DNA of 64,000 nt from assembly GCF_000384315.1 (NCBI RefSeq), contig NZ_ARVW01000001.1, forward strand, positions 8,477,001 to 8,541,000, in the 5' to 3' direction. Made by a program: the position numbers and the translations under genes. The DNA is from Amycolatopsis nigrescens CSC17Ta-90 (GTDB lineage: Bacteria; Actinomycetota; Actinomycetes; Mycobacteriales; Pseudonocardiaceae). Below, piece after piece: positions 1 to 64,000 of the stretch; position 1 is the stretch's first letter, and each line of letters begins with the position of its first letter. The notes beneath the pieces are model-generated. The model saw only the letters and a program-made list of their open reading frames with translations. It was not told the origin of the DNA and did not search any database.

Positions 1-352
1 CATCCACAGTGCTCACCCGAAGACGCGAGCCAGCCAGGGGTGCGGCGCGCATTACCGCACCACCACGGAGTTATAACACTTCGTACGGCACCGACCACTT
101 AGGATCATCCACCTCCACCTACCCGCCGGTAGGCAGACCGGGAGTTTATTAGCCGTCGCCTTGATTAGCGCTCCAGCATAATTCGAGTCGTATCGCTACG
201 TGAGGAGATAGTCGACAAAGCCCGACAAACCGCCATACGATGCGCTACGCTGCCATGCACTGGGGGAGGGTTGGCTTGAATCTTGCTCAACACCTCCGCA
301 AAGCTGGTCGACGGAGTTCGAACGCTTGGCGTTCGAGGGAAGTGGTTGCGCA
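1..352. other. Intergenic region upstream of the SARP gene
   Basis: No convincing gene on either strand. The stretch is less GC-rich than the rest of the window, as expected for a promoter region. A CAT at bases 1-3 is an ATG on the minus strand and has a GGGTGAG-like purine stretch just upstream, so a leftward gene could begin exactly at the window edge; this cannot be tested here. Short TTCGAG/TTCGAA words occur near 182, 317 and 332, but their spacing does not match the usual 11 or 22 bp of SARP boxes. Confidence 0.5.
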
Positions 353-2200
353 ATGCAGATCAATGCCCTGGGTCCATTTGAGATCATTCGAAACAACGCG
401 GATGTCACGCCAACGGCGCCCAAATTGCGGCAGGTGTGCGCGTTACTCGCCTTGCAGGTGAACTCACTGGTCTCGGCGGACCAGATCATCGAAGAGCTGT
501 GGCAGGATCGTCCGCCCAACAGCGCGATGACCACCCTGCAGACCTACGTCTACCAGTTGCGCAAGCTGCTGGCGCTCAAGGCGCGCCCGTCTGGGCGCGG
601 CAGCAGGATCAGGCGCGACACCGCGGCCGCGCAGAGCGAGGTCACCCTGCGCACCCATGCCGGCGGCTACATGCTCGAACTCGATTCCAACGCGCTGGAC
701 TGGTACCAGTTCGAGCAGCTGGTGAACCGGGGCTACCGGCAGATCGCCGGGGGTTCCATCTCCCCCGGGGTCAGCAGCCTCCGGGACGGGCTGGCCATCT
801 GGCGCGGCAACGCGCTCAGCGACATCGGCCCCGGATCGGTCCTGCGCCGGGAGATCGTCCGGCTCGAGGAGCTCCGCAAGGCCGCGTTGGAGCAGCGGAT
901 CGACGCCGAGCTGCGGCTCGGCCGGCACCAGGAGCTGATCGGCGAACTCAGCGTGCTGGTCGCCCAGCAGCCGACCCACGAGGGCTTCTCGGCGAAGCTG
1001 ATGATGGCGTTGAACCGCACCGGGCGCCGCACCGACGCGCTGAACGTCTACCAGCGCGCGCGTTCGGTACTCGCCAGGGAACTCGGCCTCGAGCCCTCCG
1101 ACGAGCTGCGGAACCTGCACCAGACGATACTGGCCGGCGGGCCCGGCGCGGCGGCCCCCGAGCCGCCGGGGCATTTCGAGCTCTCCCTCAGCTATGAGAA
1201 CAACGCCCCCAGCGCGGACTGGCTGCCGGCAACCGACGCCGTCGAGATCGGCAGGCAGGAGGAGCTGAGCACGATCTGCGCCGCACTGACCTCGCACCAG
1301 CCCGGCGCGCTGGTGATGGGCGGGCCCGGTTCGGGAAAGACCACCTTCGCGCTGCGCGCCGCCGAACGGGTACGGGACGAGTTTCCGGACGGCGTCTTCT
1401 ACCTGCGCATGCTCAAGCGCGACCTGGCCCCCTTCCAGCCCAGCGAGCTGCCGCTGGAGCTGCTGCGGGTGGTTGGCGTGCCGAGCCACGAGCTGCCGGC
1501 CGAGCCGCACGAGCGGGCCGGGCTGTTCCGGCGCTGGGTCACCCAGCACAAGGCGCTGCTCATCCTGGACGACGTGGTGCTGCTCGACCAGGTGAAAGCG
1601 GCCCTGCCCGCGGGTTCCACCTGCGCGGTGCTGGCGGTCAGCAGGCGGCGGATCTACCACCCGGCGCTGCGCTGCACGGTCGAGATGCGGCCGGTGCCGC
1701 CGGAGTACGCGCTGCGGCTGCTCACCGAGCTGATCGGCAAGGACAGGGTGGCCCGCGATCCCGACGGCGCGCGCCGTCTCGTCGCGCTCTGCCACGGCTC
1801 GGTGCTCGGCCTCCGCGCGGCCGCGGCCAGACTGGAGCTGCGCCCGCACTGGACGATGTCCTATCTCGCCGAGCGGCTCGGGGGCAGGCCGCGCGGGCTG
1901 GACGAGCTGCTCGTCGACGGGCTGGACATCCGGAACAGCGTGGAGGCGAACCTCGCGATGCTGTCCGAGGACTACCGGCGCGACCTCGGCTCGATGGTGT
2001 CCGGGGGCACCGCGCAGTTCACCGCCGCCGGTGTCTCCAGCGAGCTGCAGATGGACCCGCACCGGGCCGAGCAGTTCCTCGAGGAGCTGGTCGAGTTCCA
2101 GCTGCTGGAGACCCATCTGCCCACCGAGCTCCGCGCCGGGCGCGACTTCGAGTACCGCTGCCCCGCGCTGGTGCGGCAGGTGATCGCCGAAACCGTCTGA
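353..2200 (+). CDS. SARP family transcriptional activator with NB-ARC domain
   Basis: Likely the pathway-specific activator of the polyketide cluster. The 615-aa protein starts with the OmpR-like winged helix typical of SARPs (MQINALGPFEI, residues 1-90). A bacterial transcriptional activator domain follows (about 105-265, ending in the family signature ALNVYQRARSVLARELGLEP), and then an NB-ARC/AAA-like ATPase with Walker A GGPGSGKT near residue 323 and Walker B LLILDD near 401. It has no long TPR tail, so it lies between the short DnrI type and the long AfsR type. The ATG at 353 is chosen over an upstream TTG at 326 because GAGGGAAG sits about 10 nt before it and the family start motif follows at once. 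Residue 31 is a TTA codon. A 20-bp hairpin follows the stop directly. Confidence 0.93.
   Translation: MQINALGPFEIIRNNADVTPTAPKLRQVCALLALQVNSLVSADQIIEELWQDRPPNSAMTTLQTYVYQLRKLLALKARPSGRGSRIRRDTAAAQSEVTLRTHAGGYMLELDSNALDWYQFEQLVNRGYRQIAGGSISPGVSSLRDGLAIWRGNALSDIGPGSVLRREIVRLEELRKAALEQRIDAELRLGRHQELIGELSVLVAQQPTHEGFSAKLMMALNRTGRRTDALNVYQRARSVLARELGLEPSDELRNLHQTILAGGPGAAAPEPPGHFELSLSYENNAPSADWLPATDAVEIGRQEELSTICAALTSHQPGALVMGGPGSGKTTFALRAAERVRDEFPDGVFYLRMLKRDLAPFQPSELPLELLRVVGVPSHELPAEPHERAGLFRRWVTQHKALLILDDVVLLDQVKAALPAGSTCAVLAVSRRRIYHPALRCTVEMRPVPPEYALRLLTELIGKDRVARDPDGARRLVALCHGSVLGLRAAAARLELRPHWTMSYLAERLGGRPRGLDELLVDGLDIRNSVEANLAMLSEDYRRDLGSMVSGGTAQFTAAGVSSELQMDPHRAEQFLEELVEFQLLETHLPTELRAGRDFEYRCPALVRQVIAETV
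443..445 (+). promoter_or_regulatory. Rare TTA leucine codon in the SARP gene (bldA-type control point)
   Basis: The codons around residue 31 read GCG TTA CTC GCC, encoding A-L-L-A. TTA is very rare in high-GC actinomycetes. In Streptomyces it is decoded by the developmentally controlled bldA tRNA, which makes regulators containing it stage-dependent. I noticed no other in-frame TTA in the cluster genes while reading, though that was not an exhaustive count. Confidence 0.7.
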
Positions 2201-2201
2201 C

Positions 2202-2247
2202 GTCGTGAGTGAAAAGTGTTGCCGGGACAACACTTTTCACTCACGAC
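2202..2247. terminator. Perfect 20-bp palindrome, copy 1 of a dispersed repeat
   Basis: Arms 2202-2221 and 2228-2247 are perfectly complementary around a 6-nt loop (CCGGGA). The inner 18 nt of the arm, CGTGAGTGAAAAGTGTTG, are identical to the inner arm of the hairpin at 34083-34138. The element starts one base after the SARP stop codon, so it probably terminates that transcript and isolates it from the next operon. Confidence 0.8.
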
Positions 2248-2383
2248 CGCGGCCTCGTGACGTCGCCCCCAATTTCCCTCCACCGGTCCTTTAGCCGGGC
2301 CGGAAACAATTCACGCGGAGCCGGCGAGACACATCGGCGAGCGTGCACAACGCTCTTTCACCGAAACATGATGGGGCCGCGTG

Positions 2384-2851
2384 ATGGGTGATGTTCTGCA
2401 GGTTGTTTTCGGAGTCGTCGCACTGGCCGGCAGCGGAATCGTGGCCGGGGTGTTCTTCGCCGTCGCGGTGAGCGTGCTCCCCGCGCTGCTCACTCTGCCA
2501 CCCGCGCCCTATATCGAAATGCACAAGAAGCTGGGCCGCGGCTACCACCCGGCGATGCCGCTGATCGTGAACGGCGCGATGCTCGCCGAAATCGCCCTCG
2601 CCGTACTGGTGCCCGCCATCGCCCCGCGGCTGCTGTTCGCCGCCGCCCTGCTGCTCACCCTTGGCGTGCAAGGCGTGTCGCATCTGGCGAACGTGCCGAT
2701 CAACCGGCGGCTGCTGGCCATCGACACCAGTGCCATCCCGGCCGACTGGAAGGACCCGCGGCCGGAATGGCGCAGCTGGCACAGCCTGCGCACGGCACTG
2801 GCCATGGCCGCGGTCACCGTCAACGCGCTCGCGGTCGCCCTGCTGCCGTGA
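2384..2851 (+). CDS. DUF1772 (anthrone oxygenase-like) membrane protein, copy 1
   Basis: A small membrane protein of 155 aa with about four hydrophobic helices (near residues 8-30, 58-75, 80-95 and 135-154) and the DUF1772 signature NVPINRR followed by PADWKDPRPEW. DUF1772 includes fungal and actinobacterial proteins linked to anthrone oxidation to anthraquinone in aromatic polyketide pathways, so a quinone-forming oxygenation role is likely but inferred. The reading starts GTG-ATG; I chose the ATG, with GTG at 2381 as an alternative. It is the first gene of the rightward operon. A paralog with the same motif lies at 13154-13627 in the opposite operon. Confidence 0.82.
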   Translation: MGDVLQVVFGVVALAGSGIVAGVFFAVAVSVLPALLTLPPAPYIEMHKKLGRGYHPAMPLIVNGAMLAEIALAVLVPAIAPRLLFAAALLLTLGVQGVSHLANVPINRRLLAIDTSAIPADWKDPRPEWRSWHSLRTALAMAAVTVNALAVALLP

Positions 2852-2887
2852 CCGCATCCCCCGCGCACCGGAACGAGGAGTAAACCG

Positions 2888-4366
2888 TTGGCAGACAACC
2901 AAAGCACCGCCGCAGGCAAGGTGCCGCTCCGCAACCCGAAGCTGGCCTTGGCCGCTGTGCTGGTGTCCTCGTTCATGAGCTTCTTCGACTTCACCGTCGT
3001 CTATGTCGCGCTGCCGGCGATCCAGGACGACCTGGCCACCAGCTACGCGGCGGTGCAGTGGGTGGCGATCGGCTACGCGCTGCCGTTCGCGCTGCTGCTG
3101 ATCACCGGCGGCCGGATCGGTGACATCCTCGGTCACCGGCAGGCGTTCCTGATCGGACTGCTCGGCTTCACCCTCGCGTCCGCGGTGGCCAGTGTGGTCA
3201 CCAGCGTCGGCCTGCTGGCGCTGACCCGGGTGCTGCAGGGCATCGCCGGTGCCGTGCTGGCGCCGCAGGTGCTCGCCCTGTTCCGCACCCTGGTGCCACC
3301 GGACAAGCGCGCGGGTGCGATGGCCGCCTATGCCGGGACCGTCGGCCTTGCCACGATGTCCGGGCCGATCCTGGGCGGGGTACTGGTCGGCGCGAACCTG
3401 TTCGGCCTCGGCTGGCGCAGCATCTTCCTGCTCAACGTCCCGCTCGGTCTCGTCGCCCTCGCCGGCGGTTTCCTCTGCCTGCCGGCCAGTCTCGGCCGGG
3501 GCAGGCTCCGGCTGGACTTCGGCGGCATCCTGCTCGCCACGGTCACCCTGCTCCTGCTGCTGTGCCCGCTGATGTACGGCCAGACCACGGGTTGGCCGTG
3601 GTGGGACTGGGCCGGACTGGCCGCGTTCCTGCCCGCGCTCGCCGTCTTCATCGGACATCAGCGCCGCCGCCACGGCACCGGGAAGGACACCCTGATCGCG
3701 CTTCCGCTGTTCCGGATGCGCGAGTTCAACGCCGGGATCGCGGTGAACTTCGTAGTCGCGTCGGTGCTGACCGGGTTCCTCTTCGTGTTCGCGGTGTACC
3801 TGCAGGACGGCCTCGGCTATCCGCCGCCGGTCGCCGGCGCCACCATGGCCATCGGCGCGGTCGCCACCACGGTCGCCTCGATGATGGCCCTGCGGCTGGT
3901 GAAACGGTTCGGCAGGCGGACGCTGGTCGTCGGCGCGGTGCTGGTCGTGGTGAGCTTCGGCCTGATCGTCACGTCCGTCCACTTCGCACAGACGCCGGCC
4001 GGTGCCGGTGAGCTGGCCGTCGCGCTGACCCTGTTCGGCCTCGGCACCGGGCTGGTGTCCACTCCGATCCTGAACATGACGATGAGCGCGGTCCCGGTCT
4101 CCGACGCCGGTTCGGCGGCCGGGCTGTTCACCACCTTCCGGCAGATCGGTGCCGCGGTCGGCGTCGCGCTCAACGGCGTCGTGTACTTCGCCGTGCTCGG
4201 CACCGGAATCGCGGAAAGCCACACCGGCGCGATCAAAGCGACCGCGCTCTTCGACGGCGGCGTCGGCATCGTGATGCTCGCACTGCTGCTGCTCGTGCCG
4301 CGCACGGCCGACGCGCCGGCGCCGGCCGTGCGGCCCGTCGCTCCCGCCACCACCCCGACGTCCTGA
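2888..4366 (+). CDS. MFS drug:H+ antiporter, DHA2 (14-TM) type
   Basis: A 492-aa integral membrane transporter with about 14 hydrophobic segments. DHA2 hallmarks are visible: motif A-like GGRIGDILGHRQAF, motif B LTRVLQGIAGA, and the antiporter motif C region with GPILGGVLVG. Proteins of this EmrB/QacA type inside polyketide clusters commonly export the product and give self-resistance, which is the likely role here. Translation probably starts at TTG 2888, because GAGGAG lies 7-12 nt upstream and the protein then begins with a short polar N-terminus before helix 1. It lies 36 bp after the DUF1772 gene and 9 bp before the acyltransferase gene, so it is co-transcribed with both. Confidence 0.93.
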   Translation: MADNQSTAAGKVPLRNPKLALAAVLVSSFMSFFDFTVVYVALPAIQDDLATSYAAVQWVAIGYALPFALLLITGGRIGDILGHRQAFLIGLLGFTLASAVASVVTSVGLLALTRVLQGIAGAVLAPQVLALFRTLVPPDKRAGAMAAYAGTVGLATMSGPILGGVLVGANLFGLGWRSIFLLNVPLGLVALAGGFLCLPASLGRGRLRLDFGGILLATVTLLLLLCPLMYGQTTGWPWWDWAGLAAFLPALAVFIGHQRRRHGTGKDTLIALPLFRMREFNAGIAVNFVVASVLTGFLFVFAVYLQDGLGYPPPVAGATMAIGAVATTVASMMALRLVKRFGRRTLVVGAVLVVVSFGLIVTSVHFAQTPAGAGELAVALTLFGLGTGLVSTPILNMTMSAVPVSDAGSAAGLFTTFRQIGAAVGVALNGVVYFAVLGTGIAESHTGAIKATALFDGGVGIVMLALLLLVPRTADAPAPAVRPVAPATTPTS

Positions 4367-4375
4367 AAGGCAGCT

Positions 4376-5443
4376 ATGACCATCGTTTCCGAACCGGCCA
4401 CGGCCGTACCGCGGACCCGGCGCGGGCCGGGAACCCCGCTCGGCCTCCGGCGGCCGGTGGCGTTGCTGTTCCCCGGCCAGGGCGCGCAGCAGGTGCGCAT
4501 GGCGGCCGGGCTGTACCGGCACAACGCGGTTTTCACCGACGTGATGGACACCGCCTTCTCGCTGTTCGGCCCCGAGGGAGCACGGATCCGCGCCGGCTGG
4601 CTGGCCGAGCAGGCGGACGACATGTTCGACGACGTCACCGTCGCCCAGCCGTTGCTCTACGCGGTCAACTGCGCGCTCGGCCGGATGGTGCTCGGCTGGG
4701 GCCTGCGCCCGGCGGCGCTGCTCGGGCACAGCGTCGGCGAGATGGCCGCGGCCACCCTGGCCGGTGTCTTCGGCCTCGACGACGGAGTGCGGCTGATGCG
4801 AGACCGGGTCGAAGCGTTCGCCGGCAGCGCGCCGGGCGGCATGCTCGCGGTGGCCGCCTCGGCCGCGGAGGTCGAACCGTACCTCTCCGGTGACGTGGTG
4901 GTCGGCGCGATCAACGCGGGCAGGCAGGTCATGCTCGCCGGTCCGGCCGGGCCGCTCGCCGAGGCCGGGGCCAGGCTGCGCGAGGCCGAGTTCACCTGCG
5001 TTCCGGTCAAGGCACGACAGGGTTTCCACAGCCCGATGCTGGCCGAGGCGGCGATGGCCTCCACCCGGGTGTGGGCCGAAACCGAGCTGCGGCCACCGGA
5101 GATCACCCTCTACTCCGCGTACCGGACCGCCGTGCTGACCGCCGAAGTCGCCCGCGACGTGGAGTTCTGGGCCGGCCAGCCCGCCGCTCCCGTCCACTTC
5201 GGACCGACCCTGGACGCACTGCTCGACGACGGCGACTGGCTGCTCCTCGAAGTGGGACCCGGCCAGGGCCTGAGCACACTGGCCCGCCGCCACCCGGCCG
5301 TGCGCGCCGGCCGGTCCGGCATCATCCCGCTCTCCCCAGCCCGCGCCCCCGGCGGCGCGGCCGACCGCCAGGCCGCGCTCAAGGCGGCCAACCGGATCTG
5401 GCTGGAGGGCCACCAACTCGACTGGGCGGCCGTCCGCGGCTGA
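4376..5443 (+). CDS. Acyl/malonyl-CoA:ACP acyltransferase
   Basis: A 355-aa FabD-like acyltransferase. The oxyanion motif LFPGQGAQ is near residue 31, the nucleophile is Ser119 in GHSVG, and the catalytic His218 is in GFHSP. The second motif resembles the malonyl-type HAFHS form more than the methylmalonyl YASH form, so malonyl or another simple acyl group is the expected substrate. Type II polyketide systems often borrow FabD from primary metabolism, so a cluster-encoded copy suggests starter-unit loading, as proposed for OxyP-like and pentangular-cluster enzymes, or a proofreading role. AAAGG lies just before the ATG. The N-terminal 24 residues, rich in Pro and Arg, are extra relative to FabD. 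Confidence 0.9.
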   Translation: MTIVSEPATAVPRTRRGPGTPLGLRRPVALLFPGQGAQQVRMAAGLYRHNAVFTDVMDTAFSLFGPEGARIRAGWLAEQADDMFDDVTVAQPLLYAVNCALGRMVLGWGLRPAALLGHSVGEMAAATLAGVFGLDDGVRLMRDRVEAFAGSAPGGMLAVAASAAEVEPYLSGDVVVGAINAGRQVMLAGPAGPLAEAGARLREAEFTCVPVKARQGFHSPMLAEAAMASTRVWAETELRPPEITLYSAYRTAVLTAEVARDVEFWAGQPAAPVHFGPTLDALLDDGDWLLLEVGPGQGLSTLARRHPAVRAGRSGIIPLSPARAPGGAADRQAALKAANRIWLEGHQLDWAAVRG

Positions 5444-5486
5444 CCGGCTCACCGGAGAAAAGCACAACACACGAAGAAGGAGCGTC

Positions 5487-5870
5487 ATGCCATACGCAGC
5501 GATCACCTACAACGTCAAACCCGGGTTCGAGGACGAAATCGAAGAGGTCTTCTCGAACTTCAAGCGGGTCAGCACGCCGATCATCCGCAACGCCGATGGC
5601 GAGGTCACCGGCCAGCTGCTCGGCAGCGCGGTGTTCATCAAGGACGCGTTCATGGTCCGGTTCATCCACTACGAAGGCTCGATCGCCGAGGTCGGCAGGC
5701 ACATGGCCAGCCAGGGTGGCGTGCACGAGCTGGAGTCGAAGCTGCAGCCCTACCTGGCCGAGGAGCGGGACACCCAGTCCCCGGACAAGTTCCAGAAGCA
5801 CTTCCGCAGCTCGATCATGCGCTCGATCGCGCAGCTGACCCCGGAAAACTACCCCGGCGCCACCGAATAG
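5487..5870 (+). CDS. SchA/CurD-like domain protein
   Basis: A 127-aa soluble protein resembling the SchA/CurD family, which is found almost only in spore-pigment (curamycin, whiE) and pentangular aromatic polyketide clusters. The biochemical role is unsettled; a ferredoxin-like fold and help in cyclisation or oxygenation of long polyketide chains have been suggested. The predicted protein has the typical start MPYAAITYNVKPG and a conserved central stretch around GSAVFIKDAFMVR. A strong AAGGAG lies 4 nt before the ATG. Its presence is one of the better arguments that the missing core PKS makes a long (C24 or larger) aromatic polyketide. Confidence 0.82.
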   Translation: MPYAAITYNVKPGFEDEIEEVFSNFKRVSTPIIRNADGEVTGQLLGSAVFIKDAFMVRFIHYEGSIAEVGRHMASQGGVHELESKLQPYLAEERDTQSPDKFQKHFRSSIMRSIAQLTPENYPGATE

Positions 5871-5879
5871 CGCCCCCGC

Positions 5880-5912
5880 GGGCCGCCGGGGCGGTGGGAG
5901 CCCCGGCGGCCC
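5880..5912 (+). terminator. GC-rich hairpin between SchA/CurD and oxidase genes
   Basis: Twelve perfectly paired bases (GGGCCGCCGGGG at 5880-5891 with 5901-5912) enclose a 9-nt loop. It lies 10 nt after the SchA/CurD stop and 25 nt before the oxidase start, so it could act as a partial terminator or attenuator that lowers oxidase expression relative to the upstream genes. Confidence 0.5.
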
Positions 5913-5937
5913 GCCCTACCCTTCCCGGAGGCCTTCG

Positions 5938-8040
5938 ATGAACGCCGCGGCGTCATTCGAGAACATCCTGAACCTGGACACCATCCTCGCCGCGCTGCTC
6001 GTGGTGATCTGGGGCGTCGCGGGCTACAGCGCGGGCAGGCTCGCCGGCCGGCGGACCTTGCGCGGGCTGCGGGCCGGCGCCCGCCGCGGCCTCGGCTACC
6101 TGCTGCTCGGCCTGCTGCTGGCGCTGGCCCGCGCGGTGCTGATCGGCGTGACCGCGAGCTACGGCTGGGACTTCGCGGCCGACCGGATCCTGATTATCGC
6201 GCCGGTCCTGCTGCTGCCCGCGGTCGCCGTGGTGCTGCTCACCGCGCCGAGGCTGTTCCGGCTGGCGCGCCTGCCGGTCACCGACCGTGCCGCGGAAACC
6301 GGCCGGGACACCCGCCGGGAGGCCGCGTCCCCGATGTTGGTGCTGCCGGTGCACGCCACCGCCGTCGGCGCCGTCTTCGGCCTGTACTTCGGTTTCATCA
6401 ACCCGGTCGCGCCACCGATCCTTGGCAGCGCGCTGTTCGCGCTGATCGGCTGGCTGTTGCTGGTCGCACTGCTGCACACCCGCCAGGTCCGGCGGCAGCG
6501 CAGGCTCGGCGGGCTCGAAGTGGCGGCGCTGCCCCGGCCGCTGGTGCGGATGTCGAAGGGACTGGCCGTGGTCACCGCGGCCGTGCTGGCCATCGCGGGC
6601 TCGCTGTTCTGGTCGGTGGAGTCGAGCAGGCTGCCGGCGCGGATCGACATGGGCGGGCACCACGCGCAGGCCGCCGGCGGCGGTGGGCACGGAGCCGCGC
6701 ACGCGGCGACCGGAGCCGCGCCGGCCGACCAGCTCAGCGTGCCCGAACTGGTCGACCGCAGCACCGAGGAACCCGCACGGCGGTTCACCCTGGTCGCGCA
6801 GGACACCCGGATCCGGCTGGCCTCCGGCAAGATCGTCGACGGCAAGACCTTCAACGGCCAGGCCCCCGGCCCGGAGCTGCGGGTGCGCCAGGGCGAGCTG
6901 ATCGAGGTCACCCTGGTGAACAGGATGGCCGCCACCAGCGCCACCATCCACTGGCACGGGATCAACGTGCCGAACGCGGCCGACGGGGTACCCGGCGTCA
7001 CCCAGGACGCGGTGCAGCCTGGTCAGGAGTTCGTCTACCGCTTCCGGATCAACGAGGTGGGCACGCACTGGTACCACACGCACCAGGACTCGGCCGGCAA
7101 CGTGTCCGCCGGGCTGTTCGGCGCGCTGCTCGTGGAGCCGCGCGAAGGCCCGCCCCCGCCCGCGCACGAGATCTTCGTGCCGATGCACGGCTGGCCGGTG
7201 GACGGCAAGAGCGTGCCCGCCTTCGGCACCGCGGATCTGCTGGACCGCCGGGCGATCCAGCCCGGCACCAAGGTCCGGCTGCGGGTGATCGACACCGACG
7301 TGATGCCGCGCCGGTTCGTGCTCGACGGCACCCCGTTCAAGGTCACCTCGCTGGACGGCACCCCGGTCAACGGCCCGACCGACCTCACCGACAAGCTGAT
7401 CACCCTGGGCAGCGGCGGCCGGGCCGACCTGGAGTTCACCATGCCGGACCACCCGGTGCGGCTGACCTACCTGTTCGCCAAGGACAGCGGCCTGCTGCTC
7501 AGCCCGGACGGCACCGGCGACGTGACCCCGGTGTTCGACCGGCCCGACTTCGACTTCACCACCTACGGCACCCCGACCGCGACCCCATTCGGGCCCGCGA
7601 GCCGTTTCGACCGCGAGTACACCCAGCTGTTCGACAGCGAACCCGGTTTCTACGACGGCAAGTTCGCCTTCCTGTGGACCACGAACGGCAAAGTCTTCCC
7701 GGACGTGGAGAACCTGGTCGCGCGCGAGGGCGAGCTGATCAAGGTCAAGTTCGTCAACCGCAGCCGGTTCGACCACCCGATGCACCTGCACGGGCACAAG
7801 ATGCTGGTGCTCAGCCGCGGCGGCCGCCCGGTCACCGGCAGCCCGGTCTGGCTGGACACCCTCGATGTCGACGTCGGCGAAGAGTGGGAGATCGCGTTCC
7901 GCGCGGACAACCCCGGCATCTGGATGGACCACTGCCACAACTTCCTGCACGCCCAGGTCGGCATGATGCTGCACCTGACCTACGAGAACGTCACCTCCCC
8001 CTACCAGATCGGCCCCGACACCCCCAACAACCCGTCCTAA
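5938..8040 (+). CDS. Membrane-anchored multicopper oxidase (laccase-like)
   Basis: A 700-aa fusion. Residues 1-230 hold about six transmembrane helices, followed by a His/Gly/Ala-rich linker (about 238-262). Residues 265-700 are a multicopper oxidase with all four copper motifs: HWHG (His338/340), HWYHTH (377-382), HPMHLHGH (613-620) and HCHNFLHAQVGM (665-676). Cys666 and axial Met676 complete the type 1 site, so the oxidase should be active. Family members oxidise phenols using O2. Inside this operon it could oxidise or couple the phenolic polyketide at the membrane, or serve copper homeostasis; the first is favoured only by context. CGGAGG lies about 7 nt before the ATG. The gene ends the operon, 13 bp before a strong terminator. 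Confidence 0.9.
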   Translation: MNAAASFENILNLDTILAALLVVIWGVAGYSAGRLAGRRTLRGLRAGARRGLGYLLLGLLLALARAVLIGVTASYGWDFAADRILIIAPVLLLPAVAVVLLTAPRLFRLARLPVTDRAAETGRDTRREAASPMLVLPVHATAVGAVFGLYFGFINPVAPPILGSALFALIGWLLLVALLHTRQVRRQRRLGGLEVAALPRPLVRMSKGLAVVTAAVLAIAGSLFWSVESSRLPARIDMGGHHAQAAGGGGHGAAHAATGAAPADQLSVPELVDRSTEEPARRFTLVAQDTRIRLASGKIVDGKTFNGQAPGPELRVRQGELIEVTLVNRMAATSATIHWHGINVPNAADGVPGVTQDAVQPGQEFVYRFRINEVGTHWYHTHQDSAGNVSAGLFGALLVEPREGPPPPAHEIFVPMHGWPVDGKSVPAFGTADLLDRRAIQPGTKVRLRVIDTDVMPRRFVLDGTPFKVTSLDGTPVNGPTDLTDKLITLGSGGRADLEFTMPDHPVRLTYLFAKDSGLLLSPDGTGDVTPVFDRPDFDFTTYGTPTATPFGPASRFDREYTQLFDSEPGFYDGKFAFLWTTNGKVFPDVENLVAREGELIKVKFVNRSRFDHPMHLHGHKMLVLSRGGRPVTGSPVWLDTLDVDVGEEWEIAFRADNPGIWMDHCHNFLHAQVGMMLHLTYENVTSPYQIGPDTPNNPS

Positions 8041-8053
8041 CCCCTGACCCCCT

Positions 8054-8109
8054 GGCAAATAGCCGGCTTTTCGCCCTTTCCGTTTGGGGCAAAAAGCCGG
8101 CTATTTGCC
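8054..8109. terminator. Bidirectional terminator with perfect 18-bp stem
   Basis: Arms 8054-8071 (GGCAAATAGCCGGCTTTT) and 8092-8109 are perfectly complementary, with a further GCCC/GGGC pairing towards the loop. The arms carry T- and A-runs in the right place for intrinsic termination in both directions. It lies between the convergent oxidase and accC operons and would stop both. Confidence 0.85.
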
Positions 8110-8194
8110 GTTCTGGGGGCGGGGCCGGCGAGTTCCGCACAGGGAGATGGCCCTGGCTGGGGGGGCAGCCAGGGCCATCGGGTGGGGAGGAGGG

Positions 8195-9589
8195 TCAGCT
8201 TGCTCGGCGGGTTTCGGCGTCTCGCTGTTCGGCGAGTTCGGCCATCAGGGAGGTGGTGTGCGTGCCGGCGCGGAACACCGGGTCGGCCAGCACCTCGCGC
8301 AGCACGCCGGCGGTGGTCCGCACGCCGCCGCCGGCGATGCGGAACTCGGCCAGCGCGCGGTCCATCCGGTTCAACGCGTCGGTGCGGTCCGCGCCCCAGG
8401 TGATCACCTTGGCCAGCAGCGAGTCGTAGTCCGGCGGGATCCGCCAGCCCTGGTAGGCGGCGGTGTCCACCCGCACGAACGGGCCGCCGGGAGTGACGAA
8501 CTCGGTCAGCTCGCCGGGACACGGCGCGAAGTCGCGCGTCGGGTCCTCCGCGTTCACCCGGCATTCCACCGCGACCCCGCGCGGCGCCAGATCCTCCTGC
8601 CGGAACGACAGCGGCCTGCCCGCGGCGATGTTCAGCTGCTCGCGCACCAGGTCCACCCCGGTCACCATCTCGGTCACCGGATGCTCGACCTGGATGCGGC
8701 AGTTCACCTCGATGAAGGCCACCTCGTCGTCGTTCACCACGAACTCGAAGGTGCCGGCCCCGGTGTACCCCACCGCCTTCGCGCCGGCCACGGCCGCCTC
8801 GGTGAGCTGCCGGTAGACGGACTCGTCAAGACCCGGGGCCGGGCTCTCCTCGATCAGCTTCTGGTGCCGGCGCTGGACCGAGCAGTCGCGCTCGCCGAGG
8901 TGCACCACGTTGCCGTGCTCGTCGGCGAGCACCTGAACCTCGACATGACGGCCGCCCTCGAGAAAACGCTCCAGGTACACCCGCTCGTCCCCGAACACCG
9001 CCCTGGCCGCGGCCCTGGTGGCCCGGAACGCGGGCAGCAGCTCGTCCCAGCTCCGCACCACCGCGATCCCTTTACCGCCACCGCCGGCGACCACCTTGAT
9101 GATCAGCGGCAGGCCGATCTCGTGCGCGGCCGAGACCACCTCGTCCGAGCCGAACACCGGCTCGGGCGTGCCGGCCAGCACCGGCAGCCCGGCCTCGGTC
9201 ATCAGCCGCCGCGCCACCACCTTGTCCCCCAGCGAGCCCATCACCTCCGGCCGGGGGCCGACGAAGACCAGCCCGTTGCCCGCGCAGATCTCCGCGAAGT
9301 CAGGGTCCTCGGAAAGGAACCCGTACCCGGGGTGGACCGCCTGCGCACCCGTGCGCAGCGCGGCCTCGACGATCGCCGGCGGGTAGAGGTAGCTGCGTTT
9401 CGCTGCGCCAGGGCCGATCTGCACGGCCTCGTCGGCGGCGAGCACGGCCGCCGACTCGCGGTCCACTTCGGAATGCACCACCACGGACCGGACGCCGAGC
9501 TCCCGGCAGGTCCGGACCACCCGCAGCGCGATCTCGCCCCGGTTGGCCACCAGCACCGTCTCGAACGGCGGCCGCGTCACCGCGCTCAC
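8195..9589 (-). CDS. accC: Acetyl-CoA carboxylase biotin carboxylase subunit
   Basis: A 464-aa biotin carboxylase, normal length for AccC. It carboxylates the biotin on AccB using ATP and bicarbonate. Visible features are the N-terminal VLVANRGEIALRV, the ATP-grasp glycine loop KVVAGGGGKGI, the EMNCR-like segment FIEVNCRIQVEHPVTE and a C-terminal closing domain. The GTG start overlaps the accB stop (GTGA), so translation is coupled. It is the last gene of the ten-gene leftward operon and is followed by the 8054-8109 terminator. As a separate AccC it differs from the housekeeping actinobacterial AccA3-type fusion, so it probably serves polyketide synthesis. Confidence 0.95.
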   Translation of the reverse strand: MSAVTRPPFETVLVANRGEIALRVVRTCRELGVRSVVVHSEVDRESAAVLAADEAVQIGPGAAKRSYLYPPAIVEAALRTGAQAVHPGYGFLSEDPDFAEICAGNGLVFVGPRPEVMGSLGDKVVARRLMTEAGLPVLAGTPEPVFGSDEVVSAAHEIGLPLIIKVVAGGGGKGIAVVRSWDELLPAFRATRAAARAVFGDERVYLERFLEGGRHVEVQVLADEHGNVVHLGERDCSVQRRHQKLIEESPAPGLDESVYRQLTEAAVAGAKAVGYTGAGTFEFVVNDDEVAFIEVNCRIQVEHPVTEMVTGVDLVREQLNIAAGRPLSFRQEDLAPRGVAVECRVNAEDPTRDFAPCPGELTEFVTPGGPFVRVDTAAYQGWRIPPDYDSLLAKVITWGADRTDALNRMDRALAEFRIAGGGVRTTAGVLREVLADPVFRAGTHTTSLMAELAEQRDAETRRAS

Positions 9590-10098
9590 GCCTCTTCCAC
9601 CGGCCTGAGCACCAGCAGCGGCTGGCCGTACTCCACCGGCTGCCCGTCCGCGGCCAGTATCTCCACCACCTCGCCCGGTGCCTCGGCGACGATGGAGTTC
9701 ATCAGCTTCATCGCCTCGATGATCGCGACCTGCTGCCCGGCCTCCACCACGTCACCGACCGAGACGAACGGCGCGGCATACGGTTCCGGCGCGCGGTAGA
9801 ACGTGCCCAGCAGCGGCGCGCGCAGCTCCACGCCTTCGCGCTCGGCCGGGGGCGGTGCCTCCGCCGGAACCCCCGGCGCCGGTGGCGGCCCTGCCGCCCA
9901 CTCCACCTCCAGACTGGCGCAGCCGAACCGCAGGCTCACCCTGCTCGGGGTGTGCGGGGCGGCCCGCAGGATGTTCTGCACGCCGCTGCTCAGTACCCTG
10001 ATCGCTTCCTCGGCACCCGGCTGCGGGAACTCCTGATCCATGGTCCGGATGTCCTCCTGCAGCCGCTGTTCCGGCGTCACTATCGGCACGCCCGTCAT
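9586..10098 (-). CDS. accB: Biotin carboxyl carrier protein of acetyl-CoA carboxylase
   Basis: A 170-aa AccB. The C-terminal biotinyl domain carries the biotinylation motif EAMKLMN with Lys131, and the preceding thumb-like loop (APLLGTFYRAPEP) is typical of AccB. An Ala/Pro-rich hinge (about residues 70-90) joins it to an N-terminal subunit-contact region. It receives carboxyl groups from AccC and passes them to the carboxyltransferase encoded just upstream (30-bp gap). The stop overlaps the accC start. Confidence 0.95.
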   Translation of the reverse strand: MTGVPIVTPEQRLQEDIRTMDQEFPQPGAEEAIRVLSSGVQNILRAAPHTPSRVSLRFGCASLEVEWAAGPPPAPGVPAEAPPPAEREGVELRAPLLGTFYRAPEPYAAPFVSVGDVVEAGQQVAIIEAMKLMNSIVAEAPGEVVEILAADGQPVEYGQPLLVLRPVEEA

Positions 10099-10128
10099 CT
10101 CCTGCCTCCTGTGTTCTGCTGAAAGTCG

Positions 10129-11811
10129 TTACGCCCCGGCCAGGCCGAAAGCGCGGAACCGGGCCCGCCTGGCGGCGACCAGCTCGTTCCCCGGACGGGC
10201 ACGCAGCTCGCGCAACGCGGCGACCACCGACCGGCGGACCAGGTCGCTGGCCGCGTCCGGGTTCCGGTGCGCGCCACCGTCGGGCTCGGGCACCACCCCG
10301 TCCACGATGCCGAGCCGCAACAGCGAGCCGGCGTCCACCCGCAGCGCCCCCGCGGCACGGGTTGCCGCCCCCGGGTCACGCCACAGGATCGCCGCGCATC
10401 CTTCCGGGCTGATCACCGAGTAGATCCCGTTCTCGCTGACCAGCACCCGGTCCGCGACGGCGAGCGCGAGCGCGCCACCGCTGCCGCCTTCACCGGTGAT
10501 CACGCTGACCACCGGCACCGGCAGCCCGCCCATCGTGCGCAGGCACTCCGCGATCGCCGCGGCCTGGCCCTGCTCCTCCGCCTCCAGCCCGGGATGCGCG
10601 CCTGGCGTGTCCACCAGCGCCACCACCGGTACCCGGAGTTTCGCCGCCAGCCGCATCAGCCGTTCGGCCTTCCGGTACCCCGAAGGCGACGGCATGCCGA
10701 ACTGCCGCTTCACCAGCTCCGCGGTGCTGTGCCCCTTCTGGTGGCCGATGAACATCACCGGCAGCCCGTCCAGGGAGCCGAGGCCGCCGACGATCGCCGG
10801 GCAGTCCGAGCCGCGCCGGTCGCCGTGCAGTTCGACGAACCCGTCCGCCCAGTTGTCGATGTGGTCCAAAGTGGTCGGACGGGCCAGCTCGCGCGCGGTA
10901 CGCAGCACCTCGTCCACCGGTTTCTCCGGCAGCAGCCCTGGATCCCGCAGCACCGGGTCGGTCACCGAGTGCCCCCAGCCGGTGCCGGCGGGGCGGGTCA
11001 TCGACAGCAGGTTCGCCAGCATCCGCGGCAGCTCCGGCCGCGGCCGGACGTCGTCGACGTGCCCGTGCGACAGCAGGAACTCCGCGGTCTGGAAGCCTTC
11101 GGGCAGCCGCTGCCCGATGGTCTGCTCGATCACCCGCCTGCCGGCGAAACCCATCCGTGCGCCTGGCTCGGCGACGATGATGTCCGACAGCGTCGCGTAG
11201 GACGCGGCCACCCCGCCGAAGGTCGGATCGGTGACCAGCGTGATGGTCAGCAGGCCCGCCTCGTCGAGCTCGGCCATGGCGTTGCTGGTCTTGGCCATCT
11301 GCATCAGGGAGAGCACGCCCTCCTGCATCCGGGCGCCACCGGAAGCGGTGACCAGCAACAGCGGCGAGTCGTGCGCGATGGCGGCCTCGGCGGCGGTCGC
11401 GATCGCCTCCCCCGCCGCGCTGCCGAGGCTGCCGCCGAGGAACCGGAAGTCCATCGCGACCACCACCACCGAGTGCCCGTGCACGGCGCCGTGCGCCACC
11501 TGTACCGCGTCGTCGAGACCGGTGGCGCTCCTCGCCTTGGCCAGCCTGGTCGCATACGGCACCAGGTCGGTGAAAGTGAGCGGATCGTGCACCGCGGGGC
11601 GCGGTTCGACGGGCTTCGCCGAACCGTCGTCGAGCAGCTTGGCCAGCCGCTCCGCCGCCGTCATCGGACTGTGCCAGCCGCATTCCGGGCAGACTCCGGC
11701 GAAGCGGTCGAATCTCTTGCGGTACAACAACCCCTGGCATCGCCTGCAGACCAGCCAATCGGTCTGCTCGCTCTGCTGGGCCGCGCGCGGGCGGTTCACC
11801 ATCTCGGTCAT
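10129..11811 (-). CDS. accDA: Acetyl-CoA carboxyltransferase, fused beta (AccD) and alpha (AccA) halves
   Basis: A 560-aa protein joining AccD and AccA in one chain. The N-terminal half has the four-Cys zinc ribbon (CRRC and CPEC, about residues 21-43) and the beta-subunit crotonase motif [10 protein letters not shown]. The C-terminal half has alpha-subunit motifs including DTPGAHPG and GEGGSGGA. It moves carboxyl from biotin to acetyl-CoA, giving malonyl-CoA. The fused form next to accB and accC is known from type II polyketide clusters and would raise extender supply. The ATG at 11811 is chosen because the protein then begins just before the zinc ribbon and overlaps the upstream stop (ATGA). 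A second ATG is at 11802. Confidence 0.94.
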
Positions 11812-12002
11812 CTCTGGCCCCACTCGTCCTTCGGTCGTGGCTCCCCCGACGTACTTCCGCCCGCGGAACCTGGCCAGGACCCGGGGACCGCGTGCCCGCT
11901 CATGGCCGCGCCGACCACGATCAGCATGTCGACCAGCGCGGTGCCGATCTTCCGCCACCGGGCCCGGAGTGCTTCCTCTTCTTCCGGGGTTGGTGTCCGC
12001 AT
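11808..12002 (-). CDS. 64-aa protein, possible carboxylase small (epsilon-like) subunit
   Basis: A small gene with a strong GAGGAGG Shine-Dalgarno before its ATG and a 4-bp overlap with accDA, so it is almost certainly translated. The product starts [16 protein letters not shown], then has a short hydrophobic stretch (about 18-34) and a Gly/Ser/Pro-rich polar tail. Actinobacterial acyl-CoA carboxylases have tiny epsilon subunits with a PTPEELAAL-type motif beside their carboxyltransferase genes. The PTPEEEEAL motif and position fit such a subunit, but this is inference; no other family was recognised. Confidence 0.62.
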
Positions 12003-12043
12003 GATTGGACCTCCTCACCAACTCACCGGTTCGCGGCACGCGC

Positions 12044-12358
12044 TCACTCGTATGCCGCCGTCACCTGGTACACCCCGAACGGCCGGCCGGAACTGGTGTC
12101 CCGGAACGGCCGCAGCGGTGTCGTCGTCCTGCGGTGGTCGGCGCCCTGTTCCCATTCCTGGAAGGCCGCCATGCTCTCCCACGAGCTCAGCACCACGAAC
12201 CCGTTCGGGTCCTGGACCGACCGCAGCAGCTCGTTGCCCAGCAGTCCGGGTACACCGGCCAGCTCCTTGCTCACCTCGTGGTAGGCGGCCTCGATCCCGG
12301 CGACGTCCTCGGTCGCGTTGAAGATCAGCACCCGCACCCCGCCGGTGGTACCGCCCAT
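12044..12358 (-). CDS. Antibiotic biosynthesis monooxygenase (ABM) family protein
   Basis: A 104-aa protein of the ABM dimeric alpha-beta barrel fold, shown by the pattern [30 protein letters not shown]. Relatives such as TcmH and ActVA-ORF6 are cofactor-free and convert anthrones or naphthacenones to quinones; others are accessory proteins in pentangular pathways. The start ATG shares a base with the stop of the upstream SDR gene (TGATG), so translation is coupled. With two DUF1772 proteins in the cluster, quinone formation may have more than one route or more than one target ring. Confidence 0.85.
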
Positions 12359-13110
12359 CAGCTCATCCCGCCGTCGACCGGGATCACCGCGCCGGTGACG
12401 AACGAGGACAGGTCGCTGGCCAGCCACAGCACCGCACCGGCGGCCTCGGTCGCCTTGCCGATCCGGCCGAAGGCGCTCTTCTTGCTGTACAAGGAGATCA
12501 TCGCCTGACGCTGGTCGTCGGGCAGGTCGCGCAGGGTCTCGGTCTCGATCACGCCGAGGCGCAGGATGTTGAACCGGATACCGCGCTCGCCGAACTCCCT
12601 TGCCAGCGAACGGTTCAGGCCGATCAGGGCGGCCTTGGTTGCGGTGTAGTGCGCCCGCAGCTTCACCCCGGCCTCCACCGACCGCGACCCGATGCTGATC
12701 ACCGAGCTGCCCTCGCCGAGCAGCGGCAGCGACTTCTGGATCACCATGTGCACCGAGGTGAGGTTGGTGGCGACCATCCGGTTCCACTCCTCGAACGGCA
12801 GCTCCGCATACGGGATGTGGCTGATCGTGCCGGCGTTGTTGACCAGCACGTCGAGCTTGCCGTGCAGCCGTTCGCACTCACCGATCAGCTCGGTCACCTG
12901 GTCCGGGTCGGACACGTCGGCGCGGATGATGCTGTGTTCGCCGCCGATCTCCTTGAGCTCGCGCTCCAGCGACGCGACGTGCTCGCTCTCCCGCCGATAG
13001 CAGGTCACCACGTCCACCCCGGCGCGGGCCAGGCCCAGCACCAGGCCGCGGCCGACGCCGCGGACACCACCGGTGACGAGCGCCTTCTTGCCCTTGAGAC
13101 TCAGTTCCAT
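12358..13110 (-). CDS. Short-chain dehydrogenase/ketoreductase
   Basis: A 250-aa classical SDR. The cofactor motif TGGVRGVG is near residue 13, then NNAG near 91, catalytic Ser in SIGSRS, and Tyr/Lys in YTATK. The C-terminus ends [11 protein letters not shown], as in FabG-type enzymes. An Arg in the glycine motif and a Tyr-Arg-Arg after beta-strand 2 suggest NADPH. It probably reduces a polyketide carbonyl; which one cannot be read from sequence. A GGAGG lies 8 nt before the ATG. It resembles the SDR at 15000-15737 in length and operon membership but not in detail, so they likely act at different steps. Confidence 0.9.
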
Positions 13111-13153
13111 TTTCCATTCCTCCAGCTGTCTTGTGTTGACGCGATGTGCGGAC

Positions 13154-13627
13154 CTAGAGCGGCGTGCTCAGCACGGCGACCAGCGCCAGGCAGTTGACCA
13201 GGAAGGCCAACATGCCGAGCAGGCTGCGGCGCCGGTTCCACGGACCCCACACCGGCCGGGGGTCGCGTTCGGTGAAGTCGGCGGGCAGCTGCGCCGGCTC
13301 CAGCGTCTGCACGTAACGGTTTCCCGGCACGTTCTTGGTCAGCGAGATGACCCCGGTGGCCAGCGCCAACAGCGCCGACGTGGCGAACAGGGACTGGGCG
13401 ACCGTGCCGTCCGCGGTCACCGCCAGCGTGAGGTCACCGAGGAAGGTGACGATCAGGCAGAGCGGCATCCAGGGGTCGTACCGGGTGGAGAAGAAGGCGT
13501 GCGCCCGAACGTAGTCGGCGTCCGGCAGCACCCGGAGGAACGGCCAGCCGCCGAGCTGGGTGGCCAGCAGCACGCCGGCCGCGAGCCCGTTCGCCAGCAG
13601 CACGAGCGGGACCAGAATGCCTGTCAT
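13154..13627 (-). CDS. DUF1772 (anthrone oxygenase-like) membrane protein, copy 2
   Basis: A 157-aa membrane protein with four hydrophobic helices, carrying NVPGNRY, then [13 protein letters not shown] and a WNRRR just before the last helix. The same pattern (NVPxNR, PAD, DPRPxW, WxxxR) is in the protein at 2384-2851, so they are paralogs. An anthrone-oxidation role is inferred from the family. The reading begins GTG-ATG with GGAGG immediately upstream; the ATG gives better spacing (6 nt). It lies 19 bp after the aromatase/cyclase gene. Confidence 0.8.
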
Positions 13628-13646
13628 CACCGACCTCCGCCGTGCT

Positions 13647-14997
<1,351 letters not shown>

Positions 14998-14999
14998 GG

Positions 15000-15737
15000 T
15001 CAGATCCCCCCGTCCACGGTGATGTTGGCGCCGGTCACGTACTTGGCGGCGTCACCGGCCAGGAACAGCACCGAGGCGGCGACCTCCTCCGGCTGGCCGA
15101 TCCGGCCGAGCGCGGTCATCGCGGCGAGCCGCTCCAGCACGTGCGGCGGCAGGCCGGCGCCTGGCTCGGTTTCGGTGACCCCCGGCGAGACCAGGTTGAC
15201 CCGGATACCGCGCGGGCCCGCCTCCTTGCACAGCGCCCTGGTGAACCCGATCAGCGCGGCCTTGGCGGTGGTGTAGTGCACCGCGTTCGGCCTGCCGCGG
15301 CTGGCCACCGACGACCCGATGCTGATCACCGAGCCGCCGTCGGCCAGCGCCGGCAGCGCCGCCTGGGTGACCAGGTAGGTGGCGGTCACGTTGCTGTCCA
15401 TCACCCGCTGCCATTCGGCGGTGTCCAGCTTGCCCAGCGGGGCCATGCCGTCCACTCCGACGTTGTTGACCAGGACGTCGAGTCCGCCGAGCGCACCGGT
15501 GGCGGTCTCGACCAGTCCGGCGGCGTCCTCGGCGCTCGTCACGTCCGCCTGCACGACCTGGTGCTGGTCGCCGATTTCCTTCAGCTCACGGGTGAGTTCC
15601 GCGGCCGCCTCGGCATCGGTGTGGTAGCAGGTCACGACGGTGGCTCCGGCACGCGCGAACGCGAGCACCGTCGCCCGGCCGATCCCCTTGGTTCCTCCGG
15701 TCACAAGCACCCGCTTGCCCGACAATCCTTGATCCAC
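15000..15737 (-). CDS. Short-chain dehydrogenase/ketoreductase, first gene of the leftward operon
   Basis: A 245-aa SDR with TGGTKGIG near residue 14, NNVG (instead of NNAG) near 91, Ser in SIGSS, Tyr/Lys in YTTAK, and a C-terminal VTGANITVDGG. This is FabG-like and probably reduces a polyketide ketone. The reading frame stays open far upstream, but the true start is taken as GTG 15737. It follows an AAGGGA, and family similarity begins at VDQGLSGKRVLVTGG. It is first in the ten-gene operon, so the promoter lies in 15738-15988. Confidence 0.9.
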   Translation of the reverse strand: MDQGLSGKRVLVTGGTKGIGRATVLAFARAGATVVTCYHTDAEAAAELTRELKEIGDQHQVVQADVTSAEDAAGLVETATGALGGLDVLVNNVGVDGMAPLGKLDTAEWQRVMDSNVTATYLVTQAALPALADGGSVISIGSSVASRGRPNAVHYTTAKAALIGFTRALCKEAGPRGIRVNLVSPGVTETEPGAGLPPHVLERLAAMTALGRIGQPEEVAASVLFLAGDAAKYVTGANITVDGGI

Positions 15738-15988
15738 CGGACATTCCCTTCTGCTGCGTCGGTCGTGAGTCACGCTGGCGGACACCATGCAGACGCGGGT
15801 TCGGGCGTCACTCGAAACGTGATCCAGCCGATTTCCCACCAGTCGCGGCCCTGGTTCGCGAGCCCTTTCCTCAGGCCGTTTTCGAGCGGGACGCGAGCCG
15901 GACGTGGTTGTGCCGCTAGCCGACGCGGGCACGCTGTCCGGCATCCGACGCCGCATCGGCGACGTCACAGGTACGCAGGGGGTACCGC
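15738..15988. promoter_or_regulatory. Divergent promoter region between the two cluster operons
   Basis: A 251-bp gap between the starts of the leftward ten-gene operon and the rightward LLM-amide operon, so it must carry promoters in both directions. The SARP is the obvious candidate activator. TCGAAAC (near 15812) and TTCGAGC (near 15880) resemble SARP half-sites, but no clean 11-bp tandem array is visible, so I do not assign a site. Confidence 0.6.
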
Positions 15989-16999
15989 ATGAAACTCGGC
16001 GTCAGCTTGACCCCGGGCAGAGCACTGGAACTGGCCAGGGAAGCCGAACGGCTCGGCTTCGCCACCGCACTCGCACCGGAGGGGGACCGCGACGCGATCA
16101 CCGTGCTCAGCTGGGTGGCCGGGCAGACCGAACGGATCGGGCTGGTCTCCGGGGTCTGCCAGATCCCCGGCCGCACCCCGGTGCTCGCCGCGAGTACCGC
16201 GGCCACCCTGAACTCCTTGTGCGGCGGCCGTTTCCGGCTCGGGCTCGGCATTTCCAACTCGTTCACCGCGGACAGCAGGCACGGGCAGCCTTTCCGCGGG
16301 CCGCTCGGCCGGACCAGGGAGTACCTGGAGATCATCCGGATGGTGCTGCGCGGCGAACCCGTGCGCCTGCGCGGCGAGCACTACACGGTCCCGTTCTCCG
16401 AGCACCTCGACGGCTTCCGCGCCGCGTCCGATCCGCACGCCACCCCGATCCTGCTGGCCGCGATCGGTCCGGGGAACTTGGAGCTGGCCGGGGAGATCGC
16501 CGACGGCTGGATCGGGTCCTTCTGCTCACCGGCACAGGTGGAGAAGGCGCTGCCCAGCCTGCGAGCGGGCCGCGAACGGGCCGGCGCGACGCTGGACGGC
16601 TTCGAGATCCTGCTGACCGTGCCGATCGCGGTCGGCGACGACCCGCGTGCGCTCGCCGAGCCGATCAAGAGGTACGTCGCGAAGTTCCTCAGCCTCGGGC
16701 ACCGCGAGCGGAACTTCTACTACCGGCTCGCCGCCGAGCAGGGACTGTCCGAAGAGGCGGACCGAGTGCAGAGCCGCTACCTCGCCGGTGATCCGGACGG
16801 CGCCGCGGCGGCGGTGCCCTTCGAGTTCGTCGACGCGATGGCCCTGCTCGGTCCCCCGGACCGCATCCGCACCAGGCTGGGCCAGTACGCCGACGCCGGG
16901 GCGAGCACCCTGTGCGTGGGACCGTCCGCGCCGACCCTGCCGGAGCAGCGGGCCGCGCTGCAGGTGGCCGCCGCAGTGCTGCCTGCCGGCGCGCACTGA
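15989..16999 (+). CDS. LLM class flavin/F420-dependent oxidoreductase
   Basis: A 336-aa TIM-barrel protein of the luciferase-like monooxygenase superfamily. The pattern MKLGVSLTP at the start, then EAERLGFATALAPEGDRDA, RIGLVSGVCQIPGRTP and GGRFRLGLGISN, matches the F420-dependent (5,10-methylene-tetrahydromethanopterin reductase-like) branch more than FMN luciferases, though the cofactor is not certain. It opens the rightward tailoring operon and could do a reduction or oxygenation of the polyketide. A GGGGG lies about 8 nt before the ATG. Confidence 0.88.
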   Translation: MKLGVSLTPGRALELAREAERLGFATALAPEGDRDAITVLSWVAGQTERIGLVSGVCQIPGRTPVLAASTAATLNSLCGGRFRLGLGISNSFTADSRHGQPFRGPLGRTREYLEIIRMVLRGEPVRLRGEHYTVPFSEHLDGFRAASDPHATPILLAAIGPGNLELAGEIADGWIGSFCSPAQVEKALPSLRAGRERAGATLDGFEILLTVPIAVGDDPRALAEPIKRYVAKFLSLGHRERNFYYRLAAEQGLSEEADRVQSRYLAGDPDGAAAAVPFEFVDAMALLGPPDRIRTRLGQYADAGASTLCVGPSAPTLPEQRAALQVAAAVLPAGAH

Positions 17000-17136
17000 T
17001 CACGACCCACCTCCAAGCCGCCCTCCACGCGGCTTCGAGGTGCGGCTGCCAGGGTCGGTTCCGCAGAGAGCGCGGCCCGCCGTTCGCCCGTGCGATGCCG
17101 CGCACGACCCGACTTCCGAACCCGGAAAGGTAACCG

Positions 17137-18975
17137 ATGTCTGGTGTTGTCGGCTGGATCGACTTCTCGAGGAACCTGCGGCTGCACCGGCCGATCATCA
17201 CGATGCTGGCGTCCACACTGGCGCAACGCGGCCCGGACACCGAGTCGGTGTGGGTTTCACCGGCCGCGGCGCTCGGCTACCGCGGGCTCGCCGCCGATGG
17301 TGCGCCCTGCCAACAGCCCGCCGTGATCGAGTCGGACGGCCGCACCGTCGCCGCCTGCGTGGCCGGCTCCCCCTTCGGCCTGGACGAGCTGCGGGCCAGG
17401 CTGCGGTCGTCCGGGGTCGCGGTGACCCCGGACGCTTCCGCCGCCGAGCTCGTCGCACACGCTTTCCTGCGCTGGCAGGACGAGTTCATCCCGGCGCTGG
17501 CCGGCTCCTTCGCACTGTCCATCTGGGACTCCCGCGCCGAGGAGCTGCTGCTGGCGCGCAGTGCGATGGCCGGACAGGGCCTCTACTACGCGAACACGGC
17601 CACCGGCGTGGTGTTCGGCTCCGAGCGCAAGGCCGTGCTCGCCCACCCGGAGATCTCCTCGGCGGTGGACATCGACGGCATGCGCGAGGTGGTCACGCAC
17701 GCGCTGCCGCCAGGTCCGCTGTTCCGCGACCTCGGCCAGGTGAACGGGGCGGAGATCGCCCGGTTCACCCGCAACGGCTGGAAACGCCGCAACTACTGGA
17801 AGTTCGAGAGCAGGCCGCACACCGACGACGCGGACACCACGATCAGGAACATCCGCGAAATGCTCGAGGAGAGCATGCGGCACAACCTGCCTGCCGACCC
17901 GTCCAAGCTCACCGTGATGCTCTCCGGCGGGATCGACTCCTCTTCGGTCGCCGCACTCGCCGCGGCCGAGCTTCGCCGCCGGGGCAGTGCGGACCGGCTG
18001 AAGACCTTCACCATCGACTACGTGGACGACGAGTTCAAAGCGGACGTCATGCGCGTGACCAAGGACGCACCCTTCGCCGAGCTCGTGGCCGAGCACATCG
18101 GCGCCGAGCAGACCACGGTGCGGCTGGAGGCCACCGACACCCTGGACCCGCTGATCCGGATGGGCATCCTGCGCGCCAACGACGGCCCGACCCGGATCTA
18201 CGACATGGACGCGGCACAGCACCTGTTCCTGCAGCACGTTTCCGCGCAGGGCAACAAGATCGCGTTCACCGGCTACGGGGCGGACAACGCGTTCCTCGGC
18301 GCGAACTGGTCCAACGACAAGGGCCTGATCGAATCCGGCACCTTCCCCTGGGTCGCGCTGGCCCAGCGGTTCGGCGCCATGAACGGGTTCGGCACCGGTC
18401 TGCTCAACCCGGACTTCCTGGCCAAGCTGGACCTGCAGGCCTACTACCGGGACACCTACGCGACCGCGGTCGGCCAGGTGGAGCACCTGCCCGGCGAGGA
18501 CGAGTGGCAGCGCACCATGCGCCGGGTCTCCTACCTGGTGCTGACCCTGTTCCGCAGCGACCAGCCGGTGTTCGCCGACGCCGGGCTGCAGGCGCGTTCT
18601 CCGATCAGCTCGGCGAAACTGCTGCAGTACGCCTACAACATCCCGATCGAGATGCAGAAGCACGGCGGCCACGAAAAGGGCCTGCTGCGCGCGGCGGTCG
18701 CCGATCTGCTGCCCGACGAGATCGTCACCCGGCCGCGCAGCGCCGCCCCGGTCAGCCATCACCCCGGCTACCCGCGGCGGTTGCAGGAGGAGTTCAAGGC
18801 GCTGTTGGCCGACCCGCAGGCACCGGCCAGGTCGCTGATCGACCTTCCGGCCGCGACCGAACTGGCCGACCAGCCGGAACGGATCGCGAAGGACCGGCTG
18901 GCCCGCGCAGACATCGAACTCGCGCTGCAGATGAACCTGTGGATCGAGCAGTACCACGTGCGCCTGGCGCTCTAG
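17137..18975 (+). CDS. Asparagine-synthetase-like amide ligase, catalytic Cys2 replaced by Ser
   Basis: A 612-aa class II asparagine synthetase homologue. The N-terminal Ntn domain starts MSGVVGW where glutamine-using enzymes have MCG; the second codon is TCT, so the Cys nucleophile is absent. The C-terminal synthetase domain keeps the ATP pyrophosphatase loop SGGIDSS (263-269) and should adenylate a carboxylate. Cys-less relatives use a free amine rather than glutamine ammonia; beta-lactam synthetase is an example, and PdmN in pradimicin synthesis couples an amino acid to an aromatic polyketide acid. A polyketide-amino acid amide ligase is therefore the best guess. Cluster relatives with other proposed roles include FdmV and OxyD. 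GGAAAGG precedes the ATG. Confidence 0.9.
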   Translation: MSGVVGWIDFSRNLRLHRPIITMLASTLAQRGPDTESVWVSPAAALGYRGLAADGAPCQQPAVIESDGRTVAACVAGSPFGLDELRARLRSSGVAVTPDASAAELVAHAFLRWQDEFIPALAGSFALSIWDSRAEELLLARSAMAGQGLYYANTATGVVFGSERKAVLAHPEISSAVDIDGMREVVTHALPPGPLFRDLGQVNGAEIARFTRNGWKRRNYWKFESRPHTDDADTTIRNIREMLEESMRHNLPADPSKLTVMLSGGIDSSSVAALAAAELRRRGSADRLKTFTIDYVDDEFKADVMRVTKDAPFAELVAEHIGAEQTTVRLEATDTLDPLIRMGILRANDGPTRIYDMDAAQHLFLQHVSAQGNKIAFTGYGADNAFLGANWSNDKGLIESGTFPWVALAQRFGAMNGFGTGLLNPDFLAKLDLQAYYRDTYATAVGQVEHLPGEDEWQRTMRRVSYLVLTLFRSDQPVFADAGLQARSPISSAKLLQYAYNIPIEMQKHGGHEKGLLRAAVADLLPDEIVTRPRSAAPVSHHPGYPRRLQEEFKALLADPQAPARSLIDLPAATELADQPERIAKDRLARADIELALQMNLWIEQYHVRLAL

Positions 18976-19037
18976 CTCATTCGACGCCGGCATGCGCGGC
19001 TCGCGGTGTGCGGGGACAGAACCAACGGAGGCGGAGA

Positions 19038-20120
19038 ATGATTTGCGATAGTGTCCTCGACACGATCGGCCGTACGCCGGTGGTCCGGCTGCGCCGGGTC
19101 ACCGTGCCGAACGGCTCGGAGATACTGGTCAAGCTCGAGGCGTTCAATCCTGGTGGCAGCATCAAGGACAGGGCGGTGCTCTCCATGGTGACCCACGCCG
19201 AACGGGACGGCAGGTTGCAGCCGGGCGGCACCATCGTGGAGTCCACCTCGGGCAACGTGGGCAAGGCGCTCGCGCTGATCGGCGCGGTGCGCGGCTACCG
19301 GGTGATCCTGGTGGTCGACCCGAAGGCACCGGCCTCGATGCTGAAGTACGTCTCGGCGCTCGGCGCGGAGATCGTGCTGGTCGACACGCCGGACGCGCAG
19401 GGCTGGTACCAGGGCCCGCGGATCGAGCGGGTGAAGCAGCTCGTCTCGGTCATCCCGGACTCGTTCTGGCCGGACCAGTACAACAACCCGGACAATCCGA
19501 GGGCGCACGCCGAGCACACCGGGCGCGAGCTGCTCGGCGACGTGCCCAGGTTCGACGCGCTGGTCACCGCGGTCGGCACCGGCGGGCACATCAGCGGCAC
19601 CTCGGCCACGGTCAAGCGCGCGCTGCCGAACGTGGTGACGATCGGGGTGGACGCGAAGAACTCGGCGACCTTCGGGCACCCGTTCAGCGAGTGGTCCGAC
19701 GGCGGCCCGAGCCGGATCCGCGGGCTCGGCCTGATGTGGCAGCCGGGCTGCCTCGACCGTTCCGTGGTGGACCGGGTGCAGCTCGTCGCCGACCACGAGG
19801 GCATCGCCACCACCAGGCTGCTGGCCACCGAGGAGGGCGTGCTGGTCGGCGAGTCGGCCGGGGCGGCCGTGTTCGGCGCGCTGCACCACGCGCACGAGAA
19901 CCCGGGCAGCCGGATCGTGGTGATCGCACCGGACGACGGCGCGAACTACCTCGGCGAGACCTTCGACGACGGCTGGCTGGCCACCCGCGGCCTGCTCGAA
20001 CCGATCGAGAACGCCGGACTGACCACTGTGGACGGACTGCTGACCGCGGCCAGCCTGCCCACCTGCCCGGCGGTGGCGCTGGCGGACGTGGTCGAAGAGC
20101 AGCTCGTGCAGAGCGGCTGA
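19038..20120 (+). CDS. PLP-dependent cysteine synthase family enzyme (SbnA/VioB-like)
   Basis: A 360-aa fold-type II PLP enzyme. The Schiff-base Lys43 is in NPGGSIKD, the substrate loop is STSGNVG, and the phosphate-binding glycine loop is GTGGHISGT. It resembles O-acetylserine sulfhydrylase, but the segment VVDPKAP...SALGAEIVLVD is more like the SbnA/VioB group, which makes 2,3-diaminopropionate or its precursors. It may supply the amine partner of the neighbouring amide ligase. No SbnB-type dehydrogenase is visible, so this is inference. A strong GGAGGCGGAG precedes the ATG. It is 62 bp after the ligase gene and 8 bp before the M24 gene. The C-terminal 60 residues go beyond the core fold. 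Confidence 0.85.
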   Translation: MICDSVLDTIGRTPVVRLRRVTVPNGSEILVKLEAFNPGGSIKDRAVLSMVTHAERDGRLQPGGTIVESTSGNVGKALALIGAVRGYRVILVVDPKAPASMLKYVSALGAEIVLVDTPDAQGWYQGPRIERVKQLVSVIPDSFWPDQYNNPDNPRAHAEHTGRELLGDVPRFDALVTAVGTGGHISGTSATVKRALPNVVTIGVDAKNSATFGHPFSEWSDGGPSRIRGLGLMWQPGCLDRSVVDRVQLVADHEGIATTRLLATEEGVLVGESAGAAVFGALHHAHENPGSRIVVIAPDDGANYLGETFDDGWLATRGLLEPIENAGLTTVDGLLTAASLPTCPAVALADVVEEQLVQSG

Positions 20121-20128
20121 CCCCGACG

Positions 20129-21334
20129 ATGCTGGCCAATGTGAACCGCATCGCGCGGCGGATGGACGAGCTCGGGCTGGACGCGATCGTCGCCACCACC
20201 TTCGAGAACGTCTTCTACCTGACCGGAATCGCGAGCGTCACGATGGAGGTTGTGCCGCACGTCGGGCAGTGCTATGCGGTGCTCACCCGCGACCGGCCCG
20301 CGCACCCGAGGCTGGTCTCCACCCGGTGCGACATGGACCAGTTCCTGGACGCGCTGCCGGAGCTCGACGAGATCGTCGGCTACGGCTCGTTCTTCCGCGA
20401 GGAGGAGTCAGCGGCCGGGCTGACCGGCGAGCTGGAGCGGCTGCGCCAGGTCACCGAGACCGGCCCAAGGCCGGCGACCGCGCTCGACGGCCTGGTGCAC
20501 GCCCTGCGCTCGGCCGGGGTCGCCGGCGGCCGCATCGCGGTCGACGAAGGCTCGGTGCCGCACGGGTTCCTCGACGAGCTCGCCGGGCAGCTGCCCGGCG
20601 CGCGGATCGTCACCGGTGCGGAAACGCTGCGCTGGGTGCGCAAGGTCAAGACCGAGCCGGAACTGCGCCGGCTGGCGGGTTCGGCCGCGGTCACCGAGCA
20701 GGGCATCCGCGCGGCGATCGCGCTCGCCAGGCCGGGGGTCACCGAGCTCGAACTGGTGCGCGAGTTCGAGCGCACGGTGGCCGGGGCGGGCGGCAGGCCG
20801 AAGTTCACCCTGGTCAAGTTCGGCGCCGCGGGCGTGGCCGGGCAGACCGCGCCGCGCGGTGACGTGCCGCTGCGCGCCGGCGACGCGATCTGGATGGACG
20901 TCGGCTGCGTCTACCAGGGCTACTGGTCCGACATCGCCAGGGTGCACAGCTTCGGCGAGCCCTCGGACAAGCTCGCCAAGTACCACGCGGCCGTGCTGGC
21001 CGGGCAGGAGCGGGCGATCCGCGACACGCGGCCGGGCATGTCGGGCCGGGAGGTGTTCGAACTGACCGTGGAGGCCGTGCGCGAATCGGGTATGCCGCAC
21101 TACCGGAGGCAGAACGTCGGGCACGGGATCGGCGTGGAGATCTACGACCACGTCCTGCTCACCCCGACCACCGAGGAACTGCTCGAAGAGGACACCGTGG
21201 TCAATATCGAGACGCCTTATCATGAGTTCGGCTTCGGTGTGGTCCAAGCAGAAGACCCCTTCGTACTCCGCGGCGGCGGAAACGAACTGCTGACCACGCT
21301 GCCGCGCGAGCTCGCGGTCCTGCCCGTGCGCTGA
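20129..21334 (+). CDS. M24 family metallopeptidase (Xaa-Pro dipeptidase/creatinase fold)
   Basis: A 401-aa protein with a creatinase N-terminal domain (1-160) and a pita-bread C-terminal domain. All five dimetal ligands are present: Asp257, Asp268, His332 (GHGIG), Glu361 and Glu375. It should therefore be a working hydrolase of C-N bonds. In this operon it may trim an amino-acid amide formed by the preceding ligase, or process an amino donor; both are speculation, and a general dipeptidase is possible. It begins 8 bp after the PLP gene without a clear ribosome site, so it is probably translationally coupled. It is the last cluster gene recognised. Confidence 0.88.
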   Translation: MLANVNRIARRMDELGLDAIVATTFENVFYLTGIASVTMEVVPHVGQCYAVLTRDRPAHPRLVSTRCDMDQFLDALPELDEIVGYGSFFREEESAAGLTGELERLRQVTETGPRPATALDGLVHALRSAGVAGGRIAVDEGSVPHGFLDELAGQLPGARIVTGAETLRWVRKVKTEPELRRLAGSAAVTEQGIRAAIALARPGVTELELVREFERTVAGAGGRPKFTLVKFGAAGVAGQTAPRGDVPLRAGDAIWMDVGCVYQGYWSDIARVHSFGEPSDKLAKYHAAVLAGQERAIRDTRPGMSGREVFELTVEAVRESGMPHYRRQNVGHGIGVEIYDHVLLTPTTEELLEEDTVVNIETPYHEFGFGVVQAEDPFVLRGGGNELLTTLPRELAVLPVR

Positions 21335-21512
21335 AAGGATCGCGACGGAACTAGATCGTGTATTGCGTCGGTGCCCCGAAGAGGGCACACTTACCCATCG
21401 ATCACTTACAGCGTGTGTTTGGTTATGTGCTATCTGTGTCGATCTTTGGTGAATTGACGCACAATCTGAGGAAAGACCGCACGAACCCGCACATCCGAGC
21501 TAGGCTAGGCGC
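21335..21512. promoter_or_regulatory. AT-richer spacer with promoter of the antitoxin-like/RES pair
   Basis: A 178-bp gap with much lower GC than its surroundings. It has a TTGACG near 21455 and TAGGCT repeats just before the next ATG. It marks the end of the biosynthetic cluster and probably carries the promoter of the two following genes. No hairpin stronger than chance was seen. Confidence 0.45.
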
Positions 21513-22097
21513 ATGTCAGTTGCGCTGGAGAACGTACTAGCCAAGGCCGGACTGCGAGTGGACGCCGACGCGTTTCTCACACTCGTCGAAGACGCGGCCA
21601 GGAGGCTCTCTCCACCCAATCCCGATCCTTCGCTCTACTTCACCCCTGACCAGCGGGCCGTCCTCGCCGACGTCGGCCTTGACCTCTCCCCGCACACCGA
21701 GGGCGAGACGGACTTCCGGGCCCGCACGGTCGCCGCGCACGCGGTACTGGCGGACTCCGCGCTCACCGTGATCACCGCGGCGCGCACGCTGGGCGTGGAC
21801 CCCAGCCGGATCCGGCACCGGCTCTCCGAGGGCAGGCTGAGCGGCTGGAAGGACCAGGGCGGCTGGCGGCTGCCCGCCTGGCAGTTCACCGGCAGCGGGG
21901 TGCTGCCCGGCTTGGAGACGGTGCTCGCGGCACTGCCAGAGGACCAGCCCGCGCTGGTCATCGCGGCTTTCATGAGCAACCAGCAGGCCGATCTCGAGAT
22001 CAACGCCAAACCGGCGACTCCCCGCCAGTGGCTGCTGGCGGGCGGTGACCCGGAGCGCGTCGCTACCCTGGCTTCTGCCCTGGGTACGCCCGCCTAA
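21513..22097 (+). CDS. Antitoxin-like protein partnered with RES toxin
   Basis: A 194-aa protein without membrane segments. Its middle (TVITAARTLGVDPSRIRHRLSEGRLSGWKD) reads like a helix-turn-helix/excisionase-type DNA-binding unit. The C-terminal part (LPGLETVLAALPE...TPRQWLLAGGDPERV) resembles the toxin-binding end of antitoxins in Xre-RES/MbcA-MbcT-type pairs. The position, 45 bp before a RES-domain gene on the same strand, supports an antitoxin role. The identification is moderate because N-terminal residues do not match a known antitoxin. Confidence 0.65.
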   Translation: MSVALENVLAKAGLRVDADAFLTLVEDAARRLSPPNPDPSLYFTPDQRAVLADVGLDLSPHTEGETDFRARTVAAHAVLADSALTVITAARTLGVDPSRIRHRLSEGRLSGWKDQGGWRLPAWQFTGSGVLPGLETVLAALPEDQPALVIAAFMSNQQADLEINAKPATPRQWLLAGGDPERVATLASALGTPA

Positions 22098-22142
22098 GCT
22101 GGTTCAGGCCACCGAGATCACGAGAAACAGGTAACCGCACGA

Positions 22143-22799
22143 ATGGCACGGCTCCCCCTGCCGCCCGCGCGCGCTGTCCTGGTCAACGAACTGCACCCCA
22201 CCGAAGACATCGTCGCGGTGCACCCGGGGACCAGGCTGGTGCGCATTTTCACCGCGCACGGCAACCACCCGCAGCAGTGGAACTCGTTCCGCTACACCGG
22301 TCCGCTCCCGCACGGCCGCTTCGACCAGCACCGGCCAGCCCGCGGCGGCAAACCGGTCACCGACCGTGGAAACGGCGTGCTGTACTTCGGCCTGTCCGTT
22401 CGCACCAGCGTTGCCGAGGTGTACCAGACGACCTCCACCGTGGACCGGACCACCAGGGGACCGCGGCTGGTCGTGGTCCGGCCGACCCGCACCCTGCGCC
22501 TGCTCGACCTGTCCGGGCTGTGGCCGACCAGGGTCGGCGCGTCCCAGGAGATCTCCAGCGGCCCGAAACGGATCACCCAGGCCTGGGCGCGGGCGATCCG
22601 CTCCGCCTTCGGCGACCTGGACGGGCTCTGGTACCGCTCGTCGATGGACTCCGGCGACCCCGCGCTGTGCCTCTGGGACCCGCCGGCCGGGTCCGCGCTG
22701 CCGGTGGCGCCCGACGTGCTGCTCCAGCTCGACCACCCCGGCCTGGACGTGCCGCTGGGCCGGGTCTGCGAAGAGCTGAACTACGTACTGCTCAACTGA
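22143..22799 (+). CDS. RES domain protein (NAD+ phosphorylase-type toxin)
   Basis: A 218-aa RES domain protein. The three polar residues that name the fold are visible in order: an Arg in LVRIF, Glu in TSVAEVYQ, and a Ser-containing core near RSSMDSGDPAL. RES toxins such as MbcT of M. tuberculosis degrade NAD+ by phosphorolysis and are held in check by the gene next door. The gene follows the antitoxin-like gene, normal for such pairs. Because RES proteins also occur in non-toxin settings, the toxin role is likely but not shown. Confidence 0.8.
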   Translation: MARLPLPPARAVLVNELHPTEDIVAVHPGTRLVRIFTAHGNHPQQWNSFRYTGPLPHGRFDQHRPARGGKPVTDRGNGVLYFGLSVRTSVAEVYQTTSTVDRTTRGPRLVVVRPTRTLRLLDLSGLWPTRVGASQEISSGPKRITQAWARAIRSAFGDLDGLWYRSSMDSGDPALCLWDPPAGSALPVAPDVLLQLDHPGLDVPLGRVCEELNYVLLN

Positions 22800-22801
22800 C
22801 G

Positions 22802-24745
22802 TCAGTCCAGGTGCCGGGCCCACCACTGGAGCACCGCCTCGAACCGCTGCACCCGGTGCCGCGGCTTGCCGGACCGGCTCAGCTCGTGCCCTTCCCCGGA
22901 GAAGATCAGCATCTCGGCCGGCGCCCCGGCCCGGCGCAACGCGACGAACATGCGCTGGGCCTGCTCGATCGGGCAGCGCCAGTCGTGCTCGGAGTGCACC
23001 ACGCAGAACGGGATATCGATCTTGTCGGCGTAGCTGAGCGGGCTGCGCTCGCGCTGCTCGACCGGATCCGGCCCCACGTAGTTGTCCGCGAAGGTCCACC
23101 CGATGTCCGAGCTGCCGCTGAACGAGTCCCACGCGTTCACCGCGCGCTCGCTCCACGCCGCGACGAACCGTTCGCCGTGCTGCGCGGCGAGCCAGCTGGT
23201 CATGAAGCCGCCGTAGGACCCGCCCATCACGCCGACCTTGGCACGGTTGGTCTCCGGCCGCTCCAGCGCGGCGTCCAGCAGCGCCAGCACGTCGTCCACG
23301 TCCACCGTGCCCAGCGCGCCGACCACGGCCCTGCCGTGCGACTCGCCGTAGCCCGCCGAGCCGCGCGGGTTGGGCAGCACCACCGCGTAACCGGCGGACG
23401 CGTACACCTGCGCCTCGTCGAAGAGGCCCCATCCATAACCCGCGAACGGCCCACCGTGCACGGCCAGCAGCACCGGATGCGGCCCCTCGCCCTCGGGCAG
23501 GACCAGCCAGCCGTGCACCGGGTAGCCGTCCGGCGCGGTCGCGGTCAGCTCCTCGACCGGACGGATGCCGCTTTCCCGCAGGTCAGCGGAGAAGTCCGTC
23601 AGCCGCCGAGCGTCACCTTCGCCGAGCAGCACCACGTCGCCGCAGCTATCCGGGGTGGCGATCACCGCGGCCACCTGTTCGCCGTGCACCGCGAAGCCGC
23701 GCACCGAGGCACGCTCCCCCGCCACCGGCTCCAGCGCGGAAAGCGGCAGCCGGTCACCGTCGCGGGGCACCGCGCGCAGCTCGTTCGCCCCCCGGTTCAG
23801 CACGGTGACCAGCACCCGGTCGCCCATCGGCGCGGGACGGCCGGCCGCGCCGTCGCACAGCACCGACTCCTGATCGGTCAGCCGCCTTGCCACCGCGGGC
23901 TCCGCGCCGTCCCGCCATTTCGCCGACCACAGCCCGGCGTTGCGCCCCGCCAGGTCGAAGCCGGAGAACTCCTTGCCCAGGAAGAAAATAGTGCCGTCCG
24001 CGGCAACGACCGGCTGCTCCGCGGTGCCGGCCGTGCGCACCGCCAGCCGGACGGCCCCGCTGTCCACGTCCACCGCGTAGAGGTCGGAGTGCAGCGTCTC
24101 CACCCGGTCCCAGTCTCGGGGCGCCACCACCAGCACGTTTCGCCCGTCGCGGGTCCAGGCGGGGTCGCTGACCTCGGCATCGGTGTCGGTGAGCGGGGTG
24201 AGCTCCCCCGGTTCGCCGCCGGCCAGCGCATCGAGCACGAACAGCCGGCGCGGCCGGTCGCGCCGGAAGCCGATGTCGTCCGAGCGGTAGTCGAACCGGG
24301 TGATCCAGCGTGGCGCCTCCGCGTCCGGCTCCGGCGGCTTCGCGCCCTCTTCGGCCGCGGTGCCGTACCGGCCGGGTTCCGGGACCCGCGCGGCGAACGC
24401 GATCCGCCGGGAGTCCGGGGCCCACACCGGCGCTCCGGCGCCCAGCGGCAGCTCGGTGAGCCGCCTGGCCTCGCCGCCGTCGGAAGGCATCAGGTACAGC
24501 TGCGGCTTGCTCTCTCCCGTACCGCGCAGAAAAGCGACCCACCTGCCGTCCGGTGAGATCGCCGGGTCGGTGTCCCGCTCGCCATGGGTCCACGGCGAGC
24601 TGCCGCCGGTCGGGCGCACCCGGTGCAGGGCGCTGGAGTACACGTTCTCGGCCGGGTCGGGTCGCGACACGGCGACCAGCAGCAGCTCCCCGTGGAGGGC
24701 GGGCTTTCCGGGCACGGTCAGGAGTTCGACATCAGAAGGACGCAC
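22802..24745 (-). CDS. S9 family prolyl oligopeptidase (acylaminoacyl-peptidase type)
   Basis: A 647-aa serine peptidase with no signal peptide, so cytoplasmic. The N-terminal two-thirds form a TolB-like beta-propeller (DTDPAISPDGRWVAFLRG, GAPVWAPDSRRIAFAAR). The C-terminal alpha/beta-hydrolase has nucleophile Ser510 in GGSYGG, an Asp in HSEHDW and a His in SGEGHE. Such enzymes cleave short peptides or acylated peptides. It starts with GTG and ends 2 bp from the convergent RES gene. A small inverted repeat (GATCGTTA/TAACGATC near 24765-24792) lies between its start and the terC stop. Confidence 0.92.
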   Translation of the reverse strand: MRPSDVELLTVPGKPALHGELLLVAVSRPDPAENVYSSALHRVRPTGGSSPWTHGERDTDPAISPDGRWVAFLRGTGESKPQLYLMPSDGGEARRLTELPLGAGAPVWAPDSRRIAFAARVPEPGRYGTAAEEGAKPPEPDAEAPRWITRFDYRSDDIGFRRDRPRRLFVLDALAGGEPGELTPLTDTDAEVSDPAWTRDGRNVLVVAPRDWDRVETLHSDLYAVDVDSGAVRLAVRTAGTAEQPVVAADGTIFFLGKEFSGFDLAGRNAGLWSAKWRDGAEPAVARRLTDQESVLCDGAAGRPAPMGDRVLVTVLNRGANELRAVPRDGDRLPLSALEPVAGERASVRGFAVHGEQVAAVIATPDSCGDVVLLGEGDARRLTDFSADLRESGIRPVEELTATAPDGYPVHGWLVLPEGEGPHPVLLAVHGGPFAGYGWGLFDEAQVYASAGYAVVLPNPRGSAGYGESHGRAVVGALGTVDVDDVLALLDAALERPETNRAKVGVMGGSYGGFMTSWLAAQHGERFVAAWSERAVNAWDSFSGSSDIGWTFADNYVGPDPVEQRERSPLSYADKIDIPFCVVHSEHDWRCPIEQAQRMFVALRRAGAPAEMLIFSGEGHELSRSGKPRHRVQRFEAVLQWWARHLD

Positions 24746-24785
24746 AACCTGCAGACCGTACCCGATCGTTAGCCGATCTAACTAG

Positions 24786-25856
24786 TTAACGATCACGGCT
24801 GCCGGCTCGCTCTTCCTCCTCAGCCTTGCCAGAGCCGCCCTCCGAGTCCTGCTCGGCTTCCCGCTCTTCGGGCGCCTTGGCGTTCAGCTCGAGCCCCGCG
24901 TGCTGAGTGGACTCCGGGTCGCGCTTGGCCTTGGCCAGGCTCGCCACGGTGGTGACGGTCAGCACCACCACGATCACCCCGAGCGAGACCCAGTTGTTGA
25001 TGTCCAGCCAGTCCGGCACCACGTGGTACTCGTGCAGCGCGTGCAGGAACAGCTTGGCCCCGATGAAGCCGAGGATCACGGCAAGGCCGTAGGACAGGTA
25101 GACCAGCTTGGTGACAAGACCACCGAGCAGGAAGTACAGCTGCCGCAGCCCCATCAGGGCGAACGCGTTCGCGGTGAAGACCAGGAACGCCTCCTGGGTG
25201 ATGCCGAAGATCGCCGGGATGGAGTCGACCGCGAACAGCAGGTCGGCGCTGCCGATCGCGACGATCACCACGAACATCGGGGTGATCCAGCGCTTGCCGT
25301 CCTTCTTCACGAACGACTTGTGCCCGTGGTAGTCGTCGGTGACCGGGAAGATCTTGCGAACCTGCCTGGTCAGCGCGTTCTCGTGGTACTCCTCTTCGTC
25401 GTCCTTCTTCCGCACCATGCTGATCGCCGTCCACACCAGGACGGCACCGAACAGGAAGAAGACCCACACGAACTGCGCGATGAGCGCGGCCCCGACCGCG
25501 ATGAACGCGCTGCGCATGACCAGCGCGAGCAGGATGCCGATCAGCAGCACCCGGTGCTGGTGGATGGCCGGCACCTTGAACGAGGCCATGATGATCATGA
25601 AAATGAACAAATTGTCGACACTGAGCGAGTACTCGGTGATATAACCGGTGAAGAACTCGACGCCGGGATCATGTCCCGCGAAGAGCCAGATGCCGGCACC
25701 GAACAGCACCGCGCAGGAGATGTAGAAGATGACCCACCGGCCTGCTTCGGCGGTGGTCACCTCGTGGGGTTTCCGGTCGACGATCACCAGGTCGACCGCG
25801 ATCAGGGCGAGCAGACCTGCGACCGTGGCGATCCACAGCCACAACGGGACGTTCAT
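24786..25856 (-). CDS. terC: TerC family membrane protein, putative Mn2+ exporter
   Basis: A 356-aa integral membrane protein with about nine helices and the two TerC acidic motifs, EYSLSVDNLF (first half) and SADLLFAVDSIPA (second half), which line the metal path. The C-terminal 60 residues are a charged Glu-rich tail. Members of the TerC/Alx group export manganese. An upstream yybP-ykoY-type leader supports this. GGAGG lies 9 nt before the ATG and can be sequestered by the riboswitch arm. Confidence 0.93.
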   Translation of the reverse strand: MNVPLWLWIATVAGLLALIAVDLVIVDRKPHEVTTAEAGRWVIFYISCAVLFGAGIWLFAGHDPGVEFFTGYITEYSLSVDNLFIFMIIMASFKVPAIHQHRVLLIGILLALVMRSAFIAVGAALIAQFVWVFFLFGAVLVWTAISMVRKKDDEEEYHENALTRQVRKIFPVTDDYHGHKSFVKKDGKRWITPMFVVIVAIGSADLLFAVDSIPAIFGITQEAFLVFTANAFALMGLRQLYFLLGGLVTKLVYLSYGLAVILGFIGAKLFLHALHEYHVVPDWLDINNWVSLGVIVVVLTVTTVASLAKAKRDPESTQHAGLELNAKAPEEREAEQDSEGGSGKAEEEERAGSRDR

Positions 25857-25864
25857 CTAGACAT

Positions 25865-25992
25865 ACCTCCGGATAGCGCAAAGACCGCAACTAACCGGAG
25901 GTCTCTTCCGCCGGCTGTGACGCCCGGCCGACGGTGCCGGGTGCCTTAGGCAACCGTGCTGACGACACCGCCGCGAAGGAATACTCCCCTCC
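25865..25992 (-). ncRNA. yybP-ykoY (manganese) riboswitch with SD-sequestering arm upstream of terC
   Basis: On the minus strand the leader shows the yybP-ykoY hallmarks: GGGGAGTA at the 5' end and GGAAGAGACC at the 3' end, about 90 nt apart, with stems between. The outer stem can pair GGAGG (plus 25988-25992) with CCTCC (plus 25897-25901). The same CCTCC belongs to ACCTCCGG (plus 25895-25902), which is perfectly complementary to CCGGAGGT (plus 25865-25872), the ribosome site of terC. Metal binding would therefore lock CCTCC in the aptamer and free the ribosome site, a translational ON switch as in E. coli alx and mntP. The sequence gives the pairing; the mechanism is inferred. Confidence 0.82.
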
Positions 25993-26176
25993 ACAGCAGT
26001 GTCCATTTTGACCCTTGCCAATCCGGAAAGCCAGCCGAGGTTGCCCGTGTCACCGAGATGTCGGCAGTAATCTACGTCACCAATCCAGTTCACCGCGACT
26101 CTCCGTGTCTGGTCCGCGTGAAGCGATTCAGGGTACCCACAGGACACTCTCAGCAAACTTCCAATACGGTCATACC

Positions 26177-29059
26177 GTGCCCAGACTCCCCCTTCCTCGC
26201 ACCCGCGGCACCCGGCTCACCACCCTGGCGCTGGTCGTCGTGGTGCTGGTCGCCGCGGGGCTGCTGTGGTCCCGCAACGGGGACGAACCCGTCGCGGTCA
26301 AGACCCAGGAAGCCACCATCGACGTGCCGGCCGCGCCGGGTTCCGCCGATCGTGTGCAGCTGGACGCGACGCTGTACACCCCCGAAAAGACCCCCGCACC
26401 GGCCATCCTGCTGCCGCACGGGTTCGGCGGTGACAAGAACAGCGTCGCCAGTGACGCGCGGGAGCTGACCCAGCGCGGGTTCGTGGTGCTCACCTACTCG
26501 GCCCGCGGGTTCGGCCGCAGCACCGGCAAGATCGGGCTGAACGACCCGGACTACGAGGTGGCGGACGGCCAGCGGCTGCTCGACTACCTGGCCACCCGGC
26601 CCGAGGTGCGCACCGAGAACGGTGACCCGAAGGTCGGCGTCACCGGCGGTTCCTACGGCGGCGCGCTGGCACTGCTGCTGGCCGGCCGCGACAAGCGGGT
26701 GGACGCGATCGCGCCGATGATCACCTACAACGACCTCGGCCAGGGCCTGGTGCCGAACGCGGCGACCACCGGCCCGGTCGCCACTACCCCGGCCGCCGGC
26801 GCGTTCGGCAAGGACGGCGTGTTCAAGCGCTCCTGGGCGGGCATCTTCTTCTCCGCCGGTTCGGGCGCTCGCTCCGGCAGCAGCGGCGACCCCGGGATGG
26901 AGGCGCCGGAACCGGGAGACGAGACCGACAACTCCAGCCAGGGCGGCTCGGGACAGAGCGGGGGCGCGAGCGCCCCGGCCGGCGCACCGCAGCAGGGCGG
27001 TCCCCCGTCGCCGCCCGCGGCCGACCCCTGCGGCCGCTTCACCGAACAGCTCTGCCAGGCCTACACCGAGCTGGCCACCACCGGCAGGGCGAGCCAGCAG
27101 ACCATGGACATGCTGACCCGGCTCTCCCCTGCCTCGGTGACCGGCTCGATCACCGCGCCGACGCTGCTGGTGCAGGGCGAGAACGACACGCTGTTCGGCC
27201 TCGACCAGTCCGACGCCACGGCCAGGCAGATCGCCGCGGCCGGCGGCAAGGTCAGCACCATCTGGTACACCGGCGGCCACGACGGCGGCCGGCCGGGACC
27301 GCAGCTGCGCGCCCGGATCGCGGACTGGCTGTCGTTCCAGCTCACCGGGAACGGCAAGGACCCCGGCACCGGCTTCGGCTACGACATCCAGGGAACCCTG
27401 CAGGCCAACGGCACGCCGTCGGTCCGCGCGGTCGAGGCGGCGGGTTACCCCGGACTCGGCGGAGGCGGCACCGAGCGCCGCCCGGTCGCCCTGTCCGGCG
27501 AGCCGCAGAACATCGTGAACCCGCCCGGCGGCAACCCGGCCTCGGTCAGCGGAATGCCGGGACTGAACGGCCTGCTCAGCGGCTCGTCGCGGCTGTCCGG
27601 CCTGTTCGGGCGGGATCCGGACGGCCAGTCGGCGCGGTTCACCTCCGCGCCGGTCACGTCGCAGCTGCTCATCACCGGCGCTTCGACGGTCAAGCTGCGC
27701 GTCAGTGCCACTACGACCGCAGGCCGGACGCCCACCGACGCGGCGCTGTTCGTGAAGCTCTACGACGTGGGCCCGGACGGGGCACGCACGCTGCCGTCCA
27801 ACGCCATCGCCCCGATCCGGGTGTCCGGGCTGGCCGCCGACGGCACGCCGTCCGAGGTCACCGTGACGCTGCCCGGCATCGTGCGCCCGATCGAGGCCGG
27901 GCACAGCCTGCAGCTGGTGGTCAGCACCACCGACCAGGCCTACAGCCCGTCCCTCGAACCCGCCGCCTACCGGGTGTCCCTCGCCGGCGGCGAGCTGTCC
28001 GTGCCGGTGGTGCCCGGCACCGCGGTGAGCACCGGCTGGCCGGTCGGCCAGGTGCTCGGCATCGCCGGTGTGCTGGTGCTGGCCGTTCTGGTCGGCCTCG
28101 GCGCCGCGGTGCGCCGGCGCCGCGCGCACCAGGTGGACGCCGAGCTGGCCGAGGTCCCGATGGTGATCAGCGACCTGACGAAGTCCTACCCCGGCGGGCT
28201 GGTCGCGGTGAACCAGCTGTCCTTCCGGGTGGAGCCGGGCCAGGTGCTCGGCCTGCTCGGCCCGAACGGGGCGGGCAAGACGACCACGCTGCGCATGCTG
28301 ATGGGCCTGATCAAGCCGAGCGGCGGGGACATCAGGGTGTTCGGCCACCGGATCACGCCCGGCGCACCCGTGCTCTCCCGCATCGGGTCCTTTGTGGAGG
28401 GTGCGGGATTCCTGCCGCACCTGTCCGGGGAGCAGAACCTGAAGCTGTACTGGGACAGCACCGGGCGCCCGCTGGACAAGGCGCACCTGGCCGAGGCGCT
28501 GGAGATCGCCGGTCTCGGCGACGCGGTCAAGCGCAAGGTGCGCACCTACAGCCAGGGCATGCGGCAGCGGCTGGCCATCGCACAGGCCATGCTCGGCCTG
28601 CCGGAGCTGCTCGTGCTCGACGAACCGACCAACGGGCTCGACCCGCCACAGATCCACCAGATGCGGGAGGTGCTGCAGCGCTACGCCGCCACCGGCCGCA
28701 CGGTGGTGGTCTCCAGCCACCTGCTGGCGGAGGTCGAGCAGACCTGTTCGCACGTGGTCGTGATGCACCGGGGCAAGCTGGTCGCCTCCGGCGAGGTCGG
28801 CGACATCGTGGCGGCGGGCGGCGAAGCGACGTTCCGGGTGGATCAGCCGGAGGCCGCGGCCACCGCGCTGCGCGCGGTCGGCGGAGTGTCCGATGTGGAC
28901 ATCGAGGGCAACCTGGTGCACGCGGACCTGGACGGGCTGCCCCGTTCGGAGGCGGTGGCCACCCTGGTGCACGCCGGGGTGTCGGTGGAACAGGCCGGGC
29001 CACGGCGGCGGCTGGAAGACGCGTTCCTTCAGCTCGTCGGAGAGGATTCGAGCTCATGA
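26177..29059 (+). CDS. Fusion of extracytoplasmic CocE/S15-like hydrolase with ABC ATPase
   Basis: A 960-aa two-part protein. Residues 12-31 are a membrane anchor. An alpha/beta-hydrolase of the CocE/X-Pro dipeptidyl-peptidase (S15) type follows, with Ser159 (GGSYGG), Asp337 (GENDT) and His368 (GGHDGG) and a Gly/Ser/Pro-rich insert near residues 230-285. A S15-type C-terminal beta-domain comes next (about 485-610), then a second helix (about 618-640). Residues 660-900 are a complete ABC ATPase with GPNGAGKT (Lys701), a YSQGMRQR signature and LLVLDEP. The two helices would put the hydrolase outside and the ATPase inside. It overlaps the permease gene by ATGA. Start is GTG 26177; the frame is open further upstream without family similarity. 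Substrate is unknown. Confidence 0.88.
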   Translation: MPRLPLPRTRGTRLTTLALVVVVLVAAGLLWSRNGDEPVAVKTQEATIDVPAAPGSADRVQLDATLYTPEKTPAPAILLPHGFGGDKNSVASDARELTQRGFVVLTYSARGFGRSTGKIGLNDPDYEVADGQRLLDYLATRPEVRTENGDPKVGVTGGSYGGALALLLAGRDKRVDAIAPMITYNDLGQGLVPNAATTGPVATTPAAGAFGKDGVFKRSWAGIFFSAGSGARSGSSGDPGMEAPEPGDETDNSSQGGSGQSGGASAPAGAPQQGGPPSPPAADPCGRFTEQLCQAYTELATTGRASQQTMDMLTRLSPASVTGSITAPTLLVQGENDTLFGLDQSDATARQIAAAGGKVSTIWYTGGHDGGRPGPQLRARIADWLSFQLTGNGKDPGTGFGYDIQGTLQANGTPSVRAVEAAGYPGLGGGGTERRPVALSGEPQNIVNPPGGNPASVSGMPGLNGLLSGSSRLSGLFGRDPDGQSARFTSAPVTSQLLITGASTVKLRVSATTTAGRTPTDAALFVKLYDVGPDGARTLPSNAIAPIRVSGLAADGTPSEVTVTLPGIVRPIEAGHSLQLVVSTTDQAYSPSLEPAAYRVSLAGGELSVPVVPGTAVSTGWPVGQVLGIAGVLVLAVLVGLGAAVRRRRAHQVDAELAEVPMVISDLTKSYPGGLVAVNQLSFRVEPGQVLGLLGPNGAGKTTTLRMLMGLIKPSGGDIRVFGHRITPGAPVLSRIGSFVEGAGFLPHLSGEQNLKLYWDSTGRPLDKAHLAEALEIAGLGDAVKRKVRTYSQGMRQRLAIAQAMLGLPELLVLDEPTNGLDPPQIHQMREVLQRYAATGRTVVVSSHLLAEVEQTCSHVVVMHRGKLVASGEVGDIVAAGGEATFRVDQPEAAATALRAVGGVSDVDIEGNLVHADLDGLPRSEAVATLVHAGVSVEQAGPRRRLEDAFLQLVGEDSSS

Positions 29060-30015
29060 GCAAGGCGTCCATTCCGGACGAGAACGCCCGGATCGACCAC
29101 GGTGTGCACACCGATCCGGCGGCACTGCAGGAGCTGACCGACGCGGCGGAGCTGGAGAGCACAGACGTGGGCCAGGACGGGGCGGTGGCCGGTTACAAGG
29201 CCGGTCGCACGCTCCGCCTCAGCGTCGAGCTCCGGCGCCAGCTGCGCCGGCGGCGCACCCAGCTGGTGCTCGGTTTCGTCGCGCTGCTGCCGTTCATCCT
29301 GGTGCTCGCCTTCCAGATCGGCGAGACGAGCCCGAACCGACGCTCCGGCGGGTTCGTCGACCTGGCCACCGCCAGCGCGCCGAACTTCGTGGTGCTGGTG
29401 CTGTTCGTGTCCGGCACGTTGTTGCTGCCGATGCTGCCCGCGTTGTTCTTCGGTGACACCATCGCCAGCGAGTCGTCGTGGTCGAGCCTGAAGTACCTGC
29501 TGGCGATCCCGGTCCCCCGACACCGGGTGCTGCGGCAGAAGGCGATCGCGTCCGGCATCCTGTCCGCGGCGGCGCTGCTGTTGCTACCGCTGGTGGCGCT
29601 GGTGGTCGGCGTGATCTGGTACGGGGCCGGCGACGCGATCAGCCCGACCGGCGACGCGATCCCGTTCAGCGACAGCCTGATCGCCATGCTGCTGTCCTAT
29701 GTGTACATCGTGGTGCAGCTGGCCTGGGTAGCCGGGCTGGCGCTGCTGCTGAGCGTCTCGGTGGACGCGCCACTCGGCGCCGTCGGCGGTGCGGTGCTGG
29801 TGGCGATCCTGTCGCTCATCCTGGACCAGATCACCGCACTGGCCGGGCTGCGCGACTACCTGCCCACGCATTTCTCGTTCGCCTGGATGGACCTGATCGC
29901 CAAGGACATCAACTGGACGAACATGGCCAACGGGCTGCTGTCCTCGATCATCTACGCGACGGTGTTCTTCCTGCTCGCCGCCCGTCGCTTCTCGACCAAG
30001 GACATCACCAGCTGA
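29056..30015 (+). CDS. ABC-2 type permease, partner of the hydrolase-ATPase fusion
   Basis: A 319-aa membrane protein with about six helices (first at residues 70-90 after a polar acidic N-terminus; the others between 110 and 310). The layout matches ABC-2/NatB-type permeases. The gene overlaps the fusion gene by four bases, so the two form one exporter. A near-complete hairpin at 30024-30066 ends the transcript. Confidence 0.9.
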   Translation: MSKASIPDENARIDHGVHTDPAALQELTDAAELESTDVGQDGAVAGYKAGRTLRLSVELRRQLRRRRTQLVLGFVALLPFILVLAFQIGETSPNRRSGGFVDLATASAPNFVVLVLFVSGTLLLPMLPALFFGDTIASESSWSSLKYLLAIPVPRHRVLRQKAIASGILSAAALLLLPLVALVVGVIWYGAGDAISPTGDAIPFSDSLIAMLLSYVYIVVQLAWVAGLALLLSVSVDAPLGAVGGAVLVAILSLILDQITALAGLRDYLPTHFSFAWMDLIAKDINWTNMANGLLSSIIYATVFFLLAARRFSTKDITS

Positions 30016-30023
30016 TTTTGCCT

Positions 30024-30066
30024 GTTCCGCAAGGCTTCCCGCCTTTGAGTGGAAGCTTCGCGGAAC
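30024..30066 (+). terminator. Imperfect 16-bp hairpin after the permease gene
   Basis: GTTCCGC-AAG-GCTTCC (30024-30039) pairs with GGAAGC-TTC-GCGGAAC (30051-30066), leaving one mismatch and one G-U. The loop is 11 nt. It lies 9 nt after the permease stop and is well placed to end the ABC operon. Confidence 0.7.
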
Positions 30067-30137
30067 GCCACCGAATGCCGGACTTTCCACGGTGAGTGCG
30101 CGACTATGAATCCGTGAGACAGAACCAGGCAGTCAAG

Positions 30138-31034
30138 ATGGAGCCCGAGCCGACGGTGCGCGGGCAGGAACTCGGTCAACTCTTGCGCGCCTACCGCGAG
30201 CGCGCCGAGCTGAGCCTGGCCGACGTGGGCGCCAGGATCGACGCGTCGGCGAGCAAGATCAGCCGGATGGAGAACGGAAAGCGCTACGCCTCCACCGAAG
30301 ATGTCGCGGCAATGCTCGCGCTCTACCGCGTCACCGGACCTCAGCGCGCGGAGTTGCTGGCTCTGGCCAGGGAGTCCGGTCGCCGCGGCTGGTGGCAGCG
30401 CGACACACCGGGGTTCGTCGAACGCCAGCAGACTCTGATTTCCCTGGAGTCACGCGCCCGCGCCATCACCAACTTCGACGACACGATCGTTCCCGGGTTG
30501 TTGCAGACCGGCGAGTACACCAGGTCCATGATGATCGAGTCCGGACTGGTAGCCGACGATGAGGTGGAAAACCGGATGGTGACCCGGTTGCAGCGGCACT
30601 CGGTGCTGTTGCGCAGCCACCCGCCCTACCTGATGGCGATCATCGACGAATTGGCTCTCTGCCGGATGATCGGCGGCCGCGATGTGCTGCGCCGTCAGTT
30701 GCAGCACTTGGTGGAACTCGCAGCGCGCCCGAACATCGACATTCGCGTAGTGCCCAACACCCGTACGCACGCCGGTGTCAACGGCGCTTTCACCGTGCTC
30801 AGACGCGCCGAAGGTTCCCCTGTCGTGTTCCTGGAGAACCTCACGTCGAGCATGTTCCTCGAAGAACCCCAGGAGATCGAGCGGTACGAATACGCCACCC
30901 GTGAGCTTCTCACGCACGCCCTCGATACGGCACAATCGGTCGAGCACATTGCCGCGCAGGCAAACCGGTTGGACGTGGAAGGGCTTGATCCGCATGAGCA
31001 AGGACCGTACCGAGACCAACTGGCGGAAGAGTAG
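30138..31034 (+). CDS. XRE family regulator with DUF5753 domain
   Basis: A 298-aa protein with an N-terminal helix-turn-helix (about residues 8-65: LGQLLRAYRERAELSLADVGARI followed by SKISRMENGK) and the DUF5753 ligand-binding-like domain, marked by YTRSMMIESG and the C-terminal PVVFLEN. This architecture is abundant in Streptomyces and Amycolatopsis and is usually encoded next to a DUF397 gene, as here. Roles in development and antibiotic control are known for some members (for example WhiJ-like genes). The start is uncertain: ATG 30138 gives the family N-terminus; GTG 30114 and GTG 30096 are in frame. Confidence 0.9.
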   Translation: MEPEPTVRGQELGQLLRAYRERAELSLADVGARIDASASKISRMENGKRYASTEDVAAMLALYRVTGPQRAELLALARESGRRGWWQRDTPGFVERQQTLISLESRARAITNFDDTIVPGLLQTGEYTRSMMIESGLVADDEVENRMVTRLQRHSVLLRSHPPYLMAIIDELALCRMIGGRDVLRRQLQHLVELAARPNIDIRVVPNTRTHAGVNGAFTVLRRAEGSPVVFLENLTSSMFLEEPQEIERYEYATRELLTHALDTAQSVEHIAAQANRLDVEGLDPHEQGPYRDQLAEE

Positions 31035-31188
31035 CTACAGCGGAACCCAGGAGAACTGCGTGGAAGTCGCTTTCGCCGGCCGCCACGTCCTGCTGCGTGA
31101 CTCCAAGAATCCAGCCGCCGGGCATCTCGCCGTATCCGCGGGTGCCTTTCACGCCTTCGCGAACGAGAATCCCTTGCGCCGTGCGTAG
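30994..31188 (+). CDS. DUF397 protein (BldB/WhiJ-system small partner)
   Basis: A 64-aa protein with the DUF397 pattern WRKSSYSG...NCVEVAF...VLLRDSKNP. It overlaps the end of the XRE gene by 41 bp, with GGAAGGG upstream of its ATG inside that gene. In Streptomyces such pairs behave like an antitoxin-like modulator and its regulator, controlling development. It ends by overlapping the next, convergent gene by 40 bp. Confidence 0.92.
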   Translation: MSKDRTETNWRKSSYSGTQENCVEVAFAGRHVLLRDSKNPAAGHLAVSAGAFHAFANENPLRRA

Positions 31189-31790
31189 CGCTTGGTGCCG
31201 TAGTGGGCGGCGGCCAGCATCATGACGAGCAGTACCACACCGAGCAGCGGAACGAGGTCCAGCGGCAGGGTGTAGGCCATCACCACGCGAGCCGCCGAAT
31301 CCACCAGGAAGGCAGCTCCCCACCACACGGTGAGCAGCCGGATCGCGTGCCGGAACTGCGCGCTGTCCCGCCATTGCGCCCGCCAGTACGGCGCCTGCGA
31401 CGGTGGGATCACCCGGCACAGGCCCTCGATCAGGAACGGCTCGCCCTTGCCGAACAGCGAGCCGAGGATCCACAGCCCGAACACCGCGGTCCCCCAGCTC
31501 GCCTTGGCCATCAGCAGCTCGGGGCTCCCGGCGACCAGCGAGACGGCCGTGCCCACGATCATCAGCCCGAGCATCAGCGCGGCGATCCTGCCCAGCCGCC
31601 GGTGGCGGATGATCCCGTGCACGGTCTGCACCAGCGGTAGCACGCCGCCGGCCAGCAACGACACCCAGACGTTCATCCCGGCGGCCCGCATCCCGTAGTA
31701 CAACGCCAACGGTGCCACCACATCGATGGCCAGCTGAGTGCCCAGCCTGACCCAGCCCGCGGCCTTACCGGTGCTCTCCACTACGGACAT
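31149..31790 (-). CDS. VC0807-like family membrane protein
   Basis: A 213-aa integral membrane protein with about six helices, reading like the VC0807/intracellular septation A-like family common beside actinobacterial regulators (LAIDVVAPLALYYGMRAAGMNVWVSLLAGGVLPL). Function is unknown. GGGAGGAAAG precedes the ATG at 31790; upstream in-frame codons are spurious. Its 3' end overlaps the DUF397 gene tail-to-tail by 40 bp. Confidence 0.8.
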   Translation of the reverse strand: MSVVESTGKAAGWVRLGTQLAIDVVAPLALYYGMRAAGMNVWVSLLAGGVLPLVQTVHGIIRHRRLGRIAALMLGLMIVGTAVSLVAGSPELLMAKASWGTAVFGLWILGSLFGKGEPFLIEGLCRVIPPSQAPYWRAQWRDSAQFRHAIRLLTVWWGAAFLVDSAARVVMAYTLPLDLVPLLGVVLLVMMLAAAHYGTKRYARRKGFSFAKA

Positions 31791-31966
31791 CTTTCCTCCC
31801 CAGATCGCCGGAACGCTGCTGGGAACGAAACCTACGAAGCAGGCACCAACCGGGCCATCCACCTGCGCGCCGGGCCGGGGTGCGCAAAAGTGCACCTCAC
31901 ACCGGCGGTCACGCGTAGTGCGCCCGGCCGGCGGCATCGGTCAGACTGAGGGCCGAGGAGGCGGAA

Positions 31967-33292
31967 ATGGCGCGTGATCGGTGCTGGGACGCCGGAGCGC
32001 GCCGGCTGAGCACGCTGTGGTTCGGGCTGCAGCTGTGCGGGTTTTCCTTCATCACGATGCTGCTGGCCGCACTCACCCTGCTCAGCATGGTGGGCATGTT
32101 CTTCGGCCTGGCGTCGATGACCACGGCGGTGATCGAGACCAGCCGCCAGCTGACCGAAACCTACCGCCGGGGGCTGCTCGACTGGACCGGCGTGCGGATC
32201 GAAAGCCCCTACCTGCCGGTCCAGCCCGCCAGACGGGCCACCACCCTGCTCGACCCGGGAATGGCGCACGAACGACGGCGACTGAGCATCCTGCTCAAGG
32301 ACCAGGCCACCTGGCGGGATCTACTGTGGATGGTGCTGACCCCGGTCACCGGGGTGCTGTTCGGGCTGCTGCCGTTCGTGGTCGCCGGCTACGGGCTCGT
32401 CTTCCTGGCCGGTCCCGGCCTCGCCGTGCTGATCACCGGCTCCGACCGGGCGCGGCCGGACACCCTGGGCCAGATCCTGCTGCACCCCACCGCAGCACTC
32501 GGCGATCTCGTCTGGACGGCCGTCCCGGCCGGTCTCGCCGCCGCCGCGATCGTGCTGGCCGCGGCCGGACCGCTGCTCAGGGGGCAGGTCATCCCAGGGC
32601 GACTGCTGCTCGGCCCCACCGCGCAGGCCCGCCTGGCGCGGCGGGTGACCCAGCTGACCGAGACCCGCGCGCACGCCACCGACACCCAGGCCGCCGAGCT
32701 CCGGCGCATCGAACGCGACCTGCACGATGGGGCGCAGGCCAGGATGGTGGCCGTCGGCATCACCCTGCGCACCCTGGAACACGCGCTGGAAACCGACCCG
32801 GCGGCGGCCCGCGAGCTGGCCGTGGAGGCGCGCGAGACCGCGGCGGCGGCGTTGGAAGACCTGCGGAGCCTGGTCCGGGGCGTGCATCCCCCGGTGCTGG
32901 CCGAGCGCGGACTGGCCGACGCGATCCGGGCGGTTGCCCTGGACGCTCCGCTGGAGGTCGGCGTGCAGGCGGAGCTGCCGGCCGCGGTGGAGGCGCCGAT
33001 CGAGGCCGCGGTGTACTTCGCGGTCTGCGAACTCCTGGCGAACGTGGCGAAGCATTCCGGTGCCGAGCGGGCGTCGATCTCCCTGTCACATCGGGAAGAT
33101 CAGCTCGACGTCGTGGTCCGCGACGAGGGTCGTGGCGGAGTGGACCCGTTGCGCGGCAGCGGTCTGCGGGGAATCGCGCACCGGATCTCGACCTTCGACG
33201 GCACGCTGGAGCTGGACAGTCCTCCCGGCGGCCCGACCGTGGTGACGCTGGCGGTCCCTTGTGCTCTTGGGGCGGGGGACGCAGGAGCCTGA
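31967..33292 (+). CDS. NarL-type sensor histidine kinase
   Basis: A 441-aa kinase with two pairs of membrane helices (about residues 16-55 and 118-215), a short linker, and a HisKA_3 dimerisation domain with phospho-acceptor His253 in ERDLHDGAQARM. An HATPase_c domain follows (CELLANVAKHSGA, VRDEGRGG, GSGLRGIAHRI). No extracellular sensor domain is evident; sensing is likely in the membrane. GGAGG lies before the ATG. It pairs with the response regulator 126 bp downstream. Confidence 0.92.
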   Translation: MARDRCWDAGARRLSTLWFGLQLCGFSFITMLLAALTLLSMVGMFFGLASMTTAVIETSRQLTETYRRGLLDWTGVRIESPYLPVQPARRATTLLDPGMAHERRRLSILLKDQATWRDLLWMVLTPVTGVLFGLLPFVVAGYGLVFLAGPGLAVLITGSDRARPDTLGQILLHPTAALGDLVWTAVPAGLAAAAIVLAAAGPLLRGQVIPGRLLLGPTAQARLARRVTQLTETRAHATDTQAAELRRIERDLHDGAQARMVAVGITLRTLEHALETDPAAARELAVEARETAAAALEDLRSLVRGVHPPVLAERGLADAIRAVALDAPLEVGVQAELPAAVEAPIEAAVYFAVCELLANVAKHSGAERASISLSHREDQLDVVVRDEGRGGVDPLRGSGLRGIAHRISTFDGTLELDSPPGGPTVVTLAVPCALGAGDAGA

Positions 33293-33341
33293 CGTGGCGG
33301 ATCCCACCAGAAAAACGATCACTACCTGCGACGTTGCGCGG

Positions 33342-33421
33342 CGCGCCGGGATTTTTGGTGGCACGCTTGCGGTGACCCGTTCCCCGGGTGGCGCTGCCAC
33401 CGTGACGCTGGAGATCCCATG
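33342..33421 (+). pseudogene. Fossil C-terminus of a second histidine kinase
   Basis: Between the complete kinase and its regulator an open segment reads RAGIFGGTLAVTRSPGGA then ATVTLEIPC. This is the standard last 25-30 residues of a NarL-type kinase, running into the regulator start as in ordinary kinase-regulator overlaps. The intact kinase already has its own tail (FDGTLELDSPPGGP then TVVTLAVPC). So this is a remnant of an original or duplicated kinase, left when the gene was replaced or rearranged. Confidence 0.65.
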
Positions 33422-34084
33422 CGTGTTGTGCTCGCCGAAGACCTTCACCTGCTGAGGTCCGGCCTGACCCGGCTGCTGCGGGCCTACGGCTTCGAGGTCG
33501 TGGCCGCCGTCGCGACCGGGCCCGAGCTGCGCGCGGCGCTGACCGAGCATCGTCCCGACGTGGCGGTGGTCGACGTCCGGCTGCCCCCGACCAACACCGA
33601 CGAAGGTCTGCAGGTCGCCCTCGCCGCGCGCCGCGAGCGGCCTGGCCTGCCGGTGCTGGTGCTCTCCCAGCACGTCGAGCAGCTCTATGCCCGCGAACTG
33701 CTCGCCGACGGCGCCGGCGCGGCCGGCTACCTGCTCAAGGACAGGGTGTTCAACGACGACCAGTTCATCGACGCGGTGCGCCGGGTCGCCGGCGGTGGCA
33801 CCGCGATGGACCCGCAGGTGATCTCCCGGCTGCTGGCCGGGAACGCCAGGCAGCAGCCGCTGGCACAGCTCACTCCCCGCGAACGGGAGGTGCTCGAACT
33901 GATCGCGGAGGGCCGGTCCAACGCCGCGATCGCGCAGCGGCTGTTCCTCTCCGCGAGCGCGGTCACCAAGCACACCGCGAGCATCTTCGGCAAGCTCGGC
34001 CTGCCGCCGTCGGACGACGACAACCGCCGGGTACTGGCCGTGCTGGCGTACCTCAACAGCAATGGCCAAGGCGGCCCCGCTTGA
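33419..34084 (+). CDS. LuxR/NarL-type response regulator
   Basis: A 221-aa regulator with an N-terminal receiver (MRVVLAEDLHLL; phospho-acceptor Asp52 in VAVVDVRLP; conserved Lys in YLLKDR) and a C-terminal LuxR helix-turn-helix (LTPREREVLELIAEGRSN). It is the partner of the kinase at 31967-33292. Its start overlaps the fossil kinase tail. A 25-bp hairpin begins inside its stop codon. Confidence 0.94.
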   Translation: MRVVLAEDLHLLRSGLTRLLRAYGFEVVAAVATGPELRAALTEHRPDVAVVDVRLPPTNTDEGLQVALAARRERPGLPVLVLSQHVEQLYARELLADGAGAAGYLLKDRVFNDDQFIDAVRRVAGGGTAMDPQVISRLLAGNARQQPLAQLTPREREVLELIAEGRSNAAIAQRLFLSASAVTKHTASIFGKLGLPPSDDDNRRVLAVLAYLNSNGQGGPA

Positions 34085-34138
34085 GACCTCGTGAGTGAAA
34101 AGTGTTGTCCTGGCAACACTTTTCACTCACGAGGTCTC
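34083..34138. terminator. Perfect 25-bp palindrome, copy 2 of a dispersed repeat
   Basis: Arms 34083-34107 and 34114-34138 are perfectly complementary around a 6-nt loop (TCCTGG). The inner 18 nt (CGTGAGTGAAAAGTGTTG) equal those at 2202-2247, but the outer arm bases and loop differ and still pair. It overlaps the stop codons of both convergent genes and encodes the last codons of the LLM protein, so it should terminate transcription both ways. Confidence 0.85.
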
Positions 34139-35161
34139 GGCGACCAGCTCGAGCGCCCTGCCGAGGGTGGCCAGCCGCTCGCCGACCGTCTCCCCCGCCG
34201 GATAGAACCGCGCGGTGCGCACCCCGGCCGCCCGCCACTGCCGCAGCCGGTCGCGGACCATGTCCTCGGTGCCGATCAGGGTGGTCGCCAGCACCAGCTC
34301 GTCCGGTACCGCGGCCGCGGCCTGCTCCCGCTTCCCGGCCACCCACAGCCGCTGCACCTCTGCCGCCGCGTCGGCGAAACCCTGGCGAGCGTAGGCGTCG
34401 TTGTAGAAGTTGCTGGTGGCCGAGCCCATGCCGCCGAGGCTGAAGGCAAGACCCGGTTTGCGGGCCGCCACCATGCGCTCGACGTCGTCGCCGAAAGCGA
34501 CCTCGGCGCCCTGGCAGATGTCCAGCTCGTCGAGCGTCCGCCCGGCCGAGTCCGCACCGGCGGCGAGGTGCTCCAGGTAGGCCGACGCCGCGCCGGGCAC
34601 GAAACTGGTGCCCAGCCAGCCATCCGCGACGGCACCGGTCAGCTTCAGCATGGCCGGTGACAGAGTGGCCAGGTAGATCGGGATCGCCGCGTTCACCGGC
34701 TGGCTGAGCCGGATGGCTTTGCCGTCACCGCCGGGCAGCGGCAGCTGGAAGTGCCGGCCCTGGTACTCGGCCCTGCCCTCGGTGCACACCTGGCGGATGA
34801 TCTCCACGGTCTCCCGCAGTCTGCCCAGCGGGTGCGCGAACGGAACCCCGTGCAGGCCCTCCATCACCTGCGGCCCGGAAGCACCGAGGCCGAGCAGGAA
34901 CCGGTTCCCGGAGATCCTGGCCAGGGTCAGCGCGGTCATCGCGACCAGCACCGGCGACCGGCTGCCGGTCTGCAGGATGCCGGAGCCGAGCAGCATTCTG
35001 GATGTCTTCGCGGCCAGGAAACCCAGTGGCGAAGGCGCGTCGCAGCCCCATGCCTCGGCAACCCAGCAGATATCCACGCCCAGCTTTTCGGCCTCGACCA
35101 CGTAGTCGACCAGGTCCGGCCACGGCGCCGCCTCGGCGGAGAGCTGGATCGCGACCCGCAT
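34127..35161 (-). CDS. LLM class F420-dependent oxidoreductase
   Basis: A 344-aa luciferase-like TIM-barrel protein (MRVAIQLSAEAAPW, VDYVVEAEKLGVDICWVAEAW, NRFLLGLGASGPQVMEGLHG). The ASGPQV segment is typical of F420-dependent enzymes related to F420-dependent glucose-6-phosphate dehydrogenase and mycobacterial mer-like proteins. It overlaps the SRPBCC gene (TGATG) and faces a divergent HxlR regulator, so the three likely form a small inducible oxidoreductive unit. Its last residues (ETS) are encoded by the terminator arm. Confidence 0.88.
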   Translation of the reverse strand: MRVAIQLSAEAAPWPDLVDYVVEAEKLGVDICWVAEAWGCDAPSPLGFLAAKTSRMLLGSGILQTGSRSPVLVAMTALTLARISGNRFLLGLGASGPQVMEGLHGVPFAHPLGRLRETVEIIRQVCTEGRAEYQGRHFQLPLPGGDGKAIRLSQPVNAAIPIYLATLSPAMLKLTGAVADGWLGTSFVPGAASAYLEHLAAGADSAGRTLDELDICQGAEVAFGDDVERMVAARKPGLAFSLGGMGSATSNFYNDAYARQGFADAAAEVQRLWVAGKREQAAAAVPDELVLATTLIGTEDMVRDRLRQWRAAGVRTARFYPAGETVGERLATLGRALELVAETS

Positions 35162-35661
35162 CAGTCCGGCAGCCCTTCGGCCAGCGCCTTGATGCCCTCG
35201 ACGGTGGTGCGCATATTGGCCTCGAACTCGTTCAGCCGCCTGGCCACGATCCGCTCCTCCTTGTCCGGTCTCGCCTGGATCGCGAAAGTGAGCCCGGACG
35301 GCGCCGGCCCCATCCGCGCCCACTGCCGCAGCAGGGTGCCGTCACCGTCGGGCACCAGCTCGAACCGCCAGGACGCGGAGGGGTTCTCGACGTCCCCCAC
35401 CGCCCAGGCGAACACCTTCGATTCCTCGTACTCGACCACCACGCTGGTCGTCTCCCAGTCCCCCATGGCCCGGTGCCAGTTGAACCCGACGAACCGGGAG
35501 CCCACCTCGGGCGCCACGGAGGTATCGACCCATTCGGCGCCCTTGAGCTCCGAGGAGAACCTGCACGGCGTGGTGATGTCGGCGACCCATGGCCAGACCT
35601 GGTCCGGCCGGACGGCGATCCGGGTTTCCACTTCGACGGTGGGGCAGTCTGCGTATTTCAC
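35161..35661 (-). CDS. SRPBCC (START-like) family protein
   Basis: A 166-aa protein with the polyketide_cyc2/START-like pattern (VETRIAVRPDQVWPWVADITTPCRFSSE, then GSRFVGFNWHRAMGDWETTSVVVE). It probably binds a hydrophobic ligand and may hand substrate to the co-transcribed LLM enzyme. The GTG start at 35661 is chosen for the AAGGAG just upstream; the open frame continues further but without similarity. It is not close to the cluster aromatase/cyclase. Confidence 0.82.
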   Translation of the reverse strand: MKYADCPTVEVETRIAVRPDQVWPWVADITTPCRFSSELKGAEWVDTSVAPEVGSRFVGFNWHRAMGDWETTSVVVEYEESKVFAWAVGDVENPSASWRFELVPDGDGTLLRQWARMGPAPSGLTFAIQARPDKEERIVARRLNEFEANMRTTVEGIKALAEGLPD

Positions 35662-35729
35662 CGCGGCTCCTTCGCTCGAAACGCACCGTAACGTGGTGAG
35701 TTCACTAGCGCAACTGTTATGGTCACGGC

Positions 35730-36269
35730 GTGAAAAGGACACCCTTCGCCGACTGGCCGTGCTCCATCGCCCGCACCGTGGACCTGCTCGGCGACTGGTG
35801 GACGCCGCTGGTGCTGCGCGAGGCGTACTACGGCGTCCGCCGGTTCGACGAGTTCCAGCGCGTGCTGCGGATCGGGCGCAACGTGCTCACCCAGCGGCTC
35901 GCCAGGCTGACCGACGAAGGGCTCTTCGAGCGGGTCGCGTACCAGGACAAGCCGGCGCGCTACGAGTACGTGCTCACCGAGAAGGGCCGGGACGTCTTTC
36001 CCGTGCTGCTCGCGATGACCCGGTGGGGCGATCGCTGGCTCGCACCGGAGGCCGGGCCGCCGGTGCTGCTGCGGCACACCGCCTGCGGGCACGAGACCCA
36101 CGCCGAGATGGTCTGCGCGCACTGCGGCGAGCAGCTGGCGATGGACGAGGTGGTGCCGCGGTTCGGTCCCGGCTACCCGGCCCGGCTGCGCGAACGGCCG
36201 GAGATCAGGGCGCGGTTCGATAAGAGGACCGACGAAGGTAGCGAGTCCGGCCGGTCGATTGCCCCCTGA
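35730..36269 (+). CDS. HxlR family transcriptional regulator
   Basis: A 179-aa winged-helix regulator (CSIARTVDLLGDWWTPLVLREAYYGVRRFDEF; Cys11 is the conserved redox/electrophile-sensing position in many HxlR proteins). The C-terminus adds a zinc-ribbon-like CGHETHAE...CAHCGE. It is divergent from the SRPBCC-LLM operon over a 68-bp gap, so it likely controls that operon and itself. GTG start. Confidence 0.9.
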   Translation: MKRTPFADWPCSIARTVDLLGDWWTPLVLREAYYGVRRFDEFQRVLRIGRNVLTQRLARLTDEGLFERVAYQDKPARYEYVLTEKGRDVFPVLLAMTRWGDRWLAPEAGPPVLLRHTACGHETHAEMVCAHCGEQLAMDEVVPRFGPGYPARLRERPEIRARFDKRTDEGSESGRSIAP

Positions 36270-36323
36270 CCGGCCCGTCTGTGAGGATGTGCCGGCTGGG
36301 GTGTGCGAGGGGCTGGAGGGTTC

Positions 36324-37742
36324 ATGCGCAGGTGGTTTACCGGGTGCGCGACCGCGTTGGTCGCACTCATGGCGTTCACCGGGCTGGCGCAGCCCGCCTA
36401 CGCGGCCCAGGGACCGGCCGGGGACATCAAGGCCGAACTGGCCGAGGTGCCTGGCCTCACCGTCGTCTCCGAAGAGACCGCGCCGGCGGGCTTCCGGTTC
36501 TTCAAGCTCACCTACACCCAGCCCGCCGACCACCGGCATCCCGGCAAGGGCACCTTCCAGCAGCGGCTCACCCTGCTGCACCGCGACGTCACCGCGCCGA
36601 CCGTGATGTTCACCAGCGGTTACGCCGTCTCCGACGCGCCGAACCGGTCCGAGCCGACCCAGATCGTGAACGGCAACCAGGTTTCCATGGAGTACCGCTA
36701 CTTCGCGCCGTCGCGGCCGGAGCCCGCGGACTGGGGCAAGCAGCTGACCATCTGGCAGGCGGCGGCCGACGAGCACCGGGTGGTGCAGGCGCTGAAGTCC
36801 ATCTACCAGGCGAACTGGCTGGCCACCGGCGGCAGCAAGGGCGGGATGACCGCGACCTACTTCCGCCGCTTCTTCCCCGACGACGTCAGCGGCACGATCC
36901 CTTATGTGGCGCCGAACGACGTGTTCGACCCGCTCGACGTCTACAACCGGTTCCTGTCGAAGGTCGGCAACGACCCCGCCTGCCGTTCGGCGCTCAAGGC
37001 GGTGCAGCGCGACGCGCTCGAACGGCGCGGCGAACTCGGCGCCATGGCGGAGAAGGAAGCCGCCGAGACGGGCAAGACCTTCAACACCATCGGTTCGCTG
37101 GACAAGTCGCTGGAAATGTCGGTCATCGACTCGTACTTCGCGTTCTGGCAGTACCAGAAGCAGGCGGACTGCACGAGCGTGCCGGCCCCCGGCGCTCCGG
37201 CGGCGGACCTCTACGCCTTCTACGACAAGGTGGAGAGCCTGCTCACCTACTCCGACCAGGACCTCACGCCCTACACGCCGTACTACTACCAGGCCGCCGT
37301 GCAGCTCGGCGCGCCCGAGTCCTACGAGGGCCACCTGCGGGACCTGCTGCGCTACCCCGGCACCAACCAGCCGTGGAGTTTCGTGGACAAGTCCGTGCCG
37401 CGCAAGGCTTTCGACTACGTGGCGATGCCGGACATCGACTTCTGGGTGCGCACCCAGGCCAACCGGTTCCTGTTCGTCTACGGCGAGAACGACCCGTGGA
37501 GCGCCGAACCGTTCCAGCTCGGCCCTCGCACCCGCGACTCGTACCGGTACTACGTGGCCGGCGGCAACCACGGCTCCAAGATCGCGCAGCTCCCGCTGGA
37601 AGAGGCCGCCGCAGCGACCGCCACGGTGCGCCGCTGGGCCGGCCTGCCGGCTACCCCCGCCCCGTCGGCAAGGGCGTTCGCGAACGAGGGCTTCCCCGGA
37701 TTCGACGCGGATCCGCTGCTGACCGAGCGGCCAAAGCTCTAA
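36324..37742 (+). CDS. Secreted S37 family tripeptidyl/prolyl aminopeptidase
   Basis: A 472-aa exported peptidase. The signal peptide (MRRWFTGCATALVALMAF..AQPAYA, cleavage near residue 27) is clear. The mature part has the S37 motif TGGSKGGMTATYFRRFFP with nucleophile Ser171, and later Asp in YGENDPW and His in GGNHGSK. Family members remove tri- or tetrapeptides ending in proline, giving nutrients from extracellular protein. GGAGGG precedes the ATG 36324; an upstream GTG 36303 is in frame but would spoil the signal peptide. Confidence 0.9.
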   Translation: MRRWFTGCATALVALMAFTGLAQPAYAAQGPAGDIKAELAEVPGLTVVSEETAPAGFRFFKLTYTQPADHRHPGKGTFQQRLTLLHRDVTAPTVMFTSGYAVSDAPNRSEPTQIVNGNQVSMEYRYFAPSRPEPADWGKQLTIWQAAADEHRVVQALKSIYQANWLATGGSKGGMTATYFRRFFPDDVSGTIPYVAPNDVFDPLDVYNRFLSKVGNDPACRSALKAVQRDALERRGELGAMAEKEAAETGKTFNTIGSLDKSLEMSVIDSYFAFWQYQKQADCTSVPAPGAPAADLYAFYDKVESLLTYSDQDLTPYTPYYYQAAVQLGAPESYEGHLRDLLRYPGTNQPWSFVDKSVPRKAFDYVAMPDIDFWVRTQANRFLFVYGENDPWSAEPFQLGPRTRDSYRYYVAGGNHGSKIAQLPLEEAAAATATVRRWAGLPATPAPSARAFANEGFPGFDADPLLTERPKL

Positions 37743-37875
37743 CCGAGCCGGTCGAGGATCCCGGCCAGTCCACTTCGGACCGAGCCGGGGTGCCTGGACC
37801 ACCGATTTGCCGGCGGCAAGTGAGCGGGCGTTTATTCGCGTGACAGGGTGTTTCCGGTAGGCGAAGGTGTCGCGC

Positions 37876-38604
37876 ATGGACGACGATCTTGCCTTGTTGC
37901 GACGTGCCCGGATGCGGTGGAACACGCCGCTTTCGGTGGCCCATGCCGATTCGCTGCTGGACCGGCTGGACCTCGACCCCGGTCCGCGGGTGGTCGACCT
38001 CGGCTGCGGGTGGGGCGAGTTGCTGATGTGCGCGGTGGAGCGGGTCGGCGGGGATCACGCGCGGGCGGTGGGGGTGGATACCGATCCGGTGGTGTTGGAG
38101 CGCGGCCGGACGCTGGCGCGGCGACGTGGCCTCGACGAGCGGATCGAGTTCGTGCAGGCGGACGCCGCGACCTGGTCCGGAACGGCGGAACGTGCCCTCT
38201 GCGTCGGTTCCTCGCACGCGTTCGGCGATACGCAGGCAGCGCTGGATGCCATGACGGCACTCGTACCGCCTGGTGGACGGCTGTTGTTCGGCGATGGCTT
38301 CTGGCAGACCACGCCGGGCCCGGCCGCGGTGGACATCTTCGGCGACCAGATCCGCACGCTGGCCGAACTGGTGGACAGCAGTCGCTCGGCGGGCTGGCGG
38401 ATCATCCACCTGAGCACGGCGGATCAACGGGAATGGGACGAGTTCGAATCCACGTCACGGGCAGGCTTGCAGGCGTGGCTGCTGGCCAACGGCGCCGATC
38501 CGCGGGCCGAGGAAGTGCGGAACTGGCTCGACGAGCGCGAGCACCGGTACTTCCACGACTACCGGGGCGTCCTCGGCTTCGCCTACCTGGTCCTGGCGCA
38601 CTGA
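37876..38604 (+). CDS. SAM-dependent methyltransferase (class I)
   Basis: A 242-aa Rossmann methyltransferase with motif I VVDLGCGWGE, motif II GVDTDP, and motif post-II FVQADAAT. Its chemical target is unknown. A trailing WLDEREHRYFHDYRGVLGFAYLVL is typical of a group of uncharacterised actinobacterial methyltransferases. The ATG at 37876 has GAAGG at a proper distance; GTG 37867 overlaps that GAAGG. Confidence 0.88.
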   Translation: MDDDLALLRRARMRWNTPLSVAHADSLLDRLDLDPGPRVVDLGCGWGELLMCAVERVGGDHARAVGVDTDPVVLERGRTLARRRGLDERIEFVQADAATWSGTAERALCVGSSHAFGDTQAALDAMTALVPPGGRLLFGDGFWQTTPGPAAVDIFGDQIRTLAELVDSSRSAGWRIIHLSTADQREWDEFESTSRAGLQAWLLANGADPRAEEVRNWLDEREHRYFHDYRGVLGFAYLVLAH

Positions 38605-38629
38605 TCGAGCACGGATCCCGCCAATGCCG

Positions 38630-39388
38630 TCAGGCAGCGTAGTTGCGCAGTACGCGTAACGCGGTCGCGCCGTGCGGACCGGTCGCGGTCAGCCCGGACT
38701 CCTCCGGCGCCAGCCGCTGCGCGCCGACCCGGCAGAACACCCCGGCCGGACCGCTGATCGCCGACGGGGCGTCAGCAGGGCCGAACCGCCAGGTCGCGCC
38801 GTCCGGACCGGTCAGCTCCACCCGCACCGGGCCGGCCTGCTCGCCGGCCACCGTGAATGCGTATGGCAGCGACCGATGGGCGAGCCAGGCGATGTGCCGC
38901 AGCCGCGCGGTGTCCGGATAGGGAATCGACAGCGGGCCGACGATGTCCAGCGCGTGCGCCCAGTGCTCGGCCAGCCGGGTGGTGGCCATCGTCGCCGGGC
39001 GCAGCGGCGCGGACGCCCATTGCGACGCCCGGTCCGGATCGGCGCCCCGCAGCACGTCCACCGACCTCCGCCGCGCCGCCTGCCACCGCGGATAGACCAC
39101 CTCCGGCCCGGCCCGCTCGGCGGCCACCCACCGGTCCACCGCCTCGTCCACGCTGACCGCGCCCCGATCCGGCGCCGCCACGCCGGCCACGCCGGACGAC
39201 GGCCCCGGCGCACCGGTCACCGTCGCCTCCACGGCCTCCTCGGTCTGCGCCAGGTGCAGCAGCACGTCCACCACACGCCAACCCGCCGCGTCGGACGGGC
39301 TCAACCACTCCGCTTCCGACAGCTCCGCGAAAATGCCGTCCAGCCGGTCGTACTCGGCTTCCAGGTCATCGAAGATCTCCACAACCAC
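38630..39388 (-). CDS. DinB-like maleylpyruvate isomerase family protein (TIGR03084 type)
   Basis: A 252-aa metal-binding four-helix protein. The first helix pair carries the family pattern DLLHLAQTEEAVEATV-like sequence (here VVDVLLHLAQTEEAVEA), and later TRLAEHWAHALDI supplies two candidate metal His. Relatives are mycothiol-dependent isomerases or conjugating enzymes, but most are uncharacterised. The start is GTG 39388, with GTG 39382 possible. Confidence 0.82.
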   Translation of the reverse strand: MVVEIFDDLEAEYDRLDGIFAELSEAEWLSPSDAAGWRVVDVLLHLAQTEEAVEATVTGAPGPSSGVAGVAAPDRGAVSVDEAVDRWVAAERAGPEVVYPRWQAARRRSVDVLRGADPDRASQWASAPLRPATMATTRLAEHWAHALDIVGPLSIPYPDTARLRHIAWLAHRSLPYAFTVAGEQAGPVRVELTGPDGATWRFGPADAPSAISGPAGVFCRVGAQRLAPEESGLTATGPHGATALRVLRNYAA

Positions 39389-39499
39389 ACGTTAGCGCCA
39401 GAGACTGCTTTCCGGGTACTGCCGCCGTTTCATGGGGATTTCATCGGCCGTGTCTACGGTGCGTCCCGGTAGTTCTCGACGGATCGTGAAGGAGCGAGC

Positions 39500-40642
39500 A
39501 TGACCAAGACTGGGGCGTGGCGGCTGGGGGTGGCGCTCGGCGCTGTTGCTGTCACGTTGAGCACGCCGGGGCTGGCGATCGCAGAGCAGGCCGATGACCA
39601 TGCCGGGGTCCAGCGGGCGCTGGAAGGCTATCGGTCGCACGGCGGACCGGGCGCCGCCGTCCACGCCGGCGATGTTAGCCAGGGCTGGGACCTGCACGTC
39701 GGGCCGAAGGTGGTCAACACCAACCAGTTCATCGGCCCGAACGACGCCTTCCGGGCGGCGAGTCAGACCAAGACGTTCACCGCCGCCGTGGTGCTGCAGT
39801 TGGTCGACGAGGGCAAGGTGGCGTTGGACGCGCCGATCGAGCGCTACCTGCCCGGCGTGGTCGCCGGCAACGGCTACGACGGCAACCGCATCACCGTCCG
39901 GCAGCTTCTCCAGCAGACCAGCGGGATCAACGGCGCCCCCAGCAACGCCAAGGCCAATGCCGATGGCACCTACGATCTGCAGGAGCTGGTCCGCGCCGGG
40001 CTCGCCGGCAACCCGCCCAAGTCCGAGCCGGCCTGGAACTACTCCAACATCAACTACTACATCGCGGGGCTGCTCATCGAGCAGGCAACCGGCATGCCGG
40101 CCCGTGACGCGATCACCGCCCGGATCATCCGGCCGCTCGGCCTGAACCAGACCAGTTTCCCGGCCCCCGGGGACAAGTCGCTGCCCGGGGCGTATGTCCA
40201 CGGTTACCGGGGCGGCACCGTCGGCGGCGTCTTCCTGTGGCTGGACACCACCTTCGGCGAGTGGGGCAGCGGTACCGCCGAGCCGTCGTTCTGGAGCACC
40301 GCCGGCGGCATGGTCTCCACCTTGTCCGACCTCGCCCTGTTCGACCAGAGCCTCGTGCAGGGCAAGGTCGTCTCCGCCGCCAGTCTCGCCGAAATGCGCA
40401 AGACGGTGCCCACCAGCTGGCCCGGCACCGAGCACTACGGCCTCGGCCTGTGGGGTCACGACCTGAGCTGCGGCGGGCAGGCGTGGGGGCTCCTCGGCGA
40501 CCTGTCCACCGGCTACTCGTCGGCGACCATGGCCACCGACGACGGCAGGCACGCCGCCATCGTCACCAACACCGCGGTCCCCAACAACGACACACCGACC
40601 CGGCTCGACGTCCTCGACGCCGCGCTGTGCGACAAGGAGTAA
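39500..40642 (+). CDS. Secreted serine hydrolase, beta-lactamase/D,D-carboxypeptidase family
   Basis: A 380-aa exported protein (signal peptide 1-28, ending LAIAEQ). It has the SxxK motif SQTK (Ser88, Lys91) and YSN, the second motif of the class C/R61 DD-peptidase family. The third motif, normally HxG, reads LLGDLSTGY here, so the His is missing; an esterase or altered specificity is possible. AAGGAG precedes the ATG. Two Cys in the last third (DLSCGGQ and DAALCDKE) may form a disulfide. Confidence 0.85.
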   Translation: MTKTGAWRLGVALGAVAVTLSTPGLAIAEQADDHAGVQRALEGYRSHGGPGAAVHAGDVSQGWDLHVGPKVVNTNQFIGPNDAFRAASQTKTFTAAVVLQLVDEGKVALDAPIERYLPGVVAGNGYDGNRITVRQLLQQTSGINGAPSNAKANADGTYDLQELVRAGLAGNPPKSEPAWNYSNINYYIAGLLIEQATGMPARDAITARIIRPLGLNQTSFPAPGDKSLPGAYVHGYRGGTVGGVFLWLDTTFGEWGSGTAEPSFWSTAGGMVSTLSDLALFDQSLVQGKVVSAASLAEMRKTVPTSWPGTEHYGLGLWGHDLSCGGQAWGLLGDLSTGYSSATMATDDGRHAAIVTNTAVPNNDTPTRLDVLDAALCDKE

Positions 40643-40659
40643 CCCACAGAAGCACCGCC

Positions 40660-41091
40660 TCACTGCACGCAGAACTCGTTTCCCTCCGGGTCCTGCAGCA
40701 CCATGCAGCGACCGGCCTCGTCGTGGTTCTCGTGGAGCACGGTGGCACCGGCTTCGGCAAGCCGGCGGACATGTTCCTGTATCAGGTTCCAGCCCGCTTC
40801 GGTGCCACCGTGCTCCCCGCTCACGTGCACGTCCAGGTGCACCCGGTTCTTCGCGACCTTGCCCTCCGGCACCCGCTGGAACAGCAACCGCGGCCGCGTT
40901 CCCTCCGGATCGACCACGGCGGCCATCGCGTCCCAGCGTTCGCGCGGCAACCCGATGCGCTCGGCGAACGCCACCCAGCTGTCGAAGCCGGGCGGCGGCT
41001 TCTGCAGCTCGTAGCCGAGCGCGACCGCCCAGAACCGCGCCTGCCGGGCCGGATCGGCGACGTCGAAGGTGACCTGGAAACCCCAAGGCAT
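40660..41091 (-). CDS. VOC family (glyoxalase-like) protein
   Basis: A 143-aa protein with two beta-alpha-beta-beta-beta units (VTFDVADPARQARFWAVALGYE and HLDVHVS, then GRCMVLQDPEGNEFCVQ). VOC proteins bind a metal or hydrophobic substrate and act in resistance or degradation; substrate not predictable. It is convergent with the serine hydrolase (17-bp gap). Confidence 0.88.
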   Translation of the reverse strand: MPWGFQVTFDVADPARQARFWAVALGYELQKPPPGFDSWVAFAERIGLPRERWDAMAAVVDPEGTRPRLLFQRVPEGKVAKNRVHLDVHVSGEHGGTEAGWNLIQEHVRRLAEAGATVLHENHDEAGRCMVLQDPEGNEFCVQ

Positions 41092-41206
41092 GATGTTCCT
41101 CCCGGTTCGGATGCGTTGACAGCAGTGTGCATCCGAGCACCGACAGTTCCCGGCCCGGAAGTCCGCAGTGGACGGACCGGGCCCACGACCGGGAGGCGCC
41201 GTTCGG

Positions 41207-43366
41207 TTACTTCACACCCGCGGCATCCATGCCGCGCAGCTCCTTCTTCAGGTCGGAGATCTCGTCCCGCAGCCGCGCCGCCAGCTCGAACTGGAGGTCG
41301 CGCGCGGCCTGCATCATCTGGTCGGTCATCTGCTGGATCAGGTCGGCCAGCTCGGCGCGCGGCATCGTGGACACGTCCTTGTCCGCCAGCACCCCGGAAC
41401 TGCGGCCACCGCCGCCCTGCTCGGGCTTCTTGCCCCGCGAGACGTTGCGGCCCGAGCCACCGACCGCGATCCCCTGCTCCGAGTCCTCCGCCTCGTCGTA
41501 CACCCGGTCCAGGATGTCCGCGATCTTCTTGCGCAGCGGCTGCGGATCCAGCCCGCGCTCCTCGTTGTACGCGGTCTGCTTCTCCCGGCGGCGGTTCGTC
41601 TCGTCGATCGCGTGCCGCATCGAGTCGGTGATCTTGTCCGCGTACATGTGCACCTGCCCGGACACGTTACGGGCGGCACGGCCGATGGTCTGGATCAGCG
41701 AGGTACCGCTGCGCAGGAAGCCCTCCTTGTCGGCGTCCAAAATGGACACAAGGGAGACCTCCGGCAGGTCAAGCCCCTCGCGCAGCAGGTTGATGCCGAT
41801 CAGCACGTCGAAATCGCCGGAGCGCAGCTGCCGCAGCAGCTCCACCCGGCGCAGGGTGTCCACTTCGGAGTGCAGGTAACGCACCCTGATGCCGAGCTCG
41901 AGCAGGTAGTCGGTGAGGTCCTCGGCCATCTTCTTGGTCAGCGTGGTGACCAGCACCCGCTCGTCCCGCTCGGCGCGGACCCTGATCTCGTGCACCAGGT
42001 CGTCGATCTGGCCCTCGGTCGGCTTGACGATCACCTCGGGGTCGATCAGCCCGGTCGGGCGGATCACCTGCTCGACGAACTCGCCACCGGTCCGGCCCAT
42101 CTCGTAGGGCCCCGGGGTGGCCGACAGGTACACCGTCTGGCCGATCCGGTCGGAGAACTCCTCCCAGGTCAGCGGCCGGTTGTCCACCGCGCTGGGCAGC
42201 CGGAAGCCGAACTCGACCAGGTTGCGCTTCCGGGACATGTCACCCTCGTACATGCCGCCGATCTGCGGCACCGTGACGTGGGATTCGTCGATGACCAGCA
42301 GGAAATCTTCCGGGAAGTAGTCGATCAGGGTGGCCGGTGCGCTCCCGGCATCGCGCCCGTCGATGTGCCGCGAGTAGTTCTCGATACCCGAGCAGAACCC
42401 GACCTGGCGCATCATCTCGATGTCGTAGGCGGTGCGCATGCGCAGCCGCTGCGCCTCCAGCAGCTTGCCCTGCTTCTCCAGGGTGGCCAGGCGCTCTTCC
42501 AGCTCGGCTTCGATGCCGCGGATGGCCTTCTCCATCCGCTCCGGGCCTGCCACGTAGTGGGTGGCCGGGAAGATCCGCACCTCTTCCAGCTCCTGGACGA
42601 TGTCGCCGGTCAGCGGGTGCAGGTAGTAGAGCTTGTCGATCTCGTCACCGAAGAACTCGACCCGGATGGCCAGCTCCTCGTAGGCCGGGATGATCTCCAC
42701 GGTGTCGCCGCGGACCCGGAAGGTGCCACGGGCGAAGGCGACGTCGTTGCGGGTGTACTGCACGTCGACCAACGCGCGCAGGAACGCGTCCCGCTCGACC
42801 TCGCCGCCCACCTCGAGCTTGGCGGAGCGGTCCAGATAGGACTGCGGGGTACCGAGGCCGTAGATGCAGGACACGCTCGCCACCACGATCACATCCCGCC
42901 GGGACAGCAGGTTCATCGTCGCCGAGTGCCGCAGCCGCTCCACGTCGTCGTTGATCGACGAGTCCTTCTCGATGTAGGTGTCGGTCTGCGCGATGTACGC
43001 CTCGGGCTGGTAGTAGTCGTAGTAGCTGACGAAGTACTCGACCGCGTTCTCCGGGAAGAAGTCACGCAGCTCGTTGGCCAGCTGGGCGGCCAGCGTCTTG
43101 TTCGGCGCCATCACCAGCGTCGGCCGCTGCACCCGCTCGATCAGCCAGGCCGTGGTGGCCGACTTACCGGTACCGGTGGCGCCGAGCAGCACCACGTCCT
43201 TCTCCCCGCCGGTGATCCGCCGCTCCAGATCGTCGATCGCGGCGGGCTGGTCGCCGGCGGGCTGGTAGTCGCTGACCATCTTGAACCGGCCGTCGCTCCG
43301 GGGGATCTCGGAGACGGGCCGGAAATCGGACTGGGCCAGTACGGGGTGTTCGGTTGCGAAAGCCAC
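41207..43366 (-). CDS. uvrB: Excinuclease ABC subunit B
   Basis: A 719-aa UvrB, the DNA damage-verifying helicase-like part of nucleotide excision repair. Walker A is GATGTGKS (residues 62-69). The beta-hairpin region [10 protein letters not shown], helicase motif VIDESHV, GRAARN and a C-terminal UvrC-contact helix pair follow. The GTG at 43366 gives the usual actinobacterial start [12 protein letters not shown]. The longer frame upstream adds residues not seen in the family. A core chromosomal gene. Confidence 0.98.
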
Positions 43367-43420
43367 GACGACCAGGGTAGGCGCACCCACCGACAGTTTC
43401 CCGCCGCGGCCCGCGACGGC

Positions 43421-44620
43421 TCAGGAACAGCAGTCACAGGTGTCGCAGCAGTCACAGCAGTCACAGTCGCAGCCCCACTTTGCGTGTGGTTTGCCGCTCC
43501 ACGGGCCGGGATGCGGATCCCGGCAGCAGAACTGGCAGGTGCAGCACATCCAGGTGGCGATCGCACAGCCGGGCAGCACACCCCGCTTCTTCGGCGGGAC
43601 CCGGAACTTCGGCACCCAGCAACCACCGCCGTCGCCGTCCCGGGGAGAGCCCTTCTTCTTCGGGCCCTTCGGCGGGCCCTGGGGATTCCCGGGAGCCGGC
43701 TCGTCGGCCGGTGACGCCTCACCGCCAGGTGTGTCCCGCGGCTGAGACCCGGCTGGCCCGGCTGGCCCGGCATGCCCGAAAGCGCGGATCACCGCCTGGC
43801 GCAGCTCGTGCACCAGCAGTGCGTGCACCAGGCTGGAGTCGGTGAACTCGGCCTCGCGCAGGGCCAGCTCGACGCCGAGGACCGCGTCGTCGCAGAGCCG
43901 GCGGGCCTCGGCCGTGCCGGCACCGGTGGCCATCAGCGGGTTCCACGCGCCGGTGACCCGGTCCTCGGCCAGGTCCTCCACCGCGTCCAGCAGGTGCGCC
44001 GCGCGGCCGAACAGCCTGCCTGCCTCGGTCAGCGCGGCCAGGTTGCCGGGACGGCCGGCCACCACCGCGGTATGCCCGAAGGCCGCCGCCGTGGCCCGCT
44101 CGGTCGGTTCGGTGGCCAGCAGCATCGAGTCACCGGGCCGGATCCCGCGCTCGGCCTCACCCTGACGTGCCACCGCCTCGGTGAGCACGGCGGTGTCGAA
44201 GCCGACGCCTGTCCCGGTCCGCACGCCTTGTTCCGCGAAACGGGCCGCGACCAGGCGGGCCGCTCCGGCGGCCACCGGACGGCGGTACACCCCGTCACCG
44301 TCTGCGACGTGGTCGCCCAGCTTCGCCGAAGCCAGCACCAGCGAGACCGAGGCGGCCAGCCGGGCCCCCTCGCCGTGCGCCACCGACGCCCGGCGCAGGC
44401 CGCGCAGCGGGCACGGACCGGCCTGGCGCCTGCCGTCCGCCCGCGGCGACTGCGCCTCGGCCAGCACCGAGATCACCAGCCCGTCATAGTTGGTCACCGT
44501 GCGCGCGAGCTGCCCGTGCTCGTCGCGCAGAGCGAGGCAGAGACCGCACAGATGGGCCAGCCAGTCCGCGTGCAGGGCACTGGAGAGCCGGTGCCGGCAC
44601 GGGCGAAGGATTCCGAACAC
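43421..44620 (-). CDS. DUF5685 family protein with cysteine-rich tail
   Basis: A 399-aa protein. The N-terminal 300 residues match DUF5685 (FGILRPCRHRLSSALHADW, then LCGLCLALRDEHGQ; NYDGLVISVLAEAQ; DAVEDLAEDRVTGAWNPL). A Pro/Gly/Lys-rich linker follows, and a 65-residue end with about 18 Cys, finishing CDCDCCDCCDTCDCCS. Such a tail could bind several metal ions like a metallothionein. The DNA for the tail has three GCAGTCACA repeats on the plus strand. Function unknown; metal handling or redox sensing is possible. GTG start inferred from family alignment. Confidence 0.82.
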   Translation of the reverse strand: MFGILRPCRHRLSSALHADWLAHLCGLCLALRDEHGQLARTVTNYDGLVISVLAEAQSPRADGRRQAGPCPLRGLRRASVAHGEGARLAASVSLVLASAKLGDHVADGDGVYRRPVAAGAARLVAARFAEQGVRTGTGVGFDTAVLTEAVARQGEAERGIRPGDSMLLATEPTERATAAAFGHTAVVAGRPGNLAALTEAGRLFGRAAHLLDAVEDLAEDRVTGAWNPLMATGAGTAEARRLCDDAVLGVELALREAEFTDSSLVHALLVHELRQAVIRAFGHAGPAGPAGSQPRDTPGGEASPADEPAPGNPQGPPKGPKKKGSPRDGDGGGCWVPKFRVPPKKRGVLPGCAIATWMCCTCQFCCRDPHPGPWSGKPHAKWGCDCDCCDCCDTCDCCS

Positions 44621-44678
44621 AGCGAGAAACCAACCACACCGGATCGGGCCGCGGAGGTGGATGCCGCAAAATGTGACC

Positions 44679-45194
44679 ATGGCGCCACCGCACCCACCCA
44701 AGATCGAGACCTTCGACCTGGCAGGCCGGATCAACACCGACCCGAAGGGCATCGACCGCGTGGTCGAGGAGTACCGGGTGGAACCCTTCGGCCTGTACAT
44801 GGCACGCCCCGCGCCTGGCCGAGCCCAGTTCCACTACCTGGAGTCCTGGCTGCTGCCAGGACTCGGGCTGCGCGTCACCGACTTCTGGTTCAACCCCGGG
44901 CACGAACGCGACCAGGACTTCTACCTCGACGTGATCGACACCGAGGTCGACGGCGACCGCTGGCTGGCCACCGACCTCTACCTCGATCTGGTGCTGAAGG
45001 AGGAACAGCGCCTCGACGTGCTCGACACCGACGAACTGCTCGACGCGACCGTCGCCGGGCTGCTCGACACCGGGCGGGCGAACCGGGCGCTGGAAACCGC
45101 CTACGCCACCGTCGAAGGGCTCACCGCGCACGGCTACCGGCTCGCCCCCTGGCTGTCCACAAAGGACGTCAAGCTGAGCTGGCGGCGGCACTGA
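44679..45194 (+). CDS. DUF402 domain protein
   Basis: A 171-aa protein with the DUF402 beta-barrel pattern (FYLDVIDTEVDGDRWLATDLYLDLVL), related to the FomD/SC4828 nucleotidyl hydrolase family; the Asp and Lys metal-site residues of that motif are retained. A C-terminal helical part follows. It is divergent from the DUF5685 gene over 58 bp. Starts at ATG 44679; ATG 44661 (closer to GGAGG) and GTG 44673 are in frame. Confidence 0.85.
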   Translation: MAPPHPPKIETFDLAGRINTDPKGIDRVVEEYRVEPFGLYMARPAPGRAQFHYLESWLLPGLGLRVTDFWFNPGHERDQDFYLDVIDTEVDGDRWLATDLYLDLVLKEEQRLDVLDTDELLDATVAGLLDTGRANRALETAYATVEGLTAHGYRLAPWLSTKDVKLSWRRH

Positions 45195-45346
45195 GCCAGG
45201 TCGCCGGTCAACCGATCGGTTGATGCCGGCCGCCCCGGCGGCTGAGCCGAAACCGGCCGCCGGGGCGATACCGCCGGGCGCGCGGACGGGAGATTCTCGA
45301 TCCAGACGGGCATCACCGCCCGTCCCGATCGAGAAGGAGACCGCGG

Positions 45347-46252
45347 ATGCCGGTCATCGAGGTACAGGGACTGGCCAAGCGCTACGGCGAGAAGGTCGCG
45401 GTCGGCGACGTGTCGTTCAGCGTCGAACGCGGCGAGATCTTCGGCATCCTCGGCCCCAACGGCGCCGGGAAGACCACCACCGTGGAATGCGTCGAGGGCC
45501 TGCGCAAGCCGGACGGCGGCACCGTCTCGGTGCTCGGCCTCGACCCGGCCAGGGACACCGCCGAGCTTCGCCAGCGGCTGGGCGTTCAGCTGCAGGAGAG
45601 CCAGCTGCCGGACAAGTTGAAGGTCGGCGAGGCGCTCGACCTCTACGCGTCCTTCTACCGGCAGCCCGCCGACCAGGGAAAGCTGCTCGCAGACCTCGGA
45701 CTGGCCGACAAGCGTGACACCATGTTCAAGAAGCTGTCCGGCGGCCAGAAACAACGGCTCTCCATCGCGCTGTCGCTGATCGGCAGCCCGGAGATCGCGG
45801 TGCTCGACGAGCTCACCACCGGACTGGACCCGCAGGCGCGGCGGGACACCTGGGAGCTGATCGAGACCGTGCGCGACCGGGGCGTGACGATCGTGCTGGT
45901 CACCCATTTCATGGAGGAGGCCGAACGGCTCTGCGACCGGATCGCGGTGATCGACGCCGGCCGGGTGGTCGCGATCGACACGCCGGCCGGGCTGGTCGCC
46001 GGGGTGACCGACGAGCAGCGGATCCGGTTCCGCCCGTCCGCGCCGATCGAGGACGAGGCGTTCACCGGGCTGCCCGAGGTCCGCTCGGTCCAGCGCCAAG
46101 GCGGACAGCTGGTCATCACCGGCACCGGCAACGTGCTGCACGCGGTGACCTCGGTGCTGGCCCGCCGCCAGGTCATCGCCGGGGAGCTGCGCGTGGACCA
46201 GGCCAACCTCGACGACGCCTTCGTGGCGCTCACCGGCAAGAAACTCGACTAG
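45347..46252 (+). CDS. ABC transporter ATP-binding protein (DrrA/NatA type)
   Basis: A 301-aa ATPase with GPNGAGKTT, a LSGGQKQR signature, Walker B IAVLDEL (Leu in place of the usual Pro) and the H-loop VTHFMEEAE. The C-terminal DUF4162-like region is typical of drug exporters. It is followed by its permease, 22 bp on, and by a two-component system, so it likely forms a stress-inducible export unit. Confidence 0.93.
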   Translation: MPVIEVQGLAKRYGEKVAVGDVSFSVERGEIFGILGPNGAGKTTTVECVEGLRKPDGGTVSVLGLDPARDTAELRQRLGVQLQESQLPDKLKVGEALDLYASFYRQPADQGKLLADLGLADKRDTMFKKLSGGQKQRLSIALSLIGSPEIAVLDELTTGLDPQARRDTWELIETVRDRGVTIVLVTHFMEEAERLCDRIAVIDAGRVVAIDTPAGLVAGVTDEQRIRFRPSAPIEDEAFTGLPEVRSVQRQGGQLVITGTGNVLHAVTSVLARRQVIAGELRVDQANLDDAFVALTGKKLD

Positions 46253-46274
46253 CGGCACATCCAGGAGCGACACC

Positions 46275-47078
46275 ATGACATCCGCGACTTCCGTGACTTC
46301 CGGGCCAGCAACGCACCCGCCCCAGGGGCGGACCCGCCAGGCGCTGGCCAAGATGACCCTCGTCGAAACCAAGCTGTTCCTGCGCGATCCCGGCGCGCCG
46401 ATCGTGGTGATCGGCATCCCGCTCGCCCTGCTGCTGGTGTTCGGCATGATGCCGGACGCGAAACAGCCGAGCGCGGAGTTCGGCGGGCACTCCGCACTGG
46501 ACTCGCTGATCGCACCGATGGCGATCGCCATCCTGCTGGCCATGCTGGCGATGACCATGTTCCCCACGGCGATCGCCTCCCACCGCGAAAAGGGCGTGCT
46601 GCGCCGGCTCGCGGCGAGCCCGGTGTCGCCGAGCCGGCTGCTGACCGCCCAGCTGCTGGTCAACCTGACCGCGGCGGTGCTGCTGGTGCTGCTGATCGTC
46701 GGGGTCGGCACGCTCGCATTGGGCCTGTCGGTGCCGAAGAACCTCGGCGGCTTCGCGGTGTCGATCGTGCTGGGGGTGGCTGCCCTGTTCGCGGTCGGCC
46801 TGCTGATCGCCGCGCTGGCCCCGACCGGCCGCGCGGCCAGCGGGATCGGCTCGGTGGCGTTCTTCCCGATGCTCGCGCTCGGCGGGGTCTGGGTGCCGAA
46901 GGAGAAGCTGCCGGACTTCCTGCAGACCGCGGCCGACGTGCTGCCGCTCGGCGCCACCCTGAACTCGCTGCGGGAGACCTGGGTCGGCAACAGCCCGCAG
47001 GTCCTGCAGCTGATCGCGATGGCGGTGTGCACCGTGCTCTGCACCGTGCTGGCGGCCAAGCTGTTCCGCTGGGAGTGA
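46275..47078 (+). CDS. ABC-2 type transporter permease
   Basis: A 267-aa membrane protein with six helices (first helix LFLRDPGAPIVVIGIPLALLLVFGM). The pattern MTMFPTAIASHREKGVLRRLAASPVSP is the ABC-2 signature loop. Partner of the ATPase just upstream. Confidence 0.93.
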   Translation: MTSATSVTSGPATHPPQGRTRQALAKMTLVETKLFLRDPGAPIVVIGIPLALLLVFGMMPDAKQPSAEFGGHSALDSLIAPMAIAILLAMLAMTMFPTAIASHREKGVLRRLAASPVSPSRLLTAQLLVNLTAAVLLVLLIVGVGTLALGLSVPKNLGGFAVSIVLGVAALFAVGLLIAALAPTGRAASGIGSVAFFPMLALGGVWVPKEKLPDFLQTAADVLPLGATLNSLRETWVGNSPQVLQLIAMAVCTVLCTVLAAKLFRWE

Positions 47079-47335
47079 TCTTGACCGGAACCGAGAACCG
47101 ATCGGCGGCCCGCCGCGTCAGAGGCACGGTTCGCACGCGAGGTTCGCGGCCCGGTGAGGATCCCGGTGTCCCGGCGGCCGGTCGGCATTCTTGGGGGTAT
47201 GCCGAACGGTCGCCGGAGTCGCCGGGGCACCCGGATAATGACTCCATGAGGGTTATGCACTATCCGGCCGACGGGGGCTGCCCGGAGGGTGGCTCGCGGC
47301 GGCTGGATGCCGGTGACACACGAACGGCAAACGCA

Positions 47336-47362
47336 CCAATCAGTGTGCATAACACTCATTGG
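47336..47362. promoter_or_regulatory. 11-bp imperfect dyad before the kinase gene
   Basis: CCAATCAGTGT (47336-47346) and ACACTCATTGG (47352-47362) pair in 10 of 11 positions over a 5-nt spacer, 8 nt before the kinase ATG. A LuxR-type regulator or repressor could bind here and block or enhance initiation. The 257 bp between the permease stop and this dyad show no gene. Confidence 0.6.
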
Positions 47363-47370
47363 GATAGACG

Positions 47371-48642
47371 ATGACTCAGCCCAGCCACCGGCCCGCGGCG
47401 TTCTGGCCCGGCGGGACGTCCAAGTGGGAGCCTTGGGCGCTGCGGATCGAGCTCTGCCTGCCGCACTTGCTGCTTCTGCTGAGCACCGTGCTCAGCGTCG
47501 CCACCGCAGGTCAGAGCGGCGCCGACCGGCTCGGCACGCTCGCGCTGGTCGGGGTCGCGCTCTGCTGGGTCCTCGGCACCGACACGCTGGCGCCGCGCCG
47601 CTGGCTGAACAGCCCGGTGGCGCTGGCGTTCTCGCTGACCGGCCTGCTCACCATCGCCGGTTTCCTGATGGCCAGGGATCTGACGTTCTTGCTCTTCGCC
47701 ATCACCGGGTTCTTCCACGGCATCCGGCTGCGGCCGCCGTCGGCGATGCTCGCCGGGGTCGGAGCCACTTCGCTGCTGATCAACACCGCCTCCTTCGGCG
47801 GGGTCACCGCGGCGTTCACCGAACGGACGGGCATGTTCCTGACCGTGGTCGTGGTGCAGACGCTCGCTATCGCCGGCGGGGCACGGATGTCGGAGAAGCT
47901 GGCCGAGTACAACGAAACCCGGCGCAAGGCGCTCGACGAGCTCGAGGCGGCGCACGCGGAGAACGCCGGCCTGCACCGGCAGCTGCTCGCCCAGGCCAGG
48001 GAGGCCGGCATCCTGGACGAACGGCAGCGGCTGAGCCGCGAGATCCACGACACCCTCGCCCAGGGCTTCACCGGGATCATCACCCAGCTCGAAGCCGCCG
48101 AACTGGTCGAAGACGATCCGCCGGAGCGACGGCGGCGACTGGCCACCGCGGCCGCGCTGGCCAGGGAGAACCTGACCGAGGCGCGACGGGCCGTGCACGC
48201 GCTTCGCCCGGAGGCGCTGGAGTCCGCGCAGCTGCCGGACGCGCTGAACGCGGTCGCCGGCCGCTGGGGCGAGCGCTGCTCGGTCGCCATCGAGTTCACC
48301 ACCACCGGCACCGCCAAGCCGATGCACCCCGAGATCGAGGCGACCCTGTTGCGCATCACCCAGGAAGCACTGTCCAATGTGGCCAAACACGCGGGTGCCA
48401 CCAGGGTGGGCCTGACACTGTCGTATATGGAGGACCAGGTGACACTCGACGTGCGTGACGACGGAGCGGGTTTCGACCCCGATGCGGTCGCGCGGTCCGG
48501 CCCGCACGGCGGGTTCGGCCTGTCCGGGATGCGCCAGCGGGTCCAGCGGCTGGCCGGGCACCTGCACGTCGAGTCCGAACCCGGTGGCGGCACGGCCATC
48601 TCAGCCAACGTGCCCGCGGTGGCGGCGGTGTCCGACCGATGA
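47371..48642 (+). CDS. NarL/LiaS-type sensor histidine kinase
   Basis: A 423-aa kinase with about five membrane helices in the first 170 residues, a short coiled region, a HisKA_3 domain with His226 in SREIHDTLAQGF, and a HATPase_c domain (EALSNVAKHAGA, VRDDGAGF, GGFGLSGMRQR). Stress-sensing kinases of this type often regulate a linked ABC exporter, as the 45347-47078 genes suggest. Overlaps the regulator by ATGA. Confidence 0.94.
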   Translation: MTQPSHRPAAFWPGGTSKWEPWALRIELCLPHLLLLLSTVLSVATAGQSGADRLGTLALVGVALCWVLGTDTLAPRRWLNSPVALAFSLTGLLTIAGFLMARDLTFLLFAITGFFHGIRLRPPSAMLAGVGATSLLINTASFGGVTAAFTERTGMFLTVVVVQTLAIAGGARMSEKLAEYNETRRKALDELEAAHAENAGLHRQLLAQAREAGILDERQRLSREIHDTLAQGFTGIITQLEAAELVEDDPPERRRRLATAAALARENLTEARRAVHALRPEALESAQLPDALNAVAGRWGERCSVAIEFTTTGTAKPMHPEIEATLLRITQEALSNVAKHAGATRVGLTLSYMEDQVTLDVRDDGAGFDPDAVARSGPHGGFGLSGMRQRVQRLAGHLHVESEPGGGTAISANVPAVAAVSDR

Positions 48643-49268
48643 CCATCACCCTGCTGATCGCGGACGACCACCCGGTGGTGCGGGACGGACTGCGCGGGAT
48701 CTTCACCGGCGACCACGGCTTCGAGGTGCTCGGGGAGGCCGCCAACGGAGCCGAAGCCGTCGCGCTGGCCGAGCGGCTGCGGCCCGACGTGGTGCTGATG
48801 GATCTCCGGATGCCGGGCACCGACGGGGTCACCGCGATCACCGAGCTGGCCAAGCTGGGCAACCCGGCGCGGGTGCTGGTGCTCACCGTCTACGACACCG
48901 ATTCCGACGTGCTGCCGGCGATCGAGGCCGGCGCGACCGGCTACCTGCTCAAGGACTCGCCCCGGGAGGACCTGTTCCGGGCCGTCCGCGCAGCGGCCCG
49001 CGGCGAGTCCGTGCTCTCCCCCGCGGTGGCCAGCCGGATCATCGGCCAGATGCGCTCACCGGCCCGCGAGCCGCTGAGCCAGCGCGAGCTCGAAGTGCTC
49101 GGGCTGATCGCGCGCGGGTCCACCAACAAGGAGGCCGCGAAGAAGCTGTTCATCAGCGAGGCCACCGTCAAAACGCATCTGCTGCACACCTACGCCAAAC
49201 TCGGCGTGAAGGACAGGGCGTCCGCGGTGGCGGTTGCCTTCGAACGCGGCCTGCTCGGCGGGAGCTGA
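48639..49268 (+). CDS. LuxR/NarL-type response regulator
   Basis: A 209-aa regulator with receiver (IADDHPVVRDGL; phospho-acceptor Asp55 in VVLMDLRMPG; YLLKDSPRE) and LuxR helix-turn-helix (LSQRELEVLGLIARGSTNKEAAKKLFISEATVKTH). Partner of the kinase it overlaps. Confidence 0.95.
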   Translation: MTITLLIADDHPVVRDGLRGIFTGDHGFEVLGEAANGAEAVALAERLRPDVVLMDLRMPGTDGVTAITELAKLGNPARVLVLTVYDTDSDVLPAIEAGATGYLLKDSPREDLFRAVRAAARGESVLSPAVASRIIGQMRSPAREPLSQRELEVLGLIARGSTNKEAAKKLFISEATVKTHLLHTYAKLGVKDRASAVAVAFERGLLGGS

Positions 49269-49271
49269 GGC

Positions 49272-50459
49272 TCAGGGGGTCCAGCCGGTTTCGGCAGCCC
49301 ACCGTTCGGCGCGGACGAAGGCGGCGTCCACCCAACCCTGCTTCTCCTCCGCGTACCCGTCGACGGACGGGTCCGTGGTGTGCGCCCCGGCCAGCCGGTA
49401 CTTGACCTCGGCGTAGGCCTCGCGCTCCTCGGGCCGGTCACGCAGCCACGCGGCGAACAGCAACGCGAGCCGCCACGCGGGCGTCTCGGTGGAGCGGACG
49501 TGCAGGTTGACCGGGCGGCCGGGGTCGCCACCGGTGTGGAACCGCTTCGGCCACGGCTGGTCCGAGCCGTCCTGCGGCACGTCCCACCACTCCCCCGCCT
49601 GGCGCGGGAAACCGGCCTCGGTCAGCCCGTCCGCGATCGCGTCGGCATCCTCCAAAGTGGACACTGTGACCTGCAGGTCGAGCACGTCCTTGGCGGGCAG
49701 GCCGGGCACCGACGTGGAGCCGATGTGGTCCACCCGGCCGGTGGTCCCGCCCAGCGCGGCCCGGATCCGGGCCATCGCCCGTTCGGCCTGCGCCGGCCAG
49801 GTCTCGTCGTAGGGCGCGATCACCGCCGGCCGCGGCGCCCGCGCGCGGTGCAGCCGGAGGTTGGCCTCGAAGGGCACCAGCCGGTCCGCCCACAGCGCGT
49901 CCACTTCGGACAGCACGATGTCCTGCGGCCCGCCGTTGTCCAGCCAGACGTCGGCCACGGCCCGGCGCTGCTCCTCCGAAGCCTGCGCCGCGACCCGGGT
50001 CCGCGCGTCCCGCTCGGCCATGCCCCTGGCCTCGACCAGCCGCCGCACCCTGGTCTCCACCGGCGCGTCCACCACGATCACCAGGTGGTAGCGCGCGGCG
50101 AGACCGCCCTCCACCAGCAGCGGGATGTCATGCACCACGATGGCGTCCGGCGCCGCGGCCGCCATCAGCTCCGCGGTCCTGGCCCCGATCCTCGGGTGCA
50201 TGATCCCGTTCAGCCGCTGCCTGGACTCCTCGTCGGCGAACGCCTTTGCCGCCAGCGCGGGCCGGTCCAGCGCGCCCTCGGCGGTGCGGACGTCCGCGCC
50301 GAACGCCTCGACCAGCTCGGCGAGGCCCTCGCTGCCCGGCTCGACCACCTCGCGGGCGATCGCGTCGGCGTCGATCAGCACCGCGCCATGCTCGACCAGC
50401 CGGTTCGCGACCGTCGACTTCCCCGCCCCGATTCCTCCGGTGAGCCCCACACGCAGCAT
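49272..50459 (-). CDS. coaE: Dephospho-CoA kinase fused to GrpB/UPF0157 domain
   Basis: A 395-aa fusion. Residues 1-200 are CoaE (P-loop GLTGGIGAGKS; the last step of coenzyme A synthesis). Residues 225-395 are a GrpB/UPF0157 nucleotidyltransferase-fold domain (RVDHIGSTSVPGLPAKDVLDLQV). The fusion is normal in mycobacteria and relatives. The core order polA-rpsA-coaE-uvrB is kept here with insertions. Confidence 0.97.
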   Translation of the reverse strand: MLRVGLTGGIGAGKSTVANRLVEHGAVLIDADAIAREVVEPGSEGLAELVEAFGADVRTAEGALDRPALAAKAFADEESRQRLNGIMHPRIGARTAELMAAAAPDAIVVHDIPLLVEGGLAARYHLVIVVDAPVETRVRRLVEARGMAERDARTRVAAQASEEQRRAVADVWLDNGGPQDIVLSEVDALWADRLVPFEANLRLHRARAPRPAVIAPYDETWPAQAERAMARIRAALGGTTGRVDHIGSTSVPGLPAKDVLDLQVTVSTLEDADAIADGLTEAGFPRQAGEWWDVPQDGSDQPWPKRFHTGGDPGRPVNLHVRSTETPAWRLALLFAAWLRDRPEEREAYAEVKYRLAGAHTTDPSVDGYAEEKQGWVDAAFVRAERWAAETGWTP

Positions 50460-50521
50460 GCCGGCATTCAACCAGCCGAAGATCGCCGCCGACACACGGA
50501 GGCTCGATATGCAAGATCATC

Positions 50522-50551
50522 GTGACGCGTCACCCAACTGATATGGGTGAC
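50522..50551. promoter_or_regulatory. Palindromes upstream of the 68-aa gene
   Basis: GTGACGCGTCAC at 50522-50533 is a perfect 12-bp palindrome. GTCACCC (50529-50535) also pairs with GGGTGAC (50545-50551). They sit in the 170-bp gap between coaE (leftward) and the small rightward gene and look like an operator or leader hairpin. Confidence 0.5.
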
Positions 50552-50629
50552 ACGCCGACGGCTTACCACGCTTTGCGGTGTCTGTTGCGTACCGTGCGCG
50601 GCGGGAAAGGTCGCCCACACGGAGGAACG

Positions 50630-50836
50630 ATGCCAGCCAAGCACGTCGGAAGGCACCGGCTCGGTACGCCGGGCCTGGTGCACTGCGTCCAGCATCGTCC
50701 GGTCGCCGAGGCGCTCGACGACTACCGGCGCACCTGGCTGACCGCACTGCTGGTGCCGGCAAAGCACAGCCTGGCCGGCCTCCGCCGCAAGGCCAGGGCC
50801 GCGGCCAGCGAACGCGCCTGGATCCCCGCCACCTGA
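50630..50836 (+). CDS. Small 68-aa basic protein of unknown function
   Basis: Supported mainly by a GGAGG 5 nt before its ATG and by its isolated position. The product (MPAKHVGRHRLGTPGLVHCVQHRP...) is rich in Arg, Lys, His and Ala with a helical middle. It has no recognised family. It could be a small nucleic-acid-binding protein; that is a guess. Confidence 0.5.
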   Translation: MPAKHVGRHRLGTPGLVHCVQHRPVAEALDDYRRTWLTALLVPAKHSLAGLRRKARAAASERAWIPAT

Positions 50837-50850
50837 CCCCGCTGTCCCGC

Positions 50851-51444
50851 TCAGGCGGGCAGCACTCTCGACCGGTCGGCCGCTGTCCGGCCGGCCTCGC
50901 GGAACAGCGACAGACCGAGCCAGGCGCTGCCTGCCGCCGCGGCGAGCAGCCCCACCTGCAGACCTGCCTCGGGCAGAACGCCGCGTAGCGCGATCAGCCC
51001 GCAGCCGAGCACGTAGAGCGCCACGGCGGCGTTGGGTGCGTCCGATCGCACCAACGACAGTCCGAAAAGGACGACACCGGCCAGGAACACCATCGAGGTG
51101 ACCACGATCGCCGTCCCGGCGGAGCCGTCCTGCAACGCGGCCACCTGAGCCCGCGGCAGCACCGAGTAGACGAAGTTCAGGATGTACTCGATTCCCGCCA
51201 CCCCGGCCAACCCGATCGCGTTGAGCGCGAATCCGGCCAGCCCGAGCCGCCCGATCCTGGGCGCGTGCCGAAGATAGACGCCGACCAGCAACAGCAGGCC
51301 GAACGCCTCCGCCAGCGGCGAGAGCCCGCGGACCAGCCCGCTCGGCGAGATCACCTCCAGCCGGCGAAAGGCGTTGACGATCAGGACGAAGGCGCTGAGC
51401 ACACCGAAAACCCCGGTGATCCGATAGACGAGCGAGGTGGCCAT
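50851..51444 (-). CDS. DUF4386-like membrane protein
   Basis: A 197-aa integral membrane protein with about six helices. The start MATSLVYRITGVFGVLSAFVLIVNAF is similar in style to DUF4386 proteins. Function unknown. It is divergent from a TetR regulator, with a double palindromic operator in the 99-bp gap, so the TetR protein very probably represses it. Confidence 0.8.
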   Translation of the reverse strand: MATSLVYRITGVFGVLSAFVLIVNAFRRLEVISPSGLVRGLSPLAEAFGLLLLVGVYLRHAPRIGRLGLAGFALNAIGLAGVAGIEYILNFVYSVLPRAQVAALQDGSAGTAIVVTSMVFLAGVVLFGLSLVRSDAPNAAVALYVLGCGLIALRGVLPEAGLQVGLLAAAAGSAWLGLSLFREAGRTAADRSRVLPA

Positions 51445-51461
51445 CGAACTCTCCCTTGCCG

Positions 51462-51482
51462 GTTATAACGACCGTTATAACG
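51462..51482. promoter_or_regulatory. TetR-type operator: two palindromic GTTATAACG boxes
   Basis: GTTATAACG occurs at 51462-51470 and again at 51474-51482. The 8-mer GTTATAAC is its own reverse complement, so each box is a palindrome and the pair is centred on the gap between the membrane-protein and TetR genes. This is a clear candidate operator for both. Confidence 0.8.
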
Positions 51483-51543
51483 TATGTTCTGCATGGTAGA
51501 GATCGATAGTGCGCGCACAGCGCGGTAAGGAACCGGTAAGACG

Positions 51544-52167
51544 ATGGTGGCGAGACGAGAACCCACGGGCACCGGAACCAGGGAGCGTTTCGTGCACGCC
51601 GCGATGCGGGTGCTCACCGAGCAGGGCGTCGCCGCACTCACCGTGCGCGGGGTCGCGGCCGCGGCCGAGGCATCGACGATCGGGGTCTACAGCCGCTTCG
51701 GCAGCATGGCCGGGGTGCTGGACGCGCTGTACGAACGAGCCTTCGAGTTGCTGCAGGAAGAGTTCGACGGGCTGCCGCCGGAGACGGCCGACGGGACGAG
51801 CGACGTTGTTGCGCTGGCCCTCGCCTACCGGCGTTTCGCGCTGGCGAGCCCAGCCCGATACGCCTTCATGTTCGAACGACCGGTGCCGGGCTTCGACCCG
51901 GACCCGTCGCTGCGGGCCGAGGCGCTGCGGACCACGTTCGGCAAGCTGGCCGGCCGCGTGGAGCGGATGAGCGGGCCCGGCGCGGACGGTGTCTCGCTCG
52001 GCTACCTGGTCTGGACCACCATGCACGGCCTGATCAGCGTGGAGCTGACCCACAACGCACGCACCCCGCTGCCCGGCTGGTTCATCGAGCCGACGCCCGA
52101 GGCCGGCGAGCGGATCTACCTCAGCGGGGTCACCGCCATCCTCGCCGGGCTGCGCGAACTCCCCTGA
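51544..52167 (+). CDS. TetR/AcrR family regulator
   Basis: A 207-aa regulator with an N-terminal helix-turn-helix (ALTVRGVAAAAEASTIGVYSRFGSMAGVLDALYERAF) and a C-terminal effector domain of the TetR_C_33-like sort (YAFMFERPVPGF). The divergent membrane-protein gene and the paired operator suggest it controls both. Inducer unknown. Confidence 0.92.
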   Translation: MVARREPTGTGTRERFVHAAMRVLTEQGVAALTVRGVAAAAEASTIGVYSRFGSMAGVLDALYERAFELLQEEFDGLPPETADGTSDVVALALAYRRFALASPARYAFMFERPVPGFDPDPSLRAEALRTTFGKLAGRVERMSGPGADGVSLGYLVWTTMHGLISVELTHNARTPLPGWFIEPTPEAGERIYLSGVTAILAGLRELP

Positions 52168-52174
52168 ACAGCGG

Positions 52175-52210
52175 AAAGCGGCCCCGGTTCCGAGGAACCG
52201 GGGCCGCTTT
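52175..52210. terminator. Bidirectional terminator between TetR gene and rpsA
   Basis: A 16-bp perfect stem (52175-52190 with 52195-52210) closes a CGAG tetraloop and is flanked by AAA and TTT. It serves the two convergent genes. Confidence 0.85.
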
Positions 52211-52240
52211 GTCCAGCTACTGAGCCGTTAGAGCGTCAGC

Positions 52241-53746
52241 TCACGCACCACCGGAGAGCTTCTCGCGGAGAGCCGCAAGCTGCTCGTCGCTGGCCAGCGT
52301 GCCGCCGCTGCTCTTCGGCGCGGAGTCGGACGGAGCGGAGGTGTAGCTCTGCTCGCCACCCGCGTCGCCAGTGCTGCCGGTGGCAGCGTCGGCGGCCGCG
52401 GCCGCGTCGGCCTCGGCTGCCTTCTGGATCTGCTTCATGTGCGCCTCGTAGCGGGTGTGCGCCTCGGCGTACTGGCGCTCCCACTCCTCGCGCTGGGTGT
52501 CGTAGCCTTCCTGCCACTCCTGGGTGTCCGGGTCGAAGCCTTCGGGGTAGATGTAGTTGCCCTCGGCGTCGTACTCGGCGGCCATGCCGTACTGGGTCGG
52601 GTCGAACTCGGCCTCCGGCGTCAGGCCCTCGTTGGCCTGCTTGAGGGAGAGCGAGATCCGGCGGCGCTCCAGGTCGATGTCGATGACCTTGACCATGACG
52701 TCGCCGTTGACCTGCACGACCTGCTCCGGGATCTCCACGTGGCGCTCGGCCAGCTCGGAGATGTGCACCAGGCCCTCGATGCCCTCCTCGACGCGGACGA
52801 ACGCGCCGAACGGGACGAGCTTGGTGACCTTGCCCGGCACGATCTGGCCGATCGCGTGGGTGCGGGCGAACTGACGCCACGGGTCTTCCTGGGTGGCCTT
52901 CAGCGACAGGGACACGCGCTCGCGGTCCATGTCCACGTCGAGCACCTCGACGGTGACCTCCTGGCCCACCTCGACGACCTCGCTCGGGTGGTCGATGTGC
53001 TTCCAGGAGAGCTCCGAGACGTGCACCAGGCCGTCCACGCCGCCGAGGTCCACGAACGCACCGAAGTTGACGATCGAGGAGACGACGCCCTTGCGGACCT
53101 GCCCCTTGGCCAGCGCGTTGAGGAACTCGCTGCGCACCTCGGACTGGGTCTGCTCCAGGTAGGCGCGGCGCGAGAGCACCACGTTGTTGCGGTTCTTGTC
53201 CAGTTCGATGATCTTCGCTTCGAGCTCGCGGCCGACGTACGGCTGCAGGTCGCGCACGCGGCGCATCTCGACCAGCGAAGCGGGCAGGAAGCCGCGGAGA
53301 CCGATGTCCAGGATCAGGCCGCCCTTGACGACCTCGATGACGGTGCCCTTGACGGGCTCGTCCTTCTCCTTGAGCTCTTCGATCGTGCCCCAGGCGCGCT
53401 CGTACTGCGCACGCTTCTTGGACAGGATCAGCCGGCCTTCCTTGTCCTCCTTCTGGAGAACGAGGGCTTCCACCTCATCACCGACGGTGACAACCTCGGC
53501 CGGGTCGACATCGTGCTTGATGGACAGCTCACGCGAGGGGATGACGCCCTCGGTCTTGTACCCGATGTCGAGCAGGACCTCGTCCCGATCGACCTTGACG
53601 ATGGTGCCTTCAACGATGTCGCCGTCGTTGAAGTACTTGATCGTCTTGTCGATGGCAGCGAGGAAGTCTTCCTCCGACCCGATGTCGTTGATGGCGACTT
53701 GCTGCGGCGCGGACGCAGTCGGGGCGGTGGCGGTGTCGATGGTCAT
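52241..53746 (-). CDS. rpsA: 30S ribosomal protein S1
   Basis: A 501-aa S1 with four S1 RNA-binding motifs (starting near residues 38, 125, 210 and 296), fitting the shorter actinobacterial form. The clearest is RKGVVSSIVNFGAFVDLGGVDGLVHVSELSW. The C-terminal tail is Ala/Ser-rich and ends ASDEQLAALREKLSGG. In mycobacteria the C-terminus of RpsA has been proposed as a pyrazinoic acid target. About 270 bp upstream (to 54017) hold its leader and promoter; no gene seen there. Confidence 0.98.
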   Translation of the reverse strand: MTIDTATAPTASAPQQVAINDIGSEEDFLAAIDKTIKYFNDGDIVEGTIVKVDRDEVLLDIGYKTEGVIPSRELSIKHDVDPAEVVTVGDEVEALVLQKEDKEGRLILSKKRAQYERAWGTIEELKEKDEPVKGTVIEVVKGGLILDIGLRGFLPASLVEMRRVRDLQPYVGRELEAKIIELDKNRNNVVLSRRAYLEQTQSEVRSEFLNALAKGQVRKGVVSSIVNFGAFVDLGGVDGLVHVSELSWKHIDHPSEVVEVGQEVTVEVLDVDMDRERVSLSLKATQEDPWRQFARTHAIGQIVPGKVTKLVPFGAFVRVEEGIEGLVHISELAERHVEIPEQVVQVNGDVMVKVIDIDLERRRISLSLKQANEGLTPEAEFDPTQYGMAAEYDAEGNYIYPEGFDPDTQEWQEGYDTQREEWERQYAEAHTRYEAHMKQIQKAAEADAAAAADAATGSTGDAGGEQSYTSAPSDSAPKSSGGTLASDEQLAALREKLSGGA

Positions 53747-54016
53747 TAGGCGGGTTGCTCCGGTATGGATTGGGATTAGTGGGTGTGCGGGTTTGCGTGC
53801 GCCGTGGGCGTCAGGCAGCTACGTTGCAAACGTCCCCATGAATACGGCCGCGTGCATCACCGCCAACGGTGCGCGACCCGATCCCCAGCAGTTGCCGGCT
53901 GAGTGGAAGGTAGCGCGAACCCACTGCGCTAACACTTATCCTACGCGGCCGCTGCTACCCGACACAAACAGGGTCCGCACTCCGGCCTGCCGGTGCCGCG
54001 CGGGAGGATATCCGGT

Positions 54017-54895
54017 GTGGCCACACCTACCGAGAGCGACCGGGAAGCCGCCGTAGGAGTCCCCGAAGATCGGCACGCCCGCGCGGAAGAAACCCTTGGC
54101 GCCACCGGCACAGCTTACCGCCCTGTCGACGAGGCCGAGGCGACCGCGGCCAACCTGGCCTGGTGGGACGCCGACGCGGACGACTACCAGGCAACCCATG
54201 GCGGCTTCCTCGGCGACGCCGACTTCGTCTGGTGCCCGGAGAACGTTCGCGAGGCCGACGCGGCGCTGCTCGGCGACGTGCGCGGACAGCGGGTGCTCGA
54301 GGTCGGCTGCGGCCAGGCGGCCTGCTCGCGCTGGCTCGCCGCGGCCGGTGCGCGGGTGCTCGGCATCGACCTGTCCGGCGGAATGCTCCGGCACGCCAGG
54401 GAGGGCAACGCCCGCACCGGGATCGAGGTACCGCTGGCGCAGGCCACCGCGGAGCACCTTCCGGTGGCCACCGGAAGCATGGACGTCGCCTGTTCCGCGT
54501 TCGGCGCGATCCCGTTCGTCAGCTCGATCGAAGCCGTGTTCGCCGAGGTGCACCGGGTGCTGCGGCCCGGCGGGCGCTGGGTGTTCTCGGTGACCCATCC
54601 GATGCGCTGGATCTTCCCGGACGATCCCGGCCCAGGCGGCCTCACCGCGAGCCAGCCCTACTTCGACCGCACCCCGTACTTGGAGGTCGACGACCAGGGC
54701 ACGGCCACCTACGTGGAGTACCACCGCACGCTCGGCGACTACGTGCGCGCGCTGACCGGCACCGGTTTCCGGCTGGAGGACCTGATCGAGCCGGCGTGGC
54801 CGTCCGGGCAGACCAGGACCTGGGGCCAGTGGAGCCCGTTGCGCGGCAAGCTGTTCCCCGGCACGGCCATCTTCCGCTGCCGCCGGGAGGACTAG
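54017..54895 (+). CDS. SAM-dependent methyltransferase
   Basis: A 292-aa class I methyltransferase (VLEVGCGQAACSRWLAAAGARVLGIDLSGGM; later RVLRPGGRWVFS). Actinobacterial proteins of this type are regularly found beside rpsA. An N-terminal 30 residues are extra and polar. GTG 54017 has GGAGG upstream. It overlaps the first GNAT gene by TAGTG. Confidence 0.9.
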   Translation: MATPTESDREAAVGVPEDRHARAEETLGATGTAYRPVDEAEATAANLAWWDADADDYQATHGGFLGDADFVWCPENVREADAALLGDVRGQRVLEVGCGQAACSRWLAAAGARVLGIDLSGGMLRHAREGNARTGIEVPLAQATAEHLPVATGSMDVACSAFGAIPFVSSIEAVFAEVHRVLRPGGRWVFSVTHPMRWIFPDDPGPGGLTASQPYFDRTPYLEVDDQGTATYVEYHRTLGDYVRALTGTGFRLEDLIEPAWPSGQTRTWGQWSPLRGKLFPGTAIFRCRRED

Positions 54896-55821
54896 TGGAT
54901 CCGGCGAGCGAGCAGCCCGCCCGCTTCGCCGGACTCGACCCGCTGCTGCCCCGGCGCGCCGCTCCCCCGCCCGGTGACCGGCTCACCGCGGAGCTGCCGG
55001 ACGGGCGCGTGGTCTCCGGTTCGCTGTACCGGGCGGTGCACGAGCCCGGCTCGCGGGAGGCGCTCGAGCACCCGCGCGAAACCTGGGAGCTGACCCCGGC
55101 AACCGGCACCGCCGGAGCCGCCGGTCTGGACGCGCTGCTGGCGGCATGGCGCGACCGGCTGGCCCGTGAACCGCCCGGCCAGGACTCGGGCTGCCTGCTC
55201 GCCTGGCCCAGCCGGGACACCGAGGTCGTCCGTCCGCTGCTGGCGCACGGTTTCGCCCCGGCGAAGGTGCTCGGTGTGCGCACCACCACCGCGGAACGTG
55301 GCACGGAGGTCACAGGGTTCACGGACGTGACCGTGCGTCCGGCCGGGCAAGCCGACCTGGAGGAGCTCGTCGCGCTGGAACTGGCCGAACTGCGCTATGC
55401 CCGCCATGCCACGGCCGCTGCTGCGGCGGCGCCAGAGGATGCCGCCGCGGTGCTCCGGCCCGGCCTCCGCGCGATGCTCACCGAAGGCAGGGTGTGGGTA
55501 GCCGAAACCGGTGGCGTGACCACCGGCATGGTGACCTCGCGGGTGCTGAGCCCGGCACCGGGCAGCCCGCTCGCCGACCGGATCCCGCCGGGCCGCTGGG
55601 GTTTCGTCGGCACTCTCTCCGTCGCGCCGTCGGCCCGCGGCCGTGGTACGGGGCGCGCGCTGATGGCCGAAGCACACGGGTCGCTGCACACCTCGGGCGT
55701 GCGGGGTACGTTCCTGTTCTACAACCCGATCAACCCGCTGTCTTCGGTGTTCTGGCACCGGCAGGGCTACCGTCCACTGTGGACGTTCTGGAGCGTCCGC
55801 CCGGCCTCCGCCCTGCGCTAG
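54895..55821 (+). CDS. GNAT family N-acetyltransferase, tandem copy 1
   Basis: A 308-aa protein with a C-terminal GNAT domain (FVGTLSVAPSARGRGTGRALMAEA, acetyl-CoA loop) and an N-terminal half of the same fold in weakened form (SGCLLAWPSRDTEVVRPLLAHGF). Substrate unknown. Exactly the same length as copy 2, and with nearly the same last 25 residues. Confidence 0.88.
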   Translation: MDPASEQPARFAGLDPLLPRRAAPPPGDRLTAELPDGRVVSGSLYRAVHEPGSREALEHPRETWELTPATGTAGAAGLDALLAAWRDRLAREPPGQDSGCLLAWPSRDTEVVRPLLAHGFAPAKVLGVRTTTAERGTEVTGFTDVTVRPAGQADLEELVALELAELRYARHATAAAAAAPEDAAAVLRPGLRAMLTEGRVWVAETGGVTTGMVTSRVLSPAPGSPLADRIPPGRWGFVGTLSVAPSARGRGTGRALMAEAHGSLHTSGVRGTFLFYNPINPLSSVFWHRQGYRPLWTFWSVRPASALR

Positions 55822-55850
55822 CGGGACCGTGCGCACAAGGGGCCGCGACC

Positions 55851-56777
55851 ATGGACGTCACCGACACGCTGTTCGCCTCGCACCGGGCGAGGTTCGCTTC
55901 GGTGGACCGGCTGCTGCCCGAGCCCCCGCCGCCACCCGACGGTGAGCCACTGGCCGCGGCCGTCGGAGACGGCACGAAGGTCGCCGCACTCCTGCAGCAC
56001 CGGCGCTATCCGCCCGGCTCCGCGGATCTGCTCTGGTCCGCGGCCGAGGTGTGGCAGCTGTTCCCGTACGTCGGCGAAACCGGCACCGAGGGCATGGACG
56101 CGCTGCTGCGCGCCTGGCGGCAGCGGCTGGACGACGAGCGTCCCGGCCACGACTCGGCCTGCCTGGTGACCTGGCCGAGCCGGGACGCCGAGGCCATCCG
56201 CGCCTTTCTCGACCACGGGCTGGTGCCGCTCTCGGTACTCGCGATCCGGTCCGGCCCGGCGGAGGCGCACGCGGTGGAAGGAGTCACGGTCCGGCGGGCC
56301 CACGCCGCGGACTTCGACCAGGTGCTCGCCCAGGTCCTGGCCACCTTCGACTACTCCGGCCTGGTGGCTGGCGGCCGGCGGCCGGACACCGCCGAGCTGG
56401 TCTCCCCCTGGCTGCGCCGGAAACTGGACTCCGGCGGCCGGGTCTGGCTGGCCGAACGGGACGGCATGGCGGGTGTCGCCGGCACCGCCGATGCCGACTG
56501 GATCGAATCGGCGCCGGGCAGCTGGGTCGCCGAGCTGCTGCCGCACGGCCGGTGGGGTTATGTGAACAACGTGGTGACCACGCCCGCCGCCCGCGGCGGC
56601 GGGGTCGGCCAGGCGATGATGTCGGTGGTGCACGAGGAGTTCCACGCCGTGGGCGCGAAGGGCACCTACCTCTACTACAACCCGACCAACCCGCTGTCTT
56701 CGGTGTTCTGGCACCGGCAGGGTTATCGTCCGTTGTGGACGCTCTGGGAGGTCCGCCCGGCTGGCGCCCTGCGGTGA
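55851..56777 (+). CDS. GNAT family N-acetyltransferase, tandem copy 2
   Basis: A 308-aa protein that is a paralog of copy 1 (CLVTWPSRDAEAIRAFLDHGL; VNNVVTTPAARGGGVGQAMMSVV). A 36-nt stretch near the 3' ends is identical (55731-55766 and 56687-56722), including the coding sequence for NPLSSVFWHRQG. The duplication appears old, with recent sequence exchange at the end. Confidence 0.88.
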   Translation: MDVTDTLFASHRARFASVDRLLPEPPPPPDGEPLAAAVGDGTKVAALLQHRRYPPGSADLLWSAAEVWQLFPYVGETGTEGMDALLRAWRQRLDDERPGHDSACLVTWPSRDAEAIRAFLDHGLVPLSVLAIRSGPAEAHAVEGVTVRRAHAADFDQVLAQVLATFDYSGLVAGGRRPDTAELVSPWLRRKLDSGGRVWLAERDGMAGVAGTADADWIESAPGSWVAELLPHGRWGYVNNVVTTPAARGGGVGQAMMSVVHEEFHAVGAKGTYLYYNPTNPLSSVFWHRQGYRPLWTLWEVRPAGALR

Positions 56778-56843
56778 TCACTCGAGAGGGTGAGGTCACA
56801 CCGGTTCGGCTTGCCCGACCCCCAGCTCAGGACTACGTTTTGC

Positions 56844-56857
56844 ACTGACCAGTCAGT
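56844..56857. promoter_or_regulatory. TetR-type operator before the ATPase-YhgE operon
   Basis: ACTGAC-CA-GTCAGT is a perfect 6-bp dyad with a 2-nt centre, placed between a TACGTT -10-like element (56834-56839) and the AAAGGAG ribosome site. Binding by the TetR protein encoded at the operon end would block transcription. Confidence 0.75.
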
Positions 56858-56872
56858 CTAAAAGGAGTCCCT

Positions 56873-57541
56873 GTGCAGGTACGAGCCGACCGGGTGTCGG
56901 TCGAAGGAGCCCATGGCACGCTGCTGCCGCCGACCTCGCTGGCCTTGCACGACGGCGAGCTGGCGATCGTGCACGGCGAGCCGGGCGTCGGCGTCACCGC
57001 CTTCGGTCTCGCGCTGGCGGGCCGCATCCGGCCCAGCACCGGCACGGTCACCGTGGACGGCGCGGCGAACCCGGCGAAACTGCGCGAACTGGTCGCCGTG
57101 GTTGACGCGCCCGGGGTCAGCGAACCGGACGGCGCGCTGTCCCTGCGCGTGGTCATCGGCGAAGAGCTCGCCCTCGCCCACCGCCCGGCCAGCACGGAGG
57201 ACGTCAGCCGCTGGCTGACCGAGCAGGACGCCGCCGCCTTCGCCAGCGTCCGTTTCGAGAATCTCGAACCCGAGCTGCGCACCCGCCTGCTCACCACCGC
57301 GGCCGCGAGCAGGCGCGGAGTGCGGATGCTGGTGCTGGACACCCCGGACCGGCACACCAGCGAGCTGGAGAGCTGGTCGACGCTGGCGCACGAGCAGGCC
57401 GAGCGGGGCCTGGCCGTGGTCGTGCTGACCGCGACCACCCCGCTGCACGCGCTGCCGGAGACCCCCGCGCGCCTCGGCCACCTGGACCAACCCGAACCTC
57501 GGCTGTGCCGCGATCGCGGCGAGGGAGAAGAAGCAGAATGA
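56873..57541 (+). CDS. Degenerate ABC ATPase-like protein of the YhgE operon
   Basis: A 222-aa protein with an ABC-ATPase outline in which catalytic elements have been lost. Walker A reads GEPGVGVTA (the essential Lys is Val), the signature LSGGQ is absent, and Walker B reads MLVLDTPD. It should not hydrolyse ATP normally and may serve as a structural partner of the YhgE-like membrane protein next to it, which it overlaps by ATGA. Confidence 0.8.
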   Translation: MQVRADRVSVEGAHGTLLPPTSLALHDGELAIVHGEPGVGVTAFGLALAGRIRPSTGTVTVDGAANPAKLRELVAVVDAPGVSEPDGALSLRVVIGEELALAHRPASTEDVSRWLTEQDAAAFASVRFENLEPELRTRLLTTAAASRRGVRMLVLDTPDRHTSELESWSTLAHEQAERGLAVVVLTATTPLHALPETPARLGHLDQPEPRLCRDRGEGEEAE

Positions 57542-59433
57542 GCGCCATCCGACTCGCCCTGAACGAGCTGCGCAGGCTCAGCGCCGGCAAACTGCCCAAG
57601 CTCGCGCTGGTCGCGCTGGTGCTGGTACCGCTGCTGTACGCCTCGTTCTACCTGTACGCGAACTACGACCCGTACGGCAGGCTGAACAAGCTGCCCGCCG
57701 CGGTGGTCACCAGCGACACCGGTGCCGCCGAGCAGAGCGGCAACCAGCGCAACATCGGCCGCGAGGTGACCGACGAGCTGGTGTCCTCCGGCACCTTCCA
57801 GTGGCACGAGGTCTCCCAGGCCGAGGCCGACGCTGGCGTCCGGGACAACAAGTACTCCTTCGTGATCACCATTCCCCGCGACTTCTCCGCCGCGCTGCTG
57901 TCGTCCGGCAACTTCCAGCCGCAGCAGGCCACCATCACGCTCACCACGAACGACGCGAACAACTATCTGTCCCACACCATCGCCGACCAGGTGGCCCAGC
58001 AGATCCGCAAGACGATCGCGGAGAAGGTCGGCGGCGAGGCGGCGGACCGCTTCCTGGTCGGCTTCTCCACGATCTACGGCAAAACCCAGGAAGCGGCCAA
58101 CGGCGCGACCAAGCTCGCGGACGGCGCCGCCCAGCTCAAGTCCGGCCAGCAGCAGCTCGCCGACGGCACCGGGCAGCTGGCGGCCAAGACGCCCGAGCTC
58201 GCGTCCGGCCTGAACACCCTGCGCGACAGCACCGCGGAGCTGCCCTCGAAGTCCCAGCAACTCGCCGACGGCGCCGGCCAGGTGGCCGCGGGCAACGCGA
58301 AGGTGGCCGAGGTCGGCGCACTGCTCTCCAGCGGGTCCACCGAACTGCAGAACAACCTGAACAGCACCCGCGACTCGCTGGCCCAGAAGCTGCGTGAAGC
58401 CGGGCTGAGCGAGACCCAGGTGCAGCAGTCGCTCAGCGTGCTGGACACCCTGCGCCAGCCGGTGGACAACGCCAACGGCAAGATCCAGCAAGCCAACACC
58501 CAGCTGGCCACCCTCGCCGACGGATCGCGCAAAGTGGCCGACGGCGCCACCCAGCTGGCCGGGTCCGCGCCGCAGCTGACCCAGGGCATCGCGAAGGCGG
58601 CGGACGGCGCCGGGCAGCTCAACGCCGGTGTCGCCAAGCTGAACGACGGGGAGAAGACCGCCCTGACCGGCACCACCGAGCTGGCCGATGGCGCGAACCA
58701 GCTGCGGGACGGGCTCAACGCCGGCCTCCAGCAGATCCCGAACCCGGACGATCCGACCAGGACGGCCACCGCGAACACGATCGCCGACCCGGTCGCGGTG
58801 AACTCGGTCGGCGTGGCCTCGGCCGGCACCTACGGCGCCGGACTCGCCCCGTTCTTCATCTCGCTGGCCACCTGGATCGGCGCCTTCGTGCTCTTCCTGC
58901 TGCTGCGCCCGCTGTCCACCAGGGCGCTCACCGCCGGCGCGGCACCGGTCCGGGTCGCGCTGGGCGGCTGGCTGGCCTCCGCGGTACTCGGTATCGCACA
59001 GGTGCTGGTGCTCTTCGGCGCGGTGACCTGGCTGGTCGGCATCAAGGTCGCACATCCGTGGGGCGCGATCGGCTTCGCGATACTGGTCAGCCTCTCGTTC
59101 ACCGCCGTGGTGCACGCGCTCAACGCGATGTTCGGCGCGGTCGGCAAGTTCCTCGGCCTGGTCCTGCTGGTGCTGCAGCTGGTCAGCGCGGGCGGCACGT
59201 TCCCGTGGCAGACCATCCCGGACGCGCTGTATCCGCTGCACGTGGTGTTGCCGATGGGCTACGCGATCGACGGGTTCCGGCATCTGCTCTACTCCGGGGC
59301 GTCCATGCAGATCCTCGGTGACATCGGGGTGCTGCTGGCCTACCTCGTCGGCGGCCTCGCGGTGTCCGCCTACGCCGCACACAAGCGTCGCATGTGGACG
59401 GTCTCGCAGCTGAAACCGGAGCTGGCGCTGTGA
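57538..59433 (+). CDS. YhgE/Pip family membrane protein
   Basis: A 631-aa protein with a helix at residues 20-42, a long extracellular region (45-430) of repeating LADGAxQL/LxxGxxqLadG units of coiled-coil type, and five C-terminal helices of ABC-2 permease style (FFISLATWIGAFVLFLLLRPL). Homologues include phage infection protein of Lactococcus and ESX-linked proteins of Firmicutes. Its role here may be export across the cell envelope. Overlaps the genes on either side. Confidence 0.93.
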   Translation: MSAIRLALNELRRLSAGKLPKLALVALVLVPLLYASFYLYANYDPYGRLNKLPAAVVTSDTGAAEQSGNQRNIGREVTDELVSSGTFQWHEVSQAEADAGVRDNKYSFVITIPRDFSAALLSSGNFQPQQATITLTTNDANNYLSHTIADQVAQQIRKTIAEKVGGEAADRFLVGFSTIYGKTQEAANGATKLADGAAQLKSGQQQLADGTGQLAAKTPELASGLNTLRDSTAELPSKSQQLADGAGQVAAGNAKVAEVGALLSSGSTELQNNLNSTRDSLAQKLREAGLSETQVQQSLSVLDTLRQPVDNANGKIQQANTQLATLADGSRKVADGATQLAGSAPQLTQGIAKAADGAGQLNAGVAKLNDGEKTALTGTTELADGANQLRDGLNAGLQQIPNPDDPTRTATANTIADPVAVNSVGVASAGTYGAGLAPFFISLATWIGAFVLFLLLRPLSTRALTAGAAPVRVALGGWLASAVLGIAQVLVLFGAVTWLVGIKVAHPWGAIGFAILVSLSFTAVVHALNAMFGAVGKFLGLVLLVLQLVSAGGTFPWQTIPDALYPLHVVLPMGYAIDGFRHLLYSGASMQILGDIGVLLAYLVGGLAVSAYAAHKRRMWTVSQLKPELAL

Positions 59434-60020
59434 GTCCGAAGGCGACCAAGCAGAAGCTGTTCGACGCCACCCTGAAACTGGCCAGCAGCCGCGGCCTGGT
59501 CGGGCTGACCGTGGACGACATCGCGGCCGAGGCCGGGGTGGCCAAGGGCACGGTGTACTACAACTTCGGCAGCAAGGACGGGCTGGTCGACGCGCTGCTG
59601 CGGTACGGCGTCGGCATGCTCGCCGACCGGCTGCTCGCGGCCAGGATCGAGCACGACCCCGTCGGCTCACTGGAGTCGCTTGTGGACAGTGCGCTGGGGT
59701 TCATCGCGGAGTACCGGGGTTTCTCGCAGATCCTGGTCAGCGAGCTGTGGCGCACGCCGGGCCAGTGGCACGAGACGCTGACCCTGCTCCGCGAGGAGAT
59801 CATCTCCATCGTCAAGGAGCAGTTGCAACGGATCGCCGACGCCGGGCAGCTGCCGGCCGGTGTGCGCATCCCGACCGCGGCCGCCGGGCTCTTCGGCACC
59901 CTGCTGGTGGTGGCCCTTGACTGGCAGACCTTCCAGCCCCAGCGGACCAGGGCCGAGGTCCGCGACTCGGTGATGCTGCTGGTCCGGGGCGTGGCCGCGA
60001 ACCCGACGCTCGGCGAGTAG
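59430..60020 (+). CDS. TetR/AcrR family regulator of the YhgE operon
   Basis: A 196-aa regulator with helix-turn-helix LTVDDIAAEAGVAKGTVYYNFGSKDGLVDALL. It overlaps the YhgE gene by GTGA. As the last gene of the operon whose promoter carries the ACTGAC dyad, it is the probable autorepressor. Confidence 0.93.
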   Translation: MSPKATKQKLFDATLKLASSRGLVGLTVDDIAAEAGVAKGTVYYNFGSKDGLVDALLRYGVGMLADRLLAARIEHDPVGSLESLVDSALGFIAEYRGFSQILVSELWRTPGQWHETLTLLREEIISIVKEQLQRIADAGQLPAGVRIPTAAAGLFGTLLVVALDWQTFQPQRTRAEVRDSVMLLVRGVAANPTLGE

Positions 60021-60021
60021 C

Positions 60022-60615
60022 TCAGCGCACGAGCGGGCGCGGCTGCCCGACGAAGTGCAGCATGGGCGGCTTGCCCTCCATCGCGCGGTGCGCCGCGCCG
60101 AGGATCGCGGCGACGATCTCCGCGTGCGGCAGCGCCCGCTGCACGTCGTGGTCGGACACGTCGCCCAGCACCAGCTGCTGCGTCGGGTGCGCGAGCAGCA
60201 GCGGCTCGCCCTCACCTACCGAGCCGGCGCGGACCTCGACCACCGGGGCGCCTTCGACCAGCAGCGGCTCCACCGCGCCCAGCACCGAGCGGCGGTAGGA
60301 CTCGTGCACCCAGGCCACCAGCAGATCCGCCGGGCCGCCCAGTGCCTTGCCGGCCCGACGGACCAGCTCACGTGGTCGCTCCCACTGAGCCTCAACCCAG
60401 ATCGCGCGACCGCCCCTGCCTCGCGCCCGCAGTGTCCGCGGTGTCCGCAGTGTCCGCAGTGTCCCCAAAGGACCCGGCCGTTCGCCTTCGCCTGCCGCGA
60501 TCGGGGTGTGCCGCTTGCTCGGCAGCACCACCAGCCAGCCGTCGCCGGTCAGGCGCGCCGCGACCTCGGTCACCATGCCCGAACCGGCCAGGATCAACGC
60601 TTTCCGGACCGTCAT
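60022..60615 (-). CDS. Unknown Rossmann-like protein, paralog A
   Basis: A 197-aa protein that starts like a dinucleotide-binding fold (MTVRKALILAGSGMVTEVAARLTGDGW) and keeps ALGGPADLLVAWVHESYRRSVLGAVEPLLVE, closely shared with paralog B. It has no catalytic YxxxK. A tandem 9-bp DNA repeat lies in its coding sequence and gives an Arg/Leu/Thr repeat (LRTLRTPRTLR). No family was recognised; a nucleotide- or NAD-binding scaffold is conceivable. Confidence 0.7.
   Translation of the reverse strand: MTVRKALILAGSGMVTEVAARLTGDGWLVVLPSKRHTPIAAGEGERPGPLGTLRTLRTPRTLRARGRGGRAIWVEAQWERPRELVRRAGKALGGPADLLVAWVHESYRRSVLGAVEPLLVEGAPVVEVRAGSVGEGEPLLLAHPTQQLVLGDVSDHDVQRALPHAEIVAAILGAAHRAMEGKPPMLHFVGQPRPLVR
60431..60466. 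repeat. Four tandem 9-bp units inside the Rossmann-like gene
   Basis: Units of nine bases close to AGTGTCCGC run from 60431 to 60466 (unit 2 starts with G instead of A; unit 4 ends CCCC). In frame with the gene, they add three amino acids each and may vary in number between strains. Confidence 0.8.
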
Positions 60616-60877
60616 GGGCCGAACGTACCCGCGCTCCGGCCCGTTCGCCGACCCGCGCGGTCGCCTTTCCCTACTGGAAACACACTGGTAACAGCGATGT
60701 TCGCCCGGTCAGTGCCCATCTGAGAACTCGCACCGCGATCGCGTCGACAGGGCGCTCCTTAACGAGAACCCGCACCTTGTCGTGCCGGGCGCCCTGCCGC
60801 CGCGCTAGCGGGGCCTTCGGCCATGGCGAGTTCCACGGCGCGGGTCTCGCATTTCACAGCGGTATTCAGACGCCCGG

Positions 60878-61501
60878 TCAGTGCGCGACCGGCCAAGGCC
60901 GGAGCAGGCCGATCTGGTGGGCCGAGGACGGGTGCGCGCCGACCGCCCGCCCGACCGCGCCCAGCACCCCCTCCGCGATCTCCGCGCCGGTGAGCCAGCG
61001 CGTCCGGTCCGCCTGCCACCGACGGCCGAGCAGCACCTGCTGGGCCGGGTGCTCCGGCAGCACCGGCTCCGGCAACTCGTCCAGGGAGTGCAGGCGGTCG
61101 TCGTTCCAGACCTCCACCACCGGGGCGCGCTCGGCGAGCAGCGGGCGGACGGCCCGCAGCACGCCGCGCCGGTGGCTGCGGTGCACCCAGGCGACCAGCA
61201 AGTCCGCCGGGCCACCGAGTGCCCGGCCCGCCCTTTCCGCCAGCTGTTCCGGCGCCGACCAGTCGGCCTCCACCCAGAGCGCCCTTCCGGTGCGCACAAC
61301 GGATTCGGCCTGCTCGGCGGGCCGGTACCCCGGCGGACGCATCGACGCCACCGCCGCCGCTCCGGGCCGGGGCTGCTCGTCCGGGATCGGGCAGTACCGC
61401 CGGCTGGGCAGCACCACGTGCCAGCCCTGCTGGGTCAGCGCCTCCGCGACCGCGGACAGCATGCCGGTTCCGCTCAGGATCAGCGCACGCCGGTCAGCCA
61501 T
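60878..61501 (-). CDS. Unknown Rossmann-like protein, paralog B
   Basis: A 207-aa paralog of the protein at 60022-60615 (MADRRALILSGTGMLSAVAEALTQQGW; GRALGGPADLLVAWVHRSHRRGVLRAVRPLLAE). The repeat region of paralog A is replaced by a normal linker. The 262-bp gap between the paralogs holds no gene; a CGCCCGGTCAGTGC word occurs at both ends of it (near 60705 and 60871). Start ATG 61501; no strong ribosome site. Confidence 0.7.
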   Translation of the reverse strand: MADRRALILSGTGMLSAVAEALTQQGWHVVLPSRRYCPIPDEQPRPGAAAVASMRPPGYRPAEQAESVVRTGRALWVEADWSAPEQLAERAGRALGGPADLLVAWVHRSHRRGVLRAVRPLLAERAPVVEVWNDDRLHSLDELPEPVLPEHPAQQVLLGRRWQADRTRWLTGAEIAEGVLGAVGRAVGAHPSSAHQIGLLRPWPVAH

Positions 61502-61524
61502 GCGGATACGGTACTCCCGAGGCG

Positions 61525-61974
61525 CTACTCCTTCGGGGTGAAACACCAGTCCTGGCCGGGGTCGAACTCGGTGCGCTCGGTCAGGCTGAACCAGTTGCCG
61601 GAGTCGTCCCGGAAGGTCGCCTCCACCCCGTACGGGCGTTGCGCCGGCTCGGACAGGAAAGTCACCCCGCGCGCGGAAAGCACCTCGTAGGTCTTCCGGC
61701 AGTCCGGGGTCACCCAGGCTCCCGGGCCGAGCGCGCCCTTCGCGATCAGCTCGCGCAGCTGCCGCGCGGTCTCCGGGTCGTGCTGCGGCGGGCCCGGCTC
61801 CATCAGGATGATCTCCAGCTCCGGCTGGTCCGGCGGGCCGACCGTAAGCCACCGGAACCGCTCCCCCAGCATCATGTCCTCGCGGACGGTGAAGCCGAGC
61901 TTCTCAGCGTAGAACTCCTTCGCCGAGGCGTAGTCGAGTACGTAAACACAGGCATGCGACAGCGTTTTGATCAT
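61525..61974 (-). CDS. VOC family (glyoxalase-like) protein
   Basis: A 149-aa VOC protein (HACVYVLDYASAKEFYAEKLGFTVRED; EATFRDDSGNWFSLTER). It is 31 bp downstream of the broken AraC gene on the same strand, a common VOC-AraC layout. Substrate unknown. GAGGAGA precedes the ATG. Confidence 0.9.
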   Translation of the reverse strand: MIKTLSHACVYVLDYASAKEFYAEKLGFTVREDMMLGERFRWLTVGPPDQPELEIILMEPGPPQHDPETARQLRELIAKGALGPGAWVTPDCRKTYEVLSARGVTFLSEPAQRPYGVEATFRDDSGNWFSLTERTEFDPGQDWCFTPKE

Positions 61975-62005
61975 CGGGTCTCCTCGTCCGGTTCCTCTGT
62001 GGACG

Positions 62006-62438
62006 CTAGCCCGCGGCCCGATCGTCCGCCTTATCCGGAAGTGCTGGCACTGGCCGGGTGCCCATCATCAGGAAACAGCCGGGAACCGGCGGCGGCCCGC
62101 TCGTGCGAGCGGCGGCCCGGTACTCGGTCGGTGCGCGGCCGGTCAGCTCGGTGAACCGCCGGCTGAAGGTGCCCAGGCTGGAGAAGCCGACCAGCACGCA
62201 GATCTCGGTGACCGTGAGGTTCGCGCCGCGCAGCAGGTCCTGGGCCCGCTCGATCCGCCGCCGGGTCAGGTACGCCTTTGGCGTCTCCCCGTAGGCCGCG
62301 GCGAAGGAGCGGATGAAATGCGCGCGACCAGCCCGCCACCGCGGCGAGCTGCTCGACGTTCAGCTCCTCGGCGAAATGCGCGTCCATCCAGTCCTTCGCC
62401 CGGCGAAGGTGCGCCACGGCGGGAGGGCGGCCGGCCAT
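62006..62438 (-). pseudogene. AraC family regulator, frameshifted
   Basis: The first part (to about residue 38) reads a normal AraC helix-turn-helix start (AKDWMDAHFAEELNVEQLAAVAGWSRA). The continuation HFIRSFAAAYGETPKAYLTRRR...VLVGFSSLGTFSRRFTELTG lies in another frame, ending at 62006. The shift maps to a CG-repeat (62321-62326), where a two-base deletion would explain it. It is either a real null mutation or a sequencing error; the protein would otherwise be about 140 aa and would control the VOC gene. Confidence 0.8.
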
Positions 62439-62445
62439 CTGGCGG

Positions 62446-64000
62446 TCAGTGCGCCGCGTCGTTCCAGGACCGGCCGGAGCCGACCGAGACCTCCAGCGGT
62501 ACCGCGAGCTGGTAGGCCGAGCCCATCTCCTTGCGTACCAAGGACTCCACCTCGGCGCGCTCGTCGCCGGCGACCTCCAGCACCAGTTCGTCGTGCACCT
62601 GCAGCAGCACCCGGCTGTTCAGCTTCGCCTCGGTCAGCGCGCGGTGCACGTTCAGCATGGCGACCTTGATGATGTCCGCCGCGCTGCCCTGGATGGGCGC
62701 GTTCAGCGCCATCCGCTCGGCCATCTCGCGACGCTGGCGATTGTCGCTGTTGAGGTCGGGCAGGTAGCGGCGGCGGCCGAAGATGGTCTCGGTGTAGCCG
62801 ACCTTCCCCGCCTCCACGACCACCGTCTGCAGGTAGTCGCGCACCCCGCCGAACCTGGCGAAGTACGCGTCCATCTGCGCCTTGGCCTCCTCGGTGGAGA
62901 TCCGCAGCTGCTGCGCGAGGCCGAAGGCGGACAGCCCGTAGGCCAGGCCGTAGGACATCGCCTTGATCCGGTAGCGCAGCTCCGGGGTTACCTCCTCTGG
63001 CGGCAGCGAGAACGCCTTCGACGCGACGAAGGTGTGCAGGTCCTCGCCGGTGTTGAAAGCCTCGATCAGGCCCTCGTCCCCGGACAGGTGCGCCATGATC
63101 CGCATCTCGATCTGGCTGTAGTCCGCGGTCATCAGCTCGGTGTAGCCACCGCCGACCACGAACGCGTCCCTGATCCGCCGCCCCTCCTCGGTGCGCACCG
63201 GGATGTTCTGCAGGTTCGGGTCCACAGAGGACAGCCGTCCGGTGGCGGCGATCGTCTGGTGCAGCGTGGTGTGGATCCGGCCGTCGTCCGCGATGGCCTT
63301 GATCAGCCCCTCCACCGTGCTGCGCAGCCGGGTGGCGTCCCGGTGCGCGAGCAGGTGCTGGAGGAAGGGGTGCTCGGTCTTCTCGTAGAGCGTCTGCAGC
63401 GCCTCGGCGTCGGTGGTGTAGCCGGTCTTGGTGCGCTTGGTCTTCGGCATCTCCAGCTTCTCGAAGAGCACCACCTGCAACTGCTTGGGCGAGCCGAGGT
63501 TGATCTGCTCGCCGATCACCGCGTAGGCGTCCTCGGCGGCCTGCCGGACCCCGGCCGCGTAGTGCGACTCCAACTCGGTCAGCTGCTCCGCATCCACCGC
63601 GATTCCGGCCGCCTCCAGCTCGGTGATCACCTCCAGCAGCGGCAGCTCGAGCTCGTCCAGCAGCTTCGCCGCGCCGATCTTGGTCAGCTCGCCGGCCAGC
63701 GATTCGGCCAGTTCGGCGATCGCGCGGGCGCGGACCAGTTCGGCCTGGACCAGCTTCTGGTCGCCCTCGTCGCCGTCGAGCAGGGACAGCTGCCCGTCGT
63801 CACCGTCAGCTTCCGAGCGCATCTCCCGCTGCAGGTAGCGCAGCACCAGGTCGTCCAGCTCGAAGGAGCGCTGCCCGGGGCGCACCAGGTAGGCGGCCAG
63901 CGCGGTGTCCATCGCCAACCCCGCCACCCGCCAGCCGCGGGCACGCGCCGCGTGCAGCGGCACCTTGAGCGAGTGCCCGACCTTGGGCACGTTGGCGTCC
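62446..64000 (-). CDS. polA: DNA polymerase I, C-terminal part (gene runs off the window)
   Basis: The last 517 residues of polA; the N-terminus lies right of base 64000. Family A motifs are present: motif A TADYSQIEMRIMAHLSG, motif B RRQREMAERMALNAPIQG-like (here NRQRREMAERMALNAPIQ) and motif C LLQVHDELVLE. The 3'-5' exonuclease region lacks clear catalytic acidic residues, as in other actinobacterial PolA. A core gene; together with rpsA, coaE and uvrB it fixes the chromosomal location. Confidence 0.97.
   Translation of the reverse strand, partial: DANVPKVGHSLKVPLHAARARGWRVAGLAMDTALAAYLVRPGQRSFELDDLVLRYLQREMRSEADGDDGQLSLLDGDEGDQKLVQAELVRARAIAELAESLAGELTKIGAAKLLDELELPLLEVITELEAAGIAVDAEQLTELESHYAAGVRQAAEDAYAVIGEQINLGSPKQLQVVLFEKLEMPKTKRTKTGYTTDAEALQTLYEKTEHPFLQHLLAHRDATRLRSTVEGLIKAIADDGRIHTTLHQTIAATGRLSSVDPNLQNIPVRTEEGRRIRDAFVVGGGYTELMTADYSQIEMRIMAHLSGDEGLIEAFNTGEDLHTFVASKAFSLPPEEVTPELRYRIKAMSYGLAYGLSAFGLAQQLRISTEEAKAQMDAYFARFGGVRDYLQTVVVEAGKVGYTETIFGRRRYLPDLNSDNRQRREMAERMALNAPIQGSAADIIKVAMLNVHRALTEAKLNSRVLLQVHDELVLEVAGDERAEVESLVRKEMGSAYQLAVPLEVSVGSGRSWNDAAH

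What the first reader, a model, noticed from the sequence alone, without database searches (positions are those of the whole stretch)
17137..21334. Possible amino-acid ligation and trimming cassette: amide ligase, SbnA-like PLP enzyme, M24 hydrolase
The three genes are collinear and all have intact active sites except the ligase glutaminase site. A coherent reading is that the PLP enzyme makes a non-protein amino acid (for example 2,3-diaminopropionate or a beta-substituted alanine), the ligase attaches it to the polyketide acid, and the M24 enzyme removes or trims it later. I know of no described system with this trio. It is the best candidate for an undescribed pathway in the window.
Basis: inference. 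Interest (0 to 1): 0.75.

Follow-up and report, generated by a model that had tools for sequence, protein, structure and literature searches.

The report
Amide-ligase, PLP and M24 gene trio
Three neighbouring genes at the edge of an aromatic-antibiotic gene cluster travel together in many soil bacteria and probably fasten an unusual amino acid onto the antibiotic, but the exact chemistry is unknown and the third enzyme is not an ordinary peptidase.

Summary
The trio is real: ligase (LIG) 17137-18975, PLP enzyme 19038-20120, M24 enzyme 20129-21334, all +, gaps 62 and 8 bp. It borders a type II PKS cluster. The finding's refutation test, 'trio not conserved', fails: a named-genome scan gave 11 loci with the ligase clade; M24 neighbours LIG in 11 of 11, with the clade's PLP gene between them in 8 of 11. 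All ten of these genomes that could be searched hold a related KS-alpha, seven on the same contig. A second, PKS-free operon couples M24 and PLP genes to another asparagine-synthase-like ligase and an HpaB oxygenase. Corrections: glutaminase loss is clade-wide (Ser2 in 40 of 40; nearest solved relative TsnB9); SbnA-type diaminopropionate synthesis is not supported (below the SbnA cut-off; no SbnB-family gene within 50 kb seen in nine genomes); M24 keeps five metal ligands but has Gln and Tyr at two positions that are His in prolidases and paralogues, so peptide trimming is doubtful. Most likely: PLP makes a beta-substituted alanine, LIG attaches it, M24 processes amine or adduct. Substrates, order and product are inferred.

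The parts
17137..18975 (+). LIG: asparagine-synthase-fold amide ligase without a glutaminase site, TsnB9-like
17140..17142 (+). Ser2 codon where glutamine-dependent amidotransferases have Cys2; Ser in 40 of 40 clade proteins compared
17920..17943 (+). LSGGIDSS, ATP-pyrophosphatase loop of the synthetase domain, intact
19038..20120 (+). PLP: fold-type II PLP enzyme (cystathionine beta-synthase / cysteine synthase / O-ureidoserine synthase / SbnA superfamily)
19164..19166 (+). Lys43 (SIKDR), the PLP lysine of the family (role recalled), invariant in 19 of 19 aligned sequences
20129..21334 (+). M24: pita-bread-fold metalloenzyme with non-canonical active site
20843..20845 (+). Gln239 at the position of a His of M24 peptidases; Gln in 131 of 134 sequences
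21143..21145 (+). Tyr339 at the position of a second His of M24 peptidases; Tyr in 133 of 134 sequences
326..15968 (.). Part of the host type II PKS cluster (BTAD regulator, anthrone oxygenases, MFS, acyltransferase, SchA/CurD cyclase, multicopper oxidase, acyl-CoA carboxylase subunits, cyclase, SDRs); KS-alpha, CLF, ACP, KSIII and a second ligase lie left of the window in L009

Best explanation
The trio is a conserved amine-coupling sub-cluster of a group of type II PKS clusters (pentangular type, inferred from gene content). The PLP enzyme, a CBS-like beta-replacement enzyme, makes a beta-substituted alanine from serine or an activated serine. LIG, an asparagine-synthase-fold ligase whose glutaminase half has lost its catalytic residues, adenylates a carboxylate of the polyketide and joins it to that free amine. 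The M24-fold metalloenzyme then acts on the amino-acid end of the adduct, by hydrolysis, ring closure or elimination, with chemistry that differs from that of prolidases. Shown: gene content, order, conservation, residue patterns. Inferred: substrates, order of steps, and that the acyl partner is the polyketide. Rough odds: cassette is a functional unit 0.9; LIG uses an amine that does not come from its own glutaminase 0.85; PLP product is that amine 0.6; M24 acts after ligation 0.35.
For: LIG-PLP-M24 in one order and strand in eight loci plus the window; LIG-PLP gaps -4 to 71 bp (8 loci), PLP-M24 gaps 7 to 26 bp (7 loci; not measured in L012, whose M24 frame is broken), 62 and 8 bp in the window. 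By tblastn LIG+M24 11 of 11, clade PLP 8 of 11, window LLM gene 0 of 11, u194 and RES 0 of 11 (context lengths differ between loci). Related KS-alpha (70-81% identity) in 10 of 10 searchable LIG genomes, same contig in 7. Patchy spread of the PLP clade: 2 of 397 (E 1e-85), 2 of 394, 3 of 341, 4 of 343 and 2 of 396 genomes (E 1e-80) (samples overlap: the own genome is in the first two, one hit in the second and third). Protein distances correlate over 12 contigs: r 0.83, 0.61, 0.46, matched by 0, 0 and 6 of 5000 permutations. Ser2 40 of 40 with the synthetase loop kept. The LIG model matches TsnB9 at TM 0.88 against 0.54-0.66 for AsnB, human ASNS and beta-lactam/carbapenam synthetases. The PLP clade sits directly before two ATP-grasp ligase genes in two other genomes. 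M24 and PLP recur with another ligase in a second operon.
Against: No product or substrate is known. The clade's PLP gene is missing from 3 of 11 loci, where only a 36-38% PALP gene lies about 7 kb beyond M24. M24 and PLP also occur with an asparagine-synthase-like protein that has Cys2, so they are not there just to serve a glutaminase-dead ligase. The cluster has a second ligase (AS2), Ser2 in the 7 of 7 copies seen, which could use the same amine. The distance correlation was not corrected for shared descent of the whole cluster, and 17 of 40 LIG proteins found neither partner on a contig of equal length in the lists used. In 3 of 10 searched LIG genomes KS-alpha lies on another contig, so linkage is not shown there.
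Confidence: 0.45

Rival explanations
1. PLP and M24 together make the amine donor before ligation; LIG only consumes it. M24 would be a small-molecule hydrolase, cyclase or lyase on the PLP product, like ectoine hydrolase, creatinase or DMSP lyase, which share its fold.
Against: The PLP clade occurs without M24 in two genomes' contexts, and M24 occurs next to LIG without the clade's PLP in 3 of 11 loci.
Confidence: 0.3
2. Nitrogen delivery: an amino acid is only a carrier. LIG attaches it, M24 (as a lyase or hydrolase) and PLP break it down, and a primary amide or amine remains on the polyketide.
For: Both ligases of the cluster lack Cys2, so nitrogen must come from elsewhere; M24-fold lyases exist (DddP). 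TsnB9 is itself fed by a carrier, glutamate gamma-hydroxamate (PMC5719088, PMC13418202, passages).
Against: The M. cosmeticum and Streptomyces G1068 operons keep M24 and PLP beside a ligase with Cys2. No product known.
Confidence: 0.12
3. Prodrug or self-protection: the amino acid inactivates the antibiotic in the cell and M24 removes it.
For: A POT/PTR2-family transporter gene is found in the contexts of 7 of 11 loci and by the window's cluster.
Against: M24 starts MLANVNRIARRMDELG, which by eye has no export signal, and its active site differs from that of peptidases. Transport of the product was not tested.
Confidence: 0.08
4. The trio is a chance neighbourhood of housekeeping genes (asparagine synthase, cysteine synthase, prolidase).
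For: All three families are common (recalled; the own genome has 13 Asn_synthase and 6 M24 matches).
Against: Conserved order in 8 of 11 loci, patchy presence in genomes, clade-specific sequence features.
Confidence: 0.02

Closest known systems
TsnB9, hydroxyamidotransferase of trichostatin A (PDB 7YLZ), and SaHAT
   Same: Full-length homology and fold (352.7 bits over residues 1-605; TM 0.88). SaHAT is reported to activate a free carboxylate with ATP (PMC13418202, passages).
   Different: TsnB9 has Cys2 and takes hydroxylamine from glutamate gamma-hydroxamate; LIG has Ser2 and no glutamine-site motif, and its neighbours are PLP and M24 genes, not the amido-oxygenase pair TsnB6/7.
XanA / Abf2 / LtmO asparagine-synthase-like enzymes of polycyclic xanthone and related clusters
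   Same: Same family, in pentangular type II PKS clusters; Abf2 and XanA are assigned to lactam formation (PMC9469721, passages); LtmO is 56% identical to XanA (PMC9127795, passages).
   Different: Here a separate AS2 ligase is present as well, and LIG has its own PLP and M24 partners.
Beta-lactam synthetase / carbapenam synthetase
   Same: Asparagine-synthase fold with an unused glutaminase half (recalled for these enzymes).
   Different: Intramolecular ring closure (recalled); weaker structural match (TM 0.54-0.60).
SbnA, cystathionine beta-synthase, cysteine synthase, O-ureidoserine synthase
   Same: Same PLP fold-type II superfamily; best solved matches CBS 209.9, O-ureidoserine synthase 198.5, SbnA 187.9 bits.
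   Different: Below the cut-off of each of the 25 NCBIfam families shown of 32; no SbnB-family gene close by; motif SGNxGK in 17 of 19 aligned sequences.
M24 family: prolidase, ectoine hydrolase DoeA, creatinase, DMSP lyase DddP
   Different: Gln239 and Tyr339 where prolidases have His; below the cut-offs of all 12 NCBIfam families matched.

Membership tests
TsnB9-type hydroxyamidotransferase | Full-length homology and TsnB9-like fold | tested here: met
   352.7 bits, residues 1-605; TM 0.88
TsnB9-type hydroxyamidotransferase | Cys2 and glutamine-site motif of the glutaminase half | tested here: not met
   Ser2 in 40 of 40 clade proteins; NGE-type motif replaced by GxP in 39 of 40 and GAL in one
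TsnB9-type hydroxyamidotransferase | Neighbouring AurF-like amido-oxygenase (TsnB7) and helper (TsnB6) | tested here: inconclusive
   No such Pfam hit among the cluster genes scanned, but not every gene of the region was scanned
ATP-dependent amide synthetase (Asn_synthase superfamily) | ATP-pyrophosphatase loop SGGxDSS | tested here: met
   LSGGIDSS, residues 262-269
SbnA 2,3-diaminopropionate synthase | TIGR03945 score above 349.95 bits | tested here: not met
   277.5 bits
SbnA 2,3-diaminopropionate synthase | SbnB partner (PF02423) nearby | tested here: not met
   9 genomes: 8 have PF02423 matches, none within 50 kb of the trio on its contig; nearest in Couchioplanes, about 58 kb away (82.8 bits); S. 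bluensis has none. Several genomes are drafts
Cystathionine beta-synthase | TIGR01137 score above 510.25 bits | tested here: not met
   284 bits
M24 metalloenzyme fold | PF00557 above cut-off and five metal ligands | tested here: met
   123.6 bits against 23; ligands kept in 133-134 of 134 sequences
M24 peptidase (prolidase / aminopeptidase P) | The two conserved active-site His | tested here: not met
   Gln239 131 of 134, Tyr339 133 of 134; His at both in the 5 of 5 solved prolidase-type sequences shown aligned and in two paralogues of this genome
Pradimicin-type amino-acid ligase (PdmN) | Sequence relation to PdmN | not testable with these tools
   No PdmN sequence at hand; the literature search for the name listed unrelated papers

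The most novel reading that the evidence does not exclude
A portable amine-coupling module in which a glutaminase-dead ligase joins a polyketide acid to a CBS-made beta-substituted alanine, and a metal-binding M24 enzyme with a Gln/Tyr active site performs a non-peptidase step on it (for instance elimination or amidine ring closure). The PLP/M24 pair is reused in PKS-free operons with a second ligase and an HpaB oxygenase.
Probability: 0.3. Interest if true: 0.7.

Novelty: new variant of a known kind. Interest (0 to 1): 0.5.

Why it matters
If right, the module marks a group of uncharacterised aromatic polyketide clusters whose products carry an amino-acid-derived unit, and gives two enzymes with unpredicted chemistry: a TsnB9-fold ligase that needs no glutamine, and an M24 clade that has kept its metal ligands but not the histidines of peptidases. 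The PKS-free operon offers a smaller system in which the PLP/M24 chemistry could be compared.

Tried and rejected
Product identification through named strains. Streptomyces sp. RV15, the strain of locus L020 (S. dysideae RV15), makes SF2446A2, a naphthacene glycoside (PMC4882561 and PMC8621598, passages). Not accepted as a link: that genome has three KS-alpha genes of 64-71% identity, and none of 10 genes scanned beside the LIG-M24 locus is a glycosyltransferase (10 of the 21 ORFs that one search lists in L068 and L069).

Upstream LLM oxidoreductase (15989-16999) as a fourth member: 0 of 11 loci (E 1e-15). Downstream u194 and RES genes: 0 of 11.

'Glutaminase loss is decay of this copy': rejected, Ser2 in 40 of 40. 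'M24 replaces the lost glutaminase': weakened, since M24 also accompanies a ligase with Cys2.

Diaminopropionate by the SbnA/SbnB route: not supported, for lack of an SbnB-family gene near the trio (one lies about 58 kb off in Couchioplanes).

Viral contigs: no relative. Papers: no described trio seen in the listings of searches (in 27 no paper held all five terms). The PdmN search listed unrelated papers. Other passages read for leads: PMC8742384, PMC13122635, PMC9310018, PMC6100084, PMC5321127.

Own M24 paralogues: three of five were read in a wrong frame and dropped; one search shows His at the second position in those three by motif only.

Rows dropped before counts: P0041 (fragment without N-terminus) from the Ser2 count; the N-terminally cut S. 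hirsutus LIG likewise; the M24 of L012 (broken frame) from the count of 134; one search used 40 LIG rows, 55 of 120 PLP rows and 40 of 120 M24 rows and paired them by equal contig length.
Full report
WHAT IS THERE. The window lies at 8,477,001-8,541,000 of a 9.11 Mb chromosome. Its genome is in the same family as that of Amycolatopsis arida (handle G144, 'same family', has the same M24 coordinates as G1056, the genome of locus L015). The finding covers three + strand genes: LIG 17137-18975, PLP 19038-20120, M24 20129-21334. They lie at the right edge of an aromatic polyketide cluster: KS-alpha, CLF, ACP, KSIII, cyclases and a second asparagine-synthase-like ligase (AS2) in L009 to the left, and tailoring genes from 326 to 15968 in the window. 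I call the cluster pentangular-type from its gene content; it was not compared with named clusters. A type I PKS with two KS and two AT domains adjoins it.

CONSERVATION. A profile of the LIG clade found 14 loci in named genomes. In 11 the matched gene is LIG (55-62% identity); in the other 3 it is better matched by AS2, and those show neither PLP nor M24. Among the 11, M24 is next to LIG in all; in 8 (S. acidicola, S. bluensis, Nocardiopsis CNR-923, Couchioplanes, N. sediminis, A. arida, N. flavescens, Streptomyces DH5) the PLP gene sits between them, with LIG-PLP gaps from -4 to 71 bp and PLP-M24 gaps from 7 to 26 bp in the 7 measured. In 3 Streptomyces (TSRI0107, hirsutus, dysideae) it is missing, and only a 36-38% PALP gene lies about 7 kb beyond M24. 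In one draft genome (CNR-923) the M24 frame is broken. A KS-alpha of 70-81% identity occurs in 10 of 10 searchable LIG genomes, on the same contig in 7 (L018's genome was not held). From the protein lists (40 LIG rows, 55 of 120 PLP rows, 40 of 120 M24 rows, paired by equal contig length), 12 of 40 LIG contigs carry all three, 5 LIG+PLP, 6 LIG+M24, 17 neither; this undercounts, since S. bluensis is among the 17 although locus L011 shows its trio. Over the 12 contigs the distances correlate (LIG-PLP 0.83, LIG-M24 0.61, PLP-M24 0.46; 0, 0 and 6 of 5000 permutations), without correction for shared descent. The PLP clade is rare and patchy: 2 of 397, 2 of 394, 3 of 341, 4 of 343 and 2 of 396 genomes (overlapping samples; hits include genomes of the loci above); 0 of the 13 other listed genomes of the same genus have it.

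LIGASE. The best solved relative is TsnB9 (352.7 bits), also by fold (TM 0.88 against 0.54-0.66 for other amide synthetases). TsnB9 begins MCG; LIG begins MSG. Ser2 holds in 40 of 40 clade proteins, the NGE-type glutamine-site motif is replaced (GxP in 39, GAL in 1), and the ATP loop is kept. AS2 has Ser2 in the 7 of 7 copies seen (start codons taken from the conserved motif). TsnB9 moves hydroxylamine from glutamate gamma-hydroxamate to an acid (PMC5719088, PMC13418202, passages); LIG has no catalytic Cys for that route.

PLP ENZYME. It is a fold-type II enzyme of the beta-replacement superfamily, about equally close to cystathionine beta-synthase (284 bits), SbnA (277.5) and cysteine synthases (up to 259.5), below the cut-off of each of the 25 families shown of 32. 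Nine genomes were searched for the SbnB family PF02423: S. bluensis has none; in the other eight no match lies within 50 kb of the trio on its contig, the nearest being about 58 kb away in Couchioplanes (several are drafts, and matches on other contigs cannot be placed). In two other genomes members of the clade stand directly before two ATP-grasp genes and a third gene that is weakly ATP-grasp-like in one (23 bits, below cut-off) and unmatched in the other; in one a 2980-aa gene that reads as an NRPS follows (not scanned). That fits a role in making an amino acid for amide bonds.

SECOND ARCHITECTURE. In Mycolicibacterium cosmeticum and M. madagascariense the order is M24-PLP-HpaB oxygenase-asparagine-synthase-like ligase-flavin reductase, then an MFS gene. 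A D-glutamate-cyclase-family gene lies between flavin reductase and MFS gene in M. cosmeticum; tblastn also finds one in the M. madagascariense context. Streptomyces G1068 has M24-PLP-HpaB with the ligase on the other strand. The ligases of G1068 and M. cosmeticum have Cys2. No KS-alpha at E 1e-140 was found in the two Mycolicibacterium genomes; G1068 has one, on another contig. A D-glutamate-cyclase-family gene is also found in the A. arida, CNR-923 and N. flavescens contexts, next to M24 in the first two.

READING. The ligase, PLP and M24 genes form a functional unit. The most economical mechanism is: PLP makes an amino acid, LIG couples it to a carboxylate, M24 processes the amine or the adduct. 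Which acid, which amino acid and in what order are inferences.

PRINT. Searches listed no paper that describes this trio; the library lacks most subscription journals. Pentangular clusters with a XanA-type asparagine-synthase-like enzyme are described (PMC9469721, PMC9127795, passages).

Noticed in passing
L009:12079-13986 (left of the window): Second asparagine-synthase-like ligase AS2 of the cluster, also with Ser2 (7 of 7 copies seen); the Couchioplanes copy also has an altered ATP loop, LDGTLESS.
   Followed up: partly
L009:2-7972, continuing into L025: A two-module type I PKS adjoins the type II PKS cluster here; tblastn finds a 52-55% relative also in the S. bluensis, CNR-923, N. sediminis and N. 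flavescens contexts.
   Followed up: partly
window 21513-22799: Small unknown gene followed by a RES-domain gene (PF08808); resembles a toxin-antitoxin pair (recalled). Not found in the 11 loci.
   Followed up: no
L057:4848-12212, L058:8170-16827, L053:4131-12493: PKS-free operon M24-PLP-HpaB with a Cys2-type ligase, LysR or AraC regulator and MFS gene, in Mycolicibacterium and Streptomyces.
   Followed up: partly
L048, L050: PLP clade followed by two ATP-grasp genes (and an NRPS-like gene in L048/L049), without LIG or M24 in the stretch read.
   Followed up: partly
L010 and L011 after M24; L018: A second, divergent PALP gene directly downstream of M24 in L010 and L011; L018 has an 85% match to it whose place was not checked.
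   Followed up: no
L012, L015, L017: D-glutamate-cyclase-family gene (PF07286): next to M24 in L012 and L015; a 73% match in the N. flavescens context.
   Followed up: no
L025:17261-19411 and contexts of 7 of 11 loci: POT/PTR2-family transporter accompanies the clusters.
   Followed up: no
L059:379-1086: ThiS-like and JAB-domain genes beside a PALP gene, like the mec-cysO-cysM operon (recalled), about 7 kb from the M24-PLP operon of M. cosmeticum; probably coincidence.
   Followed up: no
P0199 and P0305 (Streptomyces sp. 2323.1): This strain holds relatives of PLP and M24; a paper reports a lysolipin-like cluster with an extra asparagine-synthase region in it (PMC13200232, passages). Whether these are the same place was not tested.
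   Followed up: no
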